A stretch of DNA of 43,677 bases, taken from Yinghuangia seranimata (GTDB taxonomy: Bacteria > Actinomycetota > Actinomycetes > Streptomycetales > Streptomycetaceae). Position 1 is the first letter of the stretch. Each line of letters opens with the position of its first letter. Shown piece after piece: positions 1-43,677 of this stretch. The position numbers and the translations under genes are program-made. The DNA lies in NCBI RefSeq assembly GCF_029953285.1, contig NZ_JASAOI010000039.1:1-43677 (forward strand), given 5' to 3'. A model generated the notes under the pieces. That model saw nothing but the letters and a program-made list of their open reading frames with translations. It had not been told where the DNA came from and did no database searches.

Positions 1-693
1 TGGATGGCGTGCGGCAACCCCGGCTCGTTCGCCAAGGCCGGCTCGCTCGGCATCGGCGCGATCGCGTTCAACTTCGAGCCGATCTACAACCTGAAGGGCC
101 GCATCGAGGCCTACAAGGAAGCCGCCGCCAACCCGGACGAGATCCTCGGCGACTACCAGAACAACAACGTCATGATGACGAACGGCGTCATCTGCCTGTC
201 GGACCGCAAGCGCGCCCGCGAGATCGCCCTTCATGGCAACGCCGGCTACCTGGTCACGCTGGTGAACCTTTACCACGACACCATGCCCAAGTCGACGGAC
301 GGCGTCACGTGGCCCGCCCCGCCGTTCAGCCTCGGCGACCTCGGCGGCGAGGAACTGCTCGACCAGCTCATCGCCGGCGGCTACCTGCTGTGCGGAACGC
401 CGGAGGAGGTCTGCGAACAGGTCGCCGCCTACCAGGAAGTCGGCTGCGACCAGCTCGTGTTCGGCCTCAACGCCGCGCTCTCGCACGAGGAGAACCTCGA
501 GATGATCGAGCTCTTCGGCGACAAGGTCATCCCCGAGTTCGACAAGAACCCGGAGCACTCCACCACGGCCTACCGCCGCGGCGCAAAGGGCCCGAAGTAC
601 CCGCCCTTCAACGGCCCGGTCGACCCGGACCTGGTCCACACCGTGCTCCCCGCAAGCGCCATCCTCGGCGTGGACGGCCAGCCGCAGGGCTGA
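1..693 (+). CDS. LLM-class (luciferase-like) flavin-dependent oxidoreductase, C-terminal part
   Basis: Only the last 230 residues are in the window; the frame is open from base 1, so the true start lies upstream. The visible part has the layout of the C-terminal half of a bacterial-luciferase-type TIM barrel: an EAY-K-A stretch, a conserved LSD-RARE segment, then the GTPEEV-EQV-YQEVGCDQLVFG motif that is typical of F420- or FMN-dependent monooxygenases and hydride transferases. Such enzymes use reduced flavin and often oxygen to oxidise ketones, alkanesulfonates, terpenoids or similar small molecules. The substrate cannot be read from the sequence. A strong hairpin follows 11 bases after the stop, so this is the last gene of its unit. 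It may belong to the same catabolic locus as the monooxygenase and SDR genes further right, but there is no direct evidence for that. Confidence 0.85.
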   Translation, partial: WMACGNPGSFAKAGSLGIGAIAFNFEPIYNLKGRIEAYKEAAANPDEILGDYQNNNVMMTNGVICLSDRKRAREIALHGNAGYLVTLVNLYHDTMPKSTDGVTWPAPPFSLGDLGGEELLDQLIAGGYLLCGTPEEVCEQVAAYQEVGCDQLVFGLNAALSHEENLEMIELFGDKVIPEFDKNPEHSTTAYRRGAKGPKYPPFNGPVDPDLVHTVLPASAILGVDGQPQG

Positions 694-704
694 CACCCCC
701 AGAC

Positions 705-741
705 CCGCCGCCGCGGTGCCATGCCGACACCGCGGCGGCGG
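705..741. terminator. Perfect 14-bp GC hairpin after the flavin monooxygenase
   Basis: The arms CCGCCGCCGCGGTG (705-718) and CACCGCGGCGGCGG (728-741) are perfectly complementary around a 9-base loop. It lies between a plus-strand stop (693) and a minus-strand stop (864), so it can end transcription from both sides. There is no T-run, as is usual for actinobacterial terminators. Bases 742-863 hold nothing else recognisable. Confidence 0.75.
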
Positions 742-863
742 ACGCATGTCCGGGGTGCGTCCTGCGGCCTATTGCGCCTCGTCCCGCCGCAACCACGACA
801 CGAGCGTCGCAACCGAGCGGTCGAACGCTGCGTCTTCGGTCCGGTTCAGTGCCCGTGCCAGGT

Positions 864-3518
864 TCAGCGGTAGCTGTGCGTCCCCGACTTCGCCTGGTAG
901 GTCCGGCCGTCGGGGAGGCGGATATCGGCCTCGGCTCCGGGCGGGACGGTCACGGTCAGGGTGAACCCGCCGTTCTCGTCGATACGCCAGGCCGAGACGA
1001 CGGTGCCGTAGGGGGACTCCAACTGCGCCTCGGCCTGGGTGAGTCCCCCTCCGGGGACCGGAGCGATCTCGAAGCGACGGAAGCCCGCGGCCTCCGGGTC
1101 GGGGTCGGCCGGAGGCCTGATGCCGGCAACGTAGTTGTGCAGGAACGAGACGACCGCGCCCTTGCTGTAGTGGTTCAGGGAGGCGTGGGCGACGCCGGCT
1201 TCGTCGATGCCGTTCCAGTGCTCCCAGATCGTGGTGGCGCCCCGGTCTACCATCGTGAGCCAGGACGGTTCGGTGTCCTGGAAGAGGAGTTCGTAGGCGA
1301 CGTCGAGGTGCCCGGTGTCGGCGAGCACGGGCAGCAGGTACGGCGTTGCCAGGAACCCCGTGCCCACGTGCGTGCCCGCGTCTCGGATCAGCGTGACGAG
1401 TCGATCTGCCGTGGCCGCCCGCAGGTCCTCGGGGACCAGACCGAACGCCAGCGCCCGGACGTACGTGGCCTGCGTATTCGGTGTCAGCGCGCCGTCGTCG
1501 GCGATGAACTCCGTGCGCCATGCCTCGAGTACCTGCTGCGCCAGCCGGGTGTACCGGTCGGCGTCGTCGCCGTGGCCGGTCAGCGCCGAGATCCGCGCGA
1601 GCAGCGAGGCCGAGCGGTACAGGTACGCGGTCGCCACCGCCCCGTGGTCCGCGGTGCGGAACGCGTTCTCGTCGACGCCGGGCTCGGTCCACTCGCCCCA
1701 GTGGAAGCCGGCGTCCCACAGGAACGCTTCGTGCGGCGCGGCCTCGGGGCGCGCCGCCACGCGGCTCAGATGACGCCGCGTGTGGGCGCGTTCGGCGGCG
1801 AAGTCGACCCACCGGACCATCATCGGCCTGAATTCGGTGAGCACGTCGAGGTCGCCGTACACCCGCCACAGCTCCCACGGCACGATCACCGACGCGTCGC
1901 CCCATGCGGACGAGCCGGCGAACATCTCGAGGATCTCGGTAGGCAGGTGCTGGACGGCGCGGCCGCCGGGGTCGGGCGCGAAGTTGGTGAGGCAGCCGTC
2001 GTCCCACTGGTCCGCGGCCAGGTCCCGCAGCCACTTGATGGAGAAGCCCGCCACGTCGTAGAGGAAGGCGGCGGTCGGGACATAGAGCATCCAGTCGCCG
2101 GTCCAGCCCGCCCGTTCACGCTGCGGGCAGTCGGTGGGGATGTCGCAGGCGTTGCCGCGGAAGCTCCAGTCGGCGATGTCGTGGAGGCGGTTGATCCGGT
2201 CGTCGCTGCACCGGAAGCGGCCGGTGCGCCGCAAGTCCGTATGCACGACGACACCGGTCAGGTCGTCCGGAGTGAGGGCGTCGCGCGCGCCGTCCACGCG
2301 GACGTACTGGAAGCCGTGTGTCGTGTGCCTCGGTTCGAACACCTCGCCGGGAAGGTCGCCCGAGATGACACGGTCCACCTGCCCGGCCGGCAGCGGTGCA
2401 CCGGTCTGGAAGTCCTCCCCGCGCAGATGGTCGGTCGTGACGTCGCCCTCGGCGTCGAGCGCTTCGCCGTGGGTCAGCGTCAGGTCGGCGGCGGCCGGGA
2501 CCGTGAGACGGACCCAGCCGTTGATGTTCTGCCCGAGATCGACGATCTGGCGGCCTGACCCGAGCACGGTCACCGCGCGCGGCCGGATCTCCTCGACGCG
2601 CCGCACGGGCGGCGCCGGGGAGGCCGTGAGTCGGGCGAAGTCGTCGTACAGGCCGCCCGTCGCCACTGTCGCCTTCGTCCAAGTGGAGGCGTCGAAGCCC
2701 GGTGCCGACCAGCCCGGCAGGACACGCCGCAGGTCATGGTGCTGGCCGTCCATGAGGTCGGCGGCGGTGATCTCGGCGGTCGACGTGGTCCACGCGTCGT
2801 CGGTTCCGAGGATGGTGACGGTGCCGTCCTCGTGCTCGGCCTGCAATTGGAAGAGGAGCGCCGTCCGTTCGCCGAAGCTGTCGGCGATGCGCATCGCACC
2901 GGTCCGGCCGCGGAACCACCCGTCGGACAACACCGCCCCCAAGGTGTTGGCCCCCTCGGTCAGGGACTCGGTGACGTCGTATGTCTGAACATGCAGGTTG
3001 TCGCGGTAGGCGGTGTAGCCGGGAGTCAGCTCCAGATCGCCGACGCGCACGCCGTTGAGGAAGGCCTCGTAGACCCCGTGCGCGGTGGCGTACAAGCGTG
3101 CACGGACCACGGGGGCGCCGAGGAGGAAGTCCCGACGGAGCAGGTGAGCCGGGCGGTCGCCGGCGGGCGGACGCGGCTCCGTGTCACGGGGCTCGATCCA
3201 CCGGGCAGACCAGTCGCCGGGCTCCAGCAACCCCGCCTCCCATGTCGACGGCTCGGACCACAGGCTCTCCCCGAGGTCGGTCCACACCTTCACCTGCCAC
3301 ACGACGCACTGCCCCGACCGCGTCGCGGGGCCGGTGTAGGGCACCAGGACGGAGCGATCGTCGTCGATCCGTCCCGAATCCCACGCGTTGGTGCGTAGCC
3401 GGTACGCAATCTGCCGGACAGCTCCGGCGGGGAGCAGCCAGGACAGTCGCGGGCTCCGGACGTGCAGCCCCAAGGGGTCCTCGAGGTGCTCGACGCGGAG
3501 GTGGTGCGGGGCGGCCAT
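864..3518 (-). CDS. GH78 alpha-L-rhamnosidase, cytoplasmic
   Basis: This 884-residue protein should remove terminal alpha-L-rhamnose from glycosides. It has the multidomain GH78 layout: N-terminal beta domains, then an (alpha/alpha)6 catalytic barrel. The family signature DCPQRERAGWTGDW starts at Asp463; Glu468 is the expected general acid. TTIWEHWNG carries Glu766, the expected catalytic base, followed by the LNHYSKGAV...VAGI segment typical of the family end. No signal peptide or lipobox is visible, so it probably acts on imported glycosides. The start at 3518 is preferred over an upstream start at 3617 because it has a TTGGAG ribosome binding site at good spacing and because homology begins at its MAAPHHLRVEHL. 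A LacI-type palindrome lies 41 bp upstream, linking it to the rhamnose operon near 28 kb. Confidence 0.95.
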   Translation of the reverse strand: MAAPHHLRVEHLEDPLGLHVRSPRLSWLLPAGAVRQIAYRLRTNAWDSGRIDDDRSVLVPYTGPATRSGQCVVWQVKVWTDLGESLWSEPSTWEAGLLEPGDWSARWIEPRDTEPRPPAGDRPAHLLRRDFLLGAPVVRARLYATAHGVYEAFLNGVRVGDLELTPGYTAYRDNLHVQTYDVTESLTEGANTLGAVLSDGWFRGRTGAMRIADSFGERTALLFQLQAEHEDGTVTILGTDDAWTTSTAEITAADLMDGQHHDLRRVLPGWSAPGFDASTWTKATVATGGLYDDFARLTASPAPPVRRVEEIRPRAVTVLGSGRQIVDLGQNINGWVRLTVPAAADLTLTHGEALDAEGDVTTDHLRGEDFQTGAPLPAGQVDRVISGDLPGEVFEPRHTTHGFQYVRVDGARDALTPDDLTGVVVHTDLRRTGRFRCSDDRINRLHDIADWSFRGNACDIPTDCPQRERAGWTGDWMLYVPTAAFLYDVAGFSIKWLRDLAADQWDDGCLTNFAPDPGGRAVQHLPTEILEMFAGSSAWGDASVIVPWELWRVYGDLDVLTEFRPMMVRWVDFAAERAHTRRHLSRVAARPEAAPHEAFLWDAGFHWGEWTEPGVDENAFRTADHGAVATAYLYRSASLLARISALTGHGDDADRYTRLAQQVLEAWRTEFIADDGALTPNTQATYVRALAFGLVPEDLRAATADRLVTLIRDAGTHVGTGFLATPYLLPVLADTGHLDVAYELLFQDTEPSWLTMVDRGATTIWEHWNGIDEAGVAHASLNHYSKGAVVSFLHNYVAGIRPPADPDPEAAGFRRFEIAPVPGGGLTQAEAQLESPYGTVVSAWRIDENGGFTLTVTVPPGAEADIRLPDGRTYQAKSGTHSYR

Positions 3519-3559
3519 GTGGGCTCCAAGGGTGGGGTGCGGGATCCAACAGCTGGAAC

Positions 3560-3571
3560 TGAATCGTTTCA
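3560..3571. promoter_or_regulatory. LacI-family operator candidate, TGAATCGTTTCA (rhamnosidase)
   Basis: This palindrome has 11 of 12 bases in common with the perfect TGAAACGTTTCA site before rhaI. It is identical to the site at 11429. It lies 41 bp upstream of the rhamnosidase start, where a repressor would block transcription. Confidence 0.65.
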
Positions 3572-3753
3572 TATGCATAACGCGGAGCCGATCAGCAGGC
3601 GCGTAGTTGTTACACAAAATATGCCGACGCCCCCATTCCGCTCCCCCGCCAAGGATCAGAACCTGGAGGAAAGCGCAAGTTCCGGCACTAGCGCGCGCAA
3701 GCTTCTGCGGCTACGCTCCCGGCACAGCCCCGGCAGTTAACGCACACGACACG

Positions 3754-3778
3754 TGAACCGTCCGAATGAATCGGTTCA
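3754..3778. promoter_or_regulatory. Inverted repeat TGAACCG-N11-CGGTTCA with embedded TGAATCGGTTCA
   Basis: Perfect 7-bp arms (3754-3760 and 3772-3778) are separated by 11 bases. The right arm is also half of TGAATCGGTTCA (3767-3778), a relative of the LacI-type site. It lies about 125 bp before the leader ORF of the MFS/ABC unit, in the 384-bp divergent region 3519-3902, which also holds the 3560 site and a GTTACAC box at 3609-3615. The rest of that region shows nothing recognisable. Whether the same LacI protein binds here is inference. Confidence 0.4.
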
Positions 3779-3902
3779 TACCCACGTGATCCTGCGGCAT
3801 CGCCTGACGCGCCGCAGCCCTCCCCCGAACAGGGGCCGGCGCATCGGAGCCCCACCCGCCGCCCGCTGATGTTCCGTCAGCACGTCCTTCGCGGAGATCC
3901 CC

Positions 3903-3953
3903 ATGCTGAAATGCACCCACCGCCCGCCACAGCCACAGGGGCCGAGCAGGTGA
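3903..3953 (+). CDS. Possible 16-residue leader peptide overlapping the MFS-ABC gene
   Basis: An ATG with the best ribosome binding site of this region (GCGGAG, 6 bases before it) opens a 16-codon frame, MLKCTHRPPQPQGPSR. It ends in TGA at 3951-3953, overlapping the GTG at 3950 in a GTGA junction, the usual geometry of translational coupling. The following large gene otherwise lacks a convincing ribosome binding site. The peptide resembles no known attenuator peptide, and its proline-rich end could slow ribosomes. It may simply be chance. Confidence 0.35.
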   Translation: MLKCTHRPPQPQGPSR

Positions 3954-6169
3954 GCGCGCCGAGCAACACCGTCGACGGCTCGGCGCCGTCCGCCGCGGGA
4001 CTCGCGGCCGGCCTGATCGACGCCGAGGCCGAGCGCCAGAAGCGGCAGGCGGAGTCGTCCCGCGACGTGCTGTTCGCCGACGAACTGCTGCCGGGTGTCG
4101 GCGACGAGCGGCTGTCGTTGCGCGCGGGGCTGGCCGCCGGGGGTTCGGCCACCTTCCTCACCTTGACCGCACTCGCCGCGATGGACGAGCTGGAGTCCGC
4201 GACGCTGGGCATCCTGGCACCTGACATCCGCGACGCGTTCGGCATGAGCGACGGCGCGATCGTCTTCATCTCCGCGGCCTCCGGCGCCTTCCTGGTCCTC
4301 GGCGCCCTGCCCATGGGGTGGCTCGCGGACCGCTGCCGTCGCAGCCGGGTCATCGGCTGGGCCGGGATCGCCTTCTCGGCGATGGTGTTCGCGTGCGGGC
4401 TCGCCGCCAACGCCTTCCTGTTCTTCCTTGCCCGGTTCGGCGTCGGGGTCGCCAAGTCCAGCACCCTGCCGGTGCACGGCTCGCTGAACGCCGACACCTA
4501 CCCCATCGGCGTCCGCGGCCGGCTGGCCACCATCAGCGCCGGCGCCGCCAGAACGGCGGGCGCGCTCAGCCCGCTCGCGGTCGGCGGGATCGCCACACTG
4601 GTCGGCGGCGGCAACGGCTGGCGCTGGCCCTTCCTCATCCTCGGACTGCCGTCGCTACTCGTGGCGGTGTGGGCCTTCCGACTCCCCGAACCGCCGCGCG
4701 GGCAACACGAAATGAAGTCGGTGCTGGGTGAAGTCGTACAGGACGCCAAGCCGATGCCGATCTCGGTGGAGGCGGCGTTCGCGAGGCTGATGCGGATCCG
4801 CTCCATCAAGAACTCGATCATCGCGTTCTCCGCCCTCGGCTTCAGCCTGTTCACCGGCGGAGTGCTCGGCAATCTGTGGGCCGAGGACCACTTCGGGATG
4901 TCCACGTTCGAACGCGGCGTCATGGGCTCGGTCACCGGGGCGTCGCTCCTCCTGGCGCTCCCTTTCGTCGGCCCGCGCTACGACCGTCTGTATCGCCGCG
5001 ACCCGTCGCGCGCCCTGGCGCTGCTCGGGTACCTGATCCTGCCGGGCGCCGTGCTGCTGCCGGTGCAGTGGTTCATGCCCAACGGCTACGCGTTCGCGAT
5101 CGCGGGCATCCCCTCAGCGGTGCTGTCGTCGGTCACGTTCGCGATGGTCGGCCCCGTGCTGTCCTCGGTGGTCCCGTTCCGGCTGCGTGGGCTGGGGAGC
5201 GCCCTGTCGGCCATCTACATCTTCTTCATCGGCGCGACCGGCGGCGCCCTGGTCTCCGGCCTCATCAGCAACGCCTACGACGCGCGCGTCGCGGTCCTGG
5301 TGGTCGGTGTCCCGTCCACGCTGGTCGGCGGCCTTCTGGTGGTGCGCAGCGCGGGCTTCATCAAGCACGACCTGTCCCTGGTGGTGCAGGAGCTGCGCGA
5401 GGAGCTCGACGAGCACGAACGGCAGGCGCAGGCCCCCGAGGACATCCCGGTGCTCCAGGTCAACAACGTCGATTTCTCCTACGGCCATGTGCAGACGCTG
5501 TTCGACGTCGGATTCGAGGTCAAGCGGGGCGAGACCCTCGCACTGCTCGGCACCAACGGCGCCGGCAAGTCCACGATCCTGAAGGTGATTTGCGGCCTCG
5601 GCACGCCCTCCCGCGGTGTGGTGCGCCTCAACGGCCGGACGATCACCTACGTCCCGCCGGAGCAACGCGGCGGCTACGGCGTGCATCTTCTGCCGGGCGG
5701 CAAGGGCGTGTTCCAGGACATGACGGTGCGCGAGAACCTGGAGATGGCCGGGTTTCGCATCCGCAGGGACATCGCCGACCGGGACCGGCGGTTCGCCTAC
5801 GTCCTCGACATGTTCCCCGACCTCGCGGGCCGTCAGGGGCAGTTGGCCGGCTCGATGTCCGGTGGGCAGCAGCAGATGCTCGCACTGGCCATGGTCCTCA
5901 TGCACGACCCCGAGGTGCTGCTGATCGACGAGCTGTCGCTCGGCCTGGCCCCGGTGGTCGTCCAGGATCTGCTGGCGATCATCGAGCGCCTCAAGGCCGA
6001 CGGCCTGACGATGGTGATCGTCGAGCAGTCGCTGAACATCGCCCTGGCGATCGCGGACCGCGCGGTGTTCCTGGAGAAGGGTCAGGTCCGCTTCCAGGGG
6101 CCTGCCCGCGAGCTCGCCGAGCGCGACGACCTCGCCCGCGCGGTCTTCCTCGGCAAGGAAGGCGGCTGA
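3950..6169 (+). CDS. MFS transporter fused to a LivF-type ABC ATPase
   Basis: This 739-residue fusion joins two unrelated transport modules. Roughly residues 60-480 are a 12-helix major facilitator domain, with the loop motif GWLADRCRRSR after helix 2 and R-GLGSALSAIY near the end. After a charged, probably coiled linker (EELREELDEHERQAQ-like), residues from about 500 are a LivF-class ATPase: Walker A GTNGAGKST near 533, signature SGGQQQ near 636, Walker B LLIDELSLGLAP, and the LivF-type IVEQS in place of a His switch. The next gene supplies LivH, LivM and LivG, so this ATPase is probably the missing LivF partner. The GTG at 3950 is preferred because it overlaps the leader stop; ATGs at 3869 and 3911 in the same frame are alternatives with weaker binding sites. 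The role of the MFS half (second substrate route, regulator or membrane anchor) is unknown. Confidence 0.85.
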   Translation: MSAPSNTVDGSAPSAAGLAAGLIDAEAERQKRQAESSRDVLFADELLPGVGDERLSLRAGLAAGGSATFLTLTALAAMDELESATLGILAPDIRDAFGMSDGAIVFISAASGAFLVLGALPMGWLADRCRRSRVIGWAGIAFSAMVFACGLAANAFLFFLARFGVGVAKSSTLPVHGSLNADTYPIGVRGRLATISAGAARTAGALSPLAVGGIATLVGGGNGWRWPFLILGLPSLLVAVWAFRLPEPPRGQHEMKSVLGEVVQDAKPMPISVEAAFARLMRIRSIKNSIIAFSALGFSLFTGGVLGNLWAEDHFGMSTFERGVMGSVTGASLLLALPFVGPRYDRLYRRDPSRALALLGYLILPGAVLLPVQWFMPNGYAFAIAGIPSAVLSSVTFAMVGPVLSSVVPFRLRGLGSALSAIYIFFIGATGGALVSGLISNAYDARVAVLVVGVPSTLVGGLLVVRSAGFIKHDLSLVVQELREELDEHERQAQAPEDIPVLQVNNVDFSYGHVQTLFDVGFEVKRGETLALLGTNGAGKSTILKVICGLGTPSRGVVRLNGRTITYVPPEQRGGYGVHLLPGGKGVFQDMTVRENLEMAGFRIRRDIADRDRRFAYVLDMFPDLAGRQGQLAGSMSGGQQQMLALAMVLMHDPEVLLIDELSLGLAPVVVQDLLAIIERLKADGLTMVIVEQSLNIALAIADRAVFLEKGQVRFQGPARELAERDDLARAVFLGKEGG

Positions 6170-6174
6170 CCACG

Positions 6175-9039
6175 ATGCAAATGCCAACCACCCAACTGCT
6201 GTTCGACGGCGCCGTCAACGGACTGGTCATCGGCCTGCTGGCGATGGGCATCGTGCTCGTGCACCGGTCATCCCGCGTCATCAACTTCGCGGTCGCCAAC
6301 ATGGGCCTGGTCGGATCAGTCCTGTTCGCCCTGCTGGTCGTGCGCTACCACGTGCCGTACTGGATCGCGTTGCTGGTCGCCCTCGCGGCCGGCACGGTGT
6401 TCGGGGCGATCGTCGACCTGGCCGTGGTGCGCCGGCTCTTCAACGCGCCGCGCGTGATCGTCCTGGTCGCCACCATCGGCGTCGCGCAACTGGCACTCAC
6501 CATCGTGACCGCCTATCCGGACCTCGACGACTACACCAGCGAGCACTACCCGGTCCCCTGGTCCGGTACGTGGTCGCCCGTCGACGACCTGGAGGTCAGC
6601 GGAGCCCAGCTGAGCATCCTCGTCGCCGTACCCGTCGCCGCGCTCGTGCTCAGTTGGTTCCTGGGCCGCACGGTGCTTGGCAAGACGGTCAAGGCGTCCG
6701 CGGGCAACCCCGAACTCGCCCGCCTCCAAGGCATCAGTCCGAAGATCGTCTCCACCGCCATATGGGCGCTCGCCGGACTGCTGGCCACGCTGTGCCTGAT
6801 CCTCATCTCGGCGCAGAACAAGTCGCTGACCCAGATCACCACGCTCGGGCCGACCACACTGCTCCGGGCGCTCGCGGCCGCGGTCATCGCCCGGATGGCG
6901 TCCTTCCGCATCGCGCTTGCCGCCGGCGTCGGACTCGGCCTGCTCCAGGCGTTCATCCAGTTCAACTGGCTCGACCAGCCCGGCCTGACCGACCTGGTCG
7001 TGCTGGCAATCGTGTTGGCCGCGGTCTTCGCGGTCAGCCGCGGCCGCGACACCGAGTCCTCCTCGTTCTCGTTCGCGCCGAAGGTCAAGCCCGTCCCCGA
7101 GCGGCTGCGCCAGGTCTGGTGGGTCCGCCACCTCGAACGGTCCGGACTGCTCCTGCTCGGGATCGTCGCGATCGTGCTGCCGCTCCTCGTCACCCAGCCG
7201 TCGCGCCACCTGCTCTACACGGTCATCCTGGCGTACGCCATCTGCGCGGCGTCGGTCACGGTTCTCACCGGTTGGGCGGGCCAACTTTCACTCGGGCAGA
7301 TGGCGTTCGCAGGTCTCGGTGCTTTGACGGCCGCGTCGCTCAACCGCGGGCTGCGTATCGAACTCGGCGACAGCATCTACAGCTTCCGCGGGCTCACGTT
7401 CCCGGCGGCGGTGCTGGTCGCGTCGTTGTTCACCGCGGCGCTCGCCGCGCTCGTCGGCGCCGGCGCCCTGCGGGTGCGCGGGCTGCTGCTGGCGGTGAGC
7501 ACGTTCGCCTTCGCGGTGGCCTGCGAGCAGTACCTGTACCGGCGCGACATCTTCCACGACCCGGGGACGAGTACCGCGTCGTTCCCGCGCAGCACGGTGT
7601 TCGGCATCGACGTGTCGACGCAGCGTGCCTACTACTACCTCGTCCTCGCCGTGCTGGTCGTGGTGCTGGTCGTGGTGGCCCGGCTGCGCCGGTCGGGCGT
7701 GGGCCGCACCACCATCGGCGTCAGGGACAACCCGGCCACCGCAGCTGCCTACACCGTGAGCGCCACCCGGGTGAAGCTGCGTGCCTTCGCGCTCGCCGGC
7801 GGCATCGCGGGGCTCGGCGGCGCGCTGCTGGCGGGCGCCGTGCAGACGGTGCCGTACGCGGACAAGTACTACCTGAGCCCCGACTCGCTGGCCCTGGTCT
7901 CGATCGTCGTGATCGGCGGCCTCGGATCGGTGTCGGGCTCGGTGCTCGGCGCGCTGTGGGTGATCGGTCTGCCGTCGTTCATGCCGGACAACAAGCTCGT
8001 GCCGCTGCTCACCTCGAGCCTCGGCCTGCTGGTCCTGCTGCTCTACTTCCCCGGCGGTCTCGTACAGATCGGCTACAGCGCCCGCGACGCGCTGCTCGCC
8101 TGGGCCGACAAGCGGCTGGGGTCCGAGCCCGCCGCCAAGGCGGCGACCGCGCCGCCGCGGGCCCTCACGCGCACCGCGCGCCCCCCGCTGCCGGAGGACA
8201 AGCCGGTGCTGGCAACCGCGGACGTGCGCGTGCGCTTCGGGGGCAAGGCCGCCGTCGACGGTGTGTCGCTCGAGGTTCGGCCGAACGAGATCGTCGGGCT
8301 GATCGGCACCAACGGCGCCGGCAAGTCGACGTTGATGAACGCCGTCGGCGGGTTCGTCCCGGCGAGCGGGGCCGTGGAGTTGCTGGGCCGCGACATCAGC
8401 AAGGCGGCCCCGGCCGCCAGGGCCCGGCTCGGTCTCGGCCGCACCTTCCAGGCCGCGACCCTGTTCCCCGAGCTGACCGTGCACGAGACCGTGCAGATCG
8501 CCCTGGAGGCCCGCGGTCGTACGGGCCTGCTGTCCACCGCGCTGCATCTTCCGCACACCTTCAAACGGGAGCGTGCCAAGCGGTCGGACGCGGACGACCT
8601 GATCGACTTCCTCGGGCTCGGGCGCTACGCCGACGCGTTCATCGGCGACCTGTCCACCGGCACCCGCCGCATCGTCGAACTCGCCGGACTGCTGGCGCTC
8701 GACGCGCGCGTCCTGTGCCTCGACGAACCCACCGCGGGCGTCGCGCAACGCGAGACCGAGGCGTTCGGCCCACTGCTCCACGAGATCCGCCGCGAACTCG
8801 GCGCGTCCATGCTGGTCATCGAACACGACATGCCGCTGATCATGGGCATCAGCGACCGCGTCTACTGCCTGGAGACCGGCCGCGTCATCGCCGCCGGCAC
8901 GCCGGACGCCGTCCGCAACGACCCCAAGGTCATCGCCAGCTACCTGGGCACGGACGAGCGCGCGATCGAACGCAGTGGAAGCGCGCCATCCGCCGCCGAC
9001 CAGAGCCGTACCTCGACCGAGGCCGTCGCGCCCGCGTGA
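6175..9039 (+). CDS. LivH-LivM-LivG fusion: ABC permease pair and ATPase in one chain
   Basis: This 954-residue protein carries three components of a branched-chain-amino-acid-type (HAAT) importer. Residues 1 to about 285 are a LivH-like permease (GLVIGLLAMGIVLVHRSSRVINFA). About 318-640 are LivM-like (TVLTGWAGQLSLGQMAFAG, a LivM hallmark, and AGLGGALLAG). About 678-930 are a LivG ATPase with Walker A GTNGAGKST near 712, GRTFQAATLFPELTV, a degenerate signature LSTGTRR near 826, Walker B LCLDEPTAGVAQ near 848 and the His switch IEHDMPLIM. Such systems move amino acids, amides, aromatic acids or other small acids; the substrate here is not evident. The ATG lies 5 bases after the preceding stop with a GGAAGG site inside it, so the two are cotranscribed. 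LivHMG fusions are common in actinobacteria. Confidence 0.9.
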   Translation: MQMPTTQLLFDGAVNGLVIGLLAMGIVLVHRSSRVINFAVANMGLVGSVLFALLVVRYHVPYWIALLVALAAGTVFGAIVDLAVVRRLFNAPRVIVLVATIGVAQLALTIVTAYPDLDDYTSEHYPVPWSGTWSPVDDLEVSGAQLSILVAVPVAALVLSWFLGRTVLGKTVKASAGNPELARLQGISPKIVSTAIWALAGLLATLCLILISAQNKSLTQITTLGPTTLLRALAAAVIARMASFRIALAAGVGLGLLQAFIQFNWLDQPGLTDLVVLAIVLAAVFAVSRGRDTESSSFSFAPKVKPVPERLRQVWWVRHLERSGLLLLGIVAIVLPLLVTQPSRHLLYTVILAYAICAASVTVLTGWAGQLSLGQMAFAGLGALTAASLNRGLRIELGDSIYSFRGLTFPAAVLVASLFTAALAALVGAGALRVRGLLLAVSTFAFAVACEQYLYRRDIFHDPGTSTASFPRSTVFGIDVSTQRAYYYLVLAVLVVVLVVVARLRRSGVGRTTIGVRDNPATAAAYTVSATRVKLRAFALAGGIAGLGGALLAGAVQTVPYADKYYLSPDSLALVSIVVIGGLGSVSGSVLGALWVIGLPSFMPDNKLVPLLTSSLGLLVLLLYFPGGLVQIGYSARDALLAWADKRLGSEPAAKAATAPPRALTRTARPPLPEDKPVLATADVRVRFGGKAAVDGVSLEVRPNEIVGLIGTNGAGKSTLMNAVGGFVPASGAVELLGRDISKAAPAARARLGLGRTFQAATLFPELTVHETVQIALEARGRTGLLSTALHLPHTFKRERAKRSDADDLIDFLGLGRYADAFIGDLSTGTRRIVELAGLLALDARVLCLDEPTAGVAQRETEAFGPLLHEIRRELGASMLVIEHDMPLIMGISDRVYCLETGRVIAAGTPDAVRNDPKVIASYLGTDERAIERSGSAPSAADQSRTSTEAVAPA

Positions 9040-9107
9040 CGCCGGGCCTGCTCCGGCGTCCCTCTGCCACCACCGAAGTTCCCCTTCACACCAGAAACGG
9101 ATCCGCC

Positions 9108-10415
9108 ATGACACCGCACCGCGCCAGACGCCGCGCCGTCCTGCTCCTCGCGACCGCCGCGGCCCTTGTCGTCACGGGCTGCACGGCCGAGAAGAAGGAC
9201 GACGCGAAGACCGGCTCCTCCGGCGCCCCCGCCGCACCGCCCGCGCCCAAGGTCGCCCCTGGCGTCACCGCGGACAGCATCAAGATCGGCATCACCTACC
9301 CCGACCTCGACTCGGTCAAGCAGTTCGTCAACATCGACCACGGCCCGTACGAGGCCGCCTACAACGCCCTGATCAAGAAGATCAACGACGCCGGCGGGAT
9401 CAACGGCCGGAAGATCGTGCCGGTGTTCGGCAAGATCAACCTGATCTCCCCGGCTGCCGCCCAGGAGACCTGCGTCAAGCTGACCCAGGACGAGAAGGTC
9501 TTCGCCGTCCTCGGCAACTTCAACGGCGACGAACCGCTGTGCTACGTGCAGACGAACAAGACCGCGGCGATCGGCGGCCAGCTCACCGCGAAGCGGTACG
9601 CGCAGGCCCAGGCCCCGTGGTTCAGCGACACCCGGGGCGGTGACGAAGTCGGGGACGGGATGGCGCTGTTCAACAAGGACAACGGCCTGGCCGGCAAGAA
9701 GGTCGCGGTGCTTTCGAACGTCAACGAGCAGGCGGTGATGAAGGACACCGTGATCCCGGCGCTGCAGAAGCTCGGCATCACCCCGGTCGAGACCGGAGTG
9801 CTCGACGCTCCTGCCACCGATGCCGCAGCCATCGGTCAGCAGACCGGCGTGTTCATCCAGAAGTTCCAGGCGTCCGGCGTCGACACCATCGTGGTCGTCG
9901 GCAGCATGGGCGCGTCCTTCCCGCAGGTGCTCGAGCAGACCAAGTACCGCCCCCGGTTGCTGTTCACCGACAACCTGCAGGTGCAGGCGTACGCCAACGA
10001 CAAGGGCAAGCACGACTTCACGACCCTCGCGAACGCCGCCGCACTCGGCCTGAACACGCTGTGGAGCGAGGCCGCGAACCAGGAGTGCATGAACACGGTC
10101 GAAGCAGCGCTGCCCGACTTCAAGGGCAAGCTGACCGTCGACCCGGCGTCGCTCCCCGCCGGAACACCGACGCCCCAGATCGCACCGAACGTGGCCTGCC
10201 GCAACCTCGCCCTCTTCAAGGCCATCGCCGACAAGGCGGGCAAGGACCTGAGCTACGAGACGTTCCAGAACGCCGGCTTCACGCTGGGCGCGTTCCAGGA
10301 CCCCGGCAACGTCGACAAGGCCACCTACGCCCAGGCGACCCCGCACGGCGCGATCCCGGCCCGACTGTTCACGTTCGACACGGCGACGCAGAAGTTCGCG
10401 GTCTCCGCGTCCTGA
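9108..10415 (+). CDS. HAAT/LivK-type substrate-binding lipoprotein
   Basis: The protein has 435 residues. It begins with an Arg-rich n-region and a hydrophobic core ending in the lipobox VVTGC with Cys25, so it should be a lipid-anchored extracellular receptor. A Lys/Ala/Pro-rich tether follows, then a type I periplasmic-binding fold: SIKIGITYPDLDSV, NAGGINGRKIVPVFG and a region typical of LivK/amide-binding proteins. It lies 68 bp after the LivHMG fusion in the same direction and must be its binding subunit. The ligand is unknown. The start is set by the signal peptide; its ribosome binding site is weak. A strong hairpin at 10436-10466 ends the unit. Confidence 0.9.
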   Translation: MTPHRARRRAVLLLATAAALVVTGCTAEKKDDAKTGSSGAPAAPPAPKVAPGVTADSIKIGITYPDLDSVKQFVNIDHGPYEAAYNALIKKINDAGGINGRKIVPVFGKINLISPAAAQETCVKLTQDEKVFAVLGNFNGDEPLCYVQTNKTAAIGGQLTAKRYAQAQAPWFSDTRGGDEVGDGMALFNKDNGLAGKKVAVLSNVNEQAVMKDTVIPALQKLGITPVETGVLDAPATDAAAIGQQTGVFIQKFQASGVDTIVVVGSMGASFPQVLEQTKYRPRLLFTDNLQVQAYANDKGKHDFTTLANAAALGLNTLWSEAANQECMNTVEAALPDFKGKLTVDPASLPAGTPTPQIAPNVACRNLALFKAIADKAGKDLSYETFQNAGFTLGAFQDPGNVDKATYAQATPHGAIPARLFTFDTATQKFAVSAS

Positions 10416-10435
10416 CCCACTGCCCGCCACGCCGT

Positions 10436-10466
10436 CGCCCGACCCCGCATGCCGCGCGGTCGGGCG
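10436..10466. terminator. Bidirectional 9-bp hairpin between convergent genes
   Basis: CGCCCGACC (10436-10444) pairs with GGTCGGGCG (10458-10466) around a 13-base loop. It sits between the stop of the binding protein (10415) and that of the GntR gene (10480). Confidence 0.6.
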
Positions 10467-10479
10467 GCTGCGTTGTCCG

Positions 10480-11226
10480 TCAGTACGTCCACTGCACGGG
10501 ACGCGTCATCAGCTCCGGGTAGCGGTGCCGCCAATAGCGCTCGGCCTCGGCAAGATGGTCGCGCATGGCCCGCTCCGCGCGCTCGGGGTCGCGGTCCCGG
10601 AGGGCATCGACGATCGCCGCGTGCGCGGTGGCGATGGCCGCCTGCTTGCGCGCCGAGTACTGCACGCCCACCCGCACGCCGTCGGCGATCGTTTGCAGCG
10701 TCCTGACGAACACGTCCAGCACCACACTCTGCGCGGCCTCGGCGATCAGCGTGTGGAAGCGCTGGTTCTCCGCGACGAAGACCGCGTGGTCGCCGGGGTG
10801 GTCACGCAGCCGCCGGACGCTGTCGTCCAGTTGTGCCAGCTGCTCGTCGGTGATCCGCTCGGCCGCGCGGCGCGCGATCATCGGTTCGAGGGCGATGCGG
10901 GCGTCGGTGACGTCGGCGAACGAGGCGCCCTCGACCTGCAGGACCAGGCTCAGCCCCTCGCTGAGGCTGTCCTTGGGCGGCCGGCGGACGATCGGGCCTC
11001 CCCCGGGCCCGGTCTTGAGGACGATCAGGCCGCGGGTCTCCAGGAGCCGCAGCGCTTCGCGGACGGTGGGGCGCCCGGCGCCGTAGAGCGCCATCATCTC
11101 CTGCTCGTTCGGCAGCCGGTCGCCCTCGCGCACCTCACCGGACAGGATCGGCTGGGCCAGGACGTGCGCGAGCCGCTGTGAGGACTTCGGGCCACGCCAT
11201 GGCTGACCGTTCCCGGCTGTGTTCAT
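10480..11226 (-). CDS. GntR family regulator, FadR/FCD subfamily
   Basis: This 248-residue protein has an N-terminal winged helix (LSGEVREGDRLPNEQEMM followed by YGAGRPTVREALRLLE-RGLI) and a C-terminal FCD ligand domain (TDARIALEPMIARRAA, ENQRFHTLIAEAA, and the final AHAAIVDALRDRDPERAERAMRDHL segment with metal-type His and Asp residues). FCD regulators usually respond to organic acids or sugar acids and repress adjacent catabolic or transport genes. It lies between the ABC importer and the divergent MFS gene, so either could be its target. The ATG at 11226 (MNTAGNGQPW) fits domain homology; the binding site before it is weak. CTGTACAG (11269-11276), 43 bp upstream, is a possible own operator, but this is speculative. 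Confidence 0.9.
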   Translation of the reverse strand: MNTAGNGQPWRGPKSSQRLAHVLAQPILSGEVREGDRLPNEQEMMALYGAGRPTVREALRLLETRGLIVLKTGPGGGPIVRRPPKDSLSEGLSLVLQVEGASFADVTDARIALEPMIARRAAERITDEQLAQLDDSVRRLRDHPGDHAVFVAENQRFHTLIAEAAQSVVLDVFVRTLQTIADGVRVGVQYSARKQAAIATAHAAIVDALRDRDPERAERAMRDHLAEAERYWRHRYPELMTRPVQWTY

Positions 11227-11348
11227 GTCATCCGTTCGTGACCGCGCCTGACGGCGGCGCCCGCTTTTCTGTACAGGAATACCGTACGCGGACTGCCTGG
11301 CGGGCTTCCGATCGGCCGTTACCGCTTCGACACACAAGTTCATCGAGA

Positions 11349-11373
11349 AGAAACCTGGTGTTGTTCGGTTTCT
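11349..11373. promoter_or_regulatory. Inverted repeat AGAAACC-N11-GGTTTCT in the GntR/MFS divergent region
   Basis: Perfect 7-bp arms lie at 11349-11355 and 11367-11373. The 7-11-7 geometry equals that of the repeat at 3754-3778, though the arm bases differ. It may be an operator of the GntR protein or a hairpin in a 5' leader. Confidence 0.35.
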
Positions 11374-11428
11374 CGACCTACGCTCGATCCACTCCCCCAT
11401 CGCACCGGGGGAATGCGCGGATGAATTG

Positions 11429-11440
11429 TGAATCGTTTCA
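11429..11440. promoter_or_regulatory. LacI-family operator candidate, TGAATCGTTTCA (DHA2 MFS gene)
   Basis: Identical to the site before the rhamnosidase at 3560 and one base from the perfect rhaI palindrome. It ends 47 bp before the ATG at 11488. Confidence 0.65.
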
Positions 11441-11487
11441 ATCATCAGCGTCAGCAGTTGCGTGTACTGTCCCTGGAGGACGACCTC

Positions 11488-12981
11488 ATGAGCACCACCG
11501 CACCGACCCTGGACCACCTCCACGAACCGCCCGGCCGCGCGCCGGGCGGCGGCGAGGAGCGTTCGAAGGCGTACTACGTCCTCCTGATCATCGCCCTGGC
11601 CTGGCCGACCGTCGTCCTGTCGATGTCCGGGCTGCTGCTGGGCAACGCCCAGGTGCTGATCGCGCAGCACTTCCACACCACCCAGATCGCCTGGTTCACC
11701 CTGATCACCACGCTCGTGAGCACCATGAGCGTGCCGTTCCTGATCAAGGCGTCCGACATGTTCGGCAAGAAGCGGGTCATGATCGTCGCCTCGGTGGTCG
11801 GTGTGATCGGCGAGACCCTGTGCGCGCTCGCCCCGACCTGGGGGCTGATGCTCTCCGCGCGCTTCCTGGTCGGCATCTACGCCGTCGTCACAGCACTCAC
11901 TTACTCGATCGTGCGCGACGTGTTCCCGGCCAAGTGGGTGGGCACGGCGACCGGCGTCGTGGCGACCAGCACCGGTCTGACCGCGCTGGCCGGGCCGTGG
12001 CTGTCCGGCTGGCTCCAGGACAACCACGGCTTCCGCGGTGTCCTGTGGTTCCTGGCGCTCAACAGCTTCGTAGCCCTCGTGCTGCTGCTCCTGGTCGTCC
12101 CCGAGAGCCCGCTGCGCGCGCCGCGCACCTCCTTCGACTGGCTCGGCGGCCTGCTGCTGGGCGGCAGCGCCACCGCACTCGTGTACGGGATCGGCAAGGG
12201 CGCCGACTGGGGCTGGTCCGACACGTGGACGCTCGCCTACCTGATCGGCGGCGTCGCGGCGTTCGCCCTGTTCCTGGTCGTCGAGCACCGGGTCGCGCAC
12301 CCGCTCCTCGACGTGCGTCTGCTGCGCGAACGCCGCCTGCTCCTGATCCTCGTCTCCGGCGGCATGGCGAGCGGCGTGCTGTTCTCCACCGGCACGATCA
12401 ACCAGCTGCTGGCCCTCTACCCGAAGATCCCGGGGATGTCGGACGGCCTCGGCTACACCGCGACGGAGAACGCCGCACTCGGCGTGCACTCCAGCATCCT
12501 GCTGCTGCTCTGCGGCGCCGCCGTCGGGCTCATCGCCAACCGGTGGGGCGCCAAGATCACGCTGATCGCCGGCCTCGTGTCGGCCATCGCGGGCGTCCTG
12601 CTGATGTACGGGCACCACTACGAGAAGTGGCAGTTCATCGCCTTCGGGCCGTTCTTCGCCGTCGGCATGGGCCTGGTCCTGGCGTCGTCGTCGATCCTGA
12701 TCGTGAGCGCGGTACACCCCGAGGACCAGGCGACCGCCAACGGTGTGGGAACGCTGCTGGGCGGGGTGCTCGGCGCCATCTCGACGCAGGTGATCTTCAG
12801 CCTGCTGAACGACCGCGCGAACATCCTCCAGGGGACCGCGCTGTACACCGACGGCGGCTACAAGGCGGCCTTCCTCGCCGGCGCGGCCATGCTCGCCGTC
12901 GCCCTCGTCGTCGCCGTCATGATCCCCAAGGTCCGCACAACGGTCGAGGCCGCCGCAGAGGCGCCGGCCGACCGCAGCTGA
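11488..12981 (+). CDS. DHA2-type MFS transporter, about 14 helices
   Basis: This 497-residue membrane protein has the length and hydrophobic spacing of the 14-helix drug:H+ antiporter 2 group. FGKKRVMIVASVVG follows helix 2, and the large central loop carries EHRVAHPLLDVRLLRERR, a frequent DHA2 feature. The start at 11488 has an ideal GGAGGA site 7 bases upstream; an upstream in-frame ATG at 11428 would overlap the operator candidate and is rejected. Family members mostly export drugs or metabolites, but some take up sugars or acids. The LacI-type operator in front suggests control with rhamnose genes, so it could import a glycoside or export a released aglycone. The SDR and esterase downstream run in the same direction. 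Confidence 0.88.
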   Translation: MSTTAPTLDHLHEPPGRAPGGGEERSKAYYVLLIIALAWPTVVLSMSGLLLGNAQVLIAQHFHTTQIAWFTLITTLVSTMSVPFLIKASDMFGKKRVMIVASVVGVIGETLCALAPTWGLMLSARFLVGIYAVVTALTYSIVRDVFPAKWVGTATGVVATSTGLTALAGPWLSGWLQDNHGFRGVLWFLALNSFVALVLLLLVVPESPLRAPRTSFDWLGGLLLGGSATALVYGIGKGADWGWSDTWTLAYLIGGVAAFALFLVVEHRVAHPLLDVRLLRERRLLLILVSGGMASGVLFSTGTINQLLALYPKIPGMSDGLGYTATENAALGVHSSILLLLCGAAVGLIANRWGAKITLIAGLVSAIAGVLLMYGHHYEKWQFIAFGPFFAVGMGLVLASSSILIVSAVHPEDQATANGVGTLLGGVLGAISTQVIFSLLNDRANILQGTALYTDGGYKAAFLAGAAMLAVALVVAVMIPKVRTTVEAAAEAPADRS

Positions 12982-13062
12982 CCCCCGGGCACTGCCGCGC
13001 CCACCCCTCCCCACCAGGGACCTGTCATCCCTGCGCGCCCCGCCTCAAGGAGATCATCGAAA

Positions 13063-13833
13063 ATGGAACGTTTCACCGGCAAGCGCGTCCTCGTCACCGG
13101 AGGTGCGTCCGGAATCGGACAGGCCACCGTCGCACGCCTGCTCGACGAGGGGGCGCGGGTCGTCGCCGTCGATGTCGCCGCCGACGGGCTGAAGGACACC
13201 GTGGCCCGGGCCGAGGCCGCGGGCACCGCCGAGCGGCTGGCCACGCGCGTCCTCGACGTGTCCGATGAGACCGCGGTCAACACCGTCATCGTCGACGCCG
13301 TCCTCGAACTCGGCGGGCTCGACGTCCTCGTCAACGCGGCCGGGATCCTCCGCGGCGCCCACACCCACGAATGCGAACTGGCCGCGTGGAACCGCATCAT
13401 CGCGGTCAACCTCACCGGGACGTTCCTCGTCACCCGGGCGGCGCTGCCCGCGCTGCTGAAGACCGGCGCCGGCGTCGTGGTGAACTTCAGCTCCACGTCG
13501 GCGTCGTTCGCCCACCCCTACATGGCGGCGTACTCCGCCAGCAAGGGCGGCATCCAGTCCTTCACGCACAGCATCGCGCTCGAATACGCGAAGAAGGGAC
13601 TGCGTGCGGTGTGCGTGGCGCCCGGCAGCATCCAGAGCGGCATCACCGAGACGACGCTGCAGCACCTTCCCGAAGACGTCGACTTCGAGCTGTTCGCCAA
13701 GCTGCAGCCCGCACTCGGGCAGGGCTTCGCACCGCCGGAGACGGTCGCGGGCGTGATCGCCATGCTCGCGTCCGAGGACGGCGCGTTCATCACCGGCACC
13801 GAAATCCGCGTCGACGGCGGAACCCACCAGTAG
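13063..13833 (+). CDS. Short-chain dehydrogenase/reductase
   Basis: This is a classical SDR of 256 residues: cofactor loop TGGASGIG near residue 13, NAAG, the catalytic Ser in NFSSTSAS, YSASK as the catalytic Tyr/Lys pair, and the end motif TGTEIRVDGGTH. An Asp after beta-2 (VVAVDVAAD) favours NAD(H). It should oxidise or reduce a secondary alcohol or ketone; the substrate is unknown. It starts 81 bp after the MFS gene with an AAGGAG site. The first codons contain TGGAACGTTTCA, one base off the LacI-type palindrome, directly over the start codon. A perfect 15-bp hairpin follows the stop. Confidence 0.92.
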   Translation: MERFTGKRVLVTGGASGIGQATVARLLDEGARVVAVDVAADGLKDTVARAEAAGTAERLATRVLDVSDETAVNTVIVDAVLELGGLDVLVNAAGILRGAHTHECELAAWNRIIAVNLTGTFLVTRAALPALLKTGAGVVVNFSSTSASFAHPYMAAYSASKGGIQSFTHSIALEYAKKGLRAVCVAPGSIQSGITETTLQHLPEDVDFELFAKLQPALGQGFAPPETVAGVIAMLASEDGAFITGTEIRVDGGTHQ

Positions 13834-13837
13834 ACGC

Positions 13838-13871
13838 GCGGCCCTGGGCGAGCGCCCTCGCCCAGGGCCGC
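13838..13871 (+). terminator. Perfect 15-bp hairpin with 4-base loop after the SDR gene
   Basis: GCGGCCCTGGGCGAG (13838-13852) and CTCGCCCAGGGCCGC (13857-13871) pair fully around CGCC. It lies 4 bases after the SDR stop and only 22 bases before the next start, so it may end the MFS-SDR transcript or lower expression of the esterase. Confidence 0.6.
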
Positions 13872-13893
13872 CACCGTGAGAGGAAGCGACCCC

Positions 13894-14853
13894 ATGCCGA
13901 GCAAAGCGTTCGCGCTCATGGAAAGCATCATGCAAGCCGGTCATGATGCCCCGCCCCCGGCCGATCGCGCCGCAGAGCGGCGGCAGCAGGCCGAACTCGC
14001 CGCGCTGTATCGCCCTGTGGCGGGCGTACGCGACGAACCGGCCGGAGCGTTGCGGGACGGCTCGTACCTCATGACCCCCGACGATGCCCGCGACGACGTG
14101 GTGATCCTGTACATCCACGGTGGCGGCTTCCGGTCGGGCACCGCCGGGGTGGCCCGGGCGATCAGCGCCCATCTGGCGCTCGGCACCGGCGCGCGCGTCG
14201 TACTCCCCGAGTACCGGCTTGCCCCCGAAGACCCCTACCCCGCAGGCCTGGACGACTGCGTCGCGGCCTTCGGATACGCGGCGACGCTCGCGCCCCGGGT
14301 GGTCGTGGCCGGCGAGTCGGCCGGCGCCAACCTCGCGTTGGCCGTCCTCCTACGCCTCGCCCACGACGGCGACCACCGCGCCATCGCGGGCGTCCTCTAC
14401 TCGGGCGTCTTCGACCAGCGCGCCGACCGCTACGCGACCGGGAGCTGGGTCGACCACGCGGAACTCGACCTCGCGCTCAAGAACCTCGACGGTGCGATGA
14501 GCACCGACTACGCGGGCGCGCACCCCGCCGACGACCCGCTGATCTCCCCCGTGCTCGCCGACCTGCGCGGCCTGCCCCCGCTGTTCGTCCAGGCCTCCAA
14601 CGCGGAGCGGCTGCTCGACGACTCCCTCGACCTGGTGGCCCGCGCCGCACGCGCCGGCGTCCACGTCGAGATGGAGGTCTGGCCCAAGATGAGCCATGCG
14701 TGGCAGATCGCGGCGGGATTCCTCCCGGAAGCCACCGAAGCCGCCACCCGCACCTCGGCGTTCATCACCCGCGTGGCCGAAGGCCGCATCGTCGACGGCG
14801 CGACGCTCCTGGGCGGCCCGGCAAGTCTCGAGGAGATGCTGTCGACGCAATGA
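13894..14853 (+). CDS. HSL-family alpha/beta hydrolase (esterase/lactonase type)
   Basis: This 319-residue hydrolase has the hormone-sensitive-lipase signatures: oxyanion hole HGGGF near residue 74, nucleophile elbow GESAGAN near 139, EYRLAPEDPYPA between them, and SHAW with the catalytic His near 267. In place of the usual DPL acid motif it has NAERLLDDS, so Glu may be the acid, as in the branch that contains epsilon-lactone hydrolases. It should cleave an ester or lactone of a small hydrophobic compound in the cytoplasm. The ATG at 13894 has an AGAGGAAG site; a GTG at 13876 is a poorer alternative. Co-directional with the MFS and SDR genes but separated from them by a strong hairpin. Confidence 0.88.
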   Translation: MPSKAFALMESIMQAGHDAPPPADRAAERRQQAELAALYRPVAGVRDEPAGALRDGSYLMTPDDARDDVVILYIHGGGFRSGTAGVARAISAHLALGTGARVVLPEYRLAPEDPYPAGLDDCVAAFGYAATLAPRVVVAGESAGANLALAVLLRLAHDGDHRAIAGVLYSGVFDQRADRYATGSWVDHAELDLALKNLDGAMSTDYAGAHPADDPLISPVLADLRGLPPLFVQASNAERLLDDSLDLVARAARAGVHVEMEVWPKMSHAWQIAAGFLPEATEAATRTSAFITRVAEGRIVDGATLLGGPASLEEMLSTQ

Positions 14854-14888
14854 CGTCACGCTGCACCTTCGAGGTTCGGCATGCGCAG

Positions 14889-14924
14889 CGACGGCCCCGT
14901 CCACCACAGTGGACGGGGCCGTCG
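14889..14924. terminator. Perfect 16-bp bidirectional hairpin
   Basis: CGACGGCCCCGTCCAC (14889-14904) pairs completely with GTGGACGGGGCCGTCG (14909-14924) around CACA. It lies between the converging esterase (stop 14853) and GPH symporter (stop 14938). Confidence 0.8.
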
Positions 14925-14937
14925 TTCGTCGCGTTCG

Positions 14938-16464
14938 TCAGGGTGTGTGCGGCCAGAGCGGGCTCGACGGCGGCGCGGTTGCCGGTAGCGCCGCGTCCGC
15001 GATGTGGTGGGAGTCTGCGTCGGTGTAGCGGTGTCTGTGGGCCAGTTCGGTCTGCACGATCGGCAGGGTCTTCTCGACGGAGAGGAACACCAAAAGCACC
15101 GCGAGAACGATGTTCGCGACGACGCCGAACCCGAGGAAGGCGAACACGATCACCGACTGGACGTTCGCGGTCTGGTCGAAGCCCGTGGTGATGTCGGTGT
15201 GTGCGTCGTATTGGGGTGCCCGGTAGTCACCGGTGAGTCCGAGGAGGAGGTTGAACCCGGCTCCGGCGACCGTCCCCACGGTGCCGGTCAGGATGGCGAT
15301 CGCGCTGGCGGTGAACCCGTCGGCCCGTACGTGCGTTCGCCATTCCAGAGTGTCCAGGACATCGCCCAGAAGCGCCGTGAAGACATATGCGGCGGGTACC
15401 AGCCCCAGGTTGGCGATGGCCTGACCGGTGAGCACCAGCCGCAGATCGGCCGGGTCGAGCAGGCACAGCAGGTTGCCGGCCGCGGACAAGCATGTGCCCG
15501 CCAGGGTGAGGTTGCGCTTCCCGATGCGCTTGGCGAGCGGCCAGACGACGAAGAGCCCGACGCCGAGCGGGATTCCGCCGATCAGGGCCAGGAGGGTGGG
15601 GGTGACCCCGTCGTTGTAGTCGCCGAGGACGTAGTTCGCGTAGTAGATGAGGCTGATGTTCCGGAAGGTGCCGGCGAGGTTGAACAGGGTGATCCAGCCG
15701 ACGTAGACGAGCCAGAAGCGGTCGGTGAGTGCTGCCCGACGTACGTGGCGCCGCGCGGGAGGCGGAGTCGCCGGGGCCGACGTCTGCCCGGTGGTGACGC
15801 GTTCGCGCGTGAAGTAGTACTCGACGACGACGAGCGGCAAGGCGACGGCGGCCAGCAAGCAGGCCATGAACAGCCATGCCGCGCGATTGACACCCAGAGC
15901 CGGGAGGACGAGCGCGGGGAAGACGAGTGCGACCATGGTTCCGGCGCCCACCATGTTGCCGACGTTGCTGAACACCGCGAGGATCCCGCGGTCGCGCGGA
16001 TCACGCGAGGCCAGCGGGACCATGAGCAAATGCGCCGTGTTGTAGGTGGCGAAGGCGAAGTCGGCGTAGAGGTTGCCTGCGAGCACCACCCACGCGAGTT
16101 GCAGCCACATCGGCAGGGACGGGGTTCCGAACACCGCGATGATCCCCAGCCCCATGAACGGAGCGGACACCAGCAACCACGGCCGCGCCTTTCCCTGGCG
16201 TGACACGGTCCGATCGATCACCCGGCCGATGTAGAGATTGCTGGCAGTGCTGATCACGCGGGAGGCGAGCGGGAAGACGGTCAGGAACAGGCCTCCCCAG
16301 GCCCCCGAGAGGTCCAGAACGTCGGTGTAGTAGACGTTCAGGTACGACACGATGACCGCGTTGACGAGCAGCGGCCCGAGCGGGCCGAGCAGGAACCCGA
16401 GGACCTTCTCCCGCGCGGTCACCTGATCGCCGAGGGTCTTGCTGTCGAACAGCTTGCTGTTCAT
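14938..16464 (-). CDS. GPH-family glycoside:cation symporter (MFS)
   Basis: This 508-residue transporter resembles the glycoside-pentoside-hexuronide family: KVLGFLLGPLGPLLVNAVIVSYLNVYYTD at the N-terminus, the loop IGRVIDRTVSRQGKARPWLL typical of GPH helix 2-3, and a YTD/YAN pattern later. Such proteins import glycosides or disaccharides with H+ or Na+. It starts 26 bp after the GH1 beta-glucosidase, clearly in one operon with it, so the imported solute is likely a beta-glucoside that may also carry rhamnose. The start MNSKLFDSK is set by homology; its ribosome binding site is weak, so coupling to the preceding gene is likely. Confidence 0.9.
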   Translation of the reverse strand: MNSKLFDSKTLGDQVTAREKVLGFLLGPLGPLLVNAVIVSYLNVYYTDVLDLSGAWGGLFLTVFPLASRVISTASNLYIGRVIDRTVSRQGKARPWLLVSAPFMGLGIIAVFGTPSLPMWLQLAWVVLAGNLYADFAFATYNTAHLLMVPLASRDPRDRGILAVFSNVGNMVGAGTMVALVFPALVLPALGVNRAAWLFMACLLAAVALPLVVVEYYFTRERVTTGQTSAPATPPPARRHVRRAALTDRFWLVYVGWITLFNLAGTFRNISLIYYANYVLGDYNDGVTPTLLALIGGIPLGVGLFVVWPLAKRIGKRNLTLAGTCLSAAGNLLCLLDPADLRLVLTGQAIANLGLVPAAYVFTALLGDVLDTLEWRTHVRADGFTASAIAILTGTVGTVAGAGFNLLLGLTGDYRAPQYDAHTDITTGFDQTANVQSVIVFAFLGFGVVANIVLAVLLVFLSVEKTLPIVQTELAHRHRYTDADSHHIADAALPATAPPSSPLWPHTP

Positions 16465-16490
16465 GAACGCAGGCCGGCCGGTCCGCGAGG

Positions 16491-17774
16491 TCACAGCGTC
16501 GCGCCGTTGCCCCGCGCGATCGTGCCCAGCCACTCCAGGCTCGGCTTGGGCGTGCGCTGGAACGTCGTGCGGTCGACCGCGATCAGGCCGAACGTCATCG
16601 CGTATCCCGAGTGCCACTCGAAGTTGTCCAGCAGGCTCCAGTGCAGATATCCGCGCACATCGACGCCGTCGGCCAGGGCCTGGCGCACACCTTCCAACGC
16701 GGTGCGCGTGTAGGCGATGCGGTCCGCGTCGTCCGCGGTGGCCATGCCGTTCTCGGTGACGACGACGGGGACCTGCGCGACCTCGGCGGCCCAGCGCACC
16801 GAGTGGCCGAGTGCCTGCGGGTACACCTCCCAGCCGGTCTGGCTGCGCGGGGTGTCGTCCGGAACCGGGACCGGGCCCATGGGCCCCATGACCTCGCGGG
16901 TGTAGGTCTGCACGCCGACGAAGTCGTCGCCGCGCGACACCTCGAGGAACTGCGAACCGCCTGCCTCCCTCAGCTGCCGCGTGAGGTTCTCGCCTCCGGG
17001 GGCCGCCTGGAAATCGACGAGGGCGAGCGTCCACCCGACCTTCGCCGCGGGATTTGCGTCCTTCACCGCGGCGCGGCCCTGTCGGTGCGCCTCCTTGGTG
17101 TTCTCGATCGCCACGGTGCTGAAGATCCGCATCGGGCTTCCGAGTTCGACGGTGTCCTCGGCTCCGCCCAGCCGGACCGCGAACGCGCGGGTGACCGTTG
17201 GATCCACGCGGGTGATCGCGCCGAAGGCCTCCATGGCCGCCATGGGGAGCATCCCGCCGAGACTGGCCATCGCGCCGAGGTTGGGCTCGTTGAGCGTGCA
17301 GTACCAGGTGACCGCGTCACCGAAGTGCGCCGCGACCACTCCGCAGTAGCGGGCGAACAGTTTCGGGGCCTCCGGGTTGTTCCAGGCGCCTTCCCGGGCG
17401 AACCATCCCGGCGTGGTGAAGTGCTGCAGAGTCACCATCGGGGTGACCCCCGCCTGGTGACATGCCTCCACCACGCTCAGGTAGTGGTCGAGCTCGGCAC
17501 GCGAGAACACCCCCGGCTCCGGCTCGATCCGCGACCACTCGACACTGAACCGGTAGGTTCCCAGTCCGGCGCCGGCAAGCAGCGCGATGTCCTCGGCAAA
17601 GCGGTGGTAGCTGTCGCACGCGTCGCCGGACGGTTCCACGAACGGCGAGCCCGGCACGTGCTCCAGCGCCCAGTGGTCGCTGAGCGTGTTGTTGCCCTCG
17701 ATCTGATGGCCGGCGGTCGCGGCGCCCCACAGGAAACCCTCGGGAAAGACCGAAGAGGCGTCGGAGGAAACCAT
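16491..17774 (-). CDS. GH1 beta-glucosidase
   Basis: The protein has 427 residues. It shows FPEGFLWGAATAGHQIEG at the start, TLNEP with acid/base Glu163, VVVTENG with nucleophile Glu341, and the LLDNFEWHSGY and FGLIAVD segments of GH1. It hydrolyses terminal beta-D-glucosides (or galactosides/fucosides) and lacks a signal peptide, so it works on imported glycoside. The ATG at 17774 has GGAAGG 8 bases upstream; the longer frame to 18032 would run through the operator. The LacI-type palindrome at 17827-17838 and a -10/-35 pair in the same arrangement as at rhaI put it in the rhamnose regulon. Together with the rhamnosidase it could strip a rhamnosyl-glucoside such as a rutinoside or neohesperidoside; this is inference. 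Confidence 0.95.
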   Translation of the reverse strand: MVSSDASSVFPEGFLWGAATAGHQIEGNNTLSDHWALEHVPGSPFVEPSGDACDSYHRFAEDIALLAGAGLGTYRFSVEWSRIEPEPGVFSRAELDHYLSVVEACHQAGVTPMVTLQHFTTPGWFAREGAWNNPEAPKLFARYCGVVAAHFGDAVTWYCTLNEPNLGAMASLGGMLPMAAMEAFGAITRVDPTVTRAFAVRLGGAEDTVELGSPMRIFSTVAIENTKEAHRQGRAAVKDANPAAKVGWTLALVDFQAAPGGENLTRQLREAGGSQFLEVSRGDDFVGVQTYTREVMGPMGPVPVPDDTPRSQTGWEVYPQALGHSVRWAAEVAQVPVVVTENGMATADDADRIAYTRTALEGVRQALADGVDVRGYLHWSLLDNFEWHSGYAMTFGLIAVDRTTFQRTPKPSLEWLGTIARGNGATL

Positions 17775-17826
17775 GTACTGCGCCTTCCAGACATCGGGAG
17801 CACGGGGGCGGCCCGCAAACCCGGAT

Positions 17827-17838
17827 TGAAACGTTTCG
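17827..17838. promoter_or_regulatory. LacI-family operator candidate, TGAAACGTTTCG (GH1/GPH operon)
   Basis: Contains the perfect core GAAACGTTTC (17828-17837), identical to the rhaI operator core, 52 bp before the GH1 start. Confidence 0.75.
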
Positions 17839-17848
17839 ATCAGCCGCC

Positions 17849-17877
17849 AAGCTAGGCCATGAAACCTGGCAGGGCAA
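17849..17877 (-). promoter_or_regulatory. Predicted GH1 promoter
   Basis: On the minus strand TTGCCC (-35, 17877-17872) is followed after 17 bases by TAGCTT (-10, 17854-17849), with the operator 10 bases further on. The same -10 hexamer, spacer length and distance to the operator occur at rhaI. Confidence 0.45.
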
Positions 17878-17943
17878 GGTTTTCTGGCGGACCGCGGCAC
17901 GGCCACTGCCGGCGTCAGCGGCCGGCCCTCCCGAACCGTTGAC

Positions 17944-17956
17944 CATTTAGCGTAAC
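17944..17956. repeat. CATTTAGCGTAAC box, shared with 36318
   Basis: This 13-base string occurs identically upstream of the GH53-like gene and upstream of the amidohydrolase (36318-36330). The 310-bp divergent region 17775-18084 otherwise holds only the GH1 operator and promoter and nothing clear for the GH53-like gene. It may be an activator or repressor half-site. Confidence 0.35.
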
Positions 17957-18084
17957 GAGTACATGATTTGACGGCCTGCGCGGCAGGGGCGTGCGCGGCC
18001 ACCGACGACTGTGCGGTATGCCGCCGTCCCACCTGCGGATTTCCCGCGCGGCCCCCACTCGCCGAGCCTGAAGATGCGGATCAC

Positions 18085-19398
18085 GTGACGAATCACCGAG
18101 CAGACCAGTCTGTAACCCGATCCGCGGCCGAGGCGGTCGGCAGCGCCTCGCGTTCCCACCGGGTCAGGGACGCGGAGTTCCGCGTCGGGCTGAGCGTCAG
18201 CCCGCACGCCACCGGCATGTTCGACCGCAGGGTGGTCTTCCACGACGGCGACCGCACCGCACGGACCGCACACGAGCTGATGGAGTTGTTCGCCGCCCGC
18301 GGGGGCAACGAGGTGTGGACGCGCATGGGCACGTCGCGGGTACTGCGGTACGCCTCGCCCGGGGGCGGCATCGCGGACGGGCTGTTGTACGCGCGGCTCG
18401 CCCGCGACCTGGGCCTGCCCTTCAACCCCGAGCTGACGCTCTGCGGTGTCTACGGCGACATGGGCCTGCAGCCCGAGCCGGACCTGTCCCACTACCCGCA
18501 GATCCGGCTGCGCGCACCGTGGCTGGAGCTGACGCTGGAGGAGATGGCCGACGCGCTGCGCCAGTACGGCCGACTCGCGGCCGAGGAGATCCTGGGCACC
18601 GGCTGCCGCGTGAACGTCTGGGACATCGGCAACGAGGTCGAGTTCGGCGTGGCCGGCGTAGCGATGCCGCCCACCGTGCCGGAGATGGTGCCCGGCTGGA
18701 CCTACCGCGCTCCGGACTCCATCGACCCGGAGATCGGCCGGATGGACTTCAACCGGCTGTTCACCCTCCCCCACGACGACCAGATCGCCTGGTGCAGCAC
18801 GCACCTGTGGCCGTACACCGCCGCACTCCTGGCCGCCGTCGCGGACGGCATCCGGAGCGTGGACCCCGGCGCCCAGGTCGCCACCCACACGAGCAGCGTG
18901 GCCGCCTTCCACCCCCAACTGCTCCTCGGATTCCACACCGCCATGGAGGCCGGCGGATTCGACGCCGCCCATCTGGGCGTCTCGTTCTTCCCCACCAGCA
19001 CCGACCGGGTCCCGCACGCGTTCGACGTCTTCAAGCACGGCGCCACGCTGACCAGTCGGCACTTGAACAAGCCGGTGTACGTCGCCGAGTGGGCCTATCC
19101 CGCCGCCCCCGCCTCCCACCAAGGGCAGGCGTGGGACCACCCGGTCGAGGGCTATCCGGTCTCACCCGAAGGCCAGGCCGCGTTCCTGCGTGACCTGACC
19201 GATTGGGGCGCCGGCACCGGCATCCTCAGCGGCATCCGCCCCTACGGACCGGACTTCGCCGGCGAGGGCAACTGGGGCGGCATGGCCTTGTTCCGGCTCG
19301 AAGACACCACCCACGCCCACGCCCGCCCCGCGCTCGCGTCGTTCCGGGAAGGCCTCGAACGTGCCGGTGCACCCGGGACCGCCCCTGGAATCAACTGA
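18085..19398 (+). CDS. GH-A clan glycosidase resembling GH53 endo-galactanases
   Basis: This 437-residue protein has the two catalytic carboxylates expected for clan GH-A: VWDIGNEVEFG with Glu184 as acid/base, and VYVAEWAYP with Glu335 as nucleophile. LGVSFFPTS before the second motif resembles the LSYYP segment of GH53 arabinogalactan endo-beta-1,4-galactanases. Unlike secreted GH53 enzymes it has no signal peptide, and the overall match is distant, so the specificity is open (galactoside, glucoside or other short beta-linked substrate). No ATG is available near the start; GTG at 18085 is chosen, and a TTG at 17968 is the upstream limit. It is divergent from the GH1 gene and followed after 33 bp by an esterase. 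Confidence 0.7.
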   Translation: MTNHRADQSVTRSAAEAVGSASRSHRVRDAEFRVGLSVSPHATGMFDRRVVFHDGDRTARTAHELMELFAARGGNEVWTRMGTSRVLRYASPGGGIADGLLYARLARDLGLPFNPELTLCGVYGDMGLQPEPDLSHYPQIRLRAPWLELTLEEMADALRQYGRLAAEEILGTGCRVNVWDIGNEVEFGVAGVAMPPTVPEMVPGWTYRAPDSIDPEIGRMDFNRLFTLPHDDQIAWCSTHLWPYTAALLAAVADGIRSVDPGAQVATHTSSVAAFHPQLLLGFHTAMEAGGFDAAHLGVSFFPTSTDRVPHAFDVFKHGATLTSRHLNKPVYVAEWAYPAAPASHQGQAWDHPVEGYPVSPEGQAAFLRDLTDWGAGTGILSGIRPYGPDFAGEGNWGGMALFRLEDTTHAHARPALASFREGLERAGAPGTAPGIN

Positions 19399-19431
19399 CG
19401 ACCCGCCTCCCCGCCCGCGACAGGAGCCCCC

Positions 19432-20265
19432 ATGCGCATCGAGGATCTGACGACGACCAGCGGCGAACCCCCGGTGCCGATCCGCACCTACCGGCCCGAC
19501 CGCCCCGTCGGCCCGGCGCTGCTGTGGATGCACGGCGGCGCGTTCGCGTACGGCTCGATCAACATGCCCGAAGGCGACGCCGTGTGCCGGGCGTTGGCCG
19601 AGCGCGGCATCACCTGTGTGAGCGTCGAATACCGCCTCGTGCCCGGCAAAGGCCGCTTCAAGGAGCAGCGCGGCGCGACGGCCGTCCGCTATCCGCTGCC
19701 GCTCGACGACTGCGCCAACGCCTGGTCGTGGCTCCGCGCCAACACCGAACGCATCGGCGTGCGGCCCGACGCGTTGTACGTCGGCGGCGCCAGCGCGGGC
19801 TCCACCCTCGCCGCGACCCTCGCGCTGCGGTTCGTCAACAGTCCCGAGGTGCCGCGCGGCGTCGTCATGGCCTACCCCTCGATGCACGCGGACCTTCTAC
19901 CCCCGGGCCCCGAACTCAAGTACGCGCTCAGGGGGTTCCGCCGCTTCGGGGTCATCACGAGACGTCGGCACGTATGGTGCTCGGCGAACTACGTCGGGAA
20001 GCGGAACCTGCACCGGCTGACCGAGGCGTTCCCGGGAGGACGGGACCTCACCGGCTTCCCGGACACGCTCATCGTCAACTCCGAGCGCGACACGCTGCGC
20101 GCGTCGGGCGAGGCGTTCGCGCGCGAGTTGGAGGCGCACCAGGCGACCGTACACGTCGAGTTCGAGGCCGGCACCGACCACGGCCACCTCAACGAGCCGG
20201 ACAACCCCGGATTCGCCCGCACGCTCGACACGTTCGCCGACTGGATGCTGTCGGTACGCAAGTAG
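19432..20265 (+). CDS. Alpha/beta hydrolase, HSL-like esterase
   Basis: This is a compact 277-residue hydrolase with HGGAF near residue 33, EYRLVPGKG, the nucleophile motif GGASAGS near 118, an acid in NSERDTLRASGE near 217 and the His in TDHGHLNEP near 249. The short N-terminus without a cap domain distinguishes it from the other two HSL enzymes in this window. It should hydrolyse acyl or acetyl esters; next to a glycosidase it could remove acyl decorations from the sugar substrate. AGGAG lies 6 bases before the ATG. It probably shares a transcript with the GH53-like gene. Confidence 0.88.
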   Translation: MRIEDLTTTSGEPPVPIRTYRPDRPVGPALLWMHGGAFAYGSINMPEGDAVCRALAERGITCVSVEYRLVPGKGRFKEQRGATAVRYPLPLDDCANAWSWLRANTERIGVRPDALYVGGASAGSTLAATLALRFVNSPEVPRGVVMAYPSMHADLLPPGPELKYALRGFRRFGVITRRRHVWCSANYVGKRNLHRLTEAFPGGRDLTGFPDTLIVNSERDTLRASGEAFARELEAHQATVHVEFEAGTDHGHLNEPDNPGFARTLDTFADWMLSVRK

Positions 20266-20277
20266 GCGAACGGGAAA

Positions 20278-20313
20278 GTGCGGCGCCCCCGGGCCGGAGC
20301 CGACGTACCGCAC
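20278..20313. terminator. Weak hairpin between convergent genes
   Basis: GTGCGG (20278-20283) can pair with CCGCAC (20308-20313), with a small GGC/GCC stem inside the loop. It is much weaker than other terminators in the window but lies exactly between two converging stops. Confidence 0.3.
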
Positions 20314-20337
20314 GTGTGCGCTGACTGCTGCCTTCCG

Positions 20338-20982
20338 TCAGCCCTCAGCGATCAGGACGACGTCGAGGGTTCGGGGGCCGTGGACGCCTTCGACGCGGTT
20401 GAGTTCGATGTCGCTCGTGGCGGACGGGCCCGAGATCCACGTCTGGGGGCGTTCCGGGTCGAGGCGGCGGAGTGCCTGGGGGACGGAGGCCACGATCTGG
20501 TCCCCGGTGCGGACCACGCAGATGTGGTGGTCGGGGACGAGGGTGAGCATGCGGCGGCCCTGGTCCGGCCCCGCGTCGAGGACGAGCGTTCCGGTTTCGG
20601 CGATGGCCACGGCGCAGCCGGTGAGGACGCTGTCGACGCGGTCGAGTTCGGTGGCCGTCAGGGTGCCGTCGTCGTGGAGGATCCGGGTGCCGGAGTCGCC
20701 GGGCAGCCAGTCCGTCGGCAGACCGGGCGGTACGGCCAGGGTCCGTGCGCCGCGGGCGGCGAGCAGGCGGCCGATCAGGCCGGGCAACTCCGCCTCGGCG
20801 GCCCGGTGAACGTGCGCACGGTAGTCGGTCAGGTTGCGGGCAAGCAGGTTGGCCAAGCCGGTGTCCGTGTGGCTGTCGTGGTAGTCACGGGCGACCGGCT
20901 CGTTCGCGGGATGCTCGGCGCGGTCGACGCCGACAAGGGCGGACCTGATCCGGCCGAGGATCAGGTCGCGGGAGTCCGTCAC
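20338..20982 (-). CDS. lutC: LutC, LUD-domain subunit of L-lactate oxidation
   Basis: This 214-residue LUD/DUF162 protein is the third subunit of the LutABC complex that oxidises L-lactate to pyruvate. It shows the family segments LLAARGARTLAVPPG, GCAVAIAETGTLVLDAG and TLVPDHHICVVR, and the end ISGPSATSDIELNRVEGVHGP, which is highly characteristic. The GTG start overlaps the lutB stop by 4 bases (GTGA), so translation is coupled. It is the last gene of the six-gene rhamnose operon, where L-lactate arises from L-lactaldehyde. Confidence 0.93.
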   Translation of the reverse strand: MTDSRDLILGRIRSALVGVDRAEHPANEPVARDYHDSHTDTGLANLLARNLTDYRAHVHRAAEAELPGLIGRLLAARGARTLAVPPGLPTDWLPGDSGTRILHDDGTLTATELDRVDSVLTGCAVAIAETGTLVLDAGPDQGRRMLTLVPDHHICVVRTGDQIVASVPQALRRLDPERPQTWISGPSATSDIELNRVEGVHGPRTLDVVLIAEG

Positions 20983-22415
20983 GTGGTGCCTCCGGGTGTG
21001 TCGCGGTGCTGCCACCAGGTGCGGAAGGACTCCGCCGGCAGGGCAGGGAGATCGCGGGTCGCGCTCCAGGCCTTGCCCCAGCCGGGCAGCGGCACCTTGC
21101 GCGGGTGCACGGCGCGGGTGCGGACGGCGGCGCGTTGCAGGGCGGTGTAGCGCTTCGGGTCGCGCATGACCCAGCCGGCGGCACGGAGGGCTGCGCGTTC
21201 GACGACATGGCCGCGCTGCTCGGTGACCTTCTCGCGCAGGTGCACCAGGACTTCGGGGATGTCGATGGCGACCGGGCAGACCTCGTAGCACGCCCCGCAC
21301 AGGGACGAGGCGTAGGGCAGGGATGCGTCGATCTCGCTGGTGGTGCCGCGGAGTTGCGGGGTGAGGATGGCGCCGATCGGGCCGGGGTAGACCGAGCCGT
21401 ACGCGTGCCCGCCCGCGCGCTCGTACACCGGGCAGACGTTGAGGCAGGCAGAGCAGCGGATGCAGCGCAGCGTCTGGCGCCCGACCTCGTCGGCGAGGAT
21501 CTTGGTGCGCCCGTTGTCGAGGAGTACGAGGTGGAACTCGCGCGGCCCGTCGCCGTCGGTCACACCGGTCCAGGTGGACGTGTACGGGTTCATTCGTTCG
21601 GCGGTCGACGAGCGCGGCAGCAGTTGCAGGAACACCTCGAGGTCTCGCCATGTGGGGACGACCTTTTCGATCCCGACGACCGAGATCAGCGTCTCGGGAA
21701 GGGTGAGGCACATTCGTCCGTTGCCTTCGGATTCGACGACGACGAGCGTTCCGGTTTCGGCGACGAGGAAGTTCGCGCCGGAGACCGCGACTTTGGCGCG
21801 CAGGAACTTCTCGCGCAGGTGCAGCCGTGCCGCCTCGGCGAGTTCGCGAGGTTCGTCGCTCATGCCCTCGGGTGCGGGGATGCCCCACTCCCCCATGGTC
21901 TTGCGGAAGATGTCGCGGATCTCGGTGCGGTTGCGATGGATCGCCGGGACGAGGATGTGCGACGGGCGATCCTCGCCGAGCTGCACGATCAGTTCGGCCA
22001 GGTCGGTCTCGTACGCGGTGATCCCGACTTCGGCAAGCGCCTCGTTGAGGCCGATCTCCTGGGTGGCCATCGACTTGATTTTGACGACCTCGGTTTCGCC
22101 GGTGGCGCGCACGAGGTCGGCGACGATGCGGTTCGCCTCGTCGGCGTCGGCGGCCCAGTGCACTTGTCCCCCGGCCGCGGTGACCGCGGCCTCCGCCTGT
22201 TCGAGGTAGTGGTCGAGGTGCCGCAGCGTCTGGTCCTTGACGGCGGCGCCCGCTGCGCGGAGCCCCGCCCAGTCGTCGAGTTCGGCGACGGCTGCGGCGC
22301 GGCGGTCGCGAATGGTGTGCGTTGCGTGCCGCAGATTGCGGCGCAGCGTGGTGTTCCGCGTCGCGTCCCGTGCCGCAGCCGGGAAAGCCGGCATGCCCAG
22401 CGGTACGGCGTTCAT
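20979..22415 (-). CDS. lutB: LutB, iron-sulfur subunit of L-lactate oxidation
   Basis: The protein has 478 residues. An N-terminal LUD-type domain (VVKIKSMATQEIGLNEAL, SGANFLVAETGTLVVVE) is followed by a ferredoxin-like region with CIRCSACLNVCPVY from Cys318 and CGACYEVCPVAIDIP from Cys373, giving two 4Fe-4S sites. It passes electrons from lactate oxidation. Its ATG overlaps the lutA stop (ATGA) and its stop overlaps the lutC start, so all three subunits are translationally coupled. The domain order matches the canonical family. Confidence 0.95.
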   Translation of the reverse strand: MNAVPLGMPAFPAAARDATRNTTLRRNLRHATHTIRDRRAAAVAELDDWAGLRAAGAAVKDQTLRHLDHYLEQAEAAVTAAGGQVHWAADADEANRIVADLVRATGETEVVKIKSMATQEIGLNEALAEVGITAYETDLAELIVQLGEDRPSHILVPAIHRNRTEIRDIFRKTMGEWGIPAPEGMSDEPRELAEAARLHLREKFLRAKVAVSGANFLVAETGTLVVVESEGNGRMCLTLPETLISVVGIEKVVPTWRDLEVFLQLLPRSSTAERMNPYTSTWTGVTDGDGPREFHLVLLDNGRTKILADEVGRQTLRCIRCSACLNVCPVYERAGGHAYGSVYPGPIGAILTPQLRGTTSEIDASLPYASSLCGACYEVCPVAIDIPEVLVHLREKVTEQRGHVVERAALRAAGWVMRDPKRYTALQRAAVRTRAVHPRKVPLPGWGKAWSATRDLPALPAESFRTWWQHRDTPGGTT

Positions 22416-23185
22416 CGGTGCGCTCCCGTCCGGGCCCACATCGCACCCTCCGGATCGGTCTCGGTGGCGGCGAGGATCTCGGCGATGTGCAGCGTGCGGA
22501 TCGCGCCCTTGCGGCGGCTGATCATGCCGCCGAGGTGCATGAGGCACGAGTTGTCGGCGGCGCACAGCACGTCGGCGCCGGTGGACTCCGCGTTGCGGAG
22601 CTTGTCGGCGCCCATGGCTGCGGAAACGTCCGGGTTCTTGACGGCGAACGTGCCGCCGAAGCCGCAGCATTCCTCGGCCCCGGGCAGGTCGACGAGTTCG
22701 AGCCCGCGGACGTTCCGCAGCAGCGTGGTGGGCCGGTCGCCGAGCCGCATCAGGCGCAGCGAATGGCAGGTGGGGTGGTAGGCGACGCGGTGCGGGAAGT
22801 ACGCGCCGACGTCGGTCACTTGGAGGACGTCCACGAGGAACTCGGTGAGCTCGTACACCTTGGGCATGACCTGCGCGACGGCGTCGGCCAACCCTGGGTC
22901 GCCGGAGCGTGCGGCCGCCCGGGGGTGGTTGTCGCGGATCATCGCGCCGCACGACCCCGACGGGGTCACGACGGCGTCGTAGCCGGCGAAGGTCTCCGCG
23001 AACCCGCGCACCAGTGGCTCCACCTGGCGCCCGTAGCCGGTGTTCCAGTGCATCTGGCCGCAGCAGGTCTGGGCGAGCGGGAAGTCGACGTCGCAGCCGA
23101 GGCGTTCGAGCAGGGCGACGGTCGCCTGGCCGGTGCGCGGGTACAACGTGTCGTTCACGCAGGTGAGGAACAGTCCCACACGCAT
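22412..23185 (-). CDS. lutA: LutA, CCG-domain subunit of L-lactate oxidation
   Basis: This 257-residue protein has two cysteine-rich CCG domains: FLTCVND...QTCCGQMHWNTG and the second YHPTCHSLR...EECCGFGGTFAVK, with SGSCGAM between them. Such domains bind Fe-S clusters in LutA, GlcF and heterodisulfide reductases. AAGGAG precedes the ATG at 9 bases, only 30 bp after rhaB ends, so lactate oxidation is part of the rhamnose operon. No lldP-type lactate permease lies nearby, which fits internal lactate from rhamnose rather than external lactate. Confidence 0.95.
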   Translation of the reverse strand: MRVGLFLTCVNDTLYPRTGQATVALLERLGCDVDFPLAQTCCGQMHWNTGYGRQVEPLVRGFAETFAGYDAVVTPSGSCGAMIRDNHPRAAARSGDPGLADAVAQVMPKVYELTEFLVDVLQVTDVGAYFPHRVAYHPTCHSLRLMRLGDRPTTLLRNVRGLELVDLPGAEECCGFGGTFAVKNPDVSAAMGADKLRNAESTGADVLCAADNSCLMHLGGMISRRKGAIRTLHIAEILAATETDPEGAMWARTGAHR

Positions 23186-23215
23186 GGGTGGGGTCTCCTT
23201 GATGGTCGGGGCGGG

Positions 23216-24703
23216 TCAGTGGGCGCGGCGCGCGGCCAGTCGCTGCGCGGCAGCGTCCCAGATACGGGTGTCGCCCGGCAGGTACGTGCGCAGTTGCTGC
23301 GTGCGGCGGATCAGTGCCCGCAGGTCGCCGAGGCTGCCGTGGACCACCTCGTGGGCCCGGGCCTGCACGAGTATGTTGCCGAGCGCGGCGGCCTCTACCG
23401 GCCCCGCGACCACCGGCAGGCCACAGGCGTCCGCGGTGGCCTGGCACAGCAGGGCGTTCTGCGCTCCGCCGCCGACGATGTGGACCGTGTCCACACCGCG
23501 TCCGGACAGGTGCTGCGCGTCGGCGATCGCCTCGCGGTGGGCCAGCGCCAGGCTGTCGAAGATGCACCGGACGAACTCGGCGGGGGTTTCGGGCTCCGGG
23601 TCTCCGACTTGCCTGCACGCCTCGGCAATGCGCCGGGGCATGTCGCCGGGCGCGAGAAAGCCGGGATCGCCAGCGTCGACGATCGAGCGGAGGGGTGGCA
23701 CGTCGGCGGCCGCCGTGAGCAGGTCGGCCAGGTCCTGCGGTCGGCCCTGCTGGGCCCAGTGCCGCATGCACTCCTGCAGCAGCCAGTGGCCCATGATGTT
23801 GCGCAGGTAGCGGATCGTGCCGTCGACGCCGAGCTCGTTGGTGAAGTTGGCGCGTCGGCTGTCCTCGGTGCGTACGGGGGCGTCGAGTTCGAGGCCGACG
23901 AGCGACCAGGTGCCGCTGGAGATATAGGCGAATCGGGTGCCCTCAGCCGGGACGCCGACGACGGCCGACGCCGTGTCGTGGGAGCCGACCGCGGTCACCT
24001 CGACCGGCCCGGACAGGCCCGTTTCGGCCAGCACGTCGTCGCGCAGGAAGCCTGCGTGGTCGCCGGGCCTGCGCAGTGGCGGGAACAAGGCTGTGTCGAT
24101 GCCTAGGCGCTTGGCCAGGTCGCCGGCCCAGCGCCCGGTGGCCGGGTCGAGGAGCTGGGTGGTGGAGGCGTTGGTGACCTCGGTGCCGGCCTGGCCGGTC
24201 AGCCAGAACGCGAGCAGGTCCGGGATCAGCAGCGCCCGGCGCGCCGCGGCGAACTGGGGCGTGTCGCGGGCGGCGACGAGTTGGTGGACGGTGTTGAAAG
24301 GCGCGTGCTGGATGCCGGTCGCGGCGTACAGCTCGGCGGCGGGCACCACGTCGAACACACCCTCAGGTACGCCGTCGGTGCGCGCGTCCCGGTAGTGCAC
24401 CGGGTTGCCGAGGAGCGCGCCGGAGGCGTCAAGCAGGCCGAAGTCCACGGCCCACGAGTCGATGCCAACGCTCGCTATCCGCCCGGCCTCCTGGCCTGCC
24501 GCGCGCAGTCCGTCGACCATCCCTGCGTACAGGTTGAGGATGTCCCAGTGCAGCACGCCGCCGACCCTGACCGGGGTGTTGGGGAAGCGGTGGACCTCGG
24601 TCAGGTCGACGGTGTCGTGACCGACCCGGCCGACGATCACGCGTCCGCTGGACGCCCCGAGGTCCACTGCGGCGAAGGCTGCGGGCTGGTCGGGCTTGGA
24701 CAT
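23216..24703 (-). CDS. rhaB: L-rhamnulokinase (FGGY family)
   Basis: This 495-residue FGGY kinase phosphorylates L-rhamnulose at C1 with ATP. Evidence: VDLGASSGRVIVG at the N-terminus, GIDSWAVDFGLLD, the GSHDTASAV phosphate loop of the RhaB branch, YISSGTWSLVGLE, and VGGGAQNALLCQ near the C-terminus. Length and motifs fit RhaB rather than xylulo- or glycerol kinases. It is the third gene of the operon, 121 bp after rhaEW; that gap contains a strong hairpin that may tune kinase and lut expression relative to the upstream genes. The start has a moderate CGAGG site. Confidence 0.95.
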   Translation of the reverse strand: MSKPDQPAAFAAVDLGASSGRVIVGRVGHDTVDLTEVHRFPNTPVRVGGVLHWDILNLYAGMVDGLRAAGQEAGRIASVGIDSWAVDFGLLDASGALLGNPVHYRDARTDGVPEGVFDVVPAAELYAATGIQHAPFNTVHQLVAARDTPQFAAARRALLIPDLLAFWLTGQAGTEVTNASTTQLLDPATGRWAGDLAKRLGIDTALFPPLRRPGDHAGFLRDDVLAETGLSGPVEVTAVGSHDTASAVVGVPAEGTRFAYISSGTWSLVGLELDAPVRTEDSRRANFTNELGVDGTIRYLRNIMGHWLLQECMRHWAQQGRPQDLADLLTAAADVPPLRSIVDAGDPGFLAPGDMPRRIAEACRQVGDPEPETPAEFVRCIFDSLALAHREAIADAQHLSGRGVDTVHIVGGGAQNALLCQATADACGLPVVAGPVEAAALGNILVQARAHEVVHGSLGDLRALIRRTQQLRTYLPGDTRIWDAAAQRLAARRAH

Positions 24704-24752
24704 CGATGGACCTCGGCAATCGTCTCGGTTCAGGTGGTTCGTGTGTTCGCAG

Positions 24753-24798
24753 CCGTGCCGCTCCCTGGCGAACCCTCATACGCCGGGGAGCGGCACGG
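24753..24798 (-). terminator. Long hairpin inside the rha operon (rhaEW-rhaB gap)
   Basis: CCGTGCCGCTCCC (24753-24765) pairs perfectly with GGGAGCGGCACGG (24786-24798). After one mismatch a second 4-bp stem (GGCG/CGCC) encloses a 10-base loop. No T-run follows on the minus strand and no promoter is obvious before rhaB, so it may be a partial terminator, attenuator or mRNA-stabilising element within the operon. Confidence 0.55.
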
Positions 24799-24824
24799 AC
24801 GGCCTTCCGTTTCGCTGGTGCGAC

Positions 24825-26876
24825 TCAGCGCAGGAAGGCCGCGGCGACTCCCGCATCGACGGGGATGTGCAGCCCCGTGGTGTGGGAGAGGTCGCCCCCG
24901 GTCAGGGCGAAGACCGCGTTCGCGACGTGCTCGGGCAGCACCTCGCGCTTGAGGAGGGTGCGCTGGGCGTAGAACTCGCCGAGCTTGTCCTCCTCGACGC
25001 CGTACACGGCGGCGCGCTGCGCGCCCCAGCCCGCGGCGAAGATGCCGGAGCCGCGCACGACGCCGTCGGGGTTGACGCCGTTGACGCGGATGCCGTACTC
25101 GCCGAGTTCGGCGGCCAGCAGCCGGACCTGGTGGGCCTGGTCGGCCTTGGTAGCGCTGTAGGCGATGTTGTTCGGCCCGGCGAACACCGCGTTCTTGGAG
25201 GCGATGTAGACGATGTCGCCGCCGAGCCCCTGGCCGATCATCAGCCGCGCGGCCTCGCGCGAGACCAGGAACGAGCCGCGGGCCATGATGTCGTGCTGGA
25301 GATCCCAGTCCCGGGCGGTGGTCTCCAGCAGCGGCTTGGAGATCGAGATGCCGGCGTTGTTGACGACCAGGTCGACCCCGCCGAACGCGAGTGCCACGGC
25401 CGCGAACGCGGCCTGGATCTGCACTTCGTCGGTCACGTCTACCGTGACCGCCACCGCCTTGTCCGGGCCGCCGAGTTCCTGCGCGACTGCCGCGGCGCTC
25501 TCGGCGTTCAGGTCCGCGACGACCACGCACGCGCCCTCGGCGGCCAGGCGGTGCGCGATGGCCTTGCCGATGCCCGACCCCGCCCCGGTGACCAGCGCCA
25601 CCCGGGTCGCGAGCGGCTTCGGCTTGGGCAACCGAGCGAGCTTGGCCTCCTCCAGCGCCCAGTACTCGATGCGGAACTTCTCCGCTTCCTCGATGGGGGC
25701 GTAGGTCGAGACCGTCTCCGCGCCGCGCATCACGTTGATCGCGTTCACGTAGAACTCGCCGGCCACGCGCGCGGTCTGCTTGTCCTTGCCGTACGAGAAC
25801 ATCCCGATGCCCGGCACCAGGACGATCGCCGGATCGGCGCCGCGCATCGCGGGCGAGTCCTCGACGGCGTGCCGGGCGTAGTACGCCGCGTACTCCGCGC
25901 GATAGGCGGCGTGCAGCTCGCGCAGCCGCGCAGCCACCTCGTCCAGGGGTGCCTCAGGCGCGGTGTCGAGGACGAGCGGGCGCACCTTGGTGCGCAGGAA
26001 GTGGTCCGGGCACGAGGTGCCCAGCGCGGCCAGGCGCGGGTGCTCGGCGCGGGCCAGGAAGTCCAGCACCACCTCCGCGTCGGTGAAGTGCCCGACCTGC
26101 GGCCGGTCGGTGGACGCCAACCCGCGCAGCAGCGGGGCGAGTTCCGCGGCGCGGGCACGCCGGTTCACCTCCGGCAACGGTGCGCACCGGGGCAGCAGCG
26201 GGCCGAACGGGTGCCGGTCCGCGTCGAACCGCTCCGCGATGAACGCCTCCGCGGTGCGAATGATGTGCAGCGAGTTGGCCTGGCACTCATCGGAGGTGTC
26301 ACCCCAGGCGGTGATGCCGTGGCCGCCGAGGACGCACCCGATCGCCTGCGGGTTGTCGGCCTTGATCACCGCCATGTCCAGGCCCAGTTGGAAGCCCGGG
26401 CGGCGCCACGGCACCCACACCACGGTGTCGCCGAAGCACTCGGCGGTCAGCTTCTCGCCGTCCGCGGCGGTCGCCAGCGCGATCCCGGAGTCGGGGTGCA
26501 GGTGGTCGACGTGCGCGGCGTCGACCAGGCCGTGCATCGCGGTGTCGATCGACGGCGCCGCGCCACCGGTGCCATGCCCGCAGAAGTCGAACGCGGCGGC
26601 CATCTCGTCCTCGTGCTCCACGCCCGGGTAGACGTCGACCAGCGCGCGCAGCCGGTCCAGACGCAGTACGGCGAGCCCGGCCTCGGTGAGCGTGCCCAGG
26701 TCGCCGCCCGAGCCCTTGACCCACATCAGTTCGACGGCGTGGCTGGTGACCGGGTCGAGTGCGGTGCCCTTGGCGGAGGTGTTGCCCCCGGCGTAGTTGG
26801 TGTTGCGGGGGTCCGCGCCCAGAGCGTGGGAGCGGTTCAGCAGTGCTTCCACCGCCGGGTTCGTCGGTGGCGTCAT
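24825..26876 (-). CDS. rhaEW: Bifunctional rhamnulose-1-phosphate aldolase / L-lactaldehyde dehydrogenase
   Basis: This 683-residue fusion has an N-terminal class II aldolase domain (GGNTSAKG near residue 30; metal-binding HVDHLHPDSG with His125/His127; GGHGITAWG) and a C-terminal SDR domain from about residue 424 (VTGAGSGIG, NNAG, YSATK, end DAGVAAAFLR). It cleaves L-rhamnulose-1-phosphate to DHAP and L-lactaldehyde; the SDR half is expected to oxidise L-lactaldehyde to L-lactate, as shown for RhaEW-type proteins elsewhere. This explains why lutABC follows. The ATG at 26876 has AAGGGA at 9 bases and begins at the homology start. It lies 52 bp after rhaI. Confidence 0.95.
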   Translation of the reverse strand: MTPPTNPAVEALLNRSHALGADPRNTNYAGGNTSAKGTALDPVTSHAVELMWVKGSGGDLGTLTEAGLAVLRLDRLRALVDVYPGVEHEDEMAAAFDFCGHGTGGAAPSIDTAMHGLVDAAHVDHLHPDSGIALATAADGEKLTAECFGDTVVWVPWRRPGFQLGLDMAVIKADNPQAIGCVLGGHGITAWGDTSDECQANSLHIIRTAEAFIAERFDADRHPFGPLLPRCAPLPEVNRRARAAELAPLLRGLASTDRPQVGHFTDAEVVLDFLARAEHPRLAALGTSCPDHFLRTKVRPLVLDTAPEAPLDEVAARLRELHAAYRAEYAAYYARHAVEDSPAMRGADPAIVLVPGIGMFSYGKDKQTARVAGEFYVNAINVMRGAETVSTYAPIEEAEKFRIEYWALEEAKLARLPKPKPLATRVALVTGAGSGIGKAIAHRLAAEGACVVVADLNAESAAAVAQELGGPDKAVAVTVDVTDEVQIQAAFAAVALAFGGVDLVVNNAGISISKPLLETTARDWDLQHDIMARGSFLVSREAARLMIGQGLGGDIVYIASKNAVFAGPNNIAYSATKADQAHQVRLLAAELGEYGIRVNGVNPDGVVRGSGIFAAGWGAQRAAVYGVEEDKLGEFYAQRTLLKREVLPEHVANAVFALTGGDLSHTTGLHIPVDAGVAAAFLR

Positions 26877-26928
26877 GAGGTGTGTCCCTTGGGTCGGTAG
26901 GAAAGGTGGATCGGATCGGGAGCGCTGG

Positions 26929-28095
26929 TCAGGCGCCCCAGCCGGCCTGGGAGCCGCCGACACGCTCGGCCTTGATGCGCTCGGCGTAGCTCGACGCGGC
27001 GTAGGCGGCCATCGGGTCCGCCGCCAGGCCCAGCTCTTCGCGCAGGTCGGCCAGCAGCGGGCGCACATCGGTGTTGTAGGCGTCCATCAGCACCGCGTTC
27101 GCGCCGAGCACGTCACCCGACTGCTGAGCGGCGGCCAGCGCGTCCGCATCGACCAGCAGCGCCTTGGCGGTCGCCTCCTGGACGTTCATCACCGAGCGGA
27201 TCTGGCCGGGGATCTTCGGCTCGATGTTGTGGCACTGGTCGAGCATGAACGCGACCTCGGTGGCCGCTTCCAGCCCGCCGCCGCGCACGACCTCGTGCAT
27301 GATGCGGAACAGCTGGAACGGGTCCGCCGCTCCGACCATCAGGTCGTCGTCGGCGTAGAACCGCGAGTTGAAGTCGAACGCGCCCAGCTTTCCCTCACGC
27401 AGCAGGAACGCGACGATGAACTCGATGTTCGTGCCCGGCGCGTGGTGCCCGGTGTCGACGACGACCTTGGCCCGCTCCCCCAACTTGAGGCAGTGGGCGT
27501 ACGCCGTGCCCCAGTCCGGGACATCGGTCGTGTAGAACGCCGGCTCGAAGAACTTGTACTCCAGGATCATCCGTTGCTCGCCGGTCAGCCGCGTGTACAC
27601 CTCGGCCAGCGCCTCGGCCAGCCGGTCCTGGCGGGCCCGGATGTCGTCCTGCCCCGGGTAGTTCGTACCGTCCGAGAACCACAGCTTCAGGTCCCGTGAG
27701 CCGGTCGCGTCCATGATGTCGACGCACTCCAGCAGGTGGTCGGTCGCCTTGCGGCGGATCCGCGGGTCGGGGTTGGTCACCGAGCCGAGCATGTAGTCGT
27801 CGTCCTGGAAGACATTGGAGTTGATCGCGCCGATACGCACGCCCAGACCCTCTGCGTGCTTGGCCAGCGCGGCGTAGTCGTCGACCTTGTCCCACGGGAT
27901 GTGCAGCGAGACGGACGGGGCGCCACCGGTGAACGCGTGCACCTGAGCCGCGTCCGCCAGCTTCTCGAACGGGTCGCGCGGCACCCCCTGCTGCGCGAAG
28001 ACCTTGAACCGCGTCCCCGAGTTCCCGTACGCCCAGGAGGGCGTCTCTATCCGCTGGGTCTTCAGCGCGGCACGCACCGCGGCCGTGGATGCCAT
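26929..28095 (-). CDS. rhaI: L-rhamnose isomerase, RhaI (Streptomyces-type) TIM-barrel
   Basis: This 388-residue sugar isomerase belongs to the RhaI subtype of actinobacteria and rhizobia rather than the E. coli RhaA type. It interconverts L-rhamnose and L-rhamnulose. Metal-site segments are visible: WFSDGTNYPGQ, EYKFFEPAFY, VVDTGHHAPGTN and AFDFNSRFYADDDLMVG. The ATG at 28095 has GGAG 5 bases upstream, and N-terminal homology begins shortly after. It is first in the operon. Upstream lie a perfect LacI palindrome (28130-28141) and a promoter with a consensus TTGACA, so repression by the divergent LacI protein and release by a rhamnose-derived inducer is likely. Confidence 0.95.
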   Translation of the reverse strand: MASTAAVRAALKTQRIETPSWAYGNSGTRFKVFAQQGVPRDPFEKLADAAQVHAFTGGAPSVSLHIPWDKVDDYAALAKHAEGLGVRIGAINSNVFQDDDYMLGSVTNPDPRIRRKATDHLLECVDIMDATGSRDLKLWFSDGTNYPGQDDIRARQDRLAEALAEVYTRLTGEQRMILEYKFFEPAFYTTDVPDWGTAYAHCLKLGERAKVVVDTGHHAPGTNIEFIVAFLLREGKLGAFDFNSRFYADDDLMVGAADPFQLFRIMHEVVRGGGLEAATEVAFMLDQCHNIEPKIPGQIRSVMNVQEATAKALLVDADALAAAQQSGDVLGANAVLMDAYNTDVRPLLADLREELGLAADPMAAYAASSYAERIKAERVGGSQAGWGA

Positions 28096-28129
28096 CTCAA
28101 CTCCATGTTCTGAGCTGCCGTGAACGCAA

Positions 28130-28141
28130 TGAAACGTTTCA
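28130..28141. promoter_or_regulatory. Perfect LacI-family operator, TGAAACGTTTCA (rhaI)
   Basis: A perfect 12-base palindrome with the central CG typical of LacI-family sites. It starts 34 bp before rhaI, just downstream of the predicted transcription start. It is the best copy of the motif repeated at 3560, 11429 and 17827. Confidence 0.85.
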
Positions 28142-28142
28142 A

Positions 28143-28165
28143 TTTCGTGTAAGCTATCCACGAAA
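28143..28165. repeat. Inverted repeat TTTCGTG-N9-CACGAAA overlapping the rhaI -10 region
   Basis: Perfect 7-bp arms at 28143-28149 and 28159-28165. Its left part TTTCGTGTAAGC recurs exactly at 32916-32927, before the CoA ligase. It could be a second operator in the rhaI/lacI divergent promoter. Confidence 0.4.
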
Positions 28166-28179
28166 ACATGGACTGTCAA
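28151..28179 (-). promoter_or_regulatory. Predicted rhaI promoter
   Basis: On the minus strand a consensus -35 TTGACA (28179-28174) and TAGCTT (28156-28151) are 17 bases apart. The LacI palindrome begins 10 bases beyond the -10, a classic repressor position. Confidence 0.6.
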
Positions 28180-28274
28180 CGACTCCGCCCAGAACCGAAC
28201 ATCGACGCGAGAGCAGGGCATCCATGGGAGATCCAGCCGGGCGCCTACTATGTCGCTACCAGGAAGCGGGACAC

Positions 28275-28287
28275 TGAAACGATCTCA
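28275..28287. promoter_or_regulatory. Degenerate LacI-type site TGAAACGATCTCA before the LacI gene
   Basis: It has a full left half TGAAACG and a shifted right half, 12 bases before the GTG start. It would fit weak autoregulation. Confidence 0.35.
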
Positions 28288-28299
28288 GGGGCGGCACAC

Positions 28300-29340
28300 G
28301 TGGCGGGCAAAGTGGGCATCAAAGACGTCGCGCGTCAGGCCGGCGTCTCCGTCGGCACCGTCTCGAACGTGATCAACAATCCCGAGCTCGTCTCCGACGA
28401 CACCCGGATCCGGGTGCGCGCGGCCATAGAGCGCCTCGGCTACGTCCGCAGCGACACCGCGCGCCAGCTCCGCGCGGGGCAGAGCCGCATCGTCGCCATG
28501 CTCGTGCTGGACCTGGCCAACCCGTTCTTCGCCGAGGTGGCGAAGGGTGCCGAGCGCGCGCTGCGCGACGCCGACCTCGGCGTCATGGTCTGCAACAGCG
28601 CGGGCAGCACGTCGGAGGAATCCGAGTACCTGTCCCTGTTCGCCGAGCAGCGGGTGCGCGGGGTCCTCGTCACGCCGGCGGACACCAGCGGACGCGCGGT
28701 CGAGACGCTCCGCTCACGAGGCATCCCCTTCGTCCTGGTCGACCGCTCCCTGCCCGCCGACCAGGGCTGCTCGGTCTCCATCGACGATGTGCTCGGCGGG
28801 AGCATGGCGGTCCGCCACCTCCTCTCCGCCGGGCATCGGCGGATCGCCTATGTCGGCGGCCCCATGCACCTGGCCCAGGTCCGCGACCGGTACGCCGGAG
28901 GACTCGAGGCGGTCCGCGAGGCCGGGCTCGGCGACGACGCGTTCCTACCCCTCGACTCGGATCGCCTCGACGTGTCCGCCGGCCGTGACGCCGGCGCACG
29001 GCTGCTGGGCCTTGCACCACGACCCACGGCGGTGTTCTGCGCGAACGACCTGCTGGCCCTGGGCGTCCTGCAGTCCCTGTACGCGGCGGGCGTGCGCGTG
29101 CCGCACGACATCGCACTGGTCGGCTACGACGACATCGAGTTCGCCGCCGCAGCCGCCGTCCCCCTGACCTCGGTGCGTCAGCCCGCCGCCCGCATCGGCC
29201 GCACCGCCGCCGAACTGCTGCTGCAGGAGACCGACGGGGCCGAGGCCGCCCACACCCACCAGCGCATCGTCCTGCAGCCCGAACTCGTCGTCCGCGACTC
29301 CAGCCGCGCCGCGGCCTCTGCACCGGCCTCGAACACGTAG
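28300..29340 (+). CDS. LacI-family repressor, predicted regulator of rhamnose genes
   Basis: This 346-residue protein has an N-terminal LacI helix-turn-helix (GIKDVARQAGVSVGTVSNVI) with hinge-like QLRAGQS, then a sugar-binding core (VAMLVLDLANPFFAEVAKG, PFVLVDRS, GHRRIAYVGG, FCANDLLALGVLQ, GYDDIEFAAAAAVPLTSVRQP). It faces the rhaI operon, and palindromes of LacI type recur before rhaI, GH1, rhamnosidase and an MFS gene. The inducer is probably L-rhamnose or rhamnulose. GTG at 28300 is chosen because it lies just before the DNA-binding domain with an AGGGGCGG site; longer frames back to 28168 would include non-homologous sequence and the operator. A nearby GTG at 28312 is an alternative. Confidence 0.92.
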   Translation: MAGKVGIKDVARQAGVSVGTVSNVINNPELVSDDTRIRVRAAIERLGYVRSDTARQLRAGQSRIVAMLVLDLANPFFAEVAKGAERALRDADLGVMVCNSAGSTSEESEYLSLFAEQRVRGVLVTPADTSGRAVETLRSRGIPFVLVDRSLPADQGCSVSIDDVLGGSMAVRHLLSAGHRRIAYVGGPMHLAQVRDRYAGGLEAVREAGLGDDAFLPLDSDRLDVSAGRDAGARLLGLAPRPTAVFCANDLLALGVLQSLYAAGVRVPHDIALVGYDDIEFAAAAAVPLTSVRQPAARIGRTAAELLLQETDGAEAAHTHQRIVLQPELVVRDSSRAAASAPASNT

Positions 29341-29490
29341 CCCACACGCGGCGGCCTCATCACGACCATCGCCGCAGGAGAGACCGGCGGCCGGGCGTGC
29401 CAGGCCGCCGCTCCCCCGTCAGTCCAGCGCCGCCGCGACGGCCGCCGCCATGCTGCGGTGCCCTCGGCAGGGCATGGCGCCCGACGCGGA

Positions 29491-29512
29491 CACGCCGGTG
29501 CGAAACGGCGTG
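29491..29512. terminator. 7-bp hairpin between convergent LacI and SDR genes
   Basis: CACGCCG (29491-29497) pairs with CGGCGTG (29506-29512) around GTGCGAAA. It lies 11 bases past the SDR stop (29524) on the minus strand. The rest of 29341-29523 holds nothing recognisable. Confidence 0.45.
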
Positions 29513-29523
29513 CCGGGTGCGGC

Positions 29524-30285
29524 TCAGGAGGTGTACGAGCCGCCGTTGAGGTGGAGTGTCTGGCCGGTGATCCAGGACGCCTCGTTCGATGCCAGGTAGG
29601 CGCACATCGCCGCCGGGTCGGAGGGCAGGCCGATGCGGCCGACCGGTAGCCGCGCGGCCATTTCCCGTACCTGCGCGCCCTCGCGACCGCTCGCCGCGGG
29701 GTCGATGAGGCCGAGCGCAATGGTGTTGGCGGTCACGCCGTCGGCGGCGGATTCCATCGCCAGATGCCTCATGAAGGCGATGGCGCCGCCCTTCGCGGCG
29801 GCGTAGAGCGAGACCCCGATCGCCTGGCCGACCACGCCCGAGCCCGACGCAATGGTGATGATCCGCCCGTACCGCCGGGCACTCATCCCGTCGATGACGG
29901 CCTTGACGCAGTTCATGACCCCGAAGAGGTTCACCTCGGTAAAGCGCCGCCAGTCGGCTGGATCGGACTCGCGGAAGGGACGGGGGCGGAACTCCCCGCT
30001 TCCCGCGTTGCCGACGTTGTTGACCAGGATGTCCACCGGCCCGACGCTCCGCTCGAATGCCCGGACGGCGTCCCGGACCGCGCCGTGGTCGGTGACGTCG
30101 AACGGGACGGCGTGTGCGTTGTGGCCAGCGTCGCGCAACGCTTTCGCCTTGTCTTCGGCACGCTGCGGGTCGAGGTCGTTGACCGCCACCTGGGCGCCCT
30201 GGGCCGCCAGCGCTTCGGCGATTCCCCCTCCGACCCCTTGTCCCGCTCCGGTCACGAGGGCGGTCCTGCCGGTGAGTTCGAACAT
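29524..30285 (-). CDS. Short-chain dehydrogenase/reductase
   Basis: This is a 253-residue classical SDR: TGAGQGVGGGI cofactor loop, NNVG, catalytic Ser in TIASGSGVVG, YAAAK Tyr/Lys pair, end motif ITGQTLHLNGGSYTS. Asp after beta-2 (AVNDLD) suggests NAD(H). It starts 16 bp after the CoA-transferase gene ends, with AAGGAAC upstream, so both are cotranscribed. In such a pair it could be a beta-hydroxyacyl-CoA or alcohol dehydrogenase acting on the CoA-activated compound; the substrate is not identified. Confidence 0.92.
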   Translation of the reverse strand: MFELTGRTALVTGAGQGVGGGIAEALAAQGAQVAVNDLDPQRAEDKAKALRDAGHNAHAVPFDVTDHGAVRDAVRAFERSVGPVDILVNNVGNAGSGEFRPRPFRESDPADWRRFTEVNLFGVMNCVKAVIDGMSARRYGRIITIASGSGVVGQAIGVSLYAAAKGGAIAFMRHLAMESAADGVTANTIALGLIDPAASGREGAQVREMAARLPVGRIGLPSDPAAMCAYLASNEASWITGQTLHLNGGSYTS

Positions 30286-30301
30286 ACGGTGTTCCTTCTG
30301 G

Positions 30302-31495
30302 TCAGTCGTGGGCGGCGTGACGCAACGCGTCGAGGATCTCCGCCGTGTGTTCGCCGAACAGTGGAGGTGCACGGCGGATCGGCGGGCGCTTGCCGTCGAT
30401 CGTGAGCGGCGAGGCGACCAGCCGGATGGGGCCGGCCGGGTGCTCGATGTTCTGCACCAACTCCCCTGCGGTGACTTGCTCTTCGCGGAAGACGTCGTCG
30501 ACGCGGTTGACGGGCGCGCACGGTATGCCGGCCTCGGCGAACCTGCACTCCCATGTGCGCGTGGACTCGGCGCGCAGGACGGCGGCGAGGAGGTCGGTGA
30601 GCTCGTGGCGGCGGGCCAGCCGTGCGGCGTTGGTGGCGAAGCCCGGGTCGGCGGGCAGGTCCGGCAGGCCGAGCACATCGCAGAGGGCGGCGAACTGGCG
30701 GTCGCTGGTGGCGCCGAGGACCAGTTCGCCGTCGGCGGTGGGCATGGGCCCGTACGGAGCGACGTTCGGATGCAGGTTGCCCAGCAGCCCCGGCACCGTG
30801 CCTCCGATGAGGTGGTTCGCCGCCTGGTTCATGAGCGCCGCGACGCCGCATTCGAACAGGGGGACTTCGACGTGCGCGGGCCGTCCGTCCGGGTCGCGGT
30901 GGTGTCCCAGAAGTGCGCCGAGGGCGCCGATCGCGGCGTACAGGCCGGTCATCACGTCAACGACCGGCAAGCCGACCTTCGTGGCGCCGGTCCCGGGGTG
31001 GCCGGTGACGGACATGATGCCCGAGCGGGCCTGGGCCATGGCGTCGTATCCGGGTTGGTCCGCGAGGGGGCCGTCGGCGCCCGCGCCGCGTACGGACACC
31101 CAGACGGCGCGGCGACTCTCCTCCCGGATGCGGTCGAGCCCGAGGGAAGTGAGCTGCCGTGGCAGGAAGTTCTCGATGACGACGTCGGCCGCCGCGGCAA
31201 GTGTCCGGACGACGTCCAGGTCCGTGTCGGACCGCAGGTCGAGCGCCATCGCCCGCCGGTTGCGGTTCACCGCCAGGTAGTACGCGGCGTCCTCACCGTG
31301 GAACGGCGGCCCCCACCGGCGGGTCTCGTCGCGCTGCGGCGATTCGACCTTGATGACGTCCGCACCGAGGTCGGCGAGGATCGTGGCGGCGAGCGGGCCG
31401 GCGAGGATGCGGGACAGGTCGAGTACCCGCACTCCCGCCAGAGGGAGACTCAGGTCGGGGTTCTGCGGGTCGTGCGGCCACACCGGATCGGTCAT
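30302..31495 (-). CDS. CaiB/BaiF family (type III) CoA-transferase
   Basis: This 397-residue protein has the family III pattern: GVRVLDLSRILAGPLAATILADLGADVIKVE at the start, NRNRRAMALDL, ENFLP, and the catalytic Asp151 in PGYDAMAQARSGIMSVTG, followed by GLPVVDVMTGLYA. It moves CoA between organic acids, for example from succinyl-CoA or acetyl-CoA to an aromatic or terpenoid acid. It forms an operon with the SDR and is separated from the upstream DegT-like gene by a very strong hairpin. It offers a second route to CoA activation besides the acyl-CoA ligase at 33 kb. Confidence 0.93.
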   Translation of the reverse strand: MTDPVWPHDPQNPDLSLPLAGVRVLDLSRILAGPLAATILADLGADVIKVESPQRDETRRWGPPFHGEDAAYYLAVNRNRRAMALDLRSDTDLDVVRTLAAAADVVIENFLPRQLTSLGLDRIREESRRAVWVSVRGAGADGPLADQPGYDAMAQARSGIMSVTGHPGTGATKVGLPVVDVMTGLYAAIGALGALLGHHRDPDGRPAHVEVPLFECGVAALMNQAANHLIGGTVPGLLGNLHPNVAPYGPMPTADGELVLGATSDRQFAALCDVLGLPDLPADPGFATNAARLARRHELTDLLAAVLRAESTRTWECRFAEAGIPCAPVNRVDDVFREEQVTAGELVQNIEHPAGPIRLVASPLTIDGKRPPIRRAPPLFGEHTAEILDALRHAAHD

Positions 31496-31515
31496 GCGCG
31501 AGGGCCTTTCGTACG

Positions 31516-31558
31516 CGTGCCCGGCGGCCGCCGCGGGAGTCGGCGGCCGCCAGGCACG
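31516..31558 (-). terminator. Very strong hairpin after the DegT-like gene
   Basis: CGTGCC plus GGCGGCCGCC (31516-31532) pairs with GGCGGCCGCC plus GGCACG (31542-31558), with a single mismatch and a 9-base loop. It begins 11 bases past the minus-strand stop at 31570. Confidence 0.75.
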
Positions 31559-31569
31559 TTCCGGCGTGG

Positions 31570-32793
31570 TCAGGCGGCGTCCGACTGTTCGCTGATGAAC
31601 GCGTCGATCTGGGCACCCACGTGGTCGAGCATCTCGTCCGACAGACCGTGGTTGCACGAGATCAGCATCCCGAACTCCATGACGTGGTCGGCGCCGGGAA
31701 GCCCGCCTTCCGGCTGGCGGAAGGCGACGTTCTTCATGAAGGGCTGGCGCGCGGCGTTGCCCGTCCACACGACGCGCGTGTCTATGCCGCGCGCTTCCAG
31801 GTACTGCTGCAGGTCGCTGCGGCCAAAGCCTGCGTCCGGCTTGATGAGGAAGCAGTACGACAGCCACGCTGTGTTGAGTCCGTCGAGCTGCCGCGGCGGG
31901 GTGAAGTACCGGTCGTGGCGCGTCAGGACCTCGGTGTAGCGGTCGAAGTTGTGTTGGCGGCGGGCGTAGTTGCGGTCGAGCTTCTTGACCTGCTCGACAC
32001 CGAAGGCCGCGCACAGCTCGGTCGGGAGGAAGTTCCAGCCAGCCTCGTCGAAGATGAACATGTTGTCGTAGCTGATGCCGTCCAGATCGGTCCAGAAGTC
32101 GCGCGAGCCGGCCTTGGAGCCGAACAGCTGCGCCTCGGACCGACGGCCCCAACCACGCAACGTCAGGCAGCGGTCGCGCAGTTCGTCGTCGTCGAGCATC
32201 ACCATGCCGCCTGTGCCGGCTGCGGTGATGATGTGCGAGAGCGAGAAGCTCGTGACCGAGATGTCGGAGCGGGCGCCGGTGGGTGTGCCGCGCAACGTGG
32301 CGCCGACGGCGTCGCACGAGTCCTCGATGACCTTGAGCCCGCGCCGGTCGGCGATCTCACGGATGGTGTCCCAGTCGGGCGCGTTGCCGGCCAGGTTGGG
32401 GACGAGGATGGCGCCGGTCTTGTCGCTGACCATCTCCTCGATCTTGGTGACGTCGATCTGGAAGGTGTCGGGCTCGACGTCGACGAACACCGGGACGAGT
32501 CCGGCGCGCAGCAGACACGACAGGTCGGTGGAGAAGGTGAGCGGGGAGGTGATCACCTCCGCGCCCTTCGGCAGGTCGAGAAGTTCGATCGCGAGGAACA
32601 GAGCCGCCGATCCGGAACTGACCATCACACCGTGGCGCTTGCCGAAGAGGTCGGCAACGCTGCGCTCCATCTCGGCAACGTGCGGGCCGATGCGGAGGCC
32701 GTTCTGCCCCTCGGTCAGGACTGACATGACCGCGTCGATCTCGGCCTGGTCGTAGACGGCGGTCGCATAGACAACGCGCTTCTGATCGGTCAT
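31570..32793 (-). CDS. DegT/DnrJ/EryC1-family protein with His in place of the PLP lysine
   Basis: This 407-residue protein has the fold type I layout of sugar aminotransferases: SSGSAALFLAIELL, TSPLTFSTDLSCLLRAG, VFVDVEPDTF, EDSCDAVGA with Asp158 for the pyridine nitrogen. At the site of the Schiff-base lysine it reads SFSLSHIITAAGTGGMV, with His187. The same Lys-to-His change marks RfbH/E1 and ColD, PMP-dependent enzymes that remove the C3 hydroxyl of nucleotide 4-keto-6-deoxy sugars. The following GWNFLPTELCAAFGVEQVKKL segment also resembles RfbH, but the cysteine cluster that binds 2Fe-2S in E1 is missing, as in ColD. No nucleotide-sugar genes are nearby, so the substrate is unclear. ATG at 32793 has GAGGGA upstream. 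Confidence 0.85.
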   Translation of the reverse strand: MTDQKRVVYATAVYDQAEIDAVMSVLTEGQNGLRIGPHVAEMERSVADLFGKRHGVMVSSGSAALFLAIELLDLPKGAEVITSPLTFSTDLSCLLRAGLVPVFVDVEPDTFQIDVTKIEEMVSDKTGAILVPNLAGNAPDWDTIREIADRRGLKVIEDSCDAVGATLRGTPTGARSDISVTSFSLSHIITAAGTGGMVMLDDDELRDRCLTLRGWGRRSEAQLFGSKAGSRDFWTDLDGISYDNMFIFDEAGWNFLPTELCAAFGVEQVKKLDRNYARRQHNFDRYTEVLTRHDRYFTPPRQLDGLNTAWLSYCFLIKPDAGFGRSDLQQYLEARGIDTRVVWTGNAARQPFMKNVAFRQPEGGLPGADHVMEFGMLISCNHGLSDEMLDHVGAQIDAFISEQSDAA

Positions 32794-32856
32794 CAAAATC
32801 CCTCGTCCTCAAGCGCCGACCCCACGGGCATCGGCGGGAAACTCGATGAAGCACTT

Positions 32857-32877
32857 TCATAGCTATCATAGCTATGA
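32857..32877. promoter_or_regulatory. 21-bp palindrome TCATAGCTAT-N-ATAGCTATGA
   Basis: Two perfect 10-base arms flank one central base, 63 bp before the DegT-like start. On the minus strand the centre contains TATGAT, a near-consensus -10, so a bound repressor would cover that promoter. It is AT-rich in GC-rich surroundings. The cognate regulator is not identified. Confidence 0.6.
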
Positions 32878-32919
32878 TGACGCCGCCAAGGGCTCCGCGA
32901 GACCGTGATCCATGGTTTC

Positions 32920-32934
32920 GTGTAAGCGTTACAC
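32920..32934. promoter_or_regulatory. Operator candidate GTGTAA-GCG-TTACAC (CoA ligase promoter)
   Basis: Perfect 6-bp arms with a 3-base centre lie just before TATACT (32936-32941), a good -10, so the repeat fills the spacer. TetR-family sites often have this shape. GTTACACATATA (32928-32939) has a relative at 40337-40348. Confidence 0.5.
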
Positions 32935-32986
32935 ATATACTCTCCGCGACATCGGCCAAGTGGTCCGCGCCACAGGAGAACCCCAC

Positions 32987-34579
32987 GTGACGACACCGTC
33001 CGCACCCCCGCATACCCGCGCGCGCCGGCACGGGCTCGCCGACCTGCTGGCCCGGTCCGCCGCCCGCACCCCGCACAAGACCGCGATCGTGTTCGGGCCG
33101 CTGCGGCAGACCTTCGCCGAGTTCGACGCGCTCGTCACCCGCACCGCCGCCGGGTTCGCCGAGCGCGGGGTGGCCAAGGGCGACCGCGTCGTCCTGCTGG
33201 CCCGCAACTCACACGGCTTCGCGACCGCCTACTTCGCACTCGCCCGGATCGGCGCCGTGTCGGTCCCGGTCAACTTCATGCTCAACCCCGACGAGGTCGC
33301 CTACGTCCTCACCCACGCCGGCGCCACCGGCGTCGTCGCAGGCGCCGACCTGACCGCCACGGCGGACGCGGCGCTCGCCGCCGCGGGCCTCGCCCCGGAG
33401 GCGCTGAGCGTGCGCGCCGTGATCCCGGCCGGCGGCACCGCCGGGGCCGAGGGCTGGGAGCCGTTCGCCGCGCTCGGCGCGTCCACCGCCACCTGCCCCG
33501 ACGTCGACCTGGACGACGACGACCCCGTCCAGATCATGTACACCTCCGGCACCGAGTCACGCCCCAAGGGCGCCGTGATGACCAGCCGCAACCTCATCGC
33601 GCAGTACACCACCGCGATCGTGGACGGCGGCATGGGATCCGATGACGTCGAGATCCACGCCCTGCCGCTGTACCACTGCGCGCAGCTGCACTGCTTCCTG
33701 ACGCCCGACATCCAGCTCGGCGCCACCTCGGTCATCCTGCCCGCGCCCGATGCCGCGACCATCCTCGCGACCGTCGAGGCCGAGAAGGTCACCAAGCTGT
33801 TCTGCCCGCCGACGGTGTGGATCTCGCTGCTGCGGCACCCCGACTTCGACACCCGCGACCTGTCCACCCTGCGCAAGGGCTACTACGGCGCGGCCGCCAT
33901 GCCCGTCGAGGTGCTGCACGAACTGCGGCGCCGCCTGCCGCAGTTGGCGCTGTACAACTTCTACGGCCAGACCGAGATGTCCCCCGTCGCCACCATCCTC
34001 GGCCCGGCCGACCAGGAACGCAAAGCCGGGTCCGCCGGCCGCGCCGGGCTGAACGTCGAGACCCGCGTCGTCGACGACAACGACGAGCCGGTCCCGCCGG
34101 GCACCGTCGGCGAGATCGTGCACCGCGGCCCGCACACGATGCTCGGCTACTGGAACGACCCCGACCGCACCGCCGAGGCCTTCCGCAACCAGTGGTTCCA
34201 CTCCGGCGACCTGGGCGTCCTGGACGACGAGGGCTACCTCACCGTCGTCGACCGCAAGAAGGACATGGTCAAGACCGGCGGCGAGAACGTCGCCAGCCGC
34301 GAGGTCGAAGAGGTCATCCACCAGCACCCCGCCGTCGCCGAGGCCGCCGTCTTCGGCATCGCCCACCCGTACTGGATCGAGGCCGTCACCGCCGTCGTCG
34401 TCGCCAAACCCGGCGAGAAGATCGACCCGGACGACGTGATCGCGCACTGCCGCGCCCGGCTGGCGGGCTTCAAGGTCCCCAAGTACGTCGCGGTCGCGGA
34501 GGCGCTGCCGAAGAACCCCAGCGGCAAGATCCTCAAGCGCGAGCTGCGGGGCGGCTACGCCCACCTCGCCAACGACTGA
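32987..34579 (+). CDS. Acyl-CoA ligase (ANL superfamily)
   Basis: This 530-residue AMP-forming ligase activates a carboxylic acid as its CoA thioester. Motifs: the P-loop MYTSGTESRPKGAVM near residue 183 (TES instead of the usual TTG), YNFYGQTEMSP, WFHSGDLGVLDDEGYLTVVDRKKDMVKTGGENVASREVEE, and the lysine motif PKNPSGKILKRELR at the end. It is closest in style to fatty-acid/aromatic acid:CoA ligases of actinobacteria; the acid is unknown. GTG at 32987 with AGGAG is chosen; an upstream in-frame ATG at 32912 would overlap the operator. An aldo/keto reductase follows 38 bp downstream. Confidence 0.93.
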   Translation: MTTPSAPPHTRARRHGLADLLARSAARTPHKTAIVFGPLRQTFAEFDALVTRTAAGFAERGVAKGDRVVLLARNSHGFATAYFALARIGAVSVPVNFMLNPDEVAYVLTHAGATGVVAGADLTATADAALAAAGLAPEALSVRAVIPAGGTAGAEGWEPFAALGASTATCPDVDLDDDDPVQIMYTSGTESRPKGAVMTSRNLIAQYTTAIVDGGMGSDDVEIHALPLYHCAQLHCFLTPDIQLGATSVILPAPDAATILATVEAEKVTKLFCPPTVWISLLRHPDFDTRDLSTLRKGYYGAAAMPVEVLHELRRRLPQLALYNFYGQTEMSPVATILGPADQERKAGSAGRAGLNVETRVVDDNDEPVPPGTVGEIVHRGPHTMLGYWNDPDRTAEAFRNQWFHSGDLGVLDDEGYLTVVDRKKDMVKTGGENVASREVEEVIHQHPAVAEAAVFGIAHPYWIEAVTAVVVAKPGEKIDPDDVIAHCRARLAGFKVPKYVAVAEALPKNPSGKILKRELRGGYAHLAND

Positions 34580-34617
34580 AGACGCCTCCGGCGCCCGCCA
34601 CCAAGCAAGGAGCACGT

Positions 34618-35553
34618 GTGCAGTACTCGAACGTCGGCCGGTCCGGCCTGAAGGTGTCGTCCCTCGGACTGGGCTGCAACAACTTCGGCATGAAGATCGA
34701 CCAGAGCGCGGCGGACGCCGTTGTCGGCGCCGCACTCGACGCCGGCATCACCTTGTTCGACACGGCCGACATCTACGCGAAGGGTGCATCCGAAGAAATC
34801 CTCGGCAAGGCGCTCGGCCCGCGGCGCGACCAGGTCGTGATCGCGTCCAAGTTCGGCGCTCCGATGGCGCCCGGTCCGTACGGCGGCGGCTCGTCGCGCC
34901 GATACATCGTCCGTGCCTGCGAAGACAGTCTGCGTCGGCTGGGCACAGACCACATCGATCTCTACTACCAGCACTACCCCGACCCGGTGACCCCGATCGA
35001 GGAGACCCTCGGTGCGCTGGACGACCTGGTACGCGCGGGCAAGGTGCGTTACACCGCCGCGTCCAACCTGGCCGCATGGCAGCTCGCGGACGCGGCGCAC
35101 ACCGCCCGCCGCGAGGGGCTGGCCCGGTTCGTGGCGGTGCAGGCGGAATGGAACCTGCTGACCCGCGACGCCGAACGCGAGCTGGTCCCCGCCGCTGAGC
35201 ACTTCGGCGTCGGGGTCATCCCCTACTTCCCGCTCGCCTCCGGCCTCCTCACCGGCAAGTACCGGCACGGCGCGGACTACCCGGAGGGCTCGCGGCTGGC
35301 GGCCCTTCCGTACTTCGCCTCGGTCGCGACCGAGGCGAACTTCGCGGCGGTGGAACGGCTGCGCGCGGTCGCGGACAAGGCCGGCCTGAGCCTCGTCGCG
35401 GCGGCGCTGTCGTGGCTCGCCGCCCAGCCCTCCGTACCGTCGGTCCTGGTCGGCGCGACCTCCCCCGAGCAGGTGACCGCCAACGCCGAGGCCCTGACCG
35501 CCCTCGCACCCGACCTGCTCGCCGACATAGAGGCGGCCGTGTCCACCCCCTGA
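34618..35553 (+). CDS. Aldo/keto reductase
   Basis: This 311-residue AKR has the full tetrad: Asp and Tyr in FDTADIYAKGASEE, Lys in VIASKFG, His in YYQHYPDP. It also has YFPLASGLLTGKY and VLVGATSPEQV near the NADP(H) site. It resembles the AKR11/12 YajO/MocA-like group that reduces aldehydes or sugars with NADPH. It sits behind the CoA ligase with an AAGGAG site; GTG at 34618 begins the homology. A perfect hairpin follows the stop immediately. It may reduce an aldehyde made in the pathway, but no substrate can be named. Confidence 0.92.
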   Translation: MQYSNVGRSGLKVSSLGLGCNNFGMKIDQSAADAVVGAALDAGITLFDTADIYAKGASEEILGKALGPRRDQVVIASKFGAPMAPGPYGGGSSRRYIVRACEDSLRRLGTDHIDLYYQHYPDPVTPIEETLGALDDLVRAGKVRYTAASNLAAWQLADAAHTARREGLARFVAVQAEWNLLTRDAERELVPAAEHFGVGVIPYFPLASGLLTGKYRHGADYPEGSRLAALPYFASVATEANFAAVERLRAVADKAGLSLVAAALSWLAAQPSVPSVLVGATSPEQVTANAEALTALAPDLLADIEAAVSTP

Positions 35554-35556
35554 GCC

Positions 35557-35593
35557 GCGTGGGTCGCCCGAGCCGGGGACGGGCGACCCACGC
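35557..35593. terminator. Perfect 13-bp bidirectional hairpin
   Basis: GCGTGGGTCGCCC (35557-35569) pairs with GGGCGACCCACGC (35581-35593) around 11 bases, between the converging AKR (stop 35553) and TetR (stop 35600) genes. Confidence 0.8.
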
Positions 35594-35599
35594 TCCGGC

Positions 35600-36232
35600 T
35601 CACAGCCGGTCGGCCTCGAGGGTGTTGCGCCAGACCGTGGCCACGGTGTGCAAAAATGCGGGACCCTCGCGGGCCCAGCGCCCCGCCATCCACGACGGCA
35701 TGAACGTCTCCAACTGCGTGACGAGCAGGTAGGCGCGGCGCCTGGCCTCCGGCTTCGAGAAGTGCGCCCAGCGCTCCGGCGGCCGCATGACGGCGGCGAC
35801 GAAGTCCTTCACATGCTCCTGGTGCTGCTCGCGCAGCGTGTGCGGCAGCTGTTCGGCGAAGATGCGCAGCGCCTGCCGATTCTCCGAGGCTCCGTTGACG
35901 TACTTGTCGAGCCAGCCGCGGATGGTGGCATGCGACCAGTCGGGCAGTTCGCCGAACGCGGCGAAGTTCGCCCCGGTGTCGGCCCAGATGCGGTCGGCCA
36001 GCTCGGCGACGATGTCGGCCTTGCCGGTGAAGTGCAGGTAGAAGGTCGCCCGCGCGGCGCCGGCCTCGGCCACGATGTCGTCGACCGTGGCCGCCTCGTA
36101 GCCCTTCGCCTCGAAGACGTCGCACGCCGCGGCGATGAGCCGCCGGCGGGTGTACTGCTTCTGCTGCGCCCGCAGGTCCGGAGCCTGTGCGCGGTCCGCG
36201 GATCCGGACGATCGACGAGTGGTGGCAGCCAT
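35600..36232 (-). CDS. TetR-family regulator
   Basis: This 210-residue protein has an N-terminal TetR DNA-binding domain (RRRLIAAACDVFEAKGYEAATVDDIVAEAG followed by ARATFYLHFTGKADIV) and an unassigned helical ligand domain. It is divergent from the amidohydrolase/SnoaL unit across 133 bp, which contains a CACTC-N8-GAGTG repeat and the CATTTAGCGTAAC box; local repression is likely. The ATG at 36232 is the first of the frame and lacks a strong binding site; an in-frame start further inside is possible but would trim only the disordered N-terminus. Confidence 0.9.
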   Translation of the reverse strand: MAATTRRSSGSADRAQAPDLRAQQKQYTRRRLIAAACDVFEAKGYEAATVDDIVAEAGAARATFYLHFTGKADIVAELADRIWADTGANFAAFGELPDWSHATIRGWLDKYVNGASENRQALRIFAEQLPHTLREQHQEHVKDFVAAVMRPPERWAHFSKPEARRRAYLLVTQLETFMPSWMAGRWAREGPAFLHTVATVWRNTLEADRL

Positions 36233-36278
36233 GCCGTCAGCCTAGTGGGCCAGGCCTCGCCGTCGCGCAGTGTGCGTC

Positions 36279-36296
36279 CACTCACTGGTCAGAGTG
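36279..36296. promoter_or_regulatory. Inverted repeat CACTC-N8-GAGTG, TetR/amidohydrolase region
   Basis: Short 5-bp arms around ACTGGTCA, 47 bp before the TetR start. Candidate autoregulatory site; weak on its own. Confidence 0.3.
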
Positions 36297-36313
36297 TCTT
36301 CCATTCTTCGCTC

Positions 36314-36343
36314 CTGACATTTAGCGTAACCGCAACATTAAAT
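36314..36343 (+). promoter_or_regulatory. Predicted amidohydrolase promoter with CATTTAGCGTAAC in the spacer
   Basis: CTGACA (36314-36319) and TTAAAT (36338-36343) are 18 bases apart. The spacer contains the box CATTTAGCGTAAC (36318-36330) that also occurs at 17944. An operator inside the spacer would block RNA polymerase. Confidence 0.4.
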
Positions 36344-36365
36344 TGCGCCGCCGGAAGGATGTGCC

Positions 36366-37559
36366 GTGTACGTCTACGACGTCGACTCCCACTTCGAACC
36401 GCCGTCGGACTGGCTGGACGCCTTCCCCTCCCTGAAGCGCAGGCTGCCCGAGCTGTTCCCGCAGCACGAGCCGGAGTTCGCGCTACGTGGCCCTGAGCAG
36501 TTCGCGTACTTCGTCTCCGACGGCATCCGCCCGATGGTCCCGCAGACCGACCGCGTGCCACTGGAACGCCTGGTGACGCCGTTCCTGCGGGCCATGTACC
36601 CGGACGACGGACCCGCCACGATCAACGGGCACTGCCAGCACCCCACGGTCGACGCGGACGCGCGGATCGCCGCACTGGACGCCCAGGGCATCGCCGTCCA
36701 GAACGTCATCTCCGGTGCCGGATACACGCTCATGCGCTGTCTGAGCGACCCGGAACTCGCCCGCGACACCGCGCGGGCGCTCAACACCTACCTCAGCGAC
36801 GCGATGTCGGCGCACCGCGACCGCCTGCTACCGGTGACGGTCACGCATTTCGACGAGCTCGACTGGGTCGTCGCCGAGCTGACCCGCATGCGCGCACGCG
36901 GCAGCCGGGCCTTCCATGTCACGACCGAGTTCAGCAACAACATCCCGCCGTTCCACCCGGACTTCGACAAGGTCTGGTCGGCGGCGACGGACCTGGGCAT
37001 GGTCGCCGTGCTGCATGTGGGGATGATGCCGCCCAGGTACCACCCGGCCTACTCCAACACCGACGACCCCTCGCTCATCACGCGCATGAGCACGAGCCAG
37101 TCGTTCCAGGCCGCGCAGGTGTACCTCAACGCCATGGTTTTCGGCGGAGTCTTCGAGCGGCACCCGAACCTGACCCTGCTGCTGTGCGAAACGGGCATCG
37201 ACTGGCTTGAGTTCGCGGTGGCGAACATGGACGGGCGCGCCGCCCCGGCCTCCGCGGCGCTGCTCGGACCGTACGAACTGCCGCTCAAGCCCAGCGAGTA
37301 CATCCAGCGCAACGTGCGCATCAGCCCGTTGCCGCAGCCCGCCCAGTCCCCCGTCCGGCTGTTCGAGACGCTCCCGGGCGTCGCGGTGTTCTCGTCCGAC
37401 ATGCCTCACTTCGAGGGCAGCCTGGCACCGGTCGAGTTCTGGCGCGGTGAGCTCGCCGATGTCGATGGCCACCGGTGGGACGCGTTCGTCGCCGGAAGCA
37501 TGGCCGACGCGTACGCCCGCATGGGCGACCCGCTCCCCAAGCCGGTGGCGGCCGCATGA
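36366..37559 (+). CDS. Amidohydrolase-2 family metal-dependent hydrolase/decarboxylase
   Basis: This 397-residue protein belongs to the ACMSD-like amidohydrolase 2 group. The N-terminal metal motif is DVDSHFEPP (Asp-x-His in place of the usual HxH); later come VLHVGMM, LLLCETGIDWLEFA with a family-typical His/Glu region, and FSSDMPHFEG supplying the late Asp. Family members decarboxylate or hydrolyse ring-cleavage products and appear often in aromatic and steroid-type catabolic clusters. GTG at 36366 follows GGAAGGA. Its stop overlaps the next gene's ATG (ATGA), so the SnoaL-like protein is a probable functional partner. Confidence 0.88.
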   Translation: MYVYDVDSHFEPPSDWLDAFPSLKRRLPELFPQHEPEFALRGPEQFAYFVSDGIRPMVPQTDRVPLERLVTPFLRAMYPDDGPATINGHCQHPTVDADARIAALDAQGIAVQNVISGAGYTLMRCLSDPELARDTARALNTYLSDAMSAHRDRLLPVTVTHFDELDWVVAELTRMRARGSRAFHVTTEFSNNIPPFHPDFDKVWSAATDLGMVAVLHVGMMPPRYHPAYSNTDDPSLITRMSTSQSFQAAQVYLNAMVFGGVFERHPNLTLLLCETGIDWLEFAVANMDGRAAPASAALLGPYELPLKPSEYIQRNVRISPLPQPAQSPVRLFETLPGVAVFSSDMPHFEGSLAPVEFWRGELADVDGHRWDAFVAGSMADAYARMGDPLPKPVAAA

Positions 37560-38023
37560 CAACCACCGACACGCACGGCAGCCCCTTCCGCCAGGCACCC
37601 GCACTGTCCGCAACGGACCGCCTCGAGATCGCCAGCCTGCCGGCCCGGTTCTGCCACTACTCGGACTACGGCGTGTACGAGCGCTTCGCCGAGTTGTTCA
37701 CCGAGGACGTGGTGACCGAGCTGGTCGGCATCGGCGAGTACAAGGGCCTGGCAGAACAGATCCGGCACGCCCGGGACACCGCCACCTGGACATCCGGGCA
37801 CGCGTGGCACGTGGTGAGCAACCTGTGGATCGAGCCGACACCGACCGGCGCCGCCGCGCACTACTACCTCCTGGGCATGCTGCGCACCGGTGCCGAGCAC
37901 AGCGGGAGCGTCAACACCACGGGCCGCTTCGTCGACCACGTGATCCGCACCTCCGTCGGATGGCGGATCCGCCGACGGGTGTTCGCAATGGACCGGCCGA
38001 CGGTGCCGCCCGATCTCACCTGA
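37556..38023 (+). CDS. SnoaL-like / ring-hydroxylating-dioxygenase-beta-like small protein
   Basis: This 155-residue alpha+beta-barrel protein of the NTF2-like superfamily shows LEIASLPARFCHYSDYGVYERFAELFTEDVV, a typical opening, and GHAWHVVSNLWIEPTPTGAAAHYYL in the core. Such proteins act as small isomerases, dehydratases, polyketide cyclases or non-catalytic partners. No iron-binding motif is present, and no Rieske alpha subunit lies nearby, so a dioxygenase beta role is unlikely. It is coupled to the amidohydrolase by a 4-base overlap. Confidence 0.8.
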   Translation: MTTTDTHGSPFRQAPALSATDRLEIASLPARFCHYSDYGVYERFAELFTEDVVTELVGIGEYKGLAEQIRHARDTATWTSGHAWHVVSNLWIEPTPTGAAAHYYLLGMLRTGAEHSGSVNTTGRFVDHVIRTSVGWRIRRRVFAMDRPTVPPDLT

Positions 38024-38041
38024 TCGCGCACGGCCGCCGCG

Positions 38042-38072
38042 ACGCCGCACCGCCCCTACAGCGGTGCGGCGT
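38042..38072. terminator. Perfect 11-bp hairpin overlapping a TetR gene end
   Basis: ACGCCGCACCG (38042-38052) pairs with CGGTGCGGCGT (38062-38072) around 9 bases. It lies after the SnoaL stop (38023), and its right arm includes the last codons of the converging TetR gene. Confidence 0.65.
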
Positions 38073-38793
38073 TGGTGAATATGGGGGCCAGCGGCGTCTT
38101 GCGGCCGGGCGACTTCGGGTGGCGGCCGCGAGCGGGGGCTTTACCTCCCAGCGCCTCGATCGCAGTGATCGTGTTGTCGATCACCACGTCGTACAAGCGC
38201 GCGAAGGCGTTCGGAAGTTGGTCGAGGACGGGGCCCACACGCTCCCGCGCGTCCGGCTCTTCGGCTCGGAGCGCTTCGCGCAGGGTCGGCAGCATCTCGT
38301 CCACGGGGGCGCGCTGCGCGGCGAGGGTGGCGTGTCCGACGATGGTCGTGCCGACGAGCGTGACCGCGAGCGCCGTGTCCTCGTCGCTGAGCCCGAGGGG
38401 CTGGAGGATCTCGGTCAGCAGGACAAAGGACGGCAGCCAGGCCGGCTTGCGTGTGGAGGCGATGTAGGGCAGTAGCTGCGGATACGGCCGCAGGTGCTCC
38501 AGGCTCAGCAGCATCCATTCGCGCAGCTGCTCCTGCCACGTCGCTCCGGCGGGCTTGTCGAACCGCATGTCGGCGGCGACCCGGTCGGCGACCGCGTGCA
38601 GCAGGTCGTCACGGTCCGGGAAGTACCTGTACAGCGCCATCGGCGCCGAGTTCACCGCTTCGGAGACCCGCTTGATCGTCAGCGGCGTGGCCGGGTCGTC
38701 GTAGACCAGCGCCACGGCGCCGTCGATGATCTGGTCGCGGGAGAGGCGCGCGGGGCGTCCGCGCCCGCGCGCGCCGCCAGTCTCCTGAGTCAT
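38056..38793 (-). CDS. TetR-family regulator
   Basis: This 245-residue regulator has a TetR helix-turn-helix (SRDQIIDGAVALVYDD with LTIKRVSEAVNSAPMALYRYF) and a C-terminal domain of the TetR_C type (WMLLSLEHLRPYPQLLPYIAS). It differs from the TetR at 35.6 kb in both domains. ATG at 38793 has AAGGGG at good spacing; a GTG at 38808 is an alternative. It is downstream of the SDR/VOC unit in the same direction (91 bp gap) and could be read from that transcript, and it may control that unit or the divergent BVMO region. It ends in a basic tail (ARGRHPKSPGRKTP). Confidence 0.88.
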   Translation of the reverse strand: MTQETGGARGRGRPARLSRDQIIDGAVALVYDDPATPLTIKRVSEAVNSAPMALYRYFPDRDDLLHAVADRVAADMRFDKPAGATWQEQLREWMLLSLEHLRPYPQLLPYIASTRKPAWLPSFVLLTEILQPLGLSDEDTALAVTLVGTTIVGHATLAAQRAPVDEMLPTLREALRAEEPDARERVGPVLDQLPNAFARLYDVVIDNTITAIEALGGKAPARGRHPKSPGRKTPLAPIFTNAAPL

Positions 38794-38883
38794 CCACGTC
38801 CCCTTCACCGCGCCCCGTGCGCTCCGACGGGGTGTGGGTCAAGGTTACGCACCCTGGCCACTGGATCGGCGGACGCGGTGGTT

Positions 38884-39666
38884 TCAGTGGAAGAGCATGG
38901 GTGCGACCGGGCGCTGGGCTGCAACCGGGCCGGCCAGCATGCCTCCGTCGACGACGTAATCGGCACCGGTCAAGTACGAGGCACCCGGCGAGGCGAGGAA
39001 CGCCGCCATGTGCGCGATCTCGTCGACCTCCCCGGCGCGACCCAGGGGGAGGCGCGCGAAGCGGGTGTCCGCCTCGGCGCCGCTGCGGTCTCCCGGCAGC
39101 ATGGCGGTGCGGATCGGGCCGGGGACGAGCGCATTGACGCGGATGCCGTCCGGCCCGAGCTCGATGGCGGCCGTACGCGTGAGCCCTCGGATCCCCCACT
39201 TGCTGGCCGAGTACGCCGAGGCCCATGCCTGACCCTGCACGCCGCTGGCCGAGGCGACGTTGATGACCGCGCCTCCCCCGGCCTCCCGCATGGCCGGGAC
39301 GACGGCGCGGATGCCGAGGAATGCGCCGACCAGGTTGACGTCGAGGATGCGGCGGAACGCCTCCGGCGATTCGTCCTCGAGCGCGACCAGGCGCATGGCG
39401 GCCGCGTTGTTGACCAGGACGTCGAGGCGGCCGAACCGCGTCACGGCCGCGTCGACGGCGGCGGACCAGTCCTTCTCGTCGCTGACGTCGTGGCGGATGT
39501 ACGCGGCCGCGTCGCCAAGCTCGGAAGCGACGGCAGCCACCGCGTCCTCCTGAACGTCGGTCAACAGCACGCGTGCGCCGCACCGGACGAACATCCGCGC
39601 CTCGGCGGCCCCTTGCCCCTGTGCGGCGCCGGTGATCAGCGCGACGGTGCCGTCGAGGTCGTACAT
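38884..39666 (-). CDS. Short-chain dehydrogenase/reductase, hydroxysteroid-dehydrogenase-like
   Basis: This 260-residue SDR has the cofactor loop TGAAQGQG, NNAA, catalytic Ser in NVASASGVQG, YSASKWG and the end GADYVVDGGMLAG. TGAAQGQG and SASKWGIRGLTRTAA are common in actinobacterial SDRs annotated as 3-alpha/20-beta-hydroxysteroid dehydrogenases, though they also act on other alicyclic alcohols. LLTDVQ after beta-2 favours NAD(H). AAGGAG precedes the ATG at 39666, 46 bp after the VOC-like gene, so they form one unit. It could produce the ketone used by the Baeyer-Villiger enzyme, as inference only. Confidence 0.9.
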   Translation of the reverse strand: MYDLDGTVALITGAAQGQGAAEARMFVRCGARVLLTDVQEDAVAAVASELGDAAAYIRHDVSDEKDWSAAVDAAVTRFGRLDVLVNNAAAMRLVALEDESPEAFRRILDVNLVGAFLGIRAVVPAMREAGGGAVINVASASGVQGQAWASAYSASKWGIRGLTRTAAIELGPDGIRVNALVPGPIRTAMLPGDRSGAEADTRFARLPLGRAGEVDEIAHMAAFLASPGASYLTGADYVVDGGMLAGPVAAQRPVAPMLFH

Positions 39667-39712
39667 GGTTTCGCTCCTTGGGTGGTGAGTGCTGGCGGCG
39701 GGCACGGGTGCG

Positions 39713-40270
39713 TCAGCTGGGCACGTGCCACTGCAGTTCGACGTGCTGGCCGAAGGTGAGCAGCCCGGAGGCGATGACGTCGGTGTGCACGAAGACCTGC
39801 ATCATCGTGTCGGTCGCGGCGTCGGGGCCCTCGGGGCGATAGACGCCGGAGACGCTGACGCGCCCGGCGAGCTCGGGGTCGTTCTTCCCGGCTTCCTCGA
39901 TGTCGGCGAGGGTGCGTTCGAGGATGTCGCGGGTGGCGAGGCGGATACCGAAGTGGAAGGAGTACTGCGGATTGCCGCGCACGTGGGCGGTCCACGCGGC
40001 GGCCTTGTCGCCGAGGTCCCCGCTCAGCCGTCCGGCGAGCTCCTGCTCGAACGCCCACTGTTCCGGGGTGACTTCCGAGGCGTACAGGGTGTTGGTGGTG
40101 TAGTCCTCGACCGCCGGGTCGACGAACGCGGTGAACCAGTGGTTGCCGCGGTCTTTGACGCGGCAGCCGAGCAGTTCGAAGACGCGGGCGGCCAGCGCGC
40201 GCTCGCCGGGACGGTACACGAGCTCGGCGTGGGTGATCCGGCGCGACACCGGGGCCTCGGGGGCGGTCAT
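39713..40270 (-). CDS. VOC-like (glyoxalase-fold) protein of unknown function
   Basis: This 185-residue protein has a vicinal-oxygen-chelate-like start (THAELVYRPGERALAARVFELLGCRVKD) and a matching second half (QYSFHFGIRLATRDILERTLADIEE ... MMQVFVHTDV). His in HAELVY and FHFGI are possible metal ligands. I cannot assign a reaction; VOC proteins include dioxygenases, isomerases and lyases. It is first in a unit with the SDR, has GGAGG about 10 bases before its ATG, and has a 10-bp perfect hairpin in its leader. Confidence 0.7.
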   Translation of the reverse strand: MTAPEAPVSRRITHAELVYRPGERALAARVFELLGCRVKDRGNHWFTAFVDPAVEDYTTNTLYASEVTPEQWAFEQELAGRLSGDLGDKAAAWTAHVRGNPQYSFHFGIRLATRDILERTLADIEEAGKNDPELAGRVSVSGVYRPEGPDAATDTMMQVFVHTDVIASGLLTFGQHVELQWHVPS

Positions 40271-40299
40271 ACGGAAGTACCTCCACCTGTGGAGCGGCT

Positions 40300-40323
40300 C
40301 CGGGCCCGGCGAACCGGGCCCGG
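40300..40323. terminator. Perfect 10-bp hairpin with CGAA loop between esterase and VOC-like gene
   Basis: CCGGGCCCGG (40300-40309) and CCGGGCCCGG (40314-40323) close a CGAA tetraloop. It follows the minus-strand esterase (stop 40344) and precedes the VOC-like start (40270): either its terminator or a 5' leader hairpin. Confidence 0.6.
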
Positions 40324-40336
40324 ATTTTACGTACGG

Positions 40337-40348
40337 GTTACACTTATA
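40337..40348. promoter_or_regulatory. GTTACACTTATA box before the VOC/SDR unit
   Basis: It differs by one base from GTTACACATATA at 32928-32939. On the minus strand its end reads TATAAG, a possible -10 for the VOC-like gene. It overlaps the esterase stop codon. Confidence 0.35.
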
Positions 40349-41312
40349 GACGATCGGCGTATGGAGATCCAGGGTCGGCGACGGCCGCGCGCAGCGCCGC
40401 GCAGGCGTGGTCCAGTGCGCCCGAGGCCGCCGGCACCTGCGCGTAGTACGAGAGGAATCCGTGCACCGCGCCCTGCACCTCCAGCACCTCAACCGCCCCG
40501 CCCGCCTTGCCGACCGATGCGGCGTAGGCATGTGCGTCGTCGCGCCCCATGTCGTACTGGGCCGTGACGATCAGCCCCGGCGGCAGCCCCGCGAGGTCGT
40601 CGGCGTGGAGCGGCGACAGGTAAGGGTCACGCAGGTCGGCGCCCCCGGCGTAGGCACGCCACATCGACTGGGAACTCGCGCGGTTGAGCATGGGTGCGTC
40701 GGCGTTCTCGGTGGCGGACGGGCGCTCGGAGACCGCGTCGAGCCCGGGGTAGGCGAGCAGCTGGAACGCGAAGCGGGGCCCGCCGCGGTCGCGCGCCATC
40801 AGCCCCGCGACCGCGGCGAGGTTCGCGCCCGCGCTGTCCCCACCGACCGCGACACGGTCGGGGTCGCCGCCGATCTCGCGGGCGTGCTCGGCCACCCACC
40901 GGGCGGCGGCGTAGAAGTCCTCGGCCGCGGCCGGGAAGACGTGCTCAGGCGCCAGGCGGTACTCGACCGAGACCACAAGGCAGCCGCTGCGGTTGGCGAT
41001 CTCGCGGCACAGGCCGTCGTGCGTCTCGATGCCGCAGATCGCCCACCCGCCACCGTGCGCGAAGACCAGGACCGGAAGGTCGTCCGCGTCGACAGGCCGG
41101 TAGACCCGGACCGGGATGTCGCCGGCGGGGCCGGGCACCAGGCGGTCCGCGACGGCGTGTAGGTCGGGCCGCGGCTGCCGGCCGGCGGCCTCGACCACCC
41201 GCTGCCGTATCGCGGCAACAGAGTCCTCCGTGATGACCGGCAGCGGTGGGACCGCCGCCATGATCGCCGCCAACTCCGGCACAAGAACGAGCTGGTTCGC
41301 TTGTGGGTTCAC
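40344..41312 (-). CDS. HSL-family alpha/beta hydrolase (esterase)
   Basis: This 322-residue esterase is a textbook HSL member: FAHGGGWAICGIETHD oxyanion hole, EYRLAPEHVFPA, nucleophile motif GGDSAGAN, catalytic Asp in AQYDMGRDD, His in AVHGFLSYY. It is divergent from a Baeyer-Villiger monooxygenase, the usual partner arrangement: the monooxygenase turns a ketone into an ester or lactone and the esterase opens it. GTG at 41312 has CGGAGG 7 bases upstream and begins the homology; longer frames to 41474 would cover the divergent operator. Confidence 0.93.
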   Translation of the reverse strand: MNPQANQLVLVPELAAIMAAVPPLPVITEDSVAAIRQRVVEAAGRQPRPDLHAVADRLVPGPAGDIPVRVYRPVDADDLPVLVFAHGGGWAICGIETHDGLCREIANRSGCLVVSVEYRLAPEHVFPAAAEDFYAAARWVAEHAREIGGDPDRVAVGGDSAGANLAAVAGLMARDRGGPRFAFQLLAYPGLDAVSERPSATENADAPMLNRASSQSMWRAYAGGADLRDPYLSPLHADDLAGLPPGLIVTAQYDMGRDDAHAYAASVGKAGGAVEVLEVQGAVHGFLSYYAQVPAASGALDHACAALRAAVADPGSPYADRL

Positions 41313-41375
41313 TGCAGGCCTCCGGAAGCGGGGCGGCGCAGCGCGCACCCCGGCGTATCGCTGGACAGGCTTTGT

Positions 41376-41396
41376 CGGTGGACACTCTGTCCACCG
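41376..41396. promoter_or_regulatory. Inverted repeat CGGTGGACA-CTC-TGTCCACCG
   Basis: Perfect 9-bp arms with a 3-base centre in the 309-bp region between the divergent esterase (41312) and BVMO (41622). The shape suits a TetR-family operator controlling both genes. Confidence 0.6.
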
Positions 41397-41476
41397 AGGA
41401 GTCAGATCATGCATCGAAGCGGCAACAACTTCCAGCGCCGGAGCCGATGATCCGCACCACTCCTGGACACTCAATC

Positions 41477-41492
41477 ATGATGCATGCATCAT
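41477..41492. promoter_or_regulatory. 16-bp perfect palindrome ATGATGCATGCATCAT
   Basis: An AT-rich perfect palindrome, 130 bp before the BVMO start, followed by a smaller repeat TAGAC-N5-GTCTA (41501-41515). With the 41376 repeat these are the only structured elements in 41313-41621. Confidence 0.5.
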
Positions 41493-41621
41493 TCACTCAC
41501 TAGACGGTGTGTCTATCCACTCGCGCATGGCCACCCTGTGTTCGCAGGCCTGGATGATCCGCCCCGCCCCCGCTCCCCTGTGCGGCGGGCGCCGCCTCGC
41601 TCCCGTCCAACGGAGAAGCCC

Positions 41622-43574
41622 ATGACCGATTCACCTCGCCACACGTCCGTGTACCGTCGGCCCAATCCCGCGGACCTGCCGATCGCGGGTCCGGGAGGCG
41701 ACACCGCGTCCGTACGCGCGCACCTGGCTGAAGCCGACCCACGCACGCTGCTGATGTCATTGACGCAGCTGACCCGGGACGCCACGCATCTGGAGCGCTT
41801 CGCGGTGGTCTGCGACCCGGCGAACGCCGAAAGCGGCGCCGAAGCGGAGGCGGACGAGATCCGCGACCTGCTGGCCGACGTGCTGACCGACCCGTCGTTC
41901 GCGGGCGACACGGCCCCGATTCCGACCGAGTTCTTCCAGCGGCTCGCCTCGACGTACGTCCACGAGACCGTCGACGCGGAGTTCGTGCCCCTCCTGCTGG
42001 AGCAGTGCGGCTTCGACCGCCTCCCCGGCGCGCCCGAACTCCTGCGGCCGGAACGCCCGCGACCGCCTGAGGACTTCCATGTAGCGGTGATCGGGGCCGG
42101 GCTCTCGGGCATCTGCGCGGGTATCAAGCTGGCCGAGGCCGGCTACAGCTACCGCATCTACGACCGCAACAAGGACGTCGGCGGAACCTGGCTCACAAAC
42201 ATCTACCCGGGTGTCGGCGTGGACACCCCAAGCCACTTCTACTCCTACTCCTTCGAAATCACTTCGGATTGGCCGGAGTTCTACTCCAAGGGCGAGTACG
42301 TCCTGGACTACCTGCGCCGCTGCGCGGACGGCCACGGCCTGCGTGACCACACGGTCTTCGAAACCGAGGTCCTGGCCTGTGAGTTCGACGAGACCTCCGC
42401 CCGCTGGCGGGTCGTCTCGCGGGGCCCCGACGGCGGCGAACAGACGGAGTGGGCCGATGCGGTGGTCACCGCCATGGGCTTCTTCCAGGGCTCGGTGCGA
42501 CCGGACATCCCCGGCCTCGCCGACTTCGCGGGCACTACCGTGCACACCGCGGACTGGGATCCGTCGATCGACCTGACCGGGAAGCGCGTCGCCATGGTCG
42601 GCACCGGCGCGAGCGCGATGCAGGTCGGCCCCGCCATCGTCGACGACGTCGCGGACCTGACCGTCTTCCAGCGCACCCCCTCGTGGGTCATGCCGCGCCG
42701 GAAGGACGACCTGACCGTGCCCGCCGGCGCACGGTGGGCGATGCGGCATGTCCCCTACTACGGCGAGTGGTTCCGGTTCTTCACCTACTGGTTCGCCTCC
42801 GATGGCAACTTCGTGCGCGTGGTCGTCGACCCCGAGTGGACCGCCCCCGGCGCCGTGTCCGAGGCCAGCGAGAAGATGCGTCAGTGGCTGCTCGCATATG
42901 CGCGCGAGGAGTTGGCGGATCGCCCGGACCTGTTCGAGAAGGCGATCCCCTCCTATCCCCCGTTCGGCAAGCGCATCCTGCGCGACAGCAACTGGTACCG
43001 GATGCTGCGCCGCGACCACGTGGCGCTGGTGACGTCGCCGATCGAGCGCGTCACACCGACCGGGGTGGTCACCGCCGACGGCGTGGAGACGCCGGCCGAC
43101 GTGCTGATCCTCGCGACCGGCTACAAGGTGCTGCCCATGCTCGACGGCATCCGGATCACCGGGCGCGGGGGCACGGCGCTCACGGACGTCTGGGGCGACG
43201 ACGACCCGCGCGCGCACCTCGGCCTCACGGTGCCCGGCTTCCCGAACCTGTTCGTCCTCGGCGGGCCCAACAGCGCGCCCAACCACGGTGCCGGCGTCAA
43301 CATCACCGCCGAGACGCAGGTGCACTTCGTGCTGGCCTGCCTCGGGCTGCTGCACGAAAGCGGCGTCCGCACCATCGAGCCGCGCCAGGACGCACACGAC
43401 GCCTACAACGCCGAGGTCGAGCAGGCGCTGGAGCAGCGGGTCTGGAGCCATCCCAGCGTGCGCAGCTACTACCAGAACAGCAAGGGCCGCGTGGTGGTCT
43501 CCAACCCGTGGCGGCTGGTCGACTACTGGACGATGTTGCGCTCGCCCGATCCGGCGGACCACATCCTCGACTGA
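41622..43574 (+). CDS. Type I Baeyer-Villiger monooxygenase, HAPMO-like
   Basis: This 650-residue flavoprotein has an N-terminal extension of about 150 residues, then FAD-binding GAGLSGICAG near 155, the type I BVMO fingerprint FAGTTVHTADWD near 300, and a second Rossmann motif GTGASAMQ near 326 for NADPH. FQRTPSWVMPR and ILATGYKVLPML are further family marks. Length and extension match 4-hydroxyacetophenone monooxygenase-type enzymes, which insert oxygen next to a carbonyl in aryl or alicyclic ketones. ATG at 41622 has GGAG 6 bases upstream; the frame upstream of it (from 41484) lacks homology. It is divergent from an esterase that could cleave its product. Confidence 0.95.
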   Translation: MTDSPRHTSVYRRPNPADLPIAGPGGDTASVRAHLAEADPRTLLMSLTQLTRDATHLERFAVVCDPANAESGAEAEADEIRDLLADVLTDPSFAGDTAPIPTEFFQRLASTYVHETVDAEFVPLLLEQCGFDRLPGAPELLRPERPRPPEDFHVAVIGAGLSGICAGIKLAEAGYSYRIYDRNKDVGGTWLTNIYPGVGVDTPSHFYSYSFEITSDWPEFYSKGEYVLDYLRRCADGHGLRDHTVFETEVLACEFDETSARWRVVSRGPDGGEQTEWADAVVTAMGFFQGSVRPDIPGLADFAGTTVHTADWDPSIDLTGKRVAMVGTGASAMQVGPAIVDDVADLTVFQRTPSWVMPRRKDDLTVPAGARWAMRHVPYYGEWFRFFTYWFASDGNFVRVVVDPEWTAPGAVSEASEKMRQWLLAYAREELADRPDLFEKAIPSYPPFGKRILRDSNWYRMLRRDHVALVTSPIERVTPTGVVTADGVETPADVLILATGYKVLPMLDGIRITGRGGTALTDVWGDDDPRAHLGLTVPGFPNLFVLGGPNSAPNHGAGVNITAETQVHFVLACLGLLHESGVRTIEPRQDAHDAYNAEVEQALEQRVWSHPSVRSYYQNSKGRVVVSNPWRLVDYWTMLRSPDPADHILD

Positions 43575-43595
43575 GCCGCGCCGCCCCGGCCCTCG

Positions 43596-43677
43596 TCAGA
43601 GGATGCCCACATCCGTCTCTCCGGCGGTCGACTCGCGGACGACCAGATGTGTCTCAGGCTCGTAGCGCATCGGTGAG
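43596..43677 (-). CDS. LacI-family regulator, C-terminal fragment
   Basis: The last 26 codons of a minus-strand gene run off the window edge. They read SPMRYEPETHLVVRESTAG and end in VGIL. The pattern of a hydrophobic H-L-V-V-R-E-S-T close to the stop is the usual C-terminus of LacI-family repressors. It converges on the BVMO gene. Too little is visible to say more. Confidence 0.6.
   Translation of the reverse strand, partial: SPMRYEPETHLVVRESTAGETDVGIL

Follow-up and report, generated by a model that had tools for sequence, protein, structure and literature searches.

A Liv-type importer cassette of Yinghuangia seranimata in which the LivF ATPase is fused to a Spinster-like MFS domain

The window, the whole stretch of 43,677 nucleotides of Yinghuangia seranimata that was analysed (contig NZ_JASAOI010000039.1), carries a Liv-type ABC importer whose four core subunits (LivH, LivM, LivG, and LivF) are spread over two chains, with the receptor as a third gene and with LivF joined to the C terminus of an MFS carrier. 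This architecture recurs within the genome and in other actinobacteria. Our reading of the whole, which we hold tentatively and at somewhat less than an even chance, is a conserved hybrid transporter that tethers a Liv importer for amphipathic glycosides to an MFS domain handling a related compound.

The cassette and its relatives

The MFS-LivF gene (3869-6169, forward strand, 766 aa) could start equally well at the ATG at 3869 or the GTG at 3950. Pfam placed MFS_1 at residues 108-446 (114 bits against a cut-off of 33.4) and ABC_tran at residues 546-688 of the same frame. The MFS domain with its linker (residues 82-525; 4112-5443) was taken from alignments of 5 and 25 relatives, and the LivF-type ATPase domain (5450-6166) from the ABC_tran match. 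A gap of five bases separates the TGA stop (6167-6169) from the ATG at 6175 of the second gene (6175-9039, 954 aa), whose chain contains two BPD_transp_2 stretches, ABC_tran, and BCA_ABC_TP_C, that is LivH, LivM, and LivG. A receptor of the Peripla_BP_6 family follows (9108-10415); as we read its sequence, the N terminus appears lipobox-like, as expected of a lipoprotein. The three genes form one tight cluster, all on the forward strand, and the layout proposed in a first, sequence-only reading was thus recovered in each of its parts. In NCBIfam the two ATPases matched LivF and LivG best, both under the curated cut-off. A giant single chain from the open frame 4876-9039 was considered and rejected: the frame upstream of 6175 overlaps MFS-LivF, and no larger fusion is read there because homologous LivH matches start at the equivalent place. 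AlphaFold2 models, made of single chains only, gave a mean pLDDT of 83.5 and a pTM of 0.78 for MFS-LivF, with the MFS part modelled as helical, and 77.6 and 0.77 for LivHMG.

The genome holds five MFS-LivF genes and five LivHMG chains, paired one to one. A receptor follows four of the five cassettes (the window's own and three recognised by homology), the fifth lying close to a contig end. Genome contigs were scanned with the five MFS domains, using two exact peptide patterns that miss divergent members, and 55 loci were confirmed, 25 of the actinobacterial type and 30 of a distant MFS type. The 25 named loci come from Yinghuangia, Embleya, Streptomyces, Frankia, Parafrankia, Pseudofrankia, Catenulispora, Acidimicrobiia, and others, the closest being Yinghuangia soli (93% in the MFS). 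MFS and LivF share one frame in 24 of them, LivH-M-G is equally whole in 22 (the other three are cut by contig ends), and a receptor homologue adjoins 19. The distant MFS proteins (L050-L079, mostly Acetobacteraceae) were rejected as relatives of the fusion, with about 25-33% identity mostly in the N-terminal part and no LivF at the MFS. Matches to the MFS family, the fusion itself having been read in only some of these genomes, were obtained in 15 of 396 genomes sampled from the phylum Actinomycetota (E <= 1e-40), in 7 of 150 genomes of the family, and, for the actinobacterial class to which genome G374 belongs, in 79 of 296 genomes (E <= 1e-38); rows of this class intermix with Acidimicrobiia MAGs in the MFS tree. 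Recurrence in the genome, the phylum, and the class rules out a sequencing error or a one-off accident, so the assembly is real, and the suspicion that related fusions exist in other actinobacteria holds for several genera. Two loci deserve mention for their records. A complete type I cassette lies on a 5.7 Mb linear replicon of Embleya sp. NBC_00888 filed as a plasmid (NZ_CP108785.1, L138), and another lies on a contig of 3808 bases titled as a Bifidobacterium breve MAG (CAMDCC010000291.1, L034); a contig of equal length in G655, a genome of G374's class, shows the same layout as the latter, which is probably a mislabelled MAG.

Three arrangements were found: type I, as in the window, with MFS-LivF and LivHMG as two chains; type II, with LivHM and an MFS-LivF-LivG chain (15 loci in the tree set); and type III, with MFS-LivF, LivHM, and LivG apart (L175-L177). 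The MFS precedes LivF in every chain read, while gene order varies, LivHMG coming first in L192. By coordinates, LivHMG lies within 4.5 kb downstream of 56 of the 66 top-ranking MFS matches from G374's class, a search in which only three candidates were scored per genome. Five of the remaining ten sit on contigs that break off within the gene or directly behind it. The other five were read: LivHMG is present in L197 and L198, and also in L196, where LivM is split over two frames; L199 shows LivH before the contig ends, and in L200 the contig ends earlier. In the reverse test an MFS match was present upstream of 49 of 54 LivHMG matches of at least 900 bits. Among the other five, L188 and L189 run into LivF at the contig end and two, not read, start less than 700 bases from the contig start; in the fifth, the LivHMG fusion of L187 (5389-8499) has neither LivF nor MFS within about 5 kb upstream.

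MFS-LivF is likely to be the second ATPase of LivHMG, because all three arrangements combine a single LivF with a single LivG. Beside the 28 type I loci that show LivF, a second LivF match was not found. The proposal that this is the only LivF holds at that local scale; ordinary LivF genes do exist elsewhere in the genome, and LivHMG might pair with one of them instead. Synteny and the changing fusions make it likely that the MFS-LivF and LivHMG chains form one complex.

The link between MFS and LivF is not absolute: some relatives lack the MFS, and a few are solo MFS proteins. LivHMG occurs with a lone LivF in L191 and L195, and the whole Liv core is found as LivH-M-F-G in a single open frame without MFS in L202 (4906-9816), L203 (747-4391), and L204 (2101-5868). 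Solo MFS relatives (L113, L115, L169, and L170) sit inside the MFS tree, and divergent MFS domains are joined to LivF in L190 and L194. As to whether MFS-LivF always neighbours LivHMG, the 56 of 66 matches speak for it, but in view of these exceptions it does not hold as a strict rule. Loss, gain, or exchange of the MFS has happened repeatedly. A quick tree of 58 rows places the fused LivF domains in one clade (SH-aLRT 93), together with MFS-free members and a single separate LivF from a different operon; on trees that are quick searches carrying SH-aLRT support only, all MFS-LivF fusions may or may not share a single origin.

State of the two halves and likeness to Spinster

Walker A, SGG, and DE are present in 90 of 90 fused LivF domains passing a 200-residue filter, the window's copy included, in agreement with the earlier remark that the ATPase motifs look intact. 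One sequence outside the 90, L023 (3481-5619, on the window genome's contig C1), has a LivF half that is short of about 31 residues, the signature and Walker B among them; this may be a real loss or an assembly fault. In six pairs dN/dS was 0.076-0.227 for MFS, 0.072-0.154 for LivF, and 0.110-0.261 for LivHMG. Both halves of the fusion are thus under purifying selection; a decayed MFS is rejected on these values, in line with the earlier remark that the fusion is not obviously decayed. Mean pairwise protein identity was 0.63 and 0.57 for the MFS halves and 0.72 for LivF.

By sequence and by profile, the nearest solved relative of the MFS domain is the Spinster protein HnSpns (PDB 6e8j); HnSpns and SPNS1 were its top two PDB profile matches, with only the N-terminal half aligned. 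According to PMC9440201, Glu129 of HnSpns is an intracellular proton switch that engages Arg42, and the freed Arg42 binds substrate. The TM4 Arg and the motif A Asp are invariant among 29 type I sequences, in which the equivalent of Asp41 is Asp in 25, Glu in 2, Thr in 1, and Ser in 1, that of Arg42 is Glu in 26 and Asn in 3, and that of Glu129 is Lys in 26, Glu in 2, and Arg in 1. Across 74 type I and II sequences we counted Asp at the Asp41 site in 68, Glu at the Arg42 site in 62, Lys or Arg at the Glu129 site in 66, and the TM4 Arg in 66; the three type III sequences are without the Asp, Glu, and Arg, and one of them keeps the Lys. The MFS domain therefore resembles Spns in mostly keeping the equivalents of Asp41, Arg122, and motif A, but differs in that Arg42 is mostly Glu, Glu129 is mostly Lys or Arg, and an ATPase is attached. 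We did not assign the domain to the Spns family because the switch residues differ. The Glu129/Arg42 pair looks charge-swapped, which speaks for a change in proton coupling or in the charge of the substrate, and not for decay. Low dN/dS, the conserved motif A, and the cavity residues favour a working domain over decay, and would fit a carrier and a sensor alike.

Neighbourhood and possible function

A divergently oriented GH78 alpha-L-rhamnosidase (864-3617, reverse strand), one of two GH78 in the genome, lies beside the cassette, and a GH1 glycosidase (16491-18080, reverse strand) is more distant. The window also encodes a GH53-like protein, two alpha/beta hydrolases, and an MFS_2 sugar carrier. 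The stretch 22412-29340, with an FGGY kinase, an aldolase-SDR fusion, an isomerase-like barrel under the Pfam cut-off, a CCG protein, and a LacI regulator, looks like a cluster for L-rhamnose catabolism. Just upstream of a second cassette, L021 contains a 1210-aa open frame with a GH3 domain (3583-7215), in which we read an alpha/beta hydrolase-like stretch before the GH3.

In tblastn searches, relatives of GH1/2/3/78 were detected on 24 of 45 type I stretches (16/25, 1/4, and 7/16) and on 2 of 8 type II stretches, and on none of 2 solo MFS loci, 10 other LivF-like loci of the genome, and 30 distant MFS loci; these counts are partly circular, the queries coming from type I loci and near copies being counted. 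The count for the genome itself is free of this circularity: it has 17 genes of these families (10 GH3, 5 GH1, 2 GH78, and no GH2), and four of them are located no more than about 8 kb from a cassette, at two of the five cassettes. From their density we estimate that about 0.2 would be expected there, and none lies near the other three. In a crude N-terminal signal test of 12 glycosidases, the strongest hydrophobic stretch was weaker than in the lipoprotein control, which suggests that these enzymes may be cytoplasmic. With moderate confidence, we take amphipathic glycosides to be the substrate class.

The hybrid transporter that we propose builds on what was observed directly, namely the architecture, its recurrence, the selection on both halves, and the glycosidase neighbourhood. 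LivH-M-G would supply both permeases and one ATPase, and LivF would arrive on the C terminus of the Spinster-like MFS, so that one MFS domain would sit next to every assembled importer in the membrane. The lipoprotein would pass on an amphipathic glycoside, the ATP cycle would import it, and the cytoplasmic glycosidases would cleave it. The MFS might then move a related amphipathic compound, perhaps the aglycone, outwards, a movement that the LivF ATPase might influence; for the direction of MFS transport and any coupling to the ATPase our confidence is weak. Counting against the hybrid are the lower conservation of MFS than of LivF, the proton-switch Glu that is not kept, the MFS-free and solo MFS relatives, and the lack of a glycosidase by tblastn at 21 of 45 type I loci. 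The stronger version, a coupled import-export machine in which one ATP cycle via LivF powers the uptake of glycoside through LivHM and also gates the MFS to expel the aglycone, seems to us improbable.

Among the 74 sequences of types I and II, 66 have Lys or Arg in place of the switch Glu, and some importer relatives do without the MFS; this could also mean that the MFS no longer transports and serves as a membrane anchor or as a substrate sensor tuning the LivF ATPase. We consider this unlikely, yet not negligible: purifying selection on the MFS resembles that on LivF, the Asp and Arg of motif A are largely kept, as is the cavity Asp, and an anchor would hardly need a whole MFS fold. We are just as doubtful of two independent, co-inherited transporters, in which the MFS would carry the same or a related substrate alone and the fusion would just equalise amounts with no mechanical coupling. 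An intact MFS domain, the solo MFS relatives, and the separate MFS_2 sugar carrier nearby agree with such independence, whereas the join of MFS to LivF persists while LivG and LivHM swap partners. That the fusion is a neutral by-product of gene adjacency, or an artefact of annotation or sequencing, would accommodate the LivF deletion in one cassette of the genome and the MAG copy with MFS and LivF in different frames (L168), but this reading is largely refuted by recurrence in many genomes and families and by purifying selection, and we give it very little credence.

ABC transporters and MFS carriers are regarded as distinct classes, each drawing on its own source of energy. Here the two are bound covalently, in a join that is conserved even as the remaining subunits swap partners, and the possibility that an ABC ATPase acts on a secondary carrier becomes open to direct test. 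The join may also account for the way in which these bacteria obtain amphipathic glycosides and rid themselves of what is left of the molecule.

Comparison with known transporters

No solved structure joining an MFS fold to an ABC ATPase was found among the PDB matches listed, which were driven by the ATPase. Likewise, a search of open-licence papers for MFS-ABC ATPase fusions, including passages of PMC13188901 and PMC3924187, found none. PMC3924187 does name a sensor kinase-MFS fusion family (TC 2.A.1.34), which likewise joins an MFS to an unrelated cytoplasmic domain, although the partner there is a kinase and not an ABC ATPase; the likeness is drawn from the description of that family. Like one-chain ABC exporters, MFS-LivF has a membrane domain followed by an ATPase, and its matches to them come through the ATPase; unlike them, it has a different membrane fold, and whole-chain overlays gave an rmsd of about 19 Å or more and a TM of about 0.28. 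With the Liv/HAAT importers (LivFGHM and a receptor) the cassette shares BPD_transp_2 permeases, LivF/LivG-type ATPases, and a Peripla_BP_6 receptor. It departs from them in that the four separate core subunits are condensed into two chains, one with an added MFS on LivF, and in that the NCBIfam cut-offs for LivF and LivG are missed; its neighbourhood points to glycosides, the substrate expected of a Liv importer being a branched-chain or related amino acid.
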